NCBI GenBank assembly: GCA_015956445.1
Contig: WIUZ02000007.1
Coordinates: 1,116,001 to 1,180,000 of the forward strand
From: Thelephora terrestris
Taxonomy: Eukaryota; Basidiomycota; Agaricomycetes; Thelephorales; Thelephoraceae
Direction: 5' to 3'
Length of the DNA: 64,000 bases
Below are positions 1-64,000 of the stretch, piece by piece. The position numbers and the translations under genes are program-made. Below the pieces are notes generated by a model that saw only the letters and a program-made list of their open reading frames with translations, did not search any database and was not told the origin of the DNA. Each line of letters starts with the position of its first letter. Positions within the stretch are counted from its first letter, which is position 1.

Positions 1-474
1 GGCCCGAGGAACGGTTGCCCCGTGCTCCAACAGATCCTGATCGTAGATCCCCCTCTGCAGGGTGTACCAGAGCTCCTTCTTGATCGGATGCTCCAACTCC
101 CCGAACCTACCCCTCATTTGGAAGATCACCTTCTCAGCGATCATGGACCGGACCCAGAGCTCATCGTCCCAGGTCAACCCCATCAAATGAGGGATCGCCT
201 CCCTGAGACGTTCGGTGTCCACCTTCTTGACAACCTCCAAGATCTAGAAGCCGTTAGCTTGACATCAACACCAAAAGAACGTAACCTCTACCTAGAGGAA
301 GGCGTTAGTGCAAACAAAAGAAGCTCTAGACCTCCCCCATACCTGATCATCAGTGGTATAGGGAACCCCCGCTTCACTGGCATAGGTCTTGCGGTTGGCG
401 GCACGGCGATCGATACGGGAGATGGTGGAGATGCCGTTGGCGACTTTGTAGGTGTGGTTGTTTGGGAAGGACAT
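1..474 (-). CDS. Antisense coiled-coil gene of LTR unit 1a (partial)
   Basis: The 5' part of the family-1 antisense gene, read from a start at 474. Exon 1 begins MSFPNNHTYKV and ends at a GT donor after TTDDQ. Exon 2 continues off the left edge of the window. The same exon order is seen in 1b-1e. Function unknown; see the entry at 14978 for the full description. Confidence 0.6.
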
Positions 475-1532
475 GTTTGGTAAAGATGATGGGGAAGTTG
501 CTGGTGTTGCTGATCAAGGATGGCTCCAAGAAGACGTCCTTCTTATAGCCTAGATCGGTGATCCTTCACGTGACCTACCTCGACGAACCTCATTGGTCCG
601 GGTCACATCAACTTCCGCCCCTGTACCATCATCGTTGGCTTACTACATCAAGCTGACACCTCGGCCCGCGGGACGGCCTTGGAAGAACTTCGTTCTGGAA
701 CACCTAGAACGCGCGCGCACTAAAAATAGGTCTCAAGACCCTGATGACCCCTTTATGACATCACGAACCCCTTTTACGACCCCTCATGACTTTACAATTA
801 CGATCAACCCTGGACCCTGATCACACACGTGGACAGTCACATCACAGTCTCCTAACCGGAGGAAGGAATCGCCGTTATTCGGAAGGAGTGCCTTAGACTC
901 CTTTTGTTTAGCTAAGGGAATGTGGAAGTAGCCGTTAGCGTGAAACACCGGCGAATCTGCAATCCCTCATGTCCCATGAGTCTAGGCCTGCGCTCCTCAT
1001 GTTCGGACGTATGTTGAGGTTACCACTAGTCCGTGATGCTGTTACCGCCTACAGACAACAAGGGATGCTGTATGGTCTCTATCTTTGGCCTCTCCAAAGG
1101 AAGCATCCAAGAAGATTCTCACCTAGCTCTTGGGTGTGATCCCCAGGTACGAACTTTCATGACCCCATGCCCCTCTTTCTTTTGGACTAGTGTTATCTTA
1201 CCCCTATGTTTCATGCGGACATTCGTTATCTTTTATGCAATCCTTCACACGCTAGTAAGGCCCTTTGTCCTTTATTCTCCCATGCGTCATATTTGTTCGC
1301 TTCCCTTACTTAGCGCTCTCACACTCCTTATCTCCCTTTGTTCGGACTTGATAAGGGTATATTAGGGTATTGACGTCATGGCCACTCCTTTAGTATAAGT
1401 AGCAACTGTGGCTGTATCGTAGTACCTTAGTTTTGTTACCTCAGGAAATCCTCTGCCCTTCTCAGCCCAGTTGCAGTTAAGGCCAAGTCAGAGTTTCTTG
1501 TTTGATCCAAGACATCCCCCATCTGCTCTCCC
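1..1532 (+). mobile_element. Family-1 giant LTR unit, copy 1a (cut by window edge)
   Basis: Part of a family-1 LTR-like unit; the rest lies left of the window. It is collinear with 1b, 1c and 1d and inverted relative to 1e, and differs from them by a few percent by eye. Strand follows its own promoter: TGACGTCA at 1371-1378 and TATAAG at 1394-1399. The minus strand holds the first exons of the antisense gene. Unit 2a is inserted at 1532/1533, after CTCCC. No gag or pol sequence is visible. Confidence 0.8.
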
Positions 1533-3303
1533 TGTGATGATTTCGCCGTTTACCCCCTTTCATTTCTTTTATTTAACGCCTCATCACCACTAAGTCAGTT
1601 GGTGCCCTGCCCTAAACACGGCGGTAAACTGTTTATTATGCCATATGCCCTATGCCTAACGATTCAAAGTCCAATATGTGGAACGTGCTACTAGTCAAGA
1701 TACCCCAGAAGACCCGAGGTATAATACGTGAACATGTACCGGCGAACCTTCATACGAAGATTCCCCCTACCTGGCCCTCCGTTGCCCCTGGACGACTAGT
1801 AGATATTCAGGCTACCGACAACAAGGGATGTATTAATAAGTGTCGCGCGTTGACCTCTCGCAGAAGTCAACCGGCTTATTAATCTGACCCTTGGATTGAA
1901 CTTACGAAAACCATTATGCTTTACGACTCATGGATCACACGCAATAGACAAGACAAAGGATAAATTCCAAAGGAGCCCCTACAAACAAGGAACTAGTCTA
2001 CGTCCCTAATGATCCTCTGGACCACTTCCAGAGCACTCCGCACTAGTTCCTCTTTCGCCCAATTCTGCTCCCTAATTTCGTTCGGGTCCACGTCCGACAG
2101 GTCCTCATAATCTGGAAGCTCCGTGTCAGAGTTTGGCTCGCTATCGGGAACGAACTCGGCGTACGGATCATACTCCAGGGCAGGCCATTGACGACGACTA
2201 CCCCAAGGAGTAGATACGAACCCAGGACGAGGAGTGTCCCTACGGACGACTCCTACGTTCTGGTAGAATTCGTCGCTCCCGATCTCAATGACCTCATCGT
2301 CAACAGGAACTAACCTGTCCTCGTAACGGACCAACAAACGAGCAGGCGGCGACTCAGCCCGATTGGGAATTATCGGTGAACCGGCCCAATGCGGAACCTC
2401 CAACTCCTCCTCTTCGACTCGGACCTCCGGCTCGTTACACCTCCTCTGGAGATCTCGGACTTCTCCGGTCAACTCAGAGACACGACGAGTAAGGCGAACC
2501 TAAAGGAATAGGGTTAGAAGATAATAAAAACCTTCAACCCCTACCCCTTACCTTGTCGTCCTCCAATTCTCCAGTCTTGGTAACCAGAGCCCGAACCAAG
2601 TCCTTCAGAGTGGACAACTCTCCCTAGAAGAAAATGTTAGGTTAGAGATGTCAAATATCTCCCGACCCCACATTTACCTTCAACAAATCAATGTCGGCGC
2701 CCTGCCGAACAACGCTATCTTCCTGACCATGAATTACGCCTTGCATATCTTCCTTCCAATTCTCCAAAGCTTCTATCTCCTCGCGACGACCATCAATGCG
2801 CTCGTTGACATGAGCCACTTCATCCATTAACATGGACCCAACGTTCCCCGTATGAAGAACGCTGGCCTCCAACACGGAGTTGAAGGTCTCATTGGCCTCG
2901 GTAACGAACTCCACACCCCTGTTAAGGAGTTCGTTCGCATAAGGGTTAGTCTCGATACACGCCAACTTGCGCCGAGACACCCTTCGAGCAGCCTGGAGAA
3001 AGTCCCTGAAACCTAAAAGGAGTTAGTTCGCTTTCCTAAATCGGAATGCGCAACCAGACCCCCCACCTAGATCAGAGAACCCTTCATTAGGGTCGGCGGT
3101 GGCGGTCCGGTCCATAACAGCTCCCAAAGTGGGATAAGGGCGAGAAGGATCACGACGGGTGTGGGAGAAGCGATCAATATTGTAGTTGTTCTCCTGAACA
3201 GGAGAGTAAGAGGAAGAGCGACGAGTGGGATTGCGAGTAGAGGCACGAGGCATGTTGGCTGTGTAACAAAGGTGGGTTTGTTGGAAGACCAGTCATCCAA
3301 CCC
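1533..3303 (+). mobile_element. Family-2 giant LTR unit, copy 2a (incomplete)
   Basis: Family-2 unit inserted in 1a. It starts TGTGATGATTTCGCC, the same end as 2c and, inverted, 2b. Only about the first 1.8 kb is present; at 3303 it abuts unit 1b. Over the shared part it looks nearly identical to 2b, and its predicted exons translate identically, so it is recent. It carries most of the antisense coiled-coil gene. Confidence 0.8.
1993..3253 (-). CDS. Antisense coiled-coil gene of LTR unit 2a
   Basis: Spliced gene on the strand opposite the LTR promoter, start at 3253 (MPRASTRNPTRR). The exons match the copy at 19827-21087, where the gene is described in full. The middle exons are helical and charged; the last is acidic and proline-rich. 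No domain is recognised. Confidence 0.6.
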
Positions 3304-3623
3304 TGTCAGGAACATGGTATTTTTAAACTTTTTATAACACACTCTTTCTTCGAACTCTTCTTACCACTTCTTATGTTTTGAATGCTTCACACTCCTTATC
3401 CTTCATACCCAACATTCAAAACACACAAACGCGCATACATTCACGGCAATACGGAACAACTGGCTATACAATGCTTATACAACGTCCTCAAAAGTCGACT
3501 CTATCTACGGCAGGTCTCGTGATCATCACCCTCCCATCCCGGAGATCGTAGTGCTGGCCCCTCCTCGCAAGGACCTCCCCGAACATGGCGTCACCATCTT
3601 CGGCACTCAGCTGAACGACGAGT

Positions 3624-5230
3624 TCAAGCCGATAGGAAGAGATGCCTTCGAGCGGACCGATCAGCCTCCCAGATGTCACCGAACTCTGGAACACCTGGTC
3701 CCACATCTCCATCACTGGGTGACTGCTCTGCAGCACTATCGACGTAGTCGAAGAGCGACCCTCCGTCTCCCTCGTCACACCCCTGGGTGGGATCCTCTCT
3801 TGCGAGTCGAAGCTCGTGGCGAAGCTGGATCTCCGACTCGACCTGTCGGTAGGGACGGTTGACCCGATAGCGGAACTCTCGTCCCCCACCTCGACCAGAC
3901 TGGTCACCATCCGACTCAACTGGACGCGGGTATGGGTTAGCCGAAGGAGCCATACGATGAGCAAGGCGACGTCGAGAGCGTTTACAACGCTGCCCCTTGA
4001 TCACCGGACGTACCTCTATGGCCCTCGGAACATCTTCGGCCCGGTCGACCTCCATGACCTCATCCTCGATCTTGATCAGCTGACTGATCGGCTGCAACGG
4101 GCAACGACGACAGTTCTCCTTGTCGGACTCGGCCAACGTAGAAGTCGGAGCCGGAGTCGGGACAGGAACCGCGTTCTCTACCGGAGGTGTCGCATAGGAT
4201 GACGGGTTAGGCGATGGGAGTACCACCTCGTCGGCGTACTCCAGCTCGAACGGAACGTCGGCAGTCCCCTCACCGACCAACTTCGGACCTTCCTTGCAGT
4301 TGCAGGTCTTATCCTGCAAGGAAGCGACCTGAGCCATCAACACCGCCACCACGTCCTCGAGCTGTTCGGTCTAGGAAATGTCAGCTTCCATCATTCTAAA
4401 ACAAATGATGAAAGCGGCATTACCGATGTATCTCTCCTGTTCAGCGCCCCCTTGATGTTGTTGTCCCTGACTTTCAGCCCGGCGATCAACTCTTGATGGT
4501 TGGCGACCATTGCCTCCAACGCCTCGTTCGTTCCCTGCTGGAAGGCGGCCAGAGTCTCCTTCATCTGAAGACTCTCCGCTGACAGACGAAGGACGTCTGC
4601 CTTCGCCTCCTTCACCTCGCGCTCCAATTGTTCAACCTAGGCAGTTTGGTTAGTCGAGAGTCATACTCGAATATCCAAACAGGAGAACCTACTTTGCTCT
4701 CCCCCTCCCGAACGAGCGACCACAGTAACGAAGTGGCGGCGGTGGCATGACGGACGGCCCGAGGAACGGTTGCCCCGTGCTCCAACAGGTCCTGATCGTA
4801 GATCCCCCGTTGCAGGGTGTACCAGAGCTCCTTCTTGATCGGGTGCTCCAACTCCCCGAACCTACCCCTCATTCGGAAGACCACCTTCTCGGCGATCATG
4901 GTCCGGACCCAGAGCTCATCGTCCCAGGTCAATCCCATCAAATGAGGGATCGTCTCCCTGAGACGTTCGGCGTCCACCTCCTTGACGATCTCCAAGATCT
5001 AGAAGCCGTTAGTCGGACATCAACACCCAAAAGAACGTAACCTCTACCTAGAGGAAGGAGTTAGCGCTAATACAAGAAGCCCTAGCTCTCCCCCATACCT
5101 GGTCATCAGTGGTATAGGGCGTTCCAGCCGCATTGGCATAGGTCTTGCGGGCGGCGGCACGACGGTCGATACGGGAGATGGTGGAGATGCCGTGGGCGAC
5201 TTTGTAGGTATAGTTGTTGGGGAAAGACAT
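3624..5230 (-). CDS. Antisense coiled-coil gene of LTR unit 1b
   Basis: Same four-exon layout as the gene at 14978-16582, start at 5230 (MSFPNNYTYKV). Its TATA-like CTTATA complement lies at 5298-5303, with a CACGTG box just beyond. A second long frame overlaps the last exon at 3488-3964, as in the other copies. Function unknown. Confidence 0.6.
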
Positions 5231-6126
5231 GTTTTGGTAAGGTGATGGGGAAGTTGCTGGTGTTGCTGATCAAGGATGGCTCCAAGAAGACGTCCTTCTT
5301 ATAGCCTAGATCGGTGATCCTTCACGTGACCTACCTCGACGAACCTCATTGGTCCGGGTCACATCAACTTCCGCCCCTGTACCATCATCGTTGGCTTACT
5401 ACATCAAGCTGACACCTCGGCCCGCGGGACGGCCTTGGAAGAACTTCGTTCCGGAACACCTAGAACGCACGCGCACTAAAAATAGGTCTCAAGACCCTGA
5501 TGACCCCTTTATGACATCACGAACCCCTTTTACGACCCCTCATGACTTTACGATTACGATCAACCCTGGACCCTGATCACACACGTGGACAGTCACATCA
5601 CAGTCTTCTAACCGAAGGAAGGACTCGCCGCTATTCGGAAGTATTGCCCTAGGATTCTTCTGGCTAGCCCAGCGCATGTGGAGTAGCCGTTAGCGTGAAA
5701 CGCCGGCGAATCTGTAATCCCTTATGTCCCATGAGTCTAGGCCCTCGCTCCTCATGTTCGGACGCACGATAAGGTTGCCACTAGTCCGTGATGCTGTTAC
5801 CGCCTACAGACAACAAGGGATGTTGTATGGTCTCTATCTTTGGCCTCTCCAAAGGAAGCATCCAAGAAGATTCTCACCTAGCTCTTGGGTGTGATCCCCA
5901 GGTACGAACTTTAATGACCCCATGCCCCTCTTTCTTTTGGACTAGTGTTATCTTTACCCCTATGTTTCATGCGGACATTCCTTATCTGTTATGCAATCCT
6001 TCACACGCTAGTAAGGCCCTTTGTCCTTTATTCTCCCACGTGTCATATTAGTTCGCTTCCCTTACTTAGCGTTCACACACTCCTTATCTCCCTTTGTTCG
6101 GACTCGATAAGGGTATATTAGGGTAT

Positions 6127-6155
6127 TGACGTCATGGCCACTCCTTTAGTATAAG
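6127..6155 (+). promoter_or_regulatory. LTR promoter of unit 1b (CRE palindrome + TATA)
   Basis: A perfect TGACGTCA palindrome at 6127-6134 lies 15 bases before TATAAG at 6150-6155. The pair recurs at matching places in 1a (1371/1394), 1c (25907/25930), 1d (29613/29636) and, inverted, 1e (14075-14082/14054-14059). TGACGTCA is the known ATF/CREB bZIP site; its use here is inferred. Confidence 0.5.
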
Positions 6156-6604
6156 TAGCAACTGTGGCTGTATCGTAGTACCTTAGTTTTGTTACCTCAG
6201 GAAATCCTCTGCCCTTCTCAGCCCAGTTGCAGTTAAGGACAAGTCAGAGTTTCTTGTTTGATCCAAGACATCCCCATCTGCTCTCCCTCCCGCTCTGCGC
6301 GTCAACTGCGCCTCGTAACTATAGAACCCCAGCGTTCATCTTATAGAACACCTCGAGCGTCCAGTCGATCACCTGGTGGAGTCATCAATCCTGTTGTAGA
6401 GATAAACCCTTGTCTGTTAAACCGAACAAAGTACGGTTTAGGTTGGGTTTCTCTTTAGGATTTCGACCTGACTTGTAGTGACCTCGGACAACCTACCGGA
6501 AGAACAGAGACGTGATCGTTCTCTCACAAGCTAGTTGGACTAGTGAGTACTCTGCGGAGTCGGCTCAGTGCACTGGTAGTTGTTGGGGTAGAGTGGCCCT
6601 GACA

Positions 6605-6773
6605 GTGTTGTTGGTGTTGGCGTTGGCGCCCGGTCGTCAGGCGTTGTTGGCGTTGGCGTCGGTTTGTCGGGTATTGTTGGCGTTGGTGTTGGCATCAAAC
6701 CGTCGGCTCTTGTTAGTTTGTCGGTAGGGGTTACTGCTTCATCGTTGGACGTGAGTGCCAGTGTACCCGTAGA
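6605..6773 (-). pseudogene. 3' fragment of the split gene G1 (PT-repeat tract)
   Basis: On the minus strand this encodes a proline/threonine repeat tract (PTPTPT, with PDKPTPTPTT-like units) from a GTTGGC-rich simple repeat. It is separated from the next G1 piece (8142-8678) only by the foldback element at 6774-8141, whose AGA duplication shows the two flanks were once adjacent. Its left side is cut by LTR unit 1b. Whether it is exon or 3' flank is uncertain. Confidence 0.4.
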
Positions 6774-8141
6774 CACTGGGGACAGGGGTTGGTTCACTGA
6801 GTCAGTAAACTGTGAGTAAATCACAAGCAAATGGAAAAAGAACCCAGCGAAATACTTGCCTGGCAAGCACATAGCAAATTCACAATTTACTGAGCCAATT
6901 TACCTGCAATTTACTGGGTTCAGTATGTGCTCAGTATGTTTGCAGTTTACTGGGTCATGTGACTATGGTTTACCCATTAGGTAAACCTCGGAAAAATTCA
7001 CAATTTACTGAACAAATTTACCAGCAATTTACTGGGCCACTTACCCAATCAGCATGTTTTTAATTTGCTGAGTGATTTAATCACGATTTACTGGACTCAG
7101 TAAACTGGAAAAAAACCAAACTGGTTTACTGACGACGTACCTGATTGGTCAATTTGAAAAATATCCAAAAATTTACCTGGACGTGTCATTGTCAGTAAAC
7201 TGCAAGTTTTCTTTCAGTAAATTGGAAATACACGTCAGGTAAACTGGGAAAACATGTGACAATTTGATTGTGGTTTACTGGGCTCAGTAAATCAGAAAAG
7301 AACCTAACCAGTTTACTGACGATGTACCTGATTGGCTAATTTGAAAAAAAACTCGAAAATTTACCAGGACGTGTCTTTATCAGTAAACTGCAAGTTTTCT
7401 TTCAGTAAATCGCAAATACACGTAAAGTAAACCAGAAAACACGTGTAAACTGTAAGTAAATTCAAAGTTTATGTGTTTTCTGGTTTACTTTACGTGTATT
7501 TGCGATTTACTGAAAGAAAACTTGCAGTTTACTGATAAAGACACGTCCTGGTAAATTTTCGAGTTTTTTTTCAAATTAGCCAATCAGGTACATCGTCAGT
7601 AAACTGGTTAGGTTCTTTTCTGATTTACTGAGCCCAGTAAACCACAATCAAATTGTCACATGTTTTCCCAGTTTACCTGACGTGTATTTCCAATTTACTG
7701 AAAGAAAACTTGCAGTTTACTGACAATGACACGTCCAGGTAAATTTTTGGATATTTTTCAAATTGACCAATCAGGTACGTCGTCAGTAAACCAGTTTGGT
7801 TTTTTTCCAGTTTACTGAGTCCAGTAAATCGTGATTAAATCACTCAGCAAATTAAAAACATGCTGATTGGGTAAGTGGCCCAGTAAATTGCTGGTAAATT
7901 TGTTCAGTAAATTGTGAATTTTTCCGAGGTTTACCTAATGGGTAAACCATAGTCACATGACCCAGTAAACTGCAAACATACTGAGCACATACTGAACCCA
8001 GTAAATTGCAGGTAAATTAGCTCAGTAAATTGTGAATTTGTTTTGTGCTTGCCAGGCAAGTATTTCGCTGGGTTCTTTTTCCATTTGCTTGTGATTTACT
8101 CACAGTTTACTGACTCAGTAAACTAACCCTTGCCCCCAGTG
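6774..8141. mobile_element. Foldback element FB-A1 (CACTG ends, TSD AGA)
   Basis: A 1,368-base near-perfect palindrome centred at about 7,457. It starts CACTGGGGACAGGGG and ends CCCCCAGTG, with AGA at 6771-6773 and 8142-8144. The arms are dense in short motifs of the AGTAAACTG/CAGTTTACT type in both orientations. It has no coding capacity. CACTG/CAGTG tips and 3-base duplications are typical of the CACTA (EnSpm) group, so it is probably a non-autonomous member. Confidence 0.9.
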
Positions 8142-8678
8142 AGAATATCCCTCACGACGAGCCTTTTCTTCTCCCGCTGTACCAAATAATTAGCCAGGGA
8201 CATTAGGTTGAAAGGATACCGGACTTACTGAACGCTATCTGCAGCCACTCACCAAAGGCAGTGCGTAGGTCAGAGCATCCACCCCACGCCTCTGCGAACG
8301 TTAGCCCAGTCGTGATTGCTTGACCTGATGTGTGACTACAGCACCGTGAGTTATGAGTGGATAAAAAATGGCTGAACACATACATATGGGTAGAGATTGC
8401 GCCGTTGTTTGCAGGGGTGAGACCACCAACGAGTAGAATTGCCTTGAACCCAGTAGCCTTCTCAATCTCCTCAATGGCGCGCTGGCACACGCGAGGCAGC
8501 TCATCAATACGCCTGAGACGTTCCATCAGTATATAGTCATTGTGGCGAGCACAAGCATGACTTACTGTTGAATGTACCTGTTCTCCGCTAAGAGGGGCTT
8601 GTCTTCATAGTCGTCATCGAGGAACCAAGGACGGTCTCGGTGTTCCGCAGCTAGCAGTTGCTGTTTTTCGATGTACGC
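8142..8678 (-). pseudogene. Middle segment of split gene G1
   Basis: Two exon-like stretches on the minus strand. At 8678-8578 an exon carries PWFLDDDYEDKPLL and ends at a GT donor. From 8512 another reads RIDELPRVCQRAIEEIEK, then ILLVGG, and later GLTFAEAW. I recognise the end of a protein type repeated in Agaricomycetes, which typically has an ATGF...GG segment near the C-terminus; its function is unknown. The upstream exons are at 17263-17872, separated by LTR family 3 and the nested foldbacks. The gene cannot be expressed whole. Confidence 0.6.
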
Positions 8679-8935
8679 TGTCAGCGTGCTGAATTTTACC
8701 CTCTTTTTGAACCATTTTCACACCCAACTTTCGCCCACTTTCCTTACCTATACCCCTTTCTTATTTTGTCCCTTTCCCTTATCACAACTCACACATCATC
8801 AAAAGAACACAGACAAAGGCACAGATGATATTATATGGGCACATACACAACGAAGACACAAGACGACTAGCCAACGGAGTTGAATCCGCACGGACTCTAT
8901 GGACGACGAGGACTAAGGCATACAAACCCTAGTCA

Positions 8936-11192
8936 TCAAGACCTGGTCTGCCAGTACTCCTCAGCACTGGCAACCTCCTCCTCCGTCCCCTCCGAGGCAC
9001 TCTCGACGACTTCCTCGTCGACCATCTCGACGACCTGAGCTTCCTCCAGACGATGAGCTACGGCCAGCTGAACCTCGGCGCGAAGGCGGTTCCTCGCTGA
9101 ATCGACCATAGTCTGATCCTGAATCCTCTGGGCTGACCAACCCTCCACTCTCTCGGTCAGTTGAGCCACTAGGCGTACGGCCTCCGCTGCACGCTGGACC
9201 GACAAGAGCGTAAGGTTCGTTAACCCGTTCACGTCGACAGACTCCACGGGGATCAGCTCGCCGCGATCCAGGCGACACTGTAACATCGTCGCATCGGAAT
9301 AAGACGGTGGACTCAATGTCTCCACCCTGACGGACGACGTCGGGATTACTGGGACGCATGCGATGGGCTGGACGATGAGCACCAGGGTAAGGGACCCACC
9401 GGCGAGCACGGATGGAACGTTGTCCACGCACCGGAGAGATCGACGGAGGCGGAACCGGAACGGCCACCTCATTCTCCCCCGTGTACTCCAACTCCGGAGA
9501 ACTACTGACCGGGTTGACCGCCCTCTCCTCGGACATCTCGCGGACGACCTCCTCCCCGCCATTGGTACGCGCAGGCGTGCGGTACGAACCATCAGAGGCT
9601 AGCGGAATGTCAGCGGACAGGACAAATATGTCAACCAGCATCCCGAACCTATTGGGGAAGCCATCCTGTCTGGAATTGACTCGTCCCCGGACTCGTCTCG
9701 AACCGCCGCCACCGAACGAGTGCGGCAGTGGCATACACTGGGGGCAGGGGCACCTGGAATCAGTGATTACATCTTGATTACATGGTGAGTTCATGTGCAC
9801 TTTTCAATAATTGTAATTGCCGATTCCAGGTTGATTACATTTAAAATGTTACCTTGACATGTAATCCAACTGTTGCCACCAACTCCATTTGAAATTTCCT
9901 CAAGATGTTCCCAAGCAATGTTTCCTGAATGTGCCCAGTGGGTACATTGTGGAAACATCTCATGTTTTTGAGTGCATTTAGATTACATCTCGGACGATTG
10001 AAGAACATGCTGATTACATTGCAATATCATTTTTGCCGACAGGTCAAAAGCATCTCAGAAACATTTGTCGAGAACATTTCAAATGTAATTGGTGAACATT
10101 GGTTGGATTACATGTCAAGGTAACATTTGAGATGTAATCAACCTGGAATTGGCAATCACAATTATTGAAAAGTGCACATGTGTTTCACCATGTGATCAAG
10201 ATGTAATCACCGATTCCAGGTGCCCCTGCCCCCAGTGATAGTCGCTCACTCATGGATTCGACCCGAGCGCCCAGCAACGGCAAGGCGTCATCCAGCGTGT
10301 CAACCTAGAAGTGGCATGAGCTCTCTTGGTTAAAGACCAGGAGAAGTCGCACCAACCTTGGTGTCCAACTCGTTCAACGCCCTTCTATGACGGTTGAGCC
10401 GTCGATCGACCTCGATCAGGTCCCGCTGTATGGTGTCGTCCCTTTCCTTCAACGACTCGACCAGTCGGTTGTGTTCCTCCCGCATCGCCAGCATCTCGCT
10501 CTCGAACGTCACCCAAAGAGTGTCGTTCATCAGGAGGAGCGTCTTCTTGGTGTCCAATGCCTCCGAGTACATCCTACGGGTGTCGTCCCCCGCTTCCTTC
10601 ACCTCGCGCTTCAAACGCTCATTCTACAAGCCAATCAGTGTTATCCCACAAGCGGGATGCACAGATCGACTCACCGCTTTCTGTTCCATCCGCAAAAGGA
10701 ACCAGAGACGGTGACCGACGGCAGCTGTGTAGGGTTGCGAGCGGGTAGCCCCAGGCCACCTTCCTTCGCCATTCCCCAGATCGTAGATCCCCATCCGCAG
10801 AAGCCCCCACAGCGACAAAGCCACAGGAGTTTCCCACGGCATGCGCAACTCGGTATTGAACGTCACCCCACGCATCGACTCTTGTAGTTTGTGGTCGATC
10901 AAGTTGTGATACCACAACTCGTCGTCCATAGTCAAATAGCTGGGAGGCTTGGCGATCGTCACCTCCAGTTGCCAAGCATCCACCTTGTCGGCGGCCGCGA
11001 AGATCTACAAATGTGATGTCAGTTGTTGCCAGCAAACGGCGACATGTGACGTCGCACCTCACAATAGCTGGGATATGCCACGTTGGCGTTCGGAAGGAAG
11101 TACCCTTTGTTTCCTACGGACCGAGGATCCGCAGACTCGATGGTAGCGGTGCTGTTCTCAGCACGGAAAACACGATTGGAGATCATGGGCAT
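8936..11192 (-). CDS. Antisense coiled-coil gene of LTR family 3
   Basis: Spliced gene opposite the LTR promoter. Exons: 11192-11058 (starts MPMISNRVFRAENS), 11004-10675, 10623-10357, and a last exon from 10304 that houses FB-B1. Exon 2 has MDDELWYHNLID and RMGIYD, matching WDDELWVRTMIA and QRGIYD in exon 2 of family 1. Exon 3 starts KREVKEAGDD against EREVKEAKAD. So families 1 and 3 share a homologous gene. The last exon encodes an acidic, Glu-rich C-terminus, and a second frame is also open there. Function unknown. Confidence 0.5.
9736..10237. mobile_element. Foldback element FB-B1 (TSD ATA)
   Basis: 502-base palindrome, CACTGGGGGCAGGGGCACC... to ...CCCCTGCCCCCAGTG, flanked by ATA on both sides (9733-9735, 10238-10240). 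The body is built of GATTACAT/ATGTAATC motifs and is unrelated to FB-A apart from the tips. It sits inside the last exon of the family-3 antisense gene. No coding capacity. Confidence 0.9.
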
Positions 11193-11643
11193 GATGGAGT
11201 GAGTAGTTGGTTGGTGGGAGTGTTGATTTGGGAAGAAGGGAGTTTGATGGATCCAACGGCCGGTTCGCGCTACGCTTTATCCGATCATCGATAGCGCTCG
11301 CGCCCTATTCGCCATTGGACCGGTCCATCCTTTTACCGGCTCAGACTCCCCATACATTCGCCTCGACATTCAAGCCCCACTCGGTCTTTTGATGTCCCGA
11401 TCGGACGAGCTGACGTGTCGTCTCTCTATTGGTCAGTCTTCGCATGTGATATTGTTCTTTGTCATTCCTTTCCCACACGACGTCATGACCCCTTTCTTAT
11501 TCTCTCACGAACCCTGACCCATTAGTCATTCCTTTATCATTTCTATTCTATGTTCCGGGCCGCTTACTGTTCTGGCTTACTCTCGGCCCTTCTTTGCTCC
11601 GAGTTATTATTAGATAGGGTTATCTCTGTCCCGGCCACTCTCC

Positions 11644-11651
11644 TATATAAG
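11644..11651 (+). promoter_or_regulatory. TATA box of LTR family 3
   Basis: TATATAAG about 465 bases before the right end of the family-3 unit, followed by a pyrimidine-rich stretch. Its place matches TATAAG in family 1 and TATATATA in family 2, which supports calling the right-hand part R/U5. Confidence 0.45.
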
Positions 11652-14053
11652 TACCAGTAGAGTAGCTGAGGACTCCCCATCTTTGATATCTCGGGAAGTC
11701 CTCTTCTCCTTACAGCATCGGTGTATTTGCTGTAGGCCACTGAAGAGCTTATTGAGTACCTCTTGGAACATGTTCGCTCTCCTCTCTCTCTCGGCCTTGT
11801 ATCAAGAACTGGCGAACGCGCTTACGAAAAGGAGTTCCTCATCGCTCTCTTGATCAAGCACCAGTTTGAGGCACCATCCTCGGGCTCTTATATCTGCCCT
11901 CAGACGACGATAGGGATTTATCAGATAGAGGCTCGGCACTCCTGCTGTGAATTCAGACAACCTACCGGAGAACGCTCGTCCATCGCGTTTTGGACCACGT
12001 AGACTTTGGGTGGATATAGGGAAGTTGTTCCCCCTTTGCCCCATTGTTTCTTGTTGGTTGGAGTTGCGACTCACCAACAGCACTGGTACCTGAAGGGCGA
12101 AGAGTGGCCCTGACATACACCTGCACTTCCTGTTCTTCTCACTGGGGGCAGGGGCACCTGGAATTGGTGATTACATCTTGATTACATGGTGAGTTCATGT
12201 GCACTTTTCAATGATTGTAATCGCCGATTCCAGGTTGATTACATTTCAAATGTTACCTTGACATGTAATCCAACCAATGTCCACCAATTTCATTTGAAAT
12301 GTTCTCAACAAATGTTTCTGGGATGGTTTTGACCTGTCGGCAAAAATGATACTGCAATGTAGTCACACTGGGGGCAGGGGTTGGTTTACTGAGTCAGTAA
12401 ACTGTGAGTAAATCACAAGCAAATGGAAAAAGAACCTAGTGAAATACTTGCCTGGCAAGCACAAAGCAAATTCACAATTTACTGAGCCAATTTACCTGCA
12501 ATTCACTGGGTTCAGTATGCGCTCAGTATGTTTACAGTTTACTGGGTCATGTGACCACAGTTTCCCCATTAGGTAAACCTCGGAAAAATTCACAATTTAC
12601 TGAGCCACTTGCCCAATCAGTATGTTTTTAATTTGCTGAGCAGTTTGATCACGGTTTACTGGACTCAGTGAACTGGAAAAAAACCAAACTGGTTTACTGA
12701 CAACGTCCCTGATTGGTCAATTTTAAAAATAAACGAAAATTTACCTGGACGTGTCATTGTCAGTAAACTGCAAGTTTTCTTTCAGTAAATTGGAAATACA
12801 CGTCAGGTAAACTGGGAAAACACGTGATGATTTGATCATGGTTTACTGGACTCAGTAAATCAGAAAAAAACCTAACCAGTTTACTGACAATGTGCCCAAT
12901 TGGCTAATTTGAAAAAAACTCGAAAATTTACCAGGACGTGTCGTTATCAGTAAACTGCAAGTTTTCTTTCAGTAAATCGCAAGTACACATAAAGTAAACC
13001 AGAAAACACGTGTAAACTGTAAGTAAATTCAAAGTTTATGTGTTTTCTGGTTTACTTTACGTGTACTTGTGATTTACTAAAAGAAAACTTGCAGTTTACT
13101 GATAAAGACACGTCCTGGTAAATTTTCGAGTTTTTTTCAAATTAGCCAATTGGGCACATTGTCAGTAAACTGGTTAGGTTTTTTTCTGATTTACTGAGTC
13201 CAGTAAACCATGATCAAATCATCACGTGTTTTCCCAGTTTACCTGACGTGTATTTCCAATTTACTGAAAGAAAACTTGCAGTTTACTGACAATGACACGT
13301 CCAGGTAAATTTTCGTTTATTTTTAAAATTGACCAATCAGGGACGTTGTCAGTAAACCAGTTTGGTTTTTTTCCAGTTCACTGAGTCCAGTAAACCGTGA
13401 TCAAACTGCTCAGCAAATTAAAAACATACTGATTGGGCAAGTGGCTCAGTAAATTGTGAATTTTTCCGAGGTTTACCTAATGGGGAAACTGTGGTCACAT
13501 GACCCAGTAAACTGTAAACATACTGAGCGCATACTGAACCCAGTGAATTGCAGGTAAATTGGCTCAGTAAATTGTGAATTTGCTTTGTGCTTGCCAGGCA
13601 AGTATTTGTCAGGGCCACTCTACCCCAACAACTACCAGTGCACTGAGCCGACTCCGCAGAGTACTCACTAGTCCAACTAGCTTGTGAGAGAACGATCACG
13701 TCTCTATTCTTCCGGTAGGTTGTCCGAGGTCACTACAAGTCAGGTCGAAATCCTAAAGAGAAACCCAACCTAAACCGTACTTCGTTCGGTTTAACACGTA
13801 AGGGTTTATCCCTACAACAGGATTGATGACTCCACCAGTTGATCGACTGGACGCTCGAGGTGTTCTAATGTGAACGCTGGGGTTCTATAGTTACGAGGTG
13901 CAGTTGACGCGCAGAGCGGGAGGGAGAGCAGACGGGGATGTCTTGGATCAAACAAGAAACTCTGACTTGTCCTTAACTGCAACTGGGCTGAGAAGGGCAG
14001 AGGATTTCCTGAGGTAACAAAACTAAGGTACTACGATACAGCCACAGTTGCTA

Positions 14054-14082
14054 CTTATACTAAAGGAGTGGCCATGACGTCA
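14054..14082 (-). promoter_or_regulatory. LTR promoter of unit 1e
   Basis: Inverted counterpart of the promoter in 1b: TGACGTCA at 14082-14075, then TATAAG at 14059-14054, reading toward the GGGCCACTC end of the unit. Confidence 0.5.
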
Positions 14083-14880
14083 ATACCCTAATATACCCTT
14101 ATCAAGTCCAGAACAAAGGGAGATAAGGAGTGTGAGAACGCTAAGTAAGGGAAGCGAACACGAATGACGCGTGGGAGAGTAAAGGACAAAGGGCCTTACT
14201 AGCGTGTGAAGGATTGCATAAAAGATAAGGAATGTTCGCATGAAACATAGGGGTAAGATAACACTAGTCCTAAAAGAAAGAGGGGCATGGGGTCATGAAA
14301 GTTCGTACCTGGGGATCACACCCAAGGGCTAGGTGAGAATCTTCTTGGATGCTTCCTTTGGAGAGGCCAAAGATAGAGACCATACAGCATCCCTTGTTGT
14401 CTGTAGGCGGTAACAGCATCACGGACTAGTGGCAACCTCAACGTACGTCCGAGCATGAGGAGCGCAGGCCTAGACTCATGGGACATGAGGGATTACAGAT
14501 TCGCCGGCGTTTCACGCTAACGGCTACTCCACATGCGCTGGGCTAAACAAAAGGAGTCAAAGGCACTCCTTCCGAATAACGGCGATTCCTTCCTCCGGTT
14601 AGGAGACTGTGATGTGACTGTCCACGTGTGTGATCAGGGTCCAGGGTTGGTCGTAATCGTAAAGTCATGAGGGGTCGTAAAAGGGGTTCGTGATGTCATA
14701 AAGGGGTCATCAGGGTCTTGAGACCTATTTTTAGTGCGCGCGCATTCTAGGCGTTCCGGAACGAAGTTCTTCCAAGGCCGTCCCGCGGGCCGAGGTGTCA
14801 GCTTGATGTAGTAAGCCAACGATGATGGTACAGGGGCGGAAGTTGATGTGACCCGGACCAATGAGGTTCGTCGAGGTAGG

Positions 14881-14912
14881 TCACGTGAAGGATCACCGAT
14901 CTAGGCTATAAG
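14881..14912 (+). promoter_or_regulatory. Promoter of the antisense gene in 1e (E-box + TATA)
   Basis: TCACGTGA (E-box core CACGTG) at 14881-14888 and TATAAG at 14907-14912 lie 66 bases before the start codon at 14978. Together with the LTR promoter this makes a pair of outward-facing promoters about 820 bases apart. The layout is kept in the other family-1 copies. Confidence 0.55.
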
Positions 14913-14977
14913 AAGGACGTCTTCTTGGAGCCATCCTTGATCAGCAACACCAGCAACTTCCCCACATCTTTACCAAC

Positions 14978-16582
14978 ATGTCTTTCCCCAACAACCATAC
15001 CTACAAAGTCGCCAACGGCATCTCCACCATCTCCCGTATCGACCGTCGTGTCGCCGCCCGCAAGTCCTACGCCTGTGCAGCTGGAACTCCCTATACCACG
15101 GATGATCAGGTATGGGGGAGGTCTAGAGCTTCTTGTGTTAGCACTAACGCCTTCCTCTAGGTAGAGGTTACGTTCTTTTGGGCGTTGATGTCCAGCTAAC
15201 GGCTTCTAGATCTTGGAGATCGTCAACGAGGTGGACGCCGAACGTCTCAGGGAGACGATCCCTCACTTGATGGGATTGACCTGGGACGATGAGCTCTGGG
15301 TCCGGTGCATGATCGCCGAGAAGGTGATTTTCCAGATGCGGGGTAGGTTCGGAGAGTTGGAGCATCCGATCAAGAAGGAGCTCTGGTACACCCTGCAGAG
15401 GGGAACCTACGATCAGGACCTATTGGAGCACGGGGCAACCGTTCCTCGGGCCGTCCGTCATGCCACTGCCGCCACCTCGTTATTGTGGTCGCTCGTTCGG
15501 GAGGGGGAGAGCAAAGTAGGTTCTCCGTTTGGATATTCGAGTATGACTCTCGACTAACCAAACTGCCTAGGTTGAACGGTTGGGGCGTGAGGTAAAGGAG
15601 GCGAAGGCAGACGTCCTTCGTCTGTCGGCGGAGGGTCTTCTGATGAAGGAGACTCTCGCTGCCTTCCAGCAAGGAACGAACGAGGCGTTGGAGGCGATGG
15701 TTGCCAACCATCAAGAGTTGGTCGCCGGGTTGAAGGTCAGGGATAACAACATCAAGGGGGCGTTGGCCAGGAGGGATGAAAAGGTAATGCCGCTTTCATC
15801 ATTTGTTTAGAATGATGGAAGCTGACATTCCCTAGACCGAAGAACTCGAGAACGTGGTTGCGGTGTTGTCGGCGCAGGTCGAGTCCTTGCAGGACAAGAC
15901 CTGCAATTGTAAGGAGGGTCCCAAATTGATTGGTCAGGGGACTGCCGACATTCCGTTCGAGTTGGAGTACGCCGACGAGGTGGTACTCCCATCGTCTAAC
16001 CCGTCGTCCTACGCGACGCCTCCGATCGAGAATGCGGTTCCCGTCCCAACTCCGGCTCCGGCTTCTACGTTGGCCGAGTCCGACAAGGAGAACTGTCGGC
16101 GCTGTCCGTTGCAGCCGATCAGTCAGCTGGTCAAGATCGAGGACGAGGTCATGGAGGTCGACCGGGCCGAAGATGTTCCGAAGGCCATTGAGGTACGTCC
16201 GGTGACCAAGGGGCAGCGTTGCAAACGCTCTCGACGCCGCCTTGCTCATCGCATGGCTCCTTCGGCTAACCCATATCCGCGTCCAGTTGAGTCGGATGGT
16301 GACCAGTCTGGTCGAGATAGGGGACGAGAGTTCCGCTATCGGGTCAACCGTTCCTACCGACAGGTCGAGTCGGAGATCCAGCTTCGCCACCAGCTTAGAC
16401 TCGCAAGACAGGATCCCACCCAGGGGTCCGACGAGGGAGACGGAGGGTCACTCGCCGACTACGTCGATAGTGCTGCAGAGCAGTCACCCGGTGATGGAGA
16501 TGTGGGACCAGGTGTTCCAAAGTTCGGTGACATCTGGGAGGCTGATCGGTCCGCTCGAAGGAGTCTCTTCCTATCGGCTTGA
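14978..16582 (+). CDS. Antisense coiled-coil gene of LTR unit 1e (type copy)
   Basis: Four exons, all introns in phase 0 with GT-AG ends: 14978-15109, 15210-15515, 15571-15783, 15836-16582; about 465 residues. Exon 1 is short and basic. Exon 2 is a compact helical segment with WDDELWV and ELWYTLQRG. Exon 3 is a heptad-like coiled coil (GREVKEAKADVLRL). Exon 4 starts with more helix and a CNCKEG pair, then turns acidic and proline-rich with a basic patch (CKRSRRR) that could be a nuclear signal. No enzyme motif is visible. A second frame is open at 16242-16718. Exon 2 and 3 resemble those of family 3. Conservation over five copies argues that it is or was expressed; the role is unknown. A regulatory or capsid-accessory role cannot be told apart from sequence alone. 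Confidence 0.65.
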
Positions 16583-17262
16583 ACTAGTCGTTCAGCTGAG
16601 TGCTGAAGATGGTGACGCCATGTTCGGGGATGTCCTTGCGAGGAGGGGCCAGCACTACGATCTCCGGGATGGAAGGGTGATGATCACGAGGCCTGCCGTA
16701 GATAGAGTCGACTTTTGAGGACGTTGTATAAGCATTGTATAGCCAGTTGTTCCGTATTGCCGTGAATGTATGCGCGTTTGTGTGTTTTGAATAATGGGTG
16801 TGAAGGATAAGGAGTGTGAAGCATTCAAAACATAAGAAGTGGTAAGAAGAGTTTGAAGAAAGAGTGTGTTATAAAAAGTTTAAAAATACCATGTTCCTGA
16901 CAGTATTTCACTAGGTTCTTTTTCCATTTGCTTGTGATTTACTCACAGTTTACTGACTCAGTAAACCAACCCCTGCCCTCAGTGTCAACATGTTCTTCAA
17001 TCGTCTGAGATGTAATTCAAATGCGCTCAAAAACATGAGATGTTTTCCCAATGTACCCACTGGGCACATTCAGGAAACATTGCTTGGGAACATCTTGAGG
17101 AAATTTCAAATGGAGTTGGTGGCAAAAGTTGGATTACATGTCAAGGTAACATTTGAAATGTAATCAACCTGGAATTGGTGATTACAATTATTGAAAAGTG
17201 CACATGAACTCACCATGTAATCAAGATGTAATCACCAATTCCAGGTGCTCCTGCCCCCAGTG

Positions 17263-17872
17263 TCTTCACTGGTCAAATGCGTGCAACGTTTGCGTGCCCA
17301 TACACCAAGGAAGGTGAGAGGATCGGTGGCGGCGATATCAAGATCATTTGGAAGGAATTCAGAGAGATATTGAACGGCGGTGGGGTCAGAACGTTGAGAG
17401 TACAGTGATTTCACCTCTGCGCGGAGTGGGGAGTCTTTTGGTCGGTAGTAGACAGATGAGAAGGCTTGCCACTTCTGCAGCGGAGGTTTCTTGCGAGAGC
17501 CTTTCCCAGCAAGGTCAAGGATTGGCTTTGACACTGCGGGGAGTGTCTTCTTCTGACGGTGACGATGGGTGTACCAGTTTGCTATGCGCTACAACGCAAC
17601 GTGAGTGGGGAGGCATGGACGCGAGTTGGCCAACAAACATGTACCGTTTGGAGCCGTTCCTCAGCCAATTGCTGCGCCTTTTCAGAGTCATCACCAGCAG
17701 CCTTCAGCATACCTGGGGTGGGATCTACCGGCCACTTCTTGAGGAAAGTCACCGCCGTTCGAACATAGAAGTGTTTGAGCGTGCCTCCACCGGACTTGAT
17801 GATCTCCCACTTAGAGTCTTCTTGGATGAGGAACTCCTGTTGTTCTGGCGTCGCCCAGGGAGAGGGAGCCAT
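17263..17872 (-). pseudogene. 5' segment of split gene G1
   Basis: Start at 17872 (MAPSPWATPEQQEFL). Exon 1 runs to 17645, then a 56-base GT-AG intron, then exon 2 from 17588 with RIANWYTHRHRQKK and PLQKWQAFSSVYY. It is cut by FB-B2 after LTSED. I recognise this N-terminal type (WATPEQ, then a tryptophan-bearing basic stretch and a QAY/QAF...YY segment) as a repeated Agaricomycete protein of unknown function. The 21 bases at 12116-12136 and the segment at 8142-8678 continue it. Host-like gene, now scattered over at least 11 kb. Confidence 0.6.
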
Positions 17873-19762
17873 CAGAGAGGACGAGGACTTGTACCCAGGT
17901 GGAAAGAGGTCAGAAGGAAATGAGCTGGCATATCATGTGACACAGTCGGCACTTCTTTTGACAAATCATCATTCCTGGGAGATGCCGGCCTGTTGATTGA
18001 TCAGCTTTTATCGCCCCACTTTTTTCCCAAGGCACAATTACCCCACGCGGTGGAAGCAAGGCAGTGCCCACGCCAGCGCCTTCCCTTCTGCACTTCCCTT
18101 CCACTCTCCCCAACATGACTGGGCATCGTTTTCCAGGCGACTCCAAAGCCGATGGCCCCAGAGATGTTGACGAGTACATATATGAGTCTGACAGTGAGGA
18201 AAACCTGGCCCGCGCCGCTCAGGAACTTCTTCAACTGACCGGGGGGAATTATCGATGTAAGTGAAGTTGCTCTGCGCTTGGTCAGCTTGGTCTGACCTGG
18301 CTCTAAGACACACGAGCAGCCGTTCTAGCGTACACTCGGTGAGTTTTACCCTCTCTACTCCAAGACTTGAATTCTAATGCTAGTTCGCACAGGCCAGATC
18401 TAAACTATGTTTCCTCCACGACGCCAGGAAGTCCCCGCTCACGTTCATTGTCCCATGTTGCCACGTCATTTCACAAAGCTCGTTCAACATCCCAACGTCC
18501 AGCGATTCGTTCGACGCCTGAACCTTCGGAGTCTGGCCCAATCCTGTCACGTACTTGAAGCGTGCCCCCAGACGACAACCAGGCTAGGGCAAGGTTTATC
18601 ACGCCCCCACCCACCCCTGCTCCTTCCAGACGTCCACGTGCTTTGAAGAGGGCCGTTACTCAAGAATCTGAAACTTCGGGGATGTCCGATGCCCGTGAAC
18701 CCGAAACTCCAGGGAAGTCTGTCGTTCGTACACCCCAAACTTCGAGGGCAGGTGGTACTCGTGAAGCCAAAACACCACGCCCTCCGCGCCGCAGAGTAGC
18801 ATCCTGTGAAGAGTCAGAAGACTCAGAGTATCTCCCTGTTCCAATCATCAAAGGGTTGCATCACCGCACACTCCTCTATCCGCTTTTGAAAGCCAAGGGG
18901 TTGCTCGACTATTTTAGGATGGAAGACGGTGTCTCCAAACACCCTCGCCAAGGTATGTGACTTTTGTTTTTCTCCAATTCTGTCACTAATGTAACTTAAC
19001 ACAAGACATCCTCCACATGTTGGAGTTGATTGCATCAGATCGATCCTGGTTGTGTGATGCTAACTACATCGACGCCAGCCTCGTTGACGGTGCAAAGCGG
19101 GAAATTTTACGACCAACCACCAATGCCACTTCTCATCGCTGGTACACTGTCGTCTGTCAGGCCGACACGACCTCTACAGTTCAATAGCACTCTTGCTATC
19201 CAAACCTTTCACAATACAAGGATCAAACACACAGTTATAACCTTGTTGCAAACCCAGGGATATCGGAAGTCTCTTCACAGACTAGATTGGAAGAGAGGAG
19301 AAAGAAGGAGACAAGGGTCTTCAGGCACTCTTGCTCTAAGCACACAGCAGTAGAGGTCACGGAGAGTCTGATGATAACAAATCTAAGGAGTACAGGCTAA
19401 ACTACTCTGAGTATATATACTACTTAGATTTGTGACGTGACAGTGACATGTAACTACACTAATGATACAAACACAGACAAACATGGTCCGTGCACAGCAC
19501 TGCATGGTCTGTGCGTTACGTGGTGACTAATGCTACAAATTATCAGCTGATAAACGAAAGTGTGGCGGCCAATAGCAATTTGAGAGCATTACAGAGCAAT
19601 TACAAAGCATGACGTATCCTGGGAATGTTCGGAAGGAATGTGGGTATGACTGACTAACAGCCAATGGCAAAAGGGGAGCATATGATGTCATGTGGGTCAT
19701 GCGCAGTAAACAATAGAAAGGATGACTCAACTCCTGAGTCGTGGAAGGGGCGTGGCATTTGG

Positions 19763-19769
19763 TATATAA
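19763..19769 (+). promoter_or_regulatory. TATA box of the antisense gene in 2b
   Basis: TATATAA 57 bases before the start codon at 19827. The LTR-sense TATATATA lies at 19413-19420 on the other strand, giving outward-facing promoters about 340 bases apart. Confidence 0.5.
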
Positions 19770-19826
19770 CCAAAGGGGGTTGGATGACTGGTCTTCCAAC
19801 AAACCCACCTTTGTTACACAGCCAAC

Positions 19827-21087
19827 ATGCCTCGTGCCTCTACTCGCAATCCCACTCGTCGCTCTTCCTCTTACTCTCCTGTTCAGGAGAACAACTACAA
19901 TATTGATCGCTTCTCCCACACCCGTCGTGATCCTTCTCGCCCTTATCCCACTTTGGGAGCTGTTATGGACCGGACCGCCACCGCCGACCCTAATGAAGGG
20001 TTCTCTGATCTAGGTGGGGGGTCTGGTTGCGCATTCCGATTTAGGAAAGCGAACTAACTCCTTTTAGGTTTCAGGGACTTTCTCCAGGCTGCTCGAAGGG
20101 TGTCTCGGCGCAAGTTGGCGTGTATCGAGACTAACCCTTATGCGAACGAACTCCTTAACAGGGGTGTGGAGTTCGTTACCGAGGCCAATGAGACCTTCAA
20201 CTCCGTGTTGGAGGCCAGCGTTCTTCATACGGGGAACGTTGGGTCCATGTTAATGGATGAAGTGGCTCATGTCAACGAGCGCATTGATGGTCGTCGCGAG
20301 GAGATAGAAGCTTTGGAGAATTGGAAGGAAGATATGCAAGGCGTAATTCATGGTCAGGAAGATAGCGTTGTTCGGCAGGGCGCCGACATTGATTTGTTGA
20401 AGGTAAATGTGGGGTCGGGAGATATTTGACATCTCTAACCTAACATTTTCTTCTAGGGAGAGTTGTCCACTCTGAAGGACTTGGTTCGGGCTCTGGTTAC
20501 CAAGACTGGAGAATTGGAGGACGACAAGGTAAGGGGTAGGGGTTGAAGGTTTTTATTATCTTCTAACCCTATTCCTTTAGGTTCGCCTTACTCGTCGTGT
20601 CTCTGAGTTGACCGGAGAAGTCCGAGATCTCCAGAGGAGGTGTAACGAGCCGGAGGTCCGAGTCGAAGAGGAGGAGTTGGAGGTTCCGCATTGGGCCGGT
20701 TCACCGATAATTCCCAATCGGGCTGAGTCGCCGCCTGCTCGTTTGTTGGTCCGTTACGAGGACAGGTTAGTTCCTGTTGACGATGAGGTCATTGAGATCG
20801 GGAGCGACGAATTCTACCAGAACGTAGGAGTCGTCCGTAGGGACACTCCTCGTCCTGGGTTCGTATCTACTCCTTGGGGTAGTCGTCGTCAATGGCCTGC
20901 CCTGGAGTATGATCCGTACGCCGAGTTCGTTCCCGATAGCGAGCCAAACTCTGACACGGAGCTTCCAGATTATGAGGACCTGTCGGACGTGGACCCGAAC
21001 GAAATTAGGGAGCAGAATTGGGCGAAAGAGGAACTAGTGCGGAGTGCTCTGGAAGTGGTCCAGAGGATCATTAGGGACGTAGACTAG
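19827..21087 (+). CDS. Antisense coiled-coil gene of LTR unit 2b (type copy)
   Basis: Four exons with GT-AG introns: 19827-20013, 20068-20402, 20457-20528, 20581-21087; about 366 residues. Exon 1 is basic and serine/arginine-rich. Exon 2 is helical (RRKLACIETNPYANELL, then charged helix). Exon 3 is one short coiled-coil exon (LKDLVRALVTKTGELE). Exon 4 begins with helix and becomes strongly acidic (SDTELPDYEDLSDVDPNE). The plan is basic head, coiled coil, acidic tail, as in family 1, but I see no clear sequence similarity to family 1. Function unknown. 2a encodes the same residues over the shared exons. Confidence 0.65.
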
Positions 21088-21766
21088 TTCCTTGTTTGTA
21101 GGGGCTCCTTTGGAATTTATCCTTTGTCTTGTCTATTGCGTGTGATCCATGAGTCGTAAAGCATAATGGTTTTCGTAAGTTCAATCCAAGGGTCAGATTA
21201 ATAAGCCGGTTGACTTCTGCGAGAGGTCAACGCGCGACACTTATTAATACATCCCTTGTTGTCGGTAGCCTGAATATCTACTAGTCGTCCAGGGGCAACG
21301 GAGGGCCAGGTAGGGGGAATCTTCGTATGAAGGTTCGCCGGTACATGTTCACGTATTATACCTCGGGTCTTCTGGGGTATCTTGACTAGTAGCACGTTCC
21401 ACATATTGGACTTTGAATCGTTAGGCATAGGGCATATGGCATAATAAACAGTTTACCGCCGTGTTTAGGGCAGGGCACCAACTGACTTAGTGGTGATGAG
21501 GCGTTAAATAAAAGAAATGAAAGGGGGGGTAAACGGCGAAATCATCACATCGTCATGGGTACGGATGTTGGTATCTTCACATCATGGTTTGTCTGGTCTG
21601 TATTTTTGTAGTGCCACGCTAATTTTCTCTTAGGATTTCCGCCAGTCCCTACGTCACAGGCGTAAGTAGTGCAGTTCACCATTCTTTCGTTACCAAGCAG
21701 GAAGCATACCGTTGGTTCCAGTACGCTTTACTCCTTGGAACAGTCCAACTATTACCCAGCCCTTAG

Positions 21767-22564
21767 TTTATAACCCTTGTGCCCGTGTTGTTGTTGAATA
21801 AATGCTGGAATAATGTTTCTCAAATTTTTTAAATTGAAAGAACTCCAACTATTTCCTGTATGAAGGCGTTGGATATCGATCCCAATTGCTGATCACGATT
21901 GGTTGGGATGCAGGTATGTAGCACAAAACCCAATGTGCGGCACCCTTCTATTGCAGATACATATAAATATTTATCTAGTTGTGTGGGAATTAACCGGTTG
22001 CTGTTGGCATTGAATGGTTCAGCGTTGAATGTTGAACAGTGAACATGGAACCTCTCGACGATTGCAGTGGCGTATAGGCCGGACATACTGTCGATGTGAT
22101 CATGAGTCTGGAACTAGTTGACGCATTTACTTGCCTCAAGTCAGCAAACCCATACAGGCACAAGGCTCGCCTATGCGATACAACCCACCGGATGTACTAT
22201 AATGCATGGCACGTTGGTAGACAAGCCTTAGAATTAAATATTTAATATATGCGGCAATAAAATGAGTTCACAAATACATACATTTCGAGTTCAACGAGAT
22301 AAACTGATATGATTCCACTGTCAATTCTGAATTCATTGTCTCAACATGGAATTCCCGCTCTCAATCGGCCCCTATCGTCCCAATACGTTTTACAATAAAT
22401 CAGTAAAGCCAACGACGTGAAGGGTGTATTTATCGATGTGCTATCGATGAACCGAAGACCTACTTACTGTCACATCTGGCATCGTGGGGTAACACATGTG
22501 CTCAAAGATAAAACCCCCCCCCTGTGCGAAGGTGCCACATATTGTTCCTTTTCCCAGTACGACC
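21767..22564. other. Intergenic stretch
   Basis: Between the viroplasmin-like gene and the KDZ gene. It holds an AATAAA-like sequence near 21797 and AT-rich DNA. I see no supported gene or known repeat. Confidence 0.4.
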
Positions 22565-23084
22565 ATGGCACCCAAGAAGGTGAAGAATAAACCTATCGTA
22601 CAGAAATTCATTCCTGTGAACCCATCAGCGACCATCACCACCCGGGAGTTTAAGCGAGCAGCGGGATCACGTTTCGTGTCGACCACCTCCGTGTCATCCA
22701 CAAGGTCCTCTACTCCCCTCCCTACCAAGGCAACTCATGAACCCTCCGACAACACAGAAGCCGAGCTATACTCCGACGTGGACGACAATCTGCGAGAGAA
22801 GACAGAAAAATTGAAAAAAAAGAAGCCGAGCCGGTCTGTCAGCGTGAGCACCTGTTCACTCTTCCGAGTCCCCTCTCTCTTTGTGCTCACCCGACCAATA
22901 GACCTTGTTGGAGGAATGGTTGCATCAGCACCAGGGCGAATTCATGGACGAATGGGCGCGGTTGGAGGCCTCTCCCCTGCTGACGTGTCTACCTCAATGT
23001 GTTAACTGTGCGACGCCTCAAGCCATGTTCCGTTGTACAGACTGCTTCGCAGAGTCCCTCTTTTGTCAACAATGTCTTGTGCTG

Positions 23085-26000
23085 TGTCAGGAACATGGTA
23101 TTTTTAAACTTTTTATAACACACTCTTTCTTTGAACTCTTCTTACCACTTCTTATGTTTTGAATGCTTCACACTCCTTATCCTTCACACCAATCATTCAA
23201 AACACACAAACGCGCATACATTCACGGCAATACGGAACAACTGGCTATACAATGCTTATACAACGTCCTCAAAAGTCGACTCTATCTACGGCAGGCCTCG
23301 TGATCATCACCCTTCCATCCCGGAGATCGTAGTGCTGGCCCCTCCTCGCAAGGACCTCTCCGAACATGGCGTCACCATCTTCAGCACTCAGCTGAACGAC
23401 TAGTTCAAGCCGATAGGAAGAGACTCCTTCGAGCGGACCGATCAGCCTCCCAGATGTCACCGAACTCTGGAACACCTGGTCCCACATCTCCATCACTGGG
23501 TGACTGCTCGACAGCACTATCGACGTAGTCGGCGAGTGACCCTCCGTCTCCCTCGTCGGACCCCTGGGTGGGATCCTGTCTTGCAAGTCTAAGCTGGTGG
23601 CGAAGCTGGATCTCCGACTCGATCTGTCGGTAGGGACGGTTGACCCGATAGCGGAACTCTCGTCCCTGATCTCGACCAGACTGGTCACCATCCGACCCAA
23701 CTGGACGCGGGTAGGGATTAGCCGAAGGAGCCATGCGATGAGCAAGGCGGCGTCGAGAGCGTTTACAACGCTGCCCCTTGATCACCGGACGTACCTCGAT
23801 GGCCCTCGAAACATCTTCGGCCCGGTCGACTTCCATGACCTCGTCCTCGATCTTGACTAGCTGATTAAGCGGCTGCAACGGGCAGCGCTGACAGTTCTCC
23901 TTGTCGGACTCGGCCAACGTAGAAGCCGGAGCCGGAGTCGGAACGGGAACCGCATTCTCTACTGGAGGTGTCGCATAGGACAATGGGTTAGGTGATGGGA
24001 GTACCACCTCATCGGCGTACTCCAGCTCGAACGGAACGTCGGCAGTCCCCTCGCCAACCAACTTCGGACCCTCCTTGCAGTTGCAGGTCTTATCCTGCAA
24101 GGACGCAACCTGCGCTGTCAACACAGCCACCACGTCTTCGAGCTGTTCCGTCTAGAAGAATCTCTCAGTCATTGCATAAACCTGCAAAGGCTGAAAGGAC
24201 CTTTTCATCCCTCCTAGCCAGCGCTCCCTTGATGTTATTGTCCCTGACCTTCAACCCGGCGATCAACTCTTGATGGTTAGCAACCATCGCCTCCAACGCC
24301 TCGTTCGTCCCCTGCTGGAAGGCGGCCAGAGTCTCCTTCAGCTCAAGACCCTCTGACGACAGACGAAGGACTTCTGCTTTCGCCTCCTTCACCTCGCGTT
24401 CCAAACGTTCGACCTAGGCAGTTTGGTTAGTCGAGAGTCATACTCGAATATCCAAACGGAGAACCTACCTTGCTCTCTCCCTCCCGAACGAGCGACCACA
24501 ACAGCGTCGTGGCGGCGGTGGCGTGGCGGACGGCCCGAGGAACGGTTGCCCCGTGCTCCAACAGGTTCTGATCGTAGATACCCCTCTGCAGGGTGTACCA
24601 AAGCTCCTTCTTGATCGAGTGCTCTAGCTCCCCGAACCTACCCCTCATTTGGAAGATCACCTTTTCGGCGATCATGGACCGGACCCAGAGCTCATCGTCC
24701 CAGGTCAACCCCATCAAATGAGGGATTGTCTCCCTGAGACGTTCGGCGTCTACTTCCGTGACAACCCGCAAGATCTAGAAGTCGTTAGCTCAACGTCTAA
24801 AAGCCGATGCTATACGACCTGTACCTAGAGGAAGGCGTTAGTGCAAACACACGAAGCTCTAGACCTCCCCCATACCTGGTCATCGGTGGTATAGGGAGTC
24901 CCTGCTGCACAGGCGTAGGACTTGCGGGCAGCAACACGACGGTCGATGCGGGAGATGGTGGAGATGCCGTGGGCAACTTTGTAGGTATGGTTGTTGGGGA
25001 AAGACATGTTTTGGTAAGATGATGGGGAAGTTGCTGGTGTTGCTGATCAAGGATGGCTCCAAGAAGACGTCCTTCTTATAGCCTAGATCGGTGATCCTTC
25101 ACGTGACCTACCTCGACGAACCTCATTGGTCCGGGTCACATCAACTTCCGCCCCTGTACCATCATCGTTGGCTTACTACATCAAGCTGACACCTCGGCCC
25201 GCGGGACGGCCTTGGAAGAACTTCGTTCCGGAACGCCTAGAACGCGCGCGCACTAAAAATAGGTCTCAAGACCCTGATGACCCCTTTATGACATCACGAA
25301 CCCCTTTTACGACCCCCCATGACTTTACGATTACGATCAACCCTGGACCCCGATCACACACGTGGACAGTCACATCACAGTCTCCTAACCGGAGGAAGGA
25401 CTCGCCGCTATTCGGAAGCATTGCCTTAGGATTCTTCTGGTTAGCTCAGCGCATGTGGAGTAGCCGTTAGCGTGAAACACCGGCGAATATGTAATCCCTC
25501 ATGTCCCATGAGTCTAGGCCCGACCTCCTCATGTTCGGACGTACGTTGAGGTTGCCACTAGTCCGTGATGCTGTTACCGCCTACAGACAACAAGGGATGT
25601 TTGCATGGCTCTACTCCCGAATCCGCTGGTACAACTATGTAAAGGGAGATTGCCACCTGACCCTTGGGTGTGATCCCCAGGTACGAACTTTCATGACCCC
25701 ATGCCCCTTTTTCTTTTAGGACTAGTGTTATCTTTACCCCTATGTTTCATGCGGACATTTCTTATCTTTTATGCAATCCTTCACACGCTAGTAAGGCCCT
25801 TTGTCCTTTATTCTCCCACGCATCACCTTCGTTCGCTTCCCTTACTTAGCGTTCTCACACTCCTTATCTCCCTTTGTTCGGACTTGATAAGGGTATATTA
25901 GGGTATTGACGTCATGGCCACTCATTTAGTATAAGTAGCAACTGTGGCTGTATCGTAGTACCTTAGTTTTGTTACCTCAGGAAATCCTCTGCCCTTCTCA

Positions 26001-26382
26001 GCCCAGTTGCAGTTAAGGACAAGTCAGAGTTTCTTGTTTGATCCAAGACATCCCCGTCTGCTCTCCCTCCCGCTCTGCGCGTCAACTGCACCTCGTAACT
26101 ATAGAACCCCAGCGTTCACATTAGAACACCTCGAGCGTCCAGTCGATCAACTGGTGGAGTCATCAATCCTGTTGTAGGGATAAACCCTTACGTGTTAAAC
26201 CGAACGAAGTACGGTTTAGGTTGGGTTTCTCTTTAGGATTTCGACCTGACTTGTAGTGACCTCGGACAACCTACCGGAAGAATAGAGACGTGATCGTTCT
26301 CTCACAAGCTAGTTGGACTAGTGAGTACTCTGCGGAGTCGGCTCAGTGCACTGGTAGTTGTTGGGGTAGAGTGGTCCTGACA
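23085..26382 (+). mobile_element. Family-1 giant LTR unit, copy 1c (TSD TGCTG)
   Basis: 3,298 bases, TGTCAGGAACATGG to GTGGTCCTGACA, with perfect TGCTG at 23080-23084 and 26383-26387. Promoter pair at 25907/25930; antisense gene on the minus strand. Inserted inside the CxC2 region of the KDZ gene. Looks whole as a solo unit. Confidence 0.9.
23405..25007 (-). CDS. Antisense coiled-coil gene of LTR unit 1c
   Basis: Same four-exon layout as the gene at 14978-16582, start at 25007 (MSFPNNHTYKV). The second overlapping frame is open at 23269-23745. Function unknown. Confidence 0.6.
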
Positions 26383-26841
26383 TGCTGTTCCACTCGCGCG
26401 AGCCATTCCATCGTGTACAGGTAGGCCAGTCCCCACTCCCCACCACGAGCACTGACTCATTCACTTTCTCAGCACTGGACTGGAACCCACTTTACACACG
26501 CTTCTCTCAAGGACCTGGGCGCAGTCTTCCACCTCGGCCACAATTATGGAGGATCTTGTAGGATACCGTCCTCCCTGACACCTCTCACCGTGTTCGACGT
26601 TACCGGCGTCCACGTCATCAACGTCACCTACTGCGAGTGTGATCCAAATGCTTCCGGTGTCCCCCACATTCAGTTGCATCGTGTCCGGTGGTTCCCCGCC
26701 ACTTGGCGGCGACCTAGTACCGCCTTCACTTTTCGTCTGCTCAACTTCATACACAAGCTTCAGTCCAACTGCAAGGTCAATCTCTATGATTTCCACGGTG
26801 CAATAGCTGCTGTCTCCGATAACTCCGGGTCAGGGAAGCCA

Positions 26842-29800
26842 TGTCAGGAACATGGTATTTTTTAAACTTTTTATAACACACTCTTTCTTCGAACTCTTCT
26901 TACCACTTCTTATGTTTTGAATGCTTCACATTCCTTATCATTCACACCCATCATTCAAAACACACAAACGCGCATACATTCACGGCAATACGAAACAACT
27001 GGCTATACAATGCTTATACAACGTCCTCAAAAGTCGACTCTATCTACGGCAGGCCTCATGGTCATCAAACGTCCATCCCGGAGATCGTAGTGCTGGCCCC
27101 TCCTCGCAAGGACCTCCCCGAACATGGCGTCACCATCTTCGGCACTCAGCTGAACGATTAGTTCAAGCCGATAGGAAGAGATGCCTTCGAGCGGACCGAT
27201 CAGCCTCCCAGATGTCACCGAACTCTGGAACACCTGGTCCCACATCTCCATCACCGGGTGACTGCTCGGCAGCACTATCGACGTAGTCGGCGAGCGACCC
27301 TCTGTCTCCCTCGTCGGACCCCTGGGTGGGATCCTGTCTTGCGAGTCGAAGCTGGTGGCGAAGCTGGATCTCCGACTCGACCTGTCGGTAGGGACGGTGG
27401 ACCCGATAGCGGAACTCTCGTCCCTTATCTCGACCAGACTGGTCACCATCTGACTCAACTGAACGTGGGTATGGGTTAGCCGAAGGAGCCATGCGATGAG
27501 CAACACGGCGTCGAGAGCGTCGGCAACGCTGCCCTGTTGTCACCGGACGTACATCAATGGCCCTCGGAACATCTTCGGCCCGGTCAACTTCCATGACCTC
27601 ATCCTCGATCTTGACCAGCTGACTGATCGGCTGCAACGGGCAGCGCCGGCAGTTCTCCTTGTCGGACTCGGCCAACGTGGAAGCCGGAGCCGGAGTCGGG
27701 ACGGGAACCGCATTCTCTACTGGAGGCGTGGCGTAGGAAGACGGATTTGGCGATGGGAGTACCACCTCGTCGGCGTACTCCAGCTCGAACGGAACATCGG
27801 CAGTCCCTTGACCAACCAACTTTGGACCTTCCTTGCAGTTGCAGGTCTTATCCTGTAAGGACGCGACCTGCGCCGTCAACACCGCTACCACGTCCTCGAG
27901 CTGTTCAGTCTAGAAGAACCTCTCAGTCAATGCATAAACCTGCAAAGGCTGAAAGCACCTTTTCATCCCTCCTGGCCAGCGCCCCCTTGATGTTGTTGTC
28001 CCTGACCTTCAGCCCGGCGATCAACTCTTGATGGTTGGCAACCATCGCCTCCAACGCCTCGTTTGTCCCCTGCTGGAAGGCTGCCAGAGTCTCCTTCATC
28101 AGAAGACCCTCCGCCAACAAACGAAGGACGTCTGCCTTCGCCTCCTTCACCTCGCGCTCCAATCGTTCAACCTAGGTAGTTTGATTAGTTGAGAGTCATA
28201 CTCAAATAGTCAAACGGAGAACCTACCTTGCTCTCCCCCTCCCGAATGAGCGACCACAACAGCGTCGTGGAAGCGGTGGCATGACGGACGGCCCGAGGAA
28301 CGGTTGCCCCGTGCTCCAACAGGTCCTGATCGTAGATCCCCCTTTGCAGGGTGTACCAGAGCTCCTTCTTGATCGGATGCTCCAACTCTCCGAACCTACC
28401 CCTCATCTGGAAGATCACCTTCTCGGCGATCATCGAGCGGACCCAGAGCTCGTCGTCCCAGGTCAACCCCATCAAATGAGGAATCATCTCCCTGAAACGT
28501 TCGGCGTCCACCTGCTGAACGACCTGCAAGATCTATTGGAAGAGAGTTAGAAGTAACACCAAGTTATTTCTAGCTCCACCCCACCTGTTCATCGGTGGTA
28601 TAGGGAGTTCCAGCCGCGTTGGCATAGGTCTTACGGGCAGCGACACGGCGATCAATACGGGAGATGGTGGAGATGCCGTTGGCAACTTTGTAGGTATGGT
28701 TGTTGGGGAAAGACATGTTGGTAAGATGATGGGGAAGTTGCTGGTGTTGCTGATCAAGGATGGCTCCAAGAAGACGTCCTTCTTATAGCCTAGATCGGTG
28801 ATCCTTCACGTGACCTACCTCGACGAACCTCATTGGTCCGGGTCACATCAACTTCCACCCCTGTACCATCATCGTTGGCTTACTACATCAAGCTGACACC
28901 TCGGCCCACGGGACAGCCTTGGAAGAACTTCGTTCCGGAACACCTAGAACGCGCGCGCACTAAAAATAGGTCTCAAGACCCTGATGACCCCTTTATGACA
29001 TCACGAACCCCTTTTACAACCCCTCATGACTTTACAATTACGATCAACCCTGGACCCTGATCACACACGTGGACAGTCACATCACAGTCTCCTAACCGGA
29101 GGAAGGAATCGCCGTTATTCGGAAGGAGTGCCTTAGACTCCTTTTGTTTAGCTAAGCGAATGTGGAAGTAGCCGTTAGCGTGAAACACCGGTGAATCTGT
29201 AATCCCTCATGTCCCATGAGTCTAGGCCTGCGCTCCTCATGTTCGGACGTACGTTGAGGTTGCCACTAGTCCGTGATGCTGTTACCGCCTACAGACAACA
29301 AGGGATGTTGTATGGTCTCTATCTTTGGCCTCTCCAAAGGAAGCATCCAAGAAGATTCTCACCTGGCCCTTGGGTGTGATCCCCAGGTACGAACTTTCAT
29401 GACCCCATGCCCCTTTTTCTTTTAGGACTAGTGTTATCTTTACCCCTATGTTTCATGCGGACATTCGTTATCTTTTATGCAATCCTTCACACGCTAGTAA
29501 GGCCCTTTGTCCTTTATCTTCCCACGCGTCATATTTGCTCGCTTCCCTTACTTAGCGTTCACACACTCCTTATCTCCCTTTGTTCGGACTTGATAAGGGT
29601 ATATTAGGGTATTGACGTCATGGCCACTCCTTTAGTATAAGTAGCAACTGTGGCTGTATCGTAGTACCTTAGTTTTGTTACCTCAGGAAATCCTCTGCCC
29701 TTCTCAGCCCAGTTGCAGTTAAGGACAAGTCAGAGTTTCTTGTTTGATCCAAGACATCCCCATCTGCTCTCCCTCCCGCTCTGCGCGTCAACTGCGCCTC

Positions 29801-30090
29801 GTAACTATAGAACCCCAGCGTTCACCTTATAGAATACCTCGAGCGTCCAGTCGATCACCTGGTGGAGTCATCAATCCTGTTGTAGGGATAAACCCTTGTC
29901 TGTTAAACCGAACGAAGTACGGTTTAGGTTGGGTTTCTCTTTAGGATTTCGACCTGACTTGTAGTGACCTCGGACAACCTACCAGAAGAATAGAGACGTG
30001 ATCGTTCTCTCACAAGCTAGTTGGACTAGTGAGTACTCTGCGGAGTCGGCTCAGTGCACTGGTAGTTGTTGGGGTAGAGTGGCCCTGACA
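26842..30090 (+). mobile_element. Family-1 giant LTR unit, copy 1d
   Basis: 3,249 bases, TGTCAGGAACATGG to GGCCCTGACA, only 459 bases from 1c and in the same orientation. Promoter pair at 29613/29636. Left flank AGCCA belongs to the KDZ gene; right flank GATGG belongs to another repeat, so there is no target-site duplication and the KDZ gene does not resume. Probably a hybrid of two family-1 copies. Confidence 0.85.
27163..28716 (-). CDS. Antisense coiled-coil gene of LTR unit 1d
   Basis: Same gene as at 14978-16582, start at 28716. Sequence around the first intron differs more from the other copies than the rest of the unit does. The second overlapping frame is open at 27027-27506. Function unknown. 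Confidence 0.55.
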
Positions 30091-32468
30091 GATGGAAACC
30101 GAGGTTGCGAAGAGTTGCAATGGAGAATTGTTGCAAAGGCTTCAGAGTAGCAGGATCGGCAGGTAGAATAGCAGCACTGAGACACAAAGAGATAGAGAAC
30201 TGGCTGGAGAACCGGAGAACAAACTGGGGAACTGGAGACTCAGACTGGAACTGAACTGGAGGATCTGAATCAATGCATTCAAGGCTATCTAAAACACAAC
30301 AGAAAAGCGAGACTAAGGAGAACTGGGTGAGAGGGGTAACTACTGACACTGGGGGCAGACCCCTACTTACCTGGCAGGCAAATTGAGTGTTTTTTGAGTG
30401 TTTTTCAACAATTTACTCAGATTTTACCCAGTGGGTTAACTGTGAACAAATTCAAAACTTACCCACCACTTTGCCCTCAATTTGATCAGTGGGTAAGTTT
30501 TGAAATTGTTCTCAACAAGCTCATCAGTTTGCCCATGAGGTACTTCTTTGACAAAACTCTAAGAGTTCTTTCACAAATTGCGCAAAATGTGTTCATTGCA
30601 TTATCTGAGCCACTCACCCAGAGTTCTTTCACAAATTACCCAGAAATTTGTCCACAACATGTTCAATCATGTACACAGTGGGATTGTGGAGAGTTTGTCA
30701 AGAAACTGAGCATATCAAGAGTTTGTTGTGACTACATCAAAGAAAACCTGGTGGGTATGTTACTGAGCATGTTGTAAGCAAGTTTTGAAAGAACTCTTGA
30801 TGAGTGGCTCAGAGCATGTGGTGGGCACATTTGGTGCAATTTGTGAAAGAATCCTTGGGGTTTGTCAAAGAAGTACTTCATGGACAAACTTATGAGCTTG
30901 TTCAGAACAAATTCAAAACTTACCCACTGATCAAAGTGTGGGCAAAGTGGTGGGTAAGTTTTGAATTTGTTCACAATAAACCCACTGGGTAAAATCTGAG
31001 TAAATTGTTGAAAAACTCTTGGAAAACCCTCAATTTGCCTGCTGGGTAAGTAGGGGTCTGCCCCCAGTGTGAGGGGAAACGACTACGGTGTTTTCCCTTT
31101 ATTCGCTGGAGAGCCGGAATGGCTAGGAGAGGGAAGGGTCGAGAGGGGGTCCAGTGGTTGTACAGTGCCAAAAAGCTCCTCAGGAAAGGGTAGGGAATCA
31201 TCGGGATCGAGTAGGAAGCCAGAGCAAGCAAGAGGAACCAGAGTGAATGATAGCAAGACAAAGCAGAAGATAGGGAGACAATAGTGACAATAGGGAGACA
31301 ATAGCGACAATAGGGAAGCTTCTGGAGACAATAGGGAGACACAGAATCTCCCTATTAGATAGAGGGGGAACTCATCGCAACTCTGGGGAATGGGGCAAAA
31401 CTCCAGTCGATTGGATTCTGCTCTAGCTAAGACAAAGGGGGACATATATATATATCTAAGGGATCTCTGAGAAAGCTAGGGGAAGGATGATTAAGGATCC
31501 ATGATGCGATGGTGAAGTCACAGGGGATAGGGGATTAAAGATGGGGAATGAATAAGCAACGAGAGGGGGAGAACTGAGAAGAATAGGGGAACATCGCGAA
31601 GAGTTGGGAACATTGGGAGGTCGAGAACATCAGGGGGGGGTTGCAGATGTCGGGATGTCACAAACGTCAGGATGCTGAGCACGTTGGAATCTTTGGGAAC
31701 GTCAGGACATTGGGATGGTTGGAATGGTCGGGAAGTGCGAGGAATGGAAAACATGGGGAAACCTGTTGATCCAACAGCTGCAGGAACGCAGCCATGACAA
31801 CTGATGCTGAGTAATTACAGGGACAATGACGAAGGGGTGACGACGGCGATGAGAGAGAGCTGCGTCACATAGGAGAACATGCAGGGGAAGAGGGCTCGAA
31901 AGCGAAAGATAGCAGCAGAGGCAAGTGCCCAGAGAAAGGAACAGCGCGGGGAATGGAACAGATCGATCGACCAGAAAGTTCTGATCGATAAGGAAATTGC
32001 GGGAGGACAAAGACAAGGGTGTGTAACAAAGGGGAAACTGGAGATTGATGGCGGGAAGAGGCAATAACGATAGAGGGCGATGGTGAGAGGCTAGAACGTG
32101 AGTCAAAACGATGGCAAAAGGCGTGGAGAACGAGGTGTCGGCAATACCAAAGTTCCAGAGGGTTGAAGAGCACAAGACGAGGGCTGGAATGCGGGGAATC
32201 GAAACAGGGTTCCCAGGAAGAGAGTGCAAAACGGGGAAGAACGTCCAGAAGACAATAGAAGAGGTCTGGTGACCAGGGTAAAGGCTGCCTCGAGGTAGTC
32301 ATGAGGCCAAGAAGCATCTGGAACTCAATAGAGTCAAGCAGCCAGTAGGGAGGAATCGGAGAACAGCCAATTCGACGTCGCGACATCAGCCTCATCAGTA
32401 AATAATCAATTCAGCCCTGTGAGCTGACCATCCATTATGTGGGTCTACTATAGTGTGGTGTTCAACAG
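30091..32468 (-). mobile_element. Fragment of a further long LTR-like unit (family 4), with FB-E inside
   Basis: Read on the minus strand it starts TGTTGAACACCACACT at 32468, has a TATATATATA run near 31,450 and then a long pyrimidine-rich part with an AATAAA (about 31,095), ending against unit 1d. This again resembles a long LTR with its promoter far from the start. The other end is not seen and no second copy is present, so the call is tentative. Long open stretches at 31702-32395 show no recognisable protein. Confidence 0.35.
30347..31069. mobile_element. Foldback element FB-E (TSD TGA)
   Basis: 723-base palindrome, CACTGGGGGCAGACCCC... to ...TGCCCCCAGTG, flanked by TGA at 30344-30346 and 31070-31072. 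The body is reiterated TTACCCA, TTTGTCA and AGAGTTCTTTCACAAA-like motifs. Unrelated to FB-A or FB-B except at the tips. Long open frames inside it follow from its repeats and are not genes. Confidence 0.9.
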
Positions 32469-32981
32469 GGGTGTCATGAAGAGGGGAACTTAAACCCTGA
32501 GAGTGGAGATAAGATGATAACTGTGATGATTTCGCCGTTTACCCCCTTTCATTTCCTTTATTTAACGCCTCATCACCACTAAGTCAGTTGGTGCCCTGCC
32601 CTAAACACGGCGGTAAACTGTTTATTATGCCATATGCCCTATGTTTAACGATTCAAAGTCCAATACGTGGAACGTGCTACTAGTCAAGATACCCCAGAAG
32701 ACCCGAGGTATAATACGTGAACATGTACCGGCGAACCTTCATATGAAGATTCCCCCTACCTGGCCCTCCGTTGCCCCTGGACGACTAGTAGATATTCAGG
32801 CTACCGACAACAAGGGATGTATTAATAAGTGTCGCGCGTTGACCTCTCGCAGAAGTCAACCGGCTTATTAATCTGACCCTTGGATTAGACTTACGAAAAC
32901 CATTATGCTTTACGACTCATGGATCACACGCAATAGACAAGAAGAACAATAAATTCCAAAGGAGCCCCTACAAACAAGGAA

Positions 32982-34243
32982 CTAGTCTACATCCCTAATA
33001 ATCCTCTGGACCACTTCCAGAGCGCTCCGTACTAATTCCTTGTTCGCCCAATTCTGCTCCCTGATCTCATTTGGGTCCACGTCCGACAGGTCCTCGTAAT
33101 CTGGAAGCTCCGTGTCAGAGTTCAGTTCACTATCAGGAACGAACTCGGCGTACGGGTCATACTCCAGGGCAGGCCATTGACGACGACTACCCCAAGGAGT
33201 AGACACGAATTCAGGACGAGGAGTATCCCTACGGACAACTCCCACGTTCTGATAGAATTCGTCGCTCCCAATCTCAATGACCTCATCATCGATGGGGACC
33301 AACCTGTTCTCGTGACGGACCAATAAACGAGTGGGCGGCGACTCAGCCCGATTAGGGATTATCGGCGACCCGGCCCGATGTAGAACTTCCTCTCCTTCTC
33401 CTTCCTCGACTCGGACCTCCGGCTCGTTGCACCTCCTCTGAAGATCACGGACTTCTCCAGTCAACTCGGAGACACGACGAGTGAGGCGAACCTAAAGGAA
33501 TAGGGTTAGAAGATATTAAAAACCTTCAACCCCTACCCCTTACCTTGTCGTCCTCCAATTCTCCGGTCTTGGCAACCAGACTTCGAACCAAGTCCTTCAA
33601 GGTGATCACTTCTCCCTAAAGGAAATGTTGGGTTAGAAAAGTCAATATCTCCCGACCCCACATTTACCTTCAACCTGTCAATCGCCATACCCTGTTGTTC
33701 TTGCTCATCTTCGATCTTCAAGATGCCCTCGTGACATCCAAGGAATTCCTTCTCCAACTTCTCAATCTCTTCACGACGACTATCAACTCGCTCATTGACA
33801 TGAGCAATCTCGTCCATCAACATAACACCGACGTTGCTCGTATGAACAACGCTGGCGTCGAGGACTGAGTTGAAAGTTTTGTTCGCCTCGGTAACGAACT
33901 CAACACCACGACCCAAGAGTTCGGCCGTATAAGGATTAGTCTCGATACGCGCCAACTTGCGCCGAGACACCCTCCGAGAAGCTTGGATGAAATCCCTGAA
34001 TCCTAAAAGGAGTTAGTTCGCTTTCCTAAATCGGAATGCGCAACCAGACCCCCCACCTAAGTCGGTAAACCCTTCTTGAGGATCGGCGGTGGCGGAACGG
34101 TCCAATACACTCCCCAAAGTAGGATAGGGACGAGCCCTATTATCACGAGCATGGGTAAAGCGATCGATATTGAAGTTAGTCTCCTGAACGGGAGAATTGG
34201 AAGTAGAGCGGCGGGTGGGAACTCGAGTAGAGGTACGTGGCAT
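32982..34243 (-). CDS. Antisense coiled-coil gene of LTR unit 2c
   Basis: Diverged copy of the gene at 19827-21087, start at 34243 (MPRTSTRVPTRRS). The coiled-coil exon 2 differs in many residues while heptad character and exon borders stay. The acidic tail is similar. Function unknown. Confidence 0.55.
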
Positions 34244-34671
34244 GTTGGCTGTGTAACAAAGGAGGGTTTGTTGGAAGACCAGTCATCCAACCCCCTTTGG
34301 TTATATACCAAATACCACGCCCCTTCCACGACTCAGGAGTTGAGTCATCCTTTCTATTGTTTACTGCGCATGACCCACATGACATCATATGCCCCTATTT
34401 CTTAGTCATATGCTCCCCTTTTGCCATTGGCTGTTAGTCAGTCATACCCACATTCCTTCCGAATATTCCCATGATACGTCATGCTTTGTAACTGCTTTGT
34501 AATGCTCTCAAATTGCTATTGGCCGCCACACTTTCGTTTATCAGCTGATAATTTGTAGCATTAGTCACCACGTAACGCACAGACCATGCAGTGCTGTGCA
34601 CGGACCATGTTTGTCTGTGTTTGTATCCATAGTGTAGTTACATGTCACTGTCACGTCACAAATCTAAGTAG

Positions 34672-34679
34672 TATATATA
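34672..34679 (+). promoter_or_regulatory. TATA box of LTR unit 2c
   Basis: TATATATA about 255 bases before the right end of unit 2c, just after an ATGTCACTGTCACGTCACA stretch with paired TCAC motifs. The same arrangement, inverted, is in 2b. Confidence 0.45.
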
Positions 34680-35035
34680 CTCAGAGTAGTTTAGCTTGTA
34701 CTCCTTAGATTTGTTATCATCAGACTCTCCGTGACCTCTACTGCTGTGTGCTTAGAGCAAGAGTGCCTGAAGACCCTTGTCTCCTTCTTTCTCCTCTCTT
34801 CTAATCTAGTCTGTGAAGAGACTTCCGATATCCCTGGGTTTGCAACAGGGTTATAACTGTGTGTTTGATCCCTGAAGTGATAGGTTTGGATAGCAAGAGT
34901 GCTATTGAACTGTAGAGGTCGCGTCGGCCTGACACCGCAGAGGCAGCAGTCTTGCGCACGTGAGGGCGAGGGGCTCTCTTTGGCTTCGGGACGCTCCCGT
35001 CGTCACCAGCGAGCTTGTCCATGGCAACCTCCTTA

Positions 35036-35988
35036 CACTGGGGACAAGGGCACAAATACCCAGTGGGTACATGCTGAACACATTGAGATTACAGTCAACA
35101 AGTGATCACAATGTGCCCAGTGGGGAAAATTTGAATACATTCAAAATATGCCAGGTCATGTGTATCCAATGTGCCCACTGGGCACATTTTGATTGTGATC
35201 ACAATGTACTCAGCAATGTGATCTCAATGTGCCCAGTGGGGACATTTTGATTGTAATCACAATGTACTCAGCAATGTGATTTCAATGTGCCCAGTGGGCA
35301 CATTTTAAATTCTTTCACAGAGTGCTCAGCAATGTGTTCACAATGTACCCAGCTCATTACATGATGGTTTCTTTCACAATGTTGTCCGCAATGTGTCCAG
35401 CATGTGCCTGAGCCACTCATTCAAACTTCTTTCACAAAGTATCCAGTGATGTGTCCACAATGTCCCCAGGGGGTACTTTTTGAAGTAATCACAATGCAAT
35501 CACAATATTGTTCAATTTTACCATGTATTCTCAAAGAAATCATCATGTATATGGCTGCACACATTCTGGACACATCACCAGATACTTTGTGAAAGAAGTT
35601 TGAATGAGTGGCTCAGGCACATGCTGGACACATTGCGGACAACATTGTGAAAGAAACCATCATGTAATGAGCTGGGTACATTGTGAACACATTGCTGAGC
35701 ACTCTGTGAAAGAATTTAAAATGTGCCCACTGGGCACATTGAAATCACATTGCTGAGTACATTGTGATTACAATCAAAATGTCCCCACTGGGCACATTGA
35801 GATCACATTGCTGAGTACATTGTGATCACAATCAAAATGTGCCCAGTGGGCACATTGGATACACATGACCTGGCATATTTTGAATGTATTCAAATTTTCC
35901 CCACTGGGCACATTGTGATCACTTGTTGACTGTAATCTCAATGTGTTCAGCATGTACCCACTGGGTATTTGTGCCCTTGTCCCCAGTG
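35036..35988. mobile_element. Foldback element FB-C (TSD TTA)
   Basis: 953-base palindrome, CACTGGGGACAAGGGCAC... to ...CTTGTCCCCAGTG, flanked by TTA at 35033-35035 and 35989-35991. The body reiterates AATGTGCCCAGTGGGCACATT-like and GATCACAATGT motifs. Inserted in an exon of the cysteine-pair gene. No coding capacity. Confidence 0.9.
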
Positions 35989-36518
35989 TTACCTCGACGT
36001 TCCGCGGCATCCTTCCTGCGACGGGCGTCCCCCCTAGCCGTACGGGTGACAGTAGGCCAGTGAGTAATCCCAAGCATGAGCCACTTAAAGGAGCAGCCCT
36101 TCCTGTCCTTCCTGCAACTCGCGCAAATGAAGGTTGGACGGTCCTCCTTGATCAGAACACACCAGGTTGGACGACACGCATCCTTCACCTCCTGTGACGG
36201 AGACCTAGCGCACCAATCGCACGTCTAGCAGGGCTGTAAGAACCATGGATACGACGCGAAAGACGTGGGACTCACAAGGTTGCGCGCACCCGGAAACCTC
36301 ACGGTATTCAGCTGAGCTTCCTCTTCGTACATCTCTTTGGAGAGATCAACCTCTGGAAAGGCCGGAAAGTGAGTGCGTCGAACGCCCTTCCCCTTCTCCA
36401 CGGTGCCAGTCGTTCGCGAACGTTTCAAAGTGGATTCCTCCTTGTTCGGCGAGCTGGGGAGGTCTCTCTTCGACCCGACGCTCGATTCCACAGCCGGAAG
36501 ACACCTTTGGGTAGCTGT

Positions 36519-37736
36519 CACTGGGGACAAACCCCAATTTTCCGGCCCAGGACATCGTAAATACATTGTAAGGAAATGGAAAATGTGCCTGGCAATGACC
36601 CACCTGGTACATCATAAATACATTCAAAATGTCCAGGCCAATTTCCTTAGAGTGTTGCCAGCACAGGAAATGCTCAGTACATTCATGGTGTTCCTGGTCA
36701 TGTGATCTCAGTGTTCCCATTAGGTAATCCATGGGAAAATCATGAATTTTCCCAAAGAAATACCCATGGTGTCCCTGAGTGGCTCATTGAAAGAAAACCC
36801 TGAGTGAACCCACAGCTTCCCAGGTCACGTGACCTTGATGTCCTGATTAGGTAATCTGAGGGTAAACCATGAATTTTCCCAAAGAAAGTAACCATGGTGT
36901 TCCTGAGTGGCTCATTCACGGTGTTCTTTCCAGTGTTCCCAGTGGTGTGATCACAGTGTTCCCAGTCAGTAAAATTCAAACTGAGCCTTAACGGCACGCC
37001 GGAAGTGTACCAGTGTGGTATATCCTGAAAGTACTAAAGACTTCGACCATGATGTACCAAAATTCGGCAAATTATCAGGAAACTGTGGGAACACTGAAAG
37101 GAAACTGAGAAATTGGGAACATTTTGAATGAGTTTATGATGTTCCCAGTGTCCCCAGTTTCCTTTCAGTGTTCCCACAGTTTCCTGATAATTTGCCGAAT
37201 TTTGGTACATCATGGTCGAAGTCTTTAGTACTTTCAGGATATACCACACTGGTACACTTCCGGCGTGCCGTTAAGGCTCAGTTTGAATTTTACTGACTGG
37301 GAACACTGTGATCACACCACTGGGAACACTGGAAAGAACACCGTGAATGAGCCACTCAGGAACACCATGGTTACTTTCTTTGGGAAAATTCATGGTTTAC
37401 CCTCAGATTACCTAATCAGGACATCAAGGTCACGTGACCTGGGAAGCTGTGGGTTCACTCAGGGTTTTCTTTCAATGAGCCACTCAGGGACACCATGGGT
37501 ATTTCTTTGGGAAAATTCATGATTTTTCCATGGATTACCTAATGGGAACACTGAGATCACATGACCAGGAACACCATGAATGTACTGAGCATTTCCTGTG
37601 CTGGCAACACTCTAAGGAAATTGGCCTGGACATTTTGAATGTATTTATGATGTACCAGGTGGGTCATTGCCAGGCACATTTCCTTACAATGTATTTATGA
37701 TGTCCCGGGCCGGGAAACTGGGGTTTGTCCCCAGTG
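36519..37736. mobile_element. Foldback element FB-D
   Basis: 1,218-base palindrome centred near 37,128, CACTGGGGACAAACCCC... to ...GGGTTTGTCCCCAGTG. Flanking triplets TGT and CTT do not match, so the duplication has decayed or one flank changed. The body reiterates GTTCCCAGTG, GAGTGGCTCATT and GGAAATTGGCC-type motifs; arms look very similar. Inserted in gene G4. Confidence 0.85.
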
Positions 37737-37810
37737 CTTATCACCCTCAACTGCTCCCAATCTTGCACCCGGGTACGATCTTCTGATCTCTAGCTCGCGG
37801 ACTTCCCCTT

Positions 37811-38263
37811 TTTGGCCTTGCTTCGCACGATCACTCCATCCTCCCAGTAACGTCTACCCCAGCATTGTTCTGACTTCCCGACGTACTGTCTGGTCCCCTA
37901 CCCTGCGTCGGACTCGCGTTTACCCCTTTCTATTTACCTATTCCTATCTTCCCACCGTTTCTCCATTTGTTCGCGACTTTCCCATCTCTTTCGCGTAGAT
38001 CGCACTGTCTTTACCTATAAATACCCTGTATTAGCTTACCGAATGACAAGAAACCCCTGGGCCTCTTCACACCTCTTCTCCCTTCTGCCTGAACGACCTG
38101 ATCATCGAACACCTCCAGCTCCTCGCTCTGACATTGATTCCACTAGCCCCATAGTTCCAATAGCCCCCTAGCCTACTAGCCCATCATCCACTAGCCCCCT
38201 AGCCCATCGTCATCGTCTAGCAGGAGTTTGCTAGTACGGAGTTCTCCCCTCTCGTCCCAACAA
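37811..38263. other. Unassigned stretch with a plus-strand TATA
   Basis: Pyrimidine-rich on the plus strand, with TATAAATAC near 38,020 and short CTAGCCC repeats at about 38,148-38,215. It may be the R/U5 end of a further LTR-like unit, but no partner copy is present. No gene seen. Confidence 0.3.
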
Positions 38264-38296
38264 TGTTGCGACCTACCGTGGTTCCCTCTCCTCTGT

Positions 38297-38698
38297 CTAG
38301 CTTCTCTCCCCTTCCTGACCTCTGCACAACCGGCGACCCCTCACCCCCACTTCTGCTATTCTGGTCGTGTCCCGACTCCACCCGGATAGTAGCAGTTCAA
38401 CGTACATCAGGTCCATCCTCTTTTCCAACTTCGCAATCCTCTCCTCCCTCTCTCGCTCCATAGCATCCAAGAGGGGTACACGTCCATTGTTCATGATGGT
38501 CCTGTTGGGATCATTGTATCCAGCCTGCTCCCAAAAGTGAGGGGGAGCCTGGTGCTGAGTGAGGAAGTCGACGGCAACCTCGTTATCGGAGGCGATGTTG
38601 GCAGGGGTGTCGTACAAGTGGTTGTCGACATCGTAAGGGGTGGCGGCCTCATAAGGGGAGGCAGAGACAAAAGGGGTAGCAGCAGCATTGGGAGACAT
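38297..38698 (-). CDS. Small protein with C-terminal coiled coil
   Basis: 133 residues from ATG at 38698 (MSPNAAATPFVSASPY). A TATATAA lies about 100 bases upstream on the same strand. The N-terminal half is Ala/Pro/Thr-rich; residues about 78-100 are a charged helix (AMEREREERIAKLEKRMDL). No family recognised. In the plan of disordered head plus coiled coil it resembles the antisense genes of the LTR families, but no sequence similarity is evident. Confidence 0.4.
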   Translation of the reverse strand: MSPNAAATPFVSASPYEAATPYDVDNHLYDTPANIASDNEVAVDFLTQHQAPPHFWEQAGYNDPNRTIMNNGRVPLLDAMEREREERIAKLEKRMDLMYVELLLSGWSRDTTRIAEVGVRGRRLCRGQEGERS

Positions 38699-38907
38699 AG
38701 TGTCAAAAGTTGTTTATGAGAGGGAAGGTTGTTGTAGATTGGAAGGAGTGGAAAAGAGACAATGAGGGGAAAAGACCAAAAAACCCCACAGATTATATAC
38801 ACTCAGATCAATGGGACGCTCAAAAGGGTAACAACAATACACCATTACTCATTATTACCCCAAAAAGAATAAACGAACCCTCGGCCCCAATCGATCCCAT
38901 CAACCTT

Positions 38908-39045
38908 GGGAAATCCCCATCGATCATGAGAAATCCCCACCGTTCTTCTAATACTACCATGAAACCTGAGAAATCCCCACCGATCATGGGAAATCCCCAT
39001 CGCCCTTCTACTGCTACCGCGAGACACGAGAAATCCCCATTGTAC
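38908..39045. repeat. Five GAAATCCCC repeats
   Basis: Five copies of a GAAATCCCCAYYG-like motif in about 135 bases, some spaced by ATCATG-A/G and some by longer CT-rich spacers. They lie between the minus-strand start at 38698 and the plus-strand TATA at about 39,210, where an upstream control region would be expected. Confidence 0.55.
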
Positions 39046-39356
39046 TCCTATTGACTCATTCCTGGTTGTTCCCCTATTTTGTATCTCACCATCAGTCGTT
39101 CTAAGTCCTACTTCTCTGACTCATTCACCCTGCCCTAAACTATGCACAGACCATGTTGACTCTTGTTTGACTCATTGTATGATTACTAAGCCTGTAGAGG
39201 ATTGGGTATATAAGAAAGAGCATTTGCTCCTTTCTTTCCCCATTCTCAATCTCTTCTGTACTCTCCTACCAACTGCTCAATAAACAAAGTAAGCTGAGGA
39301 TTCCTCCTCACGTCTTATTCTTTATCTGACTTATTCAAGCAGGAATATTCCTGCCA

Positions 39357-40885
39357 GTGTATGTTCAACGCTCCTAACCCTTTCCCCTCTACCAGTCCTA
39401 TTCAACGCCCAGTCATACCCAACGCTCGATGTTCTATCTGGGAGTATAAACTCATCAGAAGCCTTCAGCTTAATAGAACCTCCGGTCTATTAGCTCACCA
39501 CCCCCACTATCGACCCTTCGCCGCTCTCGACGCCGGAGTTACCACCCCTCCATTCTTACTTGGAGCTGATCATCAGTTCCTTTGGAAATCTGACTTTACT
39601 GAGAGCATGCTGCCACTGTCTACTTCAGTATCAGCCCAGCCTTTTACTTCCCCACTCCCCGGATTCATCTCACTACCAATGTCCACACCCATTGTCCAGC
39701 TATCATTGTTCTCTGGTGGGATATACCAACTGATTTACCTCTCACTGTGATAGAATATCTCAATAGCTTTGAACAACTTAGCGATCAAGACTTCGAACCA
39801 TTTATTCAACATCTAGTTGAATTCTGTCAAGACTACAACTCTCCCATCCACCCGTATCAATTTGAGTTGCCACTCGCTCTCGATATTCCTCCCCCTCTCG
39901 TCTCTACTCCAGGAACCCCCTTCATCAAAACCTGTCCAGACACCCCCTACCCCGCTAATCCTCTAGCGCCCCACAAACAGTAAGCAGGCCTTCAACCCTG
40001 ACAGGATGTGCAGATGGAGGACAGTAAGGGAAAGGGGGAGAGGTGGTGTTTCGGAGTGCGAGGGAGATAATGATTGAGGTTAGAATTAGGGATGAGGCTG
40101 TGGGGTGAGTTGTGGGGGTGGTTATGGCTGGGTGTCTGTGTCAAAATATTAGTGCTCTCGTAGCTTACTCTTCGGTTTGGCCCGTTCCTCCTATCGGCTT
40201 ATGTAAGATACTTGGATCCCTATTTATTCTCCTCGCCGTCACTTTTCCTCCTCAGCCGCTTTCTCTCTTGCGCTGAGGACTTAGTTCTCATATTATCTGC
40301 TAGATAATCCAACAGTCTGAGTGGGGTTGTGTCTGAGGGTTGAGAGAGGGCAACCATTATCAATTTTCAATGTTATGTTCCCTTGGCCACTGCCTCAGAT
40401 GGATCAGATAAGGGCTGGGTACTATAAGCCAGCGGTGCCCCAGTTAATACATTTTACTCTAGATGGTTCCCCCAGCTACAATCCTTACTGTCAAGTAGAC
40501 TGGGACGAGCTACAAAGCTGTACCCACTTTTGCGCTCCCCTCTGGCCATTCCCTGTAATCCATTAGGTCTTGTTAACAACCAACCTATTGATGCTTGTTG
40601 TGAAAGGGATCTGTGAATCCATGAGGGTCAAATCATGTCAACCAAAGTGTATCTATAGAAAAGTGCTTGAGTAGAATAACTTTGAATAGCATGAAAATAC
40701 ATGGAGAACTGTAGCTCCATTAGGGTAAATACACTTGGGTTACGCACAATCGAATATAATCAGACCCTAGAGGCCTCTTATGACCGAGCAAGTGGACTCA
40801 AGAAAACAAAACATGGCTACTAGTGTACAAAGATTTGAAACTCAAAGCTATGGAATGGCATGTGTACATTACAGGCCTCTGCTGA
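39357..40885. other. No supported gene
   Basis: Open stretches at 39361-39750 and 39747-39983 have no recognisable protein and no second copy for comparison. The CT-rich stretch ending ATAATCCAACA at about 40,314 looks like an LTR end, without a matching start. Confidence 0.35.
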
Positions 40886-43800
40886 TCAACAGAACACATT
40901 AACAAAATCCAGAATCAACACCTCCCCAGTTTTGTAACCAGCAAACAGGTATTGACCATCCCACACTACTTTTCCAGGGTGCATGAATCGCTGAGGAAGC
41001 CAAAAGACCTCTGTTTGGGAGGTCATATCCATGATCCTGCCATGGCCAATGTCACCAACTGCCCCACTCCAATCCCGGAGACAGGCAAGGTGGAGTCTGT
41101 CTGGTATTCTGGATGAGTCAAGGGGAGGTGACTTCAAGTTCCTCAAGTCCCAACCCCAGGGGGGATCCTGTGGGTTTTTTATCCCCAACGACTGAGTCTG
41201 GGGAATCATCATGAATCCACCGAAACCTGAGCTTTCCGTCGGTATGCATCGTTATAAGGGAGGAATAGTGTGCGAAGGAAGAGTATGTGAGGGAGGAGAT
41301 ACTGCTGTCGTCTGGAATGAAGGTCTTGATCAGGTCCGGGATACCACCTGTGACACTCCAAATGTAGACAGTTGCATTGGCGACACCAGCCACAAATTCG
41401 CCATCGGGGGAAAAACAACAACGACTGAGAGCCCGACCAGGGGAATCAAGGGTGGCGATGATTGTTCCGGAAGCTGCATCACGGAGTGTGGGGGGGCCCT
41501 TGTTGCACAAAATAAACCGCTTACTGTCTGGGGAGAAGGCGATGTGATGACCGGAAGTCGTGGGACCAATCTTGCTACCGTTGGTGTCCCACTGCTGGAT
41601 GAAACCACCAGATAAGGACACCAGGCTTGCAGGGACTGTAGAGAGGAAGTCAAGACAGGTAACCTCGCCTGATCTTGGGCCGATATATGTGGTTTTATGG
41701 CTGGTTCTGATGTCCCACAAGTGAACACCACTGGCTGATCCCGAAGCAATGGTGGTACCATCTGGCGAGATAGATACGGAATGAACCCAATCACGATTGG
41801 AGAATGACTTCATAATTCCACCAGTCTCCATATCCCAAAGGTCAATGTTACCATCCGCTGTCCCAGATACAAACAGTGTTCCATTGGATGAGAAGGCGAG
41901 GGATGTCACACCCCCCCCAGATCCGGAACAGGTTCTTCTGGTGGACCCTGTGATTGTGTCAAGGATGACGATTTTGCCGGAACCAAGCCCAACTGCAACG
42001 ATGTCCCCCCCATATGCGAAGTCGTATGCGTGATCATTGAAGGAAACGACGCGTGTGTAAGTTCCCCATTTTTCCGGGCACCCTTTGACCACTGTGACCG
42101 CTTGTAGGGACTCCGAGGTATAGCACTCATGGAGCCAGGATGAGGAAGGGCTTGATGGAAGGGCTTGATGGTATATATTGGCGGGGGAGTCACGAATAGC
42201 ATCGAAGTTGGACAAGATGAGACCCTCGCTATCGTTTGTCCATTTGCACAAGTCCCCTGTCTGCATGTACATCAATCTATGTTTTGACAGACGCCCCACA
42301 CAACTCACTGATGAATACCATCCATCTACATCATGGAGGGCATGAACACCAACTTCGAGGTGTCCCGCGAGGCTGAGGACCTCGATCCAAAACAGTAGTT
42401 GCATCTTGAAGAATTCATCAATTGCCGCTTGAACTCGTTCAACGTGACGACCACTCCTGGGAGTTTCCAAGAGGTGCTTTGTCCAAAACTGGCATGCATA
42501 CACCAGTGCGCCCCCAATGTGAACTTCCATACGGCTAGGTAGATTCTTGACGTCACCGAGGGAACCACCATCCAAGAGAGAATCTTTCTTCTCCTTGATC
42601 AGGTTGAGACATGAGAATAGAATATCGATGTGGTGAATCGAGGGGTGGATGAAGAATCTTTCGTCTTGGCACCTTCCTGGGTCAGTGAGGAAGTCGGGGA
42701 ATGACACGTGAAAGGCACGGATAGGTTCATCCTCGCTGTCTGGAATGAGGAGAAGAGAACGGAGGGAATTTAGAGTGATGGAGATAACAGATGGAGTGGC
42801 AGAGTGTTTGGAGAGCTCTGAGAGTGTCTGCCTTGAAAGGGGTTGGAACACCAGAAACAATGCCCCAATTGTCAGCTTGAAAAAGGAGTACATCTGTACA
42901 TCTTGGCCTAGATGGCAGAATGCCCGTTCCAACACCTGGGTGTAAAGAAAATCAATCCATTCCTCCAGGGGAGTGCTCTGGGGGAGTGACACAATGAGAC
43001 TGAGCCTCTCAGTGGGGAAGTGGTATGGAGATGCGATGACTTTGACAGCTGTTGAGGCATAGGTGAAAAAACCGGCTGACTTCTTGCAGAGAATATCAAT
43101 CTCATCTGCGCTTGGCCATTTTTCCGGGAAGTTGCAGTCGCTTCGGACTTGGGCAATGTTGGCCAGCCTGGTCCGCAAGAACAGCCTTATATCGGCATCG
43201 ACTGAGACATGATTGACATCGTGGAGCCTGAGCACTTCTGTGAGGGGCCGAAGCGACTCCAGGTGGAACCCGGTGTGGATCTGAGGTTCTGGACGACCCG
43301 TGATGAAGAACTTGACCAGTGGGATCTGATCCACGTATCTGGAGAGCATCGAAAGGATAGCCGACGCGGGTTCTTCGTCCATGCATTCATCAAGGGCATC
43401 GATGATGATGAGGGTTGAAATGTGGGTGGCTTTGAATGGGCCAACGATGACTTTCTCCATCTGCGAACAGAGAGATTGTTGTCCGATGTCAAAGTTGTCT
43501 CTGAGGACCGGAAGCAACTTCTCTCGGAACTGTGGGTACCGGCAGGCGAGTTGGAAGGCAAGAGTCGGAAAGATATTCGTGATACTACTTCTGTCCTCAA
43601 GATCCCGTGAACAGAAGAAGCTTGCGCCAAGCTTCCCGTCCGCAAAGCTGGTCTCAGCGAGCGTTTGAGCGATGGTTGACTTCCCAGTTCCAGCGAGACC
43701 ATTCAGCCAGAAAACTCGGCGGTCGTGTTCATCTGCTAGCCAATGTTCGATCTGCCACAGGACATCCTCCCTCGTCCCTCTCAGGCACCCGCACCTGTTT

Positions 43801-45288
43801 CCACAGCGGTGATCAGCATCAGGAAGGTGATGCATCCTGTCGAGAAGGGCGAGATCCGCTGATTCCTGTCCACCATTGACTCAGCACGGACGAAGGGGGA
43901 AGGGATGAAACTCACGATGAGCTGCAAACTCTTGTTGTAGATATCTTGTTGTAATGAAGTCTAGCTTGAACATCAAACAATGCAACACAAGGTAGTCGGG
44001 CGAGATGCAAACCTGATACTCCATCATGGCATCGCGAATGTCCTCCAAAAAACCTCCAAGTTCGTCGGCATTCACGGCGAAACTCTCAACCTTCTCTTGC
44101 TCTGCCACAGCTGTTAGATCCAGGCGCACGCTTGTCAATTTCCTAGCCGTTGCCACACGTTAACCTCAGTCCTCAAAATTCAAGGGTACGTGCTCACAGC
44201 CCCAATATATGTCTCCTCGATTTCTCCTCCACGTCACCCTTAGAAACGGAAGTGCAAAGAGATTCCGCTAGCGACGCGACCCGAGGCGCCAACGATTCTA
44301 TCGCTTCCTTGCCTCCCTGCACTCGCTAGTGTGATATTAAGGATCGTGGTTCAAGTGATGTGTGGGCGGTGAACCTACCTCACACACCCCCAGGACAGAG
44401 TAGAGGAGTCCGGCGACAGATTTGAGGGGAGGAAAGAAATTCGCGGAGTCGCTCACAGCGCAGAGAAGCGACTTGGTCTTGTCAGAGATAGTGGAATGGG
44501 AGTCCTCCTTGCTATCACCTATAGCGTTTTGCCGGCTCTTCCCACGAGACACACCGCCAGGGTTGGTAGATATATCTGCATGGGTCGAAACGATTGTCAG
44601 AGGGAGTAACGTGAACCTACGAGGTTGACATACTGTCGGATTTTACAACGTGTGGTTTAACATTCACGTCATCCTCTGCGACTCCGGTATCTGGCTTTGA
44701 CCGTTCACCTGGAAACATGCGTCTGACCGGGTCTTTCACAAAAGGAGGGACCGATTTAATTTCTGGGGGCTTCTTGTCCTTTCGGCTATCAACCATAGCG
44801 CCCTGCTGGCTCTTGCCGCGATGCACTCCCCCACGATAAGGGCTATCTACGTCTGCTACGGTGATTGTTAGAGAGAGCGTCGTGAGCCTTCGAGGCTTAC
44901 ATTCTTCGTCCGGAGTCATGGCCTGCTCCATTTTGTCTTGTTTTTGGGGTCCAACCTGACCTGGGGGAGATTCCATAGGCAGAGACGCCTGCTTGCCCTT
45001 TCCCTCTGTATTCAAAAGCCCCATTATATTTCCATCACGAAACCCATGGCTGTGATTTGGGAAAGCACCCGAAAGTTGGGGTCCAGTGTGGGACCAATTC
45101 GGCATGGGATCACCAAATACTGGAGCAATGGATTTGGAGACGGGATCGCTTGCATCAGTGGTCGATTCCTGAGCGCTGTCAGGAATATTTTGTTGATAGT
45201 GTGAGGAAGGCTGTGGCTCTAGTGGCGCCATGGTATTCGCTGCTTGTTGTCGATTGCCGCTGGGGACAGACGAGATGGTGGGTGCCAT
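40886..45288 (-). CDS. NACHT-WD40 NLR-like protein
   Basis: Start at 45288 (MAPTISSVPSGNRQQ), a low-complexity leader of about 120 residues, then two similar exons carrying GGVHRGKSQQGAM and GGVSRGKSRQNAI. Next come FFPPLKSVAGLLYSV and an exon with GGKEAIESLAPRVASLAE; a further exon ends at 44013 (DAMMEYQ), followed by 43960-43916 (TSLQQDIYNKSLQLI). The large exon from 43865 has the NACHT domain (Walker A GLAGTGKST; Walker B TLIIIDALDEC) and then WD40 repeats (VTSLAFSSNGTLFVSG, VHSVSISPDGT, FSPDGEFVAGV). The frame stops at 41118, but the next frame (41212-40886) carries the expected end (LHLACLRDWSGAVGDIGHG, FWLPQRFMHP). So a short intron or a one-base shift lies near 41,200. Fungal NLR-like proteins are linked to non-self recognition; the ligand is unknown. 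Confidence 0.8.
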
Positions 45289-45299
45289 AACGCCACCAT

Positions 45300-46988
45300 A
45301 CCATGTTCCCGCTGAAAGATCTGTCTCGGGCTTGATTGTTCCAACTGTTCAGAGTGTGAGTTACCAAATGACCTGCCCACACAAGAAAGAAAGAACAGAC
45401 CACCGTCTGTATCCACAACGATCGATGGTCGCGCCTCAAACACCAGAGTAGACAAGTCTGTACTGCTTCCTAGCTGCGTGCAAAGTTGAGTAAGGGGGGC
45501 TTCCTCTAGTTACGTGCCTCACCTTGCGGAGCAGTGCGATGTCTTTATGATGAAGAAGCACGGACTCTGCATTGGAATTCTAAAATCGGAGAATTTGGGA
45601 TGCCTGGACATTTTTTAACACCGTCGTTTCCAACGCACCTGGAAAACATAATCCGCGATTACATCAAAATCATCCCTTCCACCCTAGAGGGGGTCGATCA
45701 GAACGGACGGGCGGGCAACGAGAAAAACAACCCACAGCCCTGATGTTGTGCACAACAGCGTTAGATTCAGTATCGAGGCTGATGGCTGAACACCCATCCC
45801 CATCAGACAAACTAGGCGGTGTTTCTGGATCCGGATCTGGGTCTGAGCCACGGGGCGCCTCGAGCGGCGACCCGTCATCGTCATACCTTCCTCCACCGAG
45901 CTCGTGTGGACCTGCGGAGGCTTTTATGACCCTAGGGATCCAGAAAAACCTTTTCCGTACAGTATAGTACCGGATAAAGACATACTGATCCGAAATAGGT
46001 TCCGGATCGCTGTTGCGAGAGGATGTCGGGTCCATGGTTTGTGTCGGGTCCGTGGCTTGTGTCGGGACTGTGGCTTGTGTCGGGTCCGTGGGAAGGGGGC
46101 TGCGTAGCGTCTGGGGACCGTGATTCGTGTGTACCAATCCCGTCTTGTTCCATTTCCCATAATCGGTGACCCCGGGAATGGGAGTGGTGAACTCACAATC
46201 CAGGACGTCTTCGTCGTCCTTCGAATAACACAGCATCACGAAATCCCTGGTCCTGTCGACACCGGTGACGAGGACTGGATTGAGGTCACCGCCGCCGCCG
46301 TGACCGTTCTGGCGGGCGAACTCCACCCAAGAGTCGTAGTGTTTTCTTATATATTCCTCAAAGTCGCCCACTCGTTCCACGTTCTCTCTGTACGTCGGAT
46401 ACTTAGTCAGAAGGAGGGCGCCTTCCCCCCCCCTTGAGTCGGAACGAAGTGCAGGAAGCGGATTCAGTCGTCCTAGAGTCCAGGTCTGAGGTGCTGAAAG
46501 CAACGAAGAAAACAGAATGGACATACGGAGAAGATAAGGGGGGTGAAGATGCTGGAGTTGGAGATCGTATGGGTATAAGACGCTCTCTGATTACTTGGAC
46601 GGTTGGTGTGTTGAGGGGACCAGCTGGTAGGAGTTGGTCACATACGATCTTCCTAACATTGAGTATCTCGAACGATTGAGGGACATCGCATGCCTTGTCC
46701 GGCGAGAGGCTAGCAGAAAACAGCAAATGGAAACGGCCTTTGCGAACGTAACCCACGTCTCCTGGTTGAATGCGTTTGGAGTCTGCGACCGGGATGGTCT
46801 GCCTGGTAATTACATACTCTCAGATAGAACATAAAAGGAAAAACTGGGCAACGGACCATAAGGCATGTCCGCTCTCAGATTGATACAGAGACATTTGGCT
46901 AAGACAGGTCGGCGTCAAGTTTGAGTGGAAACAATGCTCGAGCTTACTCCCGGTATAAGTCCCAGTGTGGCGGATGCTTGGGGGCCAT
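45300..46988 (-). CDS. Conserved Agaricomycete protein A1 (GDVGYVR/LVTGVDRTR family)
   Basis: Start at 46988 (MAPKHPPHWDLYRE), intron, then TIPVADSKRIQPGDVGYVR, LLFSASLSPD, LLLTKYPTYREN, and LVTGVDRTRDFVML. Later exons read GGRDDFDVIADYVFQ, NSNAESVLLHHKDIALL and QLGSSTDLSTLVF. I recognise a multi-exon protein common in Agaricomycetes, unnamed; LVTG-x-R/T-R is its most constant part. Paralogue A2 (54202-55756) has the same exon borders. Compared with A2, one extra base in a run of nine C at 46425-46433 shifts the frame: either a real lesion or a sequencing error. The 3' end is uncertain. It lies just upstream of the NLR gene on the same strand. Confidence 0.55.
46025..46091. repeat. 18-base coding minisatellite in A1
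   Basis: About 3.7 copies of GTCGGGTCCGTGGCTTGT, in frame, encoding TDPTQA-like repeats on the minus strand. A2 has a single unit at the matching place (LPTQATDPTSSG), so the repeat grew after the duplication or shrank in A2. Confidence 0.7.
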
Positions 46989-47369
46989 GGAGCAATCGTC
47001 AGCGGGTGAGATGTTGTTGTGAGACCTGGGGCGACGATCGACAATCGATTATCGATACGCCGCGTGTTGAGTTGGCAGCTGTTGGCAGTGGCGCACCCAT
47101 AAATCTCCAAACATATGTAAACAGATCAGCCACCACTCGATATGGATGACGTGTCAGTTTTCTCCCCCGGCGAATGCGTGGTAACGATAGTGTACATGTA
47201 TCACACGACTAGAACACACAGAAGCAGGCAGGGGGATAAGCGGGAAAGCATATGCTGTCAGCAAAGAGACCAGTAACTCCCCTAAGATCCCCCGGCTCAA
47301 GTTTAATGTCCGCCCCGAGAGCGATCGCTTTCGGGCCAGTGGGCCTCATACCACACCCAACAACTGTAC
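46989..47369. other. Intergenic stretch
   Basis: Upstream region of A1 and downstream region of the DUF6535 gene. The part next to A1 resembles the matching part upstream of A2. No gene seen. Confidence 0.4.
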
Positions 47370-50044
47370 TCAACCTTCTCCAACTCCGACTCCATCACTG
47401 GGAGGTATGCGCCGATGGCCTTCCCTTGAGGGTCCTTCGTTAAGCGTGACCGCCTCCAACTGCCTCTGAACCTCTTCCTCCGGCTCCTTACGTTTCAACC
47501 ATGAGATTGCTGACCGAAGGGTCGCACCATCTGGACTTCCCATGCTCGAAAATTCCTCTATGATCGCTGCGTTGTCCGGGTCGATGTGGGGACGCCATTG
47601 GGGGGATTTGACCATGCCAAGGAGAACAGCATGAGCTGCCTTCTGGATATTGTCGGTGCCCCAGACTTCGTCGACAGTTGAGGCCAAATCTAGGCACAAA
47701 TTCTTCTTCTCTTCGGGATCCAGGATTGAGCCAGAATCGTTGAACCAGCTTTCGGCGATGAGAGGGAGGAAGAAGAGAGCAGCCCTGCGAAGTTCGCGGG
47801 GCCGGGTACACTGAAACGTGAAGCAGATACCGCGGGCGAAAGAGGGTTCGCGTGATCCATCCTTGAGGATCTCGATGGTCTTTTGAGTGGAGCCATAGGC
47901 CAGTGCGCGGAAAGCGTTCTGAATTGGTTCGTCCTGGTCTTCGCCTCCTTTAGCCAATTCAAAGTGGTGGCTTATAAAATCAAGGATCTCTTCGGGGGCT
48001 TCGACCTGCGGCAACCCCTCGTCCCACTTGTAGGCCCAGTGCAATGCAAGACGAGATGCCTTCCACTTCTCATTGAGGTGGGCAGGAGAGAGAGGAGCCC
48101 GCATGATGGCACAGAAGAGGTTATAACTCTCTGCGGCCATGTGAATCTCGGAGAGTGGAGCGATATGTTTCATGGTTCGAAAGGCGCGGTCGACTTGGAG
48201 GGAGGTAGATATGACATTCTCGAATGTCTCAACGAGTTTCGTGTGAATTTTCTTGATTTGAGAGTGGTGCTTTGGTCTGCGACAGGACAATTGAGCCTTA
48301 TCCGAAGAAACTCGTGCAAAATCTACCAACCTATTGTCAACATGCAGTTCATCGCTGTCCAATTGAATGTCGAGGGCGAAACCAATAATCAGCAGGCAGT
48401 CCAATATGATCGGTGGATCGGGTAGAGGGACCAGCTGGAGGGAATGATCGACGAACTTCTCGATGTCATCGGGCAAAGTACGGTCTTTCTCAAAGGTGTC
48501 ACATGCGCGGTATAGGAGGATGTGACTCATCCAAGCATGGTGAGGATTAGTGAAGGAGAATTTATCCCAGCGCATCGGTCTGTGATCGTGATCATCGTGG
48601 CCAAAGACGCGATCTATCATGCCCAGAGTATATTCGAGGTCCGAGTCTCCCTTGTAGTGTCTGGACCCGATGACCCGGTGCCGGAGTGAGATGATGTCAA
48701 ACACTTCCTTGTCGGATCCATAGCACTTGCGCTGGACTGCGAGGTGGACGAGGGCCCTGGCACTGTGGTAGGCCTTGTTCCTGAACTTGGGAATAACGAC
48801 AGGACTTCCGGACGAATGATCGAGGCATTGGAGCACGGTGTCGTAGAGTTTTTCCAACGGAGTAATCTGGATACCGTTGTGCCAAATGATCTCGGGGATG
48901 AATTTCATGATATCTAGGATGACGTCCGGATCCATGGACATTTCGAACATCCAGGCGATACACTTGGAATCCAACACGTAGCCATCCCTATCGGTTAATA
49001 GCACGGGTGGGAGATGAGGTAGGTCGACAGTCAACTCGGTGTGTCCATTACCGTTGTTCCCGTCGGGCCTGCCAGAACCGGTTGAACGATGGGGTTTTCG
49101 CCTCCGCTGCCCGCCTTTTCGAGAGAACGTACGGTGAAGCCACATGTTAAATTTAGCCGATGCGCTCCTTGAGAGGTAAACCATGAAGCGAATGATAAGG
49201 GAGAGGGGGGTCTGGAATGGGGAGTCGCACGATATGGTGGCAGCGATGACAATGAGCAAGTAGAAGAGTAAACCAGACGCGGTGAAACCGACGACAACCC
49301 AGGCAACCAGGTCGTCGATGGTGAAGAGGTATTTGGAGAGGGCACAACCGAGAAGGAGAAGAGCGGCTTGGAGCATCATGGGCAGGCTTTCCATGACGAA
49401 CCTGAAGCGCCAAGTAGCCATCCCCTCCATCTTGCGCTGTCGATCTCGACTGCGAACGGTAGGAGATCCACGCATATCGGCCTGGGAGTATCGATTGAGC
49501 CACTGCTTGCCTAGCATGGCGACAAACGCGGCGAGAAGGGAAACGGCCAAGCTTGAGAAGAGGATGGCTTGGACGTGGATGAGGGTGGGATTGGGTCCAG
49601 TCCACGGGGAATCGCTACTGGGATTAGCCGGAAGGTTTAAACCCTTGGATTCGGCAATGATCCGAAGGACATCGTAGTTCAATTGTGTGTAATCAGGTTG
49701 GAGCTGGGTCTGGATGGCGATGATGAAGGCAGAAGCGACCGCGGAGAACAAACCCGCCTATCCCCAAAATGCAGCTCAACATCACAACCGAAGTGGACAG
49801 GAAAGAGGCTTACGAAGATCAAGGTGATATCCAAGTCTCCGCCATGTTTCTTCAAAAAGTCGTTGTCGTGCTCATCAGCCTCGCGTTTGAATTTGTTGAA
49901 GAACTCGGCGCGGGCGTCGCTGCTTGCTTCGAGAGAGGGGAAGTAACTCCTCAGTGCATTGTGTACGGCATCCTCCAAACTGGCAGCGAAAAGCGCGGTC
50001 AACGAACAGTTGGAATCAGGAGCGAGGATTTGGTTTGGACTCAC
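47370..50044 (-). CDS. DUF6535 membrane protein
   Basis: Two exons, 50044-49814 and 49757-47370, with a 56-base GT-AG intron; about 872 residues. The joint reads DLDITLIF/AGLFSAVASAFII, the hallmark start of DUF6535. Membrane segments follow at about residues 80-95 and 133-155 (ILFSSLAVSLLAAFVAML), then MMLQAALLLLGCALS and VAWVVVGFTASGLLFYLL. A basic linker and a long soluble helical C-terminal part of about 600 residues follow. The family is abundant in mushroom genomes and its function is unknown. Both exons are open throughout. Other starts upstream of 50044 cannot be excluded. Confidence 0.8.
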
Positions 50045-51005
50045 GATTTCGGGTCGATGGTTGCGTTCGCTTGGTTGCTGGTCCCCTCCGCCATCGTGTG
50101 CTACAAGGGACTGGGGGTAGGCTAGAATCCTGCCTCAATTCAAAGCGGGGGTGGATTGACTCGGAGGGATGGTAAATGGGGGAGGAACCGAAGAAAGGTG
50201 TGCAAGGTCGATGGGCTACGGGGGGGCGAGAAGTAGAGGAAGGCAACAACACCGCCTCGTGTCTGGGGGTAGGTTGAATACATTTCAACGTGTATGGGCT
50301 CGAGCGCTCGTCGGCTTGGACGAGCAGAGCGCTGATGCGGACTTCGAGAAAGATCCCACTCCCTGCCGTATCACCCCTATGGCACTTGGCAGAGCCCAAT
50401 CACGCACTCGCTCCAGCTCTCGTTGAGCGCGTGAACCCCAACGATATGTGAGCCACGGACTCTTCCAGATCCTTGGAGCACTTCACGACGAAAATCGGTC
50501 ATCATGCACCCTTGAACCTGCAAGGCAATTATCAACAATCCCTCGATTTTCGCCTCGATGAAGTGCAGCATTGAACATACCCAGTTCGTTTATCCTCTCC
50601 ATGGAATCGACATTCGAAGTCCCCGACTGCAAGGTCAACGCCAACATGACGGTCACCTTCATTGATGTCATCAGGAACCCCGGACTCGGCCTCCTCCATC
50701 ACGTCCCTATGCCAATCTTATCGCCACTACATCCTTCTCTCGAATCGTTGGGGCCGCGCGTTAAGTCGCAGTAAAGCGGGAATGGGGGTTGAAACTAGAT
50801 GTTCAGATTCCTTCAAGAAATCGACCGCAACGCGATAGAAGCGGAGCGCAGCCTTACGTGGAAGGAACAGACGACAGTTGAATCCGAAAGCTTTGCAGAT
50901 GCTAGAGTATTACTCTGCGCTCTCGGGGGGCCAGGTCAACGATAGACGGGCTCCGAGACCCAACTTGTTCCCCCCTCGGCGCAAAGCCTCACTAGGCCTC
51001 ACTGC
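50045..51005. other. Intergenic stretch
   Basis: Contains GC-rich DNA upstream of the DUF6535 gene. A 67-codon open stretch at 50571-50774 (plus) is too short and unsupported to call. The right end abuts the tail of the NACHT fragment. Confidence 0.4.
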
Positions 51006-52129
51006 TCACACACCGAACCTCTTCCCTGGCCTCACGACTCCTCCCTCATCAACAACGGAGGCATATTCATGAAAAATCGCCCCAGCGGTCTCACTCCCAA
51101 TTGTTGAGGCATAGATGAAAAAACCAGCTGAGTTCTTGCAGAGAATATCGATTTCGTATGGACTTGGCCAACTTTTTGTAAAGTCACAGTCACTTCGGGC
51201 TTTGGTAATTTTGGTTAATTTAGTCTCCAAGAACAGCTTTATGTCGGCATCAACTGGGGAGCGTTTGACATTGTGGAGCCTGACCACTTCTGTGACGGGC
51301 CGAAGCGACTCCAGGTGGAACCCGGCGTGGATCTGAGGTTCTGGACGACCTGTGATGAAGAACTTGACCAGTGGGATCTGATCCACATATCTGGAGAGCA
51401 CCAAAAGGTTAGCCGATGCGGGTTCTTTGTCCACGCATTCATCAAGGGCATCAATGATGTTGAGGGTTGAACCGTGGGTAGCTTTGAATGGGCGAACGAT
51501 GAGTTTCTCCATCTGGGAAGAGAGAGATTGTCGTCCAATGTCGATGCTGTGTTCGAATATCGGAAGCAACTTCTCTCGGAACTGTGGGCACTGGTGGGCA
51601 AGTTGGAAGACAAGAGTCGGGAAGATAGTTCGGATGGAACTCCTGTCTCCAAAATCTCTTGAACAGAAGAAACTCGCGCAAATCCTCTCGTCCACGAAGC
51701 TGGTCTCAGCGAGCGTTTGGGCGATGGCTGACTTCCCAGTTCCAGCTAGACCATTCAGCCAGAGAACGTGTTGGCCGGTTTCATCTGCTAGCCAATGTTT
51801 GATCTGCCATAGGACACCCTCCCTCGTTCCTCTCAGGCACCCCCGCCTGTTTGCATGGCGGAAATCAGCATCAGGAAGGTGATACATCCTGTTGAGAAGG
51901 ACAAGATCCTTTGGTTCCTGTCCACCATTGACTCAGCACGAAAGGAGGGCAAAGGGGTGAAACTCACGATGAGATGACAATTCTTGTTGTAGATATAGCT
52001 TGTTTTGATGAAGTCTAGCTTGAACATCAAACGATGCAACACAAGATAGTCAGGCGACATGCAAACCTGATACATCGTTATGGCATTGTGGATGTCCTCC
52101 AAAAATCCTCCAAGTTCTTCAACATTCAC
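51006..52129 (-). pseudogene. Truncated NACHT paralogue
   Basis: Close copy of the NACHT part of the gene at 40886-45288. It has VEELGGFLEDIHNAI, the short LQQ-type exon region (about 51,970-52,020, degraded), then YHLPDADFRHANRRG, Walker A GLAGTGKSA and NIIDALDEC. It breaks off after KNSAGFFIYAST. The frame runs on for about 30 foreign codons (ETAGAIFHEYASVVDEGG) to a stop. WD40 repeats and the leader exons are missing. It is open over 290 codons, so a short protein could be made, but it reads as a partial duplicate. Confidence 0.75.
51040..51110. repeat. Short duplicate shared with 56020-56095
   Basis: A roughly 60-base stretch (GCATATTCATG...ATCGCCCCAGCGGTCTCACTCC) recurs in the same orientation at about 56035-56095. 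One copy ends the truncated NACHT gene; the other lies beyond A2. The two therefore bracket the duplicated block 51.0-56.1 kb. Confidence 0.65.
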
Positions 52130-53099
52130 GGCGAAACTTAGTACGACCTCTTCTGACCCTCCTTCACTCCCTTGTTGACTACTAACCCTTCAATCATTGT
52201 TCCGTATGTACCATATGTACAACAAGTCTTGCCGGGCTTCGCCACGGCATTTGATTCGAGGCTCGAACAAATTCGGGCTCCAAAATAACCCGCATCATAG
52301 CCTAAAATTGTCCATGGTTCGAAAGGGATGATTTGGAGGAACGGGGAGCGGACGCCAATCTCAAGACGAACACAGATGGGGCTGACGGGGTCACTTGTTT
52401 ACGTAGTAGACTTTTGGATAATAATGAAAGCTAACCTTGTGACCGCAATAATATATGCATGATATCGGGCAACCTAGGGTAAAACGGAGTGAGGATAAAG
52501 GTTCCAGTAAGAGGAGGGTAGCAGGCAACCTTGACATCGGTGGTTGGAGTGAGGTTGGTGACCCTCGGACCCAGTGGAGCTCTTTGGCGTCAGCACTAAC
52601 CAAACAAATACAAAGCCGATGGCAACAGATGCTTAATACTGTTCTGGATGGATAGTGGACTCTAGCGTACTAATATATTGTAAAACAAATCTGTCAATGG
52701 TACAACATTGCGAAGGTACTCTAATAGCAATACAAACAGAAATGCAGGTGACAAAACCAATGAAACGAGCGAAATTCGATGCAATGTCCGTGTCATGATG
52801 CAACGGGTGGTGAGGCGCGCAAAATAAGGAAGAAAGGAATGAAGATGAGGCGGGAATTACGCCAGGTAGTACAATAAAATGCAATGAATGCAAATGCCAA
52901 TGATAGAAAGCGTGATGAGATGAAAATGCGCAGGATCGTGTGAGCAATAATGTGACTATGCAAATGAGGGTGAATGCAGGGATTTGATAGATAGGTATGC
53001 AGGATGATGATGCAGAGGTATATACGATGAGCAAACTAGTCAGGCAATTGATTGGTGGTGAGGCGGGTCCACCAGGTGTGAGGGTAGAACGCGATTGGC
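52130..53099. other. Intergenic stretch
   Basis: No supported gene. Open stretches at 52633-53034 (minus) are low-complexity and without a recognisable product. Confidence 0.4.
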
Positions 53100-54131
53100 T
53101 CAGGATCTCCTGTCGTCTTCCCTCTTTTTCGAGCTGCCGGATGAGGCTCTGGTCTCCCAGGGGGCATGACCCTCTCCTTCAACCCAGGTACCAGTGATGG
53201 GATCACGTTCGAAGTCTCCGTCCCTGTACCTGTATCTCTGCTCCAAAAGCTTCAACAACGGGTTGCGGAGAGCAGGGTCCATGCGAACGCTCTCGCCAGG
53301 ATGGCGGCTGCCGATGTTATGGCGTGCGAGGCTCTCTTCGAACAAAGCCTCTTCGAAAGTGCAGCCGCAGTTGAGATGGCCGGGGGGAGCCATGCGAGGT
53401 GGATACGCTCGACGCTCGCGCCTTGAATCGTGCCACGCGCACAGGGCGTTTCCAGCACGGTTGAGAGAACAGTACTTGCGCTTGCGAGCCTCGGTGCGAG
53501 CGATCCAGGACGCCCGGAAAGCGTCCGTGTTTGGAGGGTTCGGAACGGGAGAGGGGGGACCAATGGGGTGGATTCCAATCTGGGGGTAGCCGGGGGCCAC
53601 AGAAGCATGAAGTTCGTGTAGGCGGCGGTTAGCCGCGTCCCTTTCGCCCTCGAGCTCCCTGACTCTGTTTCGGAGGAACCTGAGTTCCTCCTCAACGGAA
53701 TCCTTGCGCACGGAACTGCGCACAGGAGCTGAATGTGGCCCGGTCATAGGAAGAGATGTGGGGGGAAGGAAGATATCGGGAGGAGTGGAAGTGGCTGGAC
53801 CGGGACGGGAGGTAAATTCGGAGTAGGGGGTAGGGGTCTTGCCCTTTTCCCCTGTATCCAAAAGCCCCATTATGTTTCCATCAAGAAAAGCATGGTTGTG
53901 ATTTCGGAACGCACCAGAAAGTTGGGGTCCAGTGTGGGACCAATCCAGCATGGGATCACCAAATACCGGAGCGATGGATTTAGACACGGGACCGCTAGCA
54001 TCCAAAGTGGCCGATTCCTGAGCACTGTCGAGAATAGGATGTTGATAGCGTGAGAGTGGCTCTAGTGGCACCATGTGATTCGCTACTTGGGGTCGATTGT
54101 CACTGGGGACAGATGAGATGGTGGGTGTCAT
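53100..54131 (-). CDS. NLR-type leader fused to a conserved CGCTFEEALFEE protein
   Basis: 343 residues from ATG at 54131 (MTPTISSVPSDNRPQ). Residues 1 to about 98 match the leader of the NACHT-WD40 gene (SIAPVFGDPM, WSHTGPQLSGAF, NIMGLLDTGEKGK). After that the proteins have nothing in common. This one has a Pro-rich linker, a coiled coil (SVEEELRFLRNRVRELEGE), then CSLNRAGNALCAWHDSRRE, LNCGCTFEEALFEESL, and RMDPALRNPLLKLL. I recognise this tail as a conserved Agaricomycete protein of unknown function; its Cys and His residues could bind metal. The frame is open throughout. Gene A2 lies directly upstream, as A1 does for the NLR gene. Confidence 0.7.
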   Translation of the reverse strand: MTPTISSVPSDNRPQVANHMVPLEPLSRYQHPILDSAQESATLDASGPVSKSIAPVFGDPMLDWSHTGPQLSGAFRNHNHAFLDGNIMGLLDTGEKGKTPTPYSEFTSRPGPATSTPPDIFLPPTSLPMTGPHSAPVRSSVRKDSVEEELRFLRNRVRELEGERDAANRRLHELHASVAPGYPQIGIHPIGPPSPVPNPPNTDAFRASWIARTEARKRKYCSLNRAGNALCAWHDSRRERRAYPPRMAPPGHLNCGCTFEEALFEESLARHNIGSRHPGESVRMDPALRNPLLKLLEQRYRYRDGDFERDPITGTWVEGEGHAPWETRASSGSSKKREDDRRS

Positions 54132-54201
54132 ACCGCCACCATCCCAAGTTCCTGCTGGATCATCCGTCTGAGGCTCGATTGTTCCAACTGTTCTGAGTGA
54201 G

Positions 54202-55756
54202 TTACCGAATGACCTGCCCACAAACAAAAAAGAACAGACCACCGTCTCTATCCACAACGATGCATGGTCGCTTCTCAAAAACCAGTGTACACAAGTCTGT
54301 GCCGTCTCCAAGCTGCTTGAAAGGTTGAGTGAGGGAGGTTTCCTGTGCTCAGGCGCCTCACCTTGCGGACCAGTGCGATGTCTTCATGATGAAGGAGCAT
54401 GGATTCGGCATTGGAGTTCTGAAATCGGAGAGTTTGAGTGCCTTAAGGTTTCCAACACACTCGTGTCCAGCTCACCTGGAAAACATAATCCGCGATTACA
54501 TCGAAATCATCCCTTCCACCCTAGAGGGGTTCGTCAGAATGGCTGGGCGGGCGGCACGAAAATAACTCACAGCCCTGATGTTATGCACCACACAGTCAGA
54601 TCCGGTATCAATGCTTGCGGGTGAAGACCCATCGCCATCAGATAAATTAGACGGGGTGTATAGTAAATCTGGCCCTTGGTCTGAACCGCAGAGCACCTCG
54701 AGTGGCGACCCGCCATTGTCATACCCTCCTCCACCGAGCTCATGTGGACCCGCGGCGGCTTTCATGACATCGGGGAAAAGGTAGAACCTCTTCCGCATAG
54801 TGAAATACCGGATAAAGACGTGCTGATCTGAAGTAGTCTCCGGATCGTTGTCGCCAGACGATGTCGGGTCCGTGGCTTGTGTAGGAAGGGGGCCGCTTAG
54901 CGTCAGTGGCCTGTGATTCGTATGTACAAAGTCATCTTTGAAGTTCCATTTTCCAAGAGGGTTGACCCCTGGAATGGGAGTGGTGAAGTCGCAATTCATG
55001 ACGCCGTCGTTGTCCTTCGAATAGTACAACATCATGAAATCCCTGGTCCTGTCGACACCGGTGACGAGGACCGGATCGAGGTCGCCGAGACCTTTCTCTT
55101 CGGCGAACTTGACCCAAGACTTGTAATGACTTTTCATATATTTTTTGAAATTGCCCACTTGTTCCACGTCCTCTCTGTACGTTGGATACTTAGTCAGAAG
55201 GAGAGCGCCTTCCCTCCCCTCGAGTCTGAACGAGTGGCAGGAAGCGGATCCCGCCATCCTGGAGTTCAATTCTGAGGGTTTGAAGGAGACAATGAGAATA
55301 AAATGGACATACGGAGAAGATAGTGAAGATGATGGGTGTATAGGGCGCTCTCCTACTACTCGGACGGTTTTTGTGTTGAAGGGACGAGGCGGTAGGGGTG
55401 AGCGGCGGATGGTCTTCCCAATAGTTAGCTGCTCGAAGTCTGAAGGGAAATCTGATCCTGGCACTCCGTTGTCCGGCGAGAGGCTAGCAGAAAACAGCAA
55501 GCGGAAACTACCCTCGCGAACGTAGCCCACGTCTCCTGGTTGGATGCGTTCGGGGTCTGCAACGGGGATGGTCTCCCTGAAAATCGCATATTCTCAGATA
55601 GAGGGTGAAAAGAAAAAGTGAGCAACAAACCATAAGGCATGTCCGTAATCAAACTGAGACATTTGGCTAAGAGAGGTCGGCGCCAAGTTTCAGTGGAAAT
55701 ACTGCTTGAACTTACTCCCGATATGAGTCCCAGTGTGGCGGAGGCTTGGGAGCCAT
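54202..55756 (-). CDS. Conserved Agaricomycete protein A2, paralogue of A1
   Basis: Start at 55756 (MAPKPPPHWDSYRE). Exons: 55756-55716, 55576-54571, 54521-54476, then one with NSNAESMLLHHEDIALV and a last one with QLGDGTDLCTLVF, to a stop at 54202. Key parts: QPGDVGYVREGSFRLLF, LLLTKYPTYREDVEQV, LVTGVDRTRDFMML, GPHELGGGGYD. No frame break is seen, unlike A1. Function unknown. The intron ends are canonical GT-AG; the last intron and 3' end are less sure. Confidence 0.65.
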
Positions 55757-56561
55757 GGAGGAATCGTCAGCGAGTGAGTTTTGGTGTTGTGAGAACTGCG
55801 GCGACGATGAACAATCGGTTATCGATACAGCGATAATCCCCAATTTCGAGGTGCTTTGATTAATTGATAAGGGGCTGAACACATTTGTTCTCGGCCGATG
55901 ACGTACTACAGCCGAGACCCCCTCCATGACCAAGGCCTACTTATTTGGTGACAGGCGGCAGAGCCCGGGATTCCTACGGTGCGAAATAGGTGGGAAAACA
56001 GGAAATCCTTGTCACACCCATACATAAGTACCCCCCCTCATCAACAACGGAAGCATATTCATGGAGGATCGCCCCAGCGGTCTCACTCCGAATTGCATGA
56101 AAACGCTTTACCAACCATTTCGACCCAAAAATCGCGGAACATGACATCATGCGAAGACAGAAAGGGCCGCCAAGCATTTAAATTCCATAAGAATCAAGAT
56201 ATCCCATCTCAAGCACTGCAAAAGAATCCAGTGCCCGGATAATTTCACAGAATATATATTATCGGTGGGTGCACAACCGGCATCAGTAAAGATGGAGATC
56301 AATTTTTCTCACGCTTATCCGGCATTATTTGCAAATAAGGACGGACAATCCAGATTGTACAAGCCAAGTCATCATCTTCTATAATCACACATCCTTATTT
56401 CTGGGTCGAGTTACGGGTTGAAAATAAGATTTATTAAAGAGCGGATTAAAGAGCGAATAAGATGAGATAATGTGGAACGAAACGAAGGAGCATTGCAATC
56501 GGACCTATGTATATTATATACTTAGGTATCTGCTATGGAACGTGAGTAGAACACTTGCTTC
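55757..56561. other. Intergenic stretch with the second copy of the short duplicate
   Basis: Upstream region of A2, the short repeat at about 56035-56095, then AT-rich DNA up to the end of the coiled-coil gene. No gene seen. If 56562-62346 is one transposon, its left end should lie here; I could not find an inverted repeat by eye. Confidence 0.4.
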
Positions 56562-58444
56562 TCAGTCGAAGGCTGGCGGAGTTGGGGGGTCAGCCGGAAG
56601 CAGTGCTTCACGCTGCGTTGGGACAAGGGGTGCTCCTACTTGAATGCGGTCATCTTGTGCGTGAGACTCTCGGAGACGATGTAGCGCTTGGAATATTGCG
56701 GTCCAATTATCGCTTGTTAGATCGTTCTTAATCTTGTCCAGATACATAACTGTTGTTGGGAGGTACTTCGAAGATGAAAAATCACTGCCATTTGAGACGT
56801 AGTCTCCAGTCAGGTGCATTTTGTATGCTCGTTCCACCTTCAAGGTTTATTAGTATCAGCGGGACATAGGGAAAAAAATCTAGGCTCACAGCTGTGGCAG
56901 CGAGAGCCAGTGCTCCAACCGGACGAAGTCCCTCACCGGGATCAACAGAGGGGACTTCTTCCGAATGAATCCCATACGACGTGAAATAAACAAAAAACGC
57001 GCGGAGCACGGGCTCAGATTGGAATGGTCCCCTTCGTTTCTATGCAAGGTTTGTTGAGCTAGGTTTATGAATTGTTGAATGGGTCAGGTGTACCTCGTCA
57101 TAGTATGCGCGTTCACCGGCAAGCGGGATAGTGCCCGGGCGGAAATACTCCCAAACGAATGGGCGCTGTGGATCTGCGAGGATGGTTTCAATGTATTTTG
57201 CCCTCGCATCCTTGGATCCTAGCATCCGTTTGGTGTATTGGCTTGGCAAGTGTTCAATGACTGCAGTGAGTCCTTCACTCCCAATTTGGTTTCGAAGGAC
57301 TCCCAGGTCTCGAAGCGTCTGTGTGGTGTTTGTGAGAAATCTTGAATCGGGCAACTGAGCTGAACTTACAGGTACAACAGCCGCGTCATCACTATGAAGC
57401 CGAATTCGATGGGTGGGGTACGCGCGGTTGAGTTCTCGCTGCAGTGAAGACAAGGTCGGGTTGTTCCACGGCTTGTCGCTCAAACAGACCTGCTCAATAA
57501 CCGGATGGATAAATCGGTCACGGAAGCTCTCGCGCAACCACTTTGGTAAAGTCCTCAACCCTGGTTGTTGCTTTTGGCCTTCGTTGTCCTTATAGGCTCG
57601 GGGTAAGGAAAATGGCTGGGGAGAATGTCAGCACACGAACCACAGGATCAAGAAATATCTTACCTTGGGTGGCTGTGCATGCCCCTGGCGCTCCGCAGCT
57701 TCTTTGTCAATGAGCGGAACGAGGTCTCCATAGAATAGAGGCGAGGGTGACCTGCCAAGGACGCGAAGAGGAGATATGGCCAACAATGACGACGTGTGAT
57801 CAACAGGAGACTGGGGAGTGGGCGGTGACATTGACGAAGATGAACTTGATGGGTGATTCATGGCTGGGACCTGGGAATGAGCTGCGGACGACTTGGAAAC
57901 TGTGCGAAGCCAGTCTGACTTGAGGCCTGAAGGTTTGTTTCGAATGGTTGGTCGAACGTCTTCGAGGGTGCTGTATGCCTTTGAGCGTTTGAGCGCACTG
58001 TAAAGATTCGTAAGTCATGGACACGAACAGATGTACTAAATGAATTACCGTGGGTCAGAGACACTGCCGCTCGCAGTCCGCTTTCGTCCAGATCCAGAGG
58101 GGGTGTAATCGTCGGAGTCGATCTCGGTCGGGACGTGCGAGTCTTCGAACAACTCGTCTTCTATGTCCGAGAGCAGAGTGTCTCCTTTCAAAAACTAACG
58201 GTTGTTAGCACTGAATCTGGGCCCATGACAGTCGAGTGGTACTCACCAAGGGTTCTCTGGAGGGTGACTCTTCGTCCGGGTTCTCCATAGCGTCGATACG
58301 TGCCTGAAGCTGCCTAATGGTCTCGTCCTTTGTGACCCGCTTTTTGCGTGGCTTGACTTTGATCCCAGCCTTCTCCTTGGCAGTCCGGGTCATTACAGGC
58401 GCAGCCGGGTGACTAAGCTTGTTCTTGGGTCGAGTAGCGACCAT
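56562..58444 (-). CDS. Coiled-coil protein head-to-head with the Plavaka transposase
   Basis: Six exons, all with GT-AG introns: 58444-58247, 58194-58049, 57997-57664, 57615-57094, 57039-56890, 56837-56562; 541 residues, no internal stop. The N-terminus is basic (MTRTAKEKAGIKVKPRKKR), then a short coiled coil (ETIRQLQARIDAME), an acidic patch (SDIEDELFED), a Ser/Pro-rich linker, and a helical part (TLPKWLRESFRDRFIHPVI ... PVGALALAATAV). The last part resembles the DUF6532 style seen in Agaricomycetes, with low certainty. Its start lies 724 bases from the transposase start on the other strand. It may be the second gene of that transposon, like the accessory DNA-binding gene of plant CACTA elements, or an unrelated host gene. 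Confidence 0.65.
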
Positions 58445-59168
58445 GGGCGAATGGAAGATGAAGAAAAGAGTAAGGAGGGGTGTCGAGTAATAGATTAGAG
58501 GATGATTTGGTGAATTAGGTGAGAACAGAATAGGTGGTAGATTACGGAGTAGTGGGTGGGTGAGAGCATCCATCGAGTCGGTGCAAGGCTTTATACTGGC
58601 TCGATTGGCACTGGGAGAGGAACGTGGGTGGACGGTGCCACGCTCGGTTGCGGCCTGTGGCAGCGGGTAAACGACAGTGGTCGAGACCGTGTTCACGTTT
58701 CCCGTGTCGGCGGGGGCCTAGGAAGTTTCAAGTTATCAGTTCTAGTGCTTACTCACCGTGCAGGAAGATGGTTTTTTGGCATAAATGACAGTTGAACTGT
58801 CTTACCTTGACACAGAGACATGCCTCGCTGCATCGCCAAACATTTTGAAACCGCTGATCACAACGGGTGCTGTTGTGGTGGAATGGTGGCAAGACAGTGC
58901 TGTCATGGGGCACAATCCGATAGGCTGTGAGTCTTGGTGGCAGCGGCCTTGCGAGAGGAAGATGGGCACGAGGGAAAGAGAGAGGAACACAAGGGAAGAG
59001 GAAGGTGAAAACGAGGAGAAGGGGAGGACGAACACGAGGGAAAGGGAAGGACGATCACGAGTTTGAAGTCTTTTGCTCTGCACGTGTCAGAACTTGAAGT
59101 TTTTTTTCCTCCATCTCCCACCGCTTGCTCGCCATCGCTCATCTCCCATCTCTCACACCTCCCTACCC
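58445..59168. promoter_or_regulatory. Divergent promoter region of the Plavaka gene pair
   Basis: 724 bases between two diverging start codons. It contains a purine-rich tract with GAGG/AGGGAAAG repeats at about 58,960-59,060 and a CT-rich tract just before the start at 59169. No clear TATA box was found. Confidence 0.4.
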
Positions 59169-62100
59169 ATGGCGGCTACCCCAGCCGTCTTCTGGATCTG
59201 TGAGGGGTGCGGAAAGGTCTGCAAGTCTCGTGGCAGACTTACAAAGCACTCTTCAACCCACAACCGACATCCGTGTGTTGGAAAGTCTCACAACAACTTT
59301 CGTCGTACCTACCACCCTCGGCTTGATGGTATGTCATGTTTCTTGTTTGATTCAACCTCTCCTGAACTCTGCAAGGGAGACCCTGTCGTCGAGATGGAGA
59401 ATTTCTCCCACCCGGAACACCACCCACCCCCCCACCCTCAAAGCCAGATGACGATTGGTCACCTTTCACATCGCGTGCCGGATTCGAGCTTGCAGAGATA
59501 TTCTACACTACAGCGGCACTATCGAATGATACTATTGATAGGATCCTTGACATCTGGGCTGCCACATTAGTTCCTCACAACGACTCCGCGCCAATAACCG
59601 ACCACCACAACCTTCACTCCACGATCGACGCCATCAAACTTGGCCACGTACCTTGGCAGTCGTACACTGCCCGGTATAACGGCCTCCGTCCAGAAGATGG
59701 GCCCACGCCTGAGTGGATGACCACTGATTATCAGGTCTGGTATCGAGATCCTAGGAAGGTTATCCACGCCATCTTTTCCAACCCCGACTTGGTTGATGGC
59801 ATAGACTATGTGCCATACCGTGAGTTTGACTTGAACGGCAAGCGGCGGTACTGCGATTTCATGTCCGCAAATTGGGCATGGAAGCAATGTGTACGTACCT
59901 TTTTCCAGAAATGTCAGCGGTCGCTAATCCTATCCCGAAAGGACCTTATTTCTGTCGATCGGGACACCCATGGCGCGATCTTCATTCCTGTTATACTTGG
60001 CAGCGACAAGACTACCGTCTCCGTGGCAACCGGACAGAACGAGTACCACCCAGTGTACCTCTCAGTTGGGAACGTCCACAACCATCTCCGCCGTGCCCAT
60101 AAGGACGCACTTGTCTTGATTGGGTTTTTACCCATCCCAAAGGGTAAATACCCCACTCTTCTTGAGGTACAGGGTCTCACGTGTTAACAGGTGCTCGAAA
60201 GGACACCGACAATGAGACCTTTCGAGACTTTCGTCGTCGGATATTCCATGGATCTCTGACAGCTATTAACATGACCCTCGAGCCGTTCATGTCTGACTGG
60301 GACGTCATCCGTTGTTCTGATCACCACTTTCGACGGGCAATCTATGGCCTTGGTCCGTATATCGCCGACTACCCAGAGCAGTCGGCCACAGCAGGAACGG
60401 TGTACAACTGGTGCGTAACGTGAGCACAGGTCAACGCTTAGCACACAGTCACCAACTGATTTGTTAGGTGTGACGCTGAGCCCAATGATCTCGATAACCC
60501 CAATGCGAACCTCCGCACACGAGAACGAACACTGGCCCTTCTCGAGAGTGAGGATCCAGACTCGCTATGGTACAATCATGGGATTGTCCCAGATTTTCGG
60601 GTATGCCACCACTATGTTCATGTTTTTGACATAGCTCTCATCCATTGCAGCCTTTCACGATGAAGTTCCCACGGGCGGACATTTACGAACTACTTACCTC
60701 CGACCTCCTCCATCAGGCCATCAAAGGCACATTCAAGGACCACCTCGTTCAGTGGGTTGAGGACTACCTGAAACGGGTACATCGACCTTCGAAGGCTGAG
60801 AATATCCTTGACGAAATTGATCGCCGGTATGTCAATTTTCAGATTTAGTTCAACACACTCTAAACCTTTACAGTATTGCCTTGGCACCGTTATTCCCTGG
60901 GCTCCGAAGGTTTAAACAAGGACGCAATTTCAAACAGTGGACCGGAAATGATTCGAAGGCACTGATGAAGGTCTTCGTGAATGCGCTTGAAGGTTACGTT
61001 CCCCCCGATATAATCAAGACCTTCAACACATTCCTCGACTTCTGCTATCTTGCTCGCCAGAATGTTCTCACTGAAGACTCCCTCGACGCTCTTGGCACTG
61101 CCCTTGAACGGTTCCACCACTACCGTGAAATATTTCGGGTCAGCGGTGTGCGGCCAGATGGCTTTTCACTCCCTCGCCAACATTCCCTGAAACACTATCG
61201 CCGCAATATCGAGAACTTTGGGGCCCCAAATGGGCTTTGCTCTTCGATAACCGAGTCAAAACATATCACAGCTGTCAAAAAGCCATGGCGACGATCGAAT
61301 CGTTATGAAGCGCTGAAACAGATGCTCACAATCAACACCCGGAATGACAAGTTGGCTGCAGCACACGCCGACTTTTCATCCCGGGGGATGCTACGAGGAA
61401 CCTGTTTGGGTGACGCCCTTCAAAAATTGCGCCAAACTGTTGATGCCGAGTCCGTCAGTGATTCGGACGACGAGGATGAATTTAGCGGCCCGGATGGCAA
61501 TGGGGAAGCTGGTAGTGACCTCGATCTTGACAACGTTGACAATGAAGATGATGGATCTCCTGGTCCTGTGGACGGGCCTTCGATATTCAGCGAGGTCATC
61601 CTCGCGCACAAGAAAGGTTTGGGCCAATTTTTCTACAACCGAGTGAGAACTTTTACTGACCCTTCAACCCAGCCACGAGGTACCCTTGTACCTCATTCCA
61701 GGCGCTTGGAGAACACATCGGCCAGTCAAACCTCAACGAACTCGTTCGGCGCTTCCTCTTTTATGAAAAAAACCCAACGTTCACCGGACCCCCTCCCCTT
61801 CACCTCTGTCCAACAACCGAACATATCGAGAAGATCTCTGTCTTCCACTCGGCAACTGCAACCTTCTGCGCACCAAGCAATCCCTCTGGTCCTGGCGGCC
61901 TGTACCGCGAAACCATTCGGTGCACACCACGATGGCAAACCGGTGGTGTTGTCGCCCACCGGCGGGACTGCGTTGTCCTGAACACCGGATCGGAAGTCCC
62001 AGGGATGCGAGGTTTGAACATCGCAAGAGTTCATTTGCTATTCTCGTTCGAAGCCGGGGATGAGGTATTTTCGTGCGCGCTCATCCATGAGTTCTCCAAG

Positions 62101-62346
62101 TCCTTCGACGACCCCGACCCTGACAGTGGGATGTGGATTGTCGAGCCCGATCTCGACCAAAACAGATATCGGATCATGTCTGTTGTTCATGTTGACTCTA
62201 TGGTACGTGCCGCGCACCTTCTCCCAGTGTTCAGGGGTGACGCCACTGTTCCGAGAGAAATAAACTTCAGCCACACGCTCGATGTCTTTACAGCTTTCTA
62301 TGTGAACAAGTATATCGATTATCATGCCTTCGAGACAGTATTTTAG
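59169..62346 (+). CDS. Plavaka-type DNA transposase (CACTA group), open throughout
   Basis: Eight exons: 59169-59328, 59376-59890, 59942-60143, 60191-60419, 60468-60600, 60651-60826, 60874-61642, 61702-62346; 942 residues with no stop. The N-terminus has a C2H2 finger (CEGCGKVCKSRGRLTKH..TH). Then comes DDDWSPFTSRAGFELAE, WMTTDYQVWYRDP and YVPYREF. The catalytic region has LGSDKTTVSVATG, YLSVGNVHNHLRRAH, LIGFLPIPKG, and after the next intron YIADYPEQ and WCVT/CDAEPNDLDNP. A long helical part and an acidic stretch (SDSDDEDEF) follow. This order is that of Plavaka transposases of Agaricomycetes, which cut and rejoin transposon ends. All splice sites are GT-AG. Inverted repeats of the element were not located. 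It could act on the CACTG-ended foldbacks here, by inference. Confidence 0.85.
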
Positions 62347-62800
62347 GTGTCATATGCAATGTTCTTGATTCTTGCTTGTTTTTCCTCTTATTTTCACACC
62401 ATTTGCTCGTGATAATGATAACGATATTCGTGAGAAATACAAGACAAAATAAGTGACCATAAGGAAAATAAGCAGAAACAAGCGATCGACCACTTTGCTG
62501 ATGGGAGTACGCGTTGTTTTCACGTATCTATTCCGATGCTCCTGCTTCGTGTAACTGAGGAATCAACGCAGGGATCACATCGAAATTCTCGGAAAGTCGA
62601 TGTAGGACATTAATGCCACGAACGAAGAAAAATTGCGAGGCTTTTCAAGCACAGGCTGTGCTCTATCCGCATCGCCTCCCGAAGACATTATTGTAATTCC
62701 TTGTTGTCCAACGGACTTAGAAATATAACGCTACATCCCTCAGCGGTGATCGTTAGTATCAGTACGTGGTCTGCTTGAGAAGACCAAACTCATAAGCACC
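62347..62800. other. Intergenic stretch
   Basis: AT-rich DNA downstream of the transposase and beyond the decayed end of the P450 relic. It should contain the right end of the Plavaka element; no CACTG-type tip was found by eye. Confidence 0.4.
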
Positions 62801-64000
62801 TTGAATCCTGGGGATGATTGATCATCGATTTTCATCGACCGTCACCCCGTGGCCCGGTGGGCGTACGGGAAGGTTCCGTGAAAACCAGATAGATTCTCAA
62901 GATTTCCTGCATTGACGTGGGGGATCAGTTCTCGTCAACGGATACGTTGGGTCCGAACGAACCTTTCCCACAGCAAGCAAGTACGGCATGGAATCGAAGT
63001 CATCCACGGCGAAATCGCTATCACCCCTGGTCCTGATTCGCCCCAGCGTTTCCGTGATTTCCGCCCGGAGTTTTTCCTGAACGTGACGGTTCTTGGCGAG
63101 CCCCTAAAGGGCAAACGTTAGCTGTGGAATTCGCTAGGATCAATCGTACGGAGTTGAAGCCTGCAAAGAGCTGGCCGTTTTCGCCGTAGTTTCGTGGCCC
63201 GCAAACATGATGGTCCTGCATCTCGAATGGGCACCGGGGGTATCGGAATGGAACGTTACAAATAAGGTCTTACCGAACTTGGGAGACAATTTCTTCGTCG
63301 TCAAGCCGCCCATCCGATCGTACGGCAGAATTCGCCTTGACTGAGGGAACGAATGTTGAACCACGTGTCGGGCCCCATAGATGAACTCGAGACGAACCGA
63401 GCAAGCTGAGGAGATCTTTACTCGAGGTGCCGCCCTCCAGTTCTCGTTTCTTTTCCTCGATCAGCTTTGCGGCGACCTCGTGCGCGTACGTCTTGTTCTC
63501 TCGGAGGTTCACCATCGCAGGACGTTTGTCCCGTTCCATCATCCAGGTACCGAAACCCGCGGGGGCCCACTTGAACAACTCCATCATAAGTAAGCGTCCC
63601 TTGGAGGACCTGCCAAATGCAGCAAAACTAGAGAAGGCGATCGTCAATGGCTCTTGCGATCAAAGGGAAGGGTTCCGTACGTCATGTTCGTATAAGTCTT
63701 GGTGAATTTGTTGTCAGTGTTTTCCACTGCGCCAAAGTCATAATCGAAAGCCCCTGCGCCGATGCTGGTTTCGAATCAGTGAGGAACGTGCGTATGTGTT
63801 CTTGATTCTCCGACGTGCGCATCTAGAGTTGCTTTGGCAAACCAGGAATGCACATCGATGACCACCGCCCCGTCCGATTCCTTGGTTGAGATGGCTTCAT
63901 GCCACTTGTCCACGATCTGTAGAGCGACGAGATGTTCAGCTTAGGTGTCAATGATCCAGCGTGGACACGTGGTTGGGTTAACGACTGACGGAATTGGCAC
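62801..64000 (-). pseudogene. Cytochrome P450 relic (partial)
   Basis: Minus strand, running off the right edge. In order: VIDVHSWFAKATLDA near 63,850; FDYDFGAVENTDNKFTKTY near 63,720; WAPAGFGTWM; LDDEEIVSQVR at about 63,270; an intron; then I-helix FAGHETT (AGHETT at 63202-63185), the (A/G)Gx(E/D)TT oxygen-binding motif. After another intron ELAKN-like and EKLRAEITETLG follow, and EILR at 62906-62895, the K-helix ExxR. A stop falls where the family has a Trp (TFAL-W-ELAKN), sequence near 63,790 is disturbed, and no heme-binding cysteine region is recognisable after 62,890. A degraded monooxygenase gene. Confidence 0.7.

Follow-up and report, generated by a model that had tools for sequence, protein, structure and literature searches.

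The question raised by this locus of Thelephora terrestris is what kind of mobile element is represented by large single units that have LTR-type ends and carry a spliced gene on the opposite strand. LTRs are usually viewed as control regions that encode no protein, and solo LTRs as dead remnants. The window is the whole stretch of DNA that was analysed (64,000 nucleotides). A preliminary description proposed that its units are either solo LTRs of an unusual retrotransposon group or self-contained non-autonomous units. Very probably they belong to Ty3/gypsy chromodomain retrotransposons as giant, gene-bearing LTRs, most of them solo.

Units of the window

The repeats of the window are nine units of three families (A, B and D; Table 1). 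All of those listed in the preliminary description were located, with the unit lengths, the TG...CA ends and the common TGTCAGG/CCTGACA end that it gave. In 40.6 Mb, one 16-base A end was counted 404 times and one 15-base B end 174 times; the controls with reversed sequence gave 0 occurrences each, so the repeats are not due to chance. Perfect 5-bp duplications, previously described as the rule at clean flanks, border most of the units examined in the genome: among single units, 22 of 27 in family A and 23 of 25 in family B have one. Within the window, units 3304-6604 and 32522-34934 lack it, and the duplication of the D unit matches at 4 of 5 bases. The element sense strand of unit 13607-16902 is the minus strand (U3 at 16902, U5 end at 13607).

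Table 1. Features of the window. Positions are those of the window; bp, base pairs; aa, amino acids.
Feature	Position	Strand	Remarks
Family A LTR	1..1533	+	Cut by window start and B unit
Family B unit	1533..3303	+	Truncated at A unit
Family A single LTR	3304..6604	+	Intact gene on minus; no 5-bp duplication
Family D single LTR	8679..12115	+	Insertion near 9733-10243 interrupts exon 4 region
Family D gene in 8679-12115	11058-11192, 10675-11004, 10357-10623 (exons)	-	C-terminal end of model tentative
Target-site duplication GTATT, left of 13607-16902	13602..13606		5 bp
Family A single LTR	13607..16902	-	3296 bp; same repeat as LTR of full elements
Putative R-U5 part	13607..14025	-	Predicted RNA 5' end near 14025
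Proposed self-primer word	14014-14025	-	Matches site just inside full elements
TATA box, sense (genomic RNA) promoter	14054..14059	-	R word begins 34 nt past TATA start
TATA box of antisense gene	14907..14912	+	Within conserved block from ~14880
LTR gene exon 1	14978..15109	+	
Possible micro-exon	15161-15166	+	6 bases, inside intron 1
LTR gene exon 2	15210..15515	+	
LTR gene exon 3	15571..15783	+	Coiled-coil-like (by eye)
LTR gene exon 4 to stop	15836..16582	+	Protein of 465 aa
Target-site duplication GTATT, right of 13607-16902	16903..16907		5 bp
Family B unit	19155..21549	-	2395 bp; duplication TCGTC
Family B gene in 19155-21549	19827-20013, 20068-20402, 20457-20528, 20581-21087 (exons)	+	
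Family A single LTR	23085..26382	+	Intact gene on minus
Family A single LTR	26842..30090	+	Intact gene on minus; intron 1 of 52 nt (usually 100)
Family B unit	32522..34934	+	Intact gene on minus; no 5-bp duplication

Full elements of families A and D

A search of the window for reverse transcriptase (RT) gave zero matches. The earlier statement that gag and pol are found nowhere thus holds for RT in the window but not for the genome, where direct-orientation pairs flanking gag-pol were found for A and D, and none for B. Three full A elements have paired 3.3-kb LTRs that differ at 0, 0 and 1 places and outer 5-bp duplications (tgcac, ggcag and gtgat); the ends of full-length copies are related to those of the single units. 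Their interior encodes a gag with a zinc knuckle and a pol with protease, RT, RNase H, integrase and chromodomain. In one of them (L010), Pfam gives the order protease-RT-RNase H-integrase, with Chromo after the integrase (E 1.7e-16). The A elements are Ty3/gypsy chromodomain retrotransposons, and L010 has the domain order of chromoviruses. Of the eight A-type RT copies, four were inspected: three were retrieved with their surroundings, and the fourth (C1) has A ends spaced as expected for a full element. Family D has its own full elements, with an RT 72% identical to that of A and an LTR pair 99.96% identical over 2495 bases. In all full elements checked (4/4 A and 3/3 D, that is 7/7), gag-pol is opposite to the LTR gene.

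Since gag-pol lies between same-orientation copies of these repeats elsewhere in the genome, the A and D units of the window are supported as LTRs, mostly solo, of elements whose LTR holds its own gene. The solo-LTR alternative is the right one for these two families. That of self-contained units is superfluous for them and could apply only to B.

Structure and conservation of the LTR gene

The A set comprises 33 LTR copies (31 of 32 full-length matches and two further copies from the window; both LTRs of the three full elements are counted). The set excludes L035, which gave no single full hit, as well as L036 and L037, which are partial; unit 26842-30090 was analysed separately. The gene is intact in 28 of the 33 copies, which have 0 gapped columns in 1398 coding columns. 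Intron lengths are 97-101, 54-56 and 49-53 nt, with GT-AG at all three introns in 32/33 copies. Minor-allele counts by codon position are 579/401/1800. The tree includes 30 of the 33 copies (second LTRs of the three full elements excluded) and gives similar omega values for internal branches (0.18) and terminal ones (0.19). Terminal branches have 8 inferred stop changes versus 127 expected; some of the 8 are artefacts of step order, the sequences themselves containing 6 stops in 5 copies. The exon 2 alignment excludes L034 (stop); the median dS was taken from 80 of 435 pairs. The multi-exon gene predicted on the opposite strand of the U3-like part, as in the preliminary description, is supported by this pattern of change: families A and B are far from neutral substitution.

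Between the three full elements, the A gene (dS 0.21-0.26, dN 0.009-0.018) is nearly as constrained as pol (dS 0.19-0.22, dN 0.007-0.009). Between two full A elements, gag has a dS of 0.36 and a dN of 0.09; it is less constrained, perhaps partly through misaligned N-terminal ends. Omega is 0.20 for solo versus 0.10 for full copies (Fisher p 0.005), so many solo copies may have escaped selection. Polymorphic columns amount to 18-37% in the non-coding LTR outside introns versus 39-43% in exons, which indicates that the whole LTR is constrained and not the gene alone.

The A and D gene products are homologous, as judged from their sequences (30% identity over 417 aa, E 1.6e-30), and of 150 places scored for D exon 2, 139 are free of a stop. 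Family B is laid out like A, with an antisense gene in the unit. This gene is intact in 23 of the 25 copies examined (out of 34 full-length matches), with minor counts by codon position of 267/142/1376. Comparison of the B protein with those of A and D gave no significant match; the proposed homology, which would rely on DEV motifs similar by eye only, was not retained. Pfam matches of the LTR gene product are all below cut-off (best E 0.08), searches of PDB and viral contigs gave zero relatives, and the structure model of exon 2 is poor (pLDDT 53.8). Any role given to the protein is thus a guess, the best one being an accessory or regulatory factor.

Promoters and putative self-priming

An LTR-type promoter had been placed 255-480 bases from one end; the opposite-strand TATA box has LTR position 448 in family A, 473 in family D and either 81 or 258 in family B. 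The candidate self-priming word is 12 nt long in A, where it starts 34 nt past the TATA start, and 11 nt long in D, where this distance is 33 nt. When shuffling was confined to that TATA-relative zone, 1/5000 shuffles reached the observed length, in A as in D. Over the whole LTR, 20/5000 (A) and 32/5000 (D) reached it, and the best of 500 whole-LTR shuffles equalled it (12 in A, 11 in D). Since whole-LTR shuffles reach the match length, self-priming is suggested mainly by the position of the words.

Search for full B elements

No full B element was found in the genome, using the primer-site pattern and checks of neighbouring pairs among the first 100 of 174 B places. The sole place that fits the predicted B primer-site pattern (C6:814592) is attributed to chance, as none of the three families matches the DNA at that place. 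Two inverted B pairs (C4, C12) are independent insertions, each unit having its own duplication. Five same-strand pairs (ten units) were also rejected as two-LTR elements: at least one unit per pair is closed by its own duplication. Six of the ten units have a matching duplication, and in one (the second on C1) the flanks do not match; for the other three, the far end lay outside the sequence read.

Proposed mechanism and alternative explanations

Under the explanation retained above, U3 would make up most of each LTR and hold a complete opposite-strand protein gene, with its own TATA box and at least three short introns. Genomic RNA would start in R, fold back and prime its own reverse transcription in the manner of Tf1/sushi elements. 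The LTR gene would be transcribed separately from a divergent promoter, then spliced; its introns could survive because genomic RNA would carry them only in antisense. A weaker proposal is that the protein has an accessory or regulatory function and acts on the element in trans. Solo LTRs left by LTR-LTR recombination would retain the gene before slowly decaying.

Several other readings were weighed. The 2.4-3.3 kb unit could itself be the mobile form, a non-autonomous element with LTR-type ends using enzymes from other elements. This is improbable: full A and D elements share these LTRs, and ordinary LTR-LTR recombination explains the A and D solos. In its favour is family B, whose 174 ends come with no full element and with no two-LTR element among the five same-strand neighbouring pairs, although the A ratio (8 RT copies to 404 ends) leads one to expect about three full B elements. 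The divergence of B still shows selection and hence a recently living source; however, the places examined are among the first 100 of 174, and a diverged RT or primer site would hide a full B element. That the gene was recently captured from the host, or that solo LTRs were domesticated by the host for the protein, is very unlikely. Constraint is still apparent on the terminal branches that lead to solos (omega 0.20), but an estimated 5-11% of the change on them looks neutral, as for a short decay after insertion. Furthermore, two element families with RTs differing by 28% carry the gene in their LTRs, the gene and pol have similar synonymous distances between full elements, and a search without a fungal protein library found no cellular relative. 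It is scarcely credible that the frame is a by-product of a regulatory antisense RNA and that the protein does not matter. Non-coding antisense RNAs from LTR elements are known (PMC7264820), but the frame is free of indels, third-position changes dominate, stop changes are 16-fold below expectation and the A and D proteins are homologous. An additional role of the RNA alongside the protein is possible.

Two further proposals concern the role of the protein within gene-bearing LTRs. It could be a self-limiting regulator, solo LTRs supplying protein that holds the copy number down. This is conceivable but doubtful: U3 contains divergent promoters and 404 A ends contrast with 8 A-type RT copies, but recombination between 3.3-kb repeats alone also gives high solo counts. 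Self-limiting parallels are HBZ, which acts on the sense promoter, and the Gag-derived restriction factor of Ty1. More speculatively, and with a rather low probability, the LTR could be a mobile intron-bearing gene cassette, hundreds of solos supplying protein in trans and steering the few full copies. If so, recombination to solos, normally the death of an element, would build a dispersed stock of element genes.

Gene-bearing LTRs of this kind cannot be stripped of their gene by LTR-LTR recombination, and the antisense position would explain the long-term carriage of an intron-containing gene by a retrotransposon. They provide a direct test case for the function of antisense accessory genes in plant and fungal elements. 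In annotation, such copies may be counted as hundreds of host genes.

Comparison with known systems

To our knowledge, known Tf1/sushi elements have short non-coding LTRs. Those of A and D are giant and coding; a gypsy pol with chromodomain is common to both groups. Self-priming is mentioned for Tf1/sushi chromodomain elements (PMC2864245) and is putative in A and D.

A protein gene in the U3 of a long LTR is found in MMTV: Sag, which is expressed from viral RNA. It resembles the A and D genes by its location but is on the sense strand, whereas theirs are antisense. HBZ of the retrovirus HTLV-1 encodes a bZIP protein and is a spliced antisense gene expressed from an LTR promoter, with a coding part largely outside the LTR. 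The A and D genes likewise appear to be antisense genes with an LTR promoter, but their coding part is wholly in U3. The antisense promoter of HTLV-1 is located in the 3' LTR (PMC7264820, in part).

According to PMC7264820, the plant elements Grande, RIRE2, Retand and PvRetro13 have conserved antisense ORFs (aORFs); in Grande, the aORF has a promoter of its own and its product is nuclear. These are conserved antisense genes like those of A and D, but lie in the internal region and not in the LTR. Boty/BcGypsy1 of Botrytis cinerea is also fungal and, as in A and D, has an additional gene that runs opposite to gag-pol; this gene, brtn, is between pol and the 3' LTR (PMC7264820 and PMC8365987, both in part). 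Being outside the LTR, brtn would be present as one copy per element and lacking in solo LTRs. The A gene is antisense but does not have this Grande/Boty-type position, since it is inside the LTR. The antisense-gene review PMC7264820 nowhere uses the word "intron". The earlier statement that no fungal example has been described must therefore be narrowed, brtn being a fungal antisense gene; it stands for a multi-exon antisense gene inside an LTR, of which no description was found in the literature searched (Repbase and most subscription papers were outside the search). A multi-exon gene that is under selection, lies entirely within U3 and is retained in solo LTRs seems to represent a new form of the known antisense-gene retrotransposons.

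Units, full elements and solo LTRs

All nine single units of the preliminary description are real and belong to three families (A, B and D; see table), their ends, duplications and promoter distances agreeing with that description. Of the single units examined, 22 of 27 in family A and 23 of 25 in family B are flanked by perfect 5-bp duplications. Counts over the genome (40.6 Mb) are 404 for one A end sequence and 174 for one B end sequence (reversed control, 0 for each); for D, 150 of 568 candidate places were scored for exon 2. If most of these places mark near-complete copies, A, B and D are estimated to occupy jointly about 2 Mb of the 40.6 Mb.

Of the two earlier readings, that of the units as solo LTRs is borne out for A and D, because copies paired in direct orientation bound gag-pol in full elements. 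Same-genome search found A units paired on the same strand, 8.4-9.3 kb apart. Three such elements were fetched: their LTR pairs show 0, 0 and 1 differences, and each whole element is flanked by one 5-bp duplication. The internal part encodes a zinc-knuckle gag and a pol comprising protease, reverse transcriptase (RT), RNase H, integrase and chromodomain (Pfam run on one element); gag is incomplete in one of the three, and in one pol is interrupted by a stop. When the genome was searched with RT, 94 matches came up, 8 of them at 99-100%, 3 at 72% and the remainder at 43% or less. The LTRs of the 72% element that was fetched belong to family D; a comparison of 2495 bases puts their identity at 99.96%. 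All three 72% RT copies are bracketed by a pair of D exon 2 matches. The LTR gene and gag-pol run in opposite directions in every element checked (4/4 A, 3/3 D). Set against 8 A-type RT copies, the 404 A ends imply that the majority of A copies are solo or partial.

Two A-type RT copies (contig C23, 1035728 and 1045038) are spaced 9310 bases, equal to one LTR plus internal part; they probably form an LTR-internal-LTR-internal-LTR tandem. At window 1-6604, A is cut at 1533, the truncation of B falls precisely on the A end near 3303, and the A unit at the far side (to 6604) lacks a duplication; these A-B-A junctions suggest recombination among units. The insertion within the D LTR (9733-10243) has repeats in common with 12139-12365 and 16985-17263.

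Features of the window (units, exons of the A gene, near-perfect foldback-like palindromes)
Feature	Position	Size	Remarks
Family A units		3.3 kb	five, one of them cut
Family B units		2.4 kb	three, one truncated
Family D unit		2.9 kb + insertion	one
A gene exon 1	14978-15109		
A gene exon 2	15210-15515		
A gene exon 3	15571-15783		
A gene exon 4	15836-16582		
Palindrome	6774-8141	arms 669, loop 30	
Palindrome	12442-13607	arms 568, loop 30	adjoins A LTR at 13607
Palindrome	36581-37681	arms 527, loop 47	
Palindrome	35035-35989	arms 429, loop 97	

The LTR gene and its selection

The A gene model (four exons, 465 aa) is intact in 28 of 33 full LTR copies, a set counting both LTRs of each of the three full elements; the other five have early stops, one having also lost a splice site. 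Gaps are found in 0 of 1398 coding columns, and intron lengths vary (97-101, 54-56 and 49-53 nt); in the window unit 26842-30090 the first intron is 52 nt instead of 100, the frame being intact. Minor alleles by codon position 1/2/3 number 579/401/1800, and 313 of 466 third positions are polymorphic, far above the other positions. Polymorphic columns make up 39-43% in exons, 37-70% in introns and 18-37% in non-coding LTR outside introns, which is also fairly conserved.

Substitution in the antisense gene is non-neutral in A, in keeping with the gene first described: inner branches have an omega of 0.18 and end branches one of 0.19, and 8 stop changes were inferred on end branches vs 127 expected (tree of 30 copies). 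Between full elements, dN/dS is 0.04-0.07 for the gene and 0.03-0.05 for pol, with similar dS; gag is looser (dN 0.09, dS 0.36, two full A elements). Omega is 0.20 in solos vs 0.10 in full copies (Fisher p 0.005), which fits neutral decay after insertion for 5-11% of solo-branch change; selection therefore seems to act mainly via the replicating lineage. The sequence shows an antisense protein-coding gene, with two copies per full element and one per solo LTR, selected together with pol.

The D protein is homologous to the A protein (30% over 417 aa, E 1.6e-30; exons 2 and 3 correspond), the C-terminal end of the D model being provisional. The B gene model likewise has four exons, placed within the unit as in A; 23 of 25 copies keep it intact, with third-position bias as in A, and its protein has no significant match to the A and D proteins. 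No relatives of the LTR-gene protein were found in Pfam (above cut-off), PDB or viral-contig searches; the exon 2 structure model, of poor quality, is all helix.

LTR anatomy and proposed working

Along the gag-pol direction the LTR begins with U3, which in A spans about 2.9 kb, followed by R and U5 (R+U5, about 420 bases). On the other strand, the nearest TATA of the LTR gene is at LTR position 1301 (A), 771 (D) or 609 (B), followed by start codons at 1372, 932 and 673; sense and antisense promoters are thus divergent. Both promoter blocks are strongly conserved in A.

The first internal bases include a stretch complementary to an LTR word of 12 (A) or 11 (D) bases. The words are unlike in sequence, yet start 34 (A) and 33 (D) nt past the TATA start, the expected site of the RNA 5' end. 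The observed word length was reached by 1/5000 shuffles within the post-TATA zone in each family, and by 20/5000 (A) and 32/5000 (D) over the whole LTR. The position of the words, at the predicted RNA 5' end, points to probable self-priming, a mechanism mentioned for Tf1/sushi elements (PMC2864245).

The LTR gene would be transcribed separately from genomic RNA, then spliced. Genomic RNA would hold the gene in antisense only, so splicing could not strip its introns, which would be safe during transposition. The protein may aid or restrain its own element in trans.

Other contents of the window

The window also codes for NACHT genes, a Plavaka transposase and DUF6535, contents presumably fitting a mushroom-forming fungus. 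Two NACHT genes (NPHP3_N; 41121-43880, with WD40 repeats, and 51009-51932) lie in a diverged duplicated stretch (43050-47058 vs 51102-55828). A divergent frame pair (38300-38713 and 39298-39747) and a pair like it by eye, flanked by two B units in another fetched stretch (L047, 925-1737 and 2300-2944), have no Pfam match; such pairs could be a further gene-bearing repeat family.

Comparison with known systems

MMTV Sag is likewise a gene within the LTR, but on the sense strand, whereas the present gene is antisense. Literature search, confined to papers, brought up no antisense gene within LTRs that is both multi-exon and under selection. Extra genes antisense as here are mentioned for plant elements and fungal Boty (PMC7264820), but theirs lie between pol and the 3' LTR and not inside the LTR; the same source mentions antisense LTR promoters, as predicted for the A, D and B units, in HTLV and others. 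Both features being known, it is the multi-exon, selected antisense gene inside the LTR that, judged from the sequence of one genome, appears to be new.
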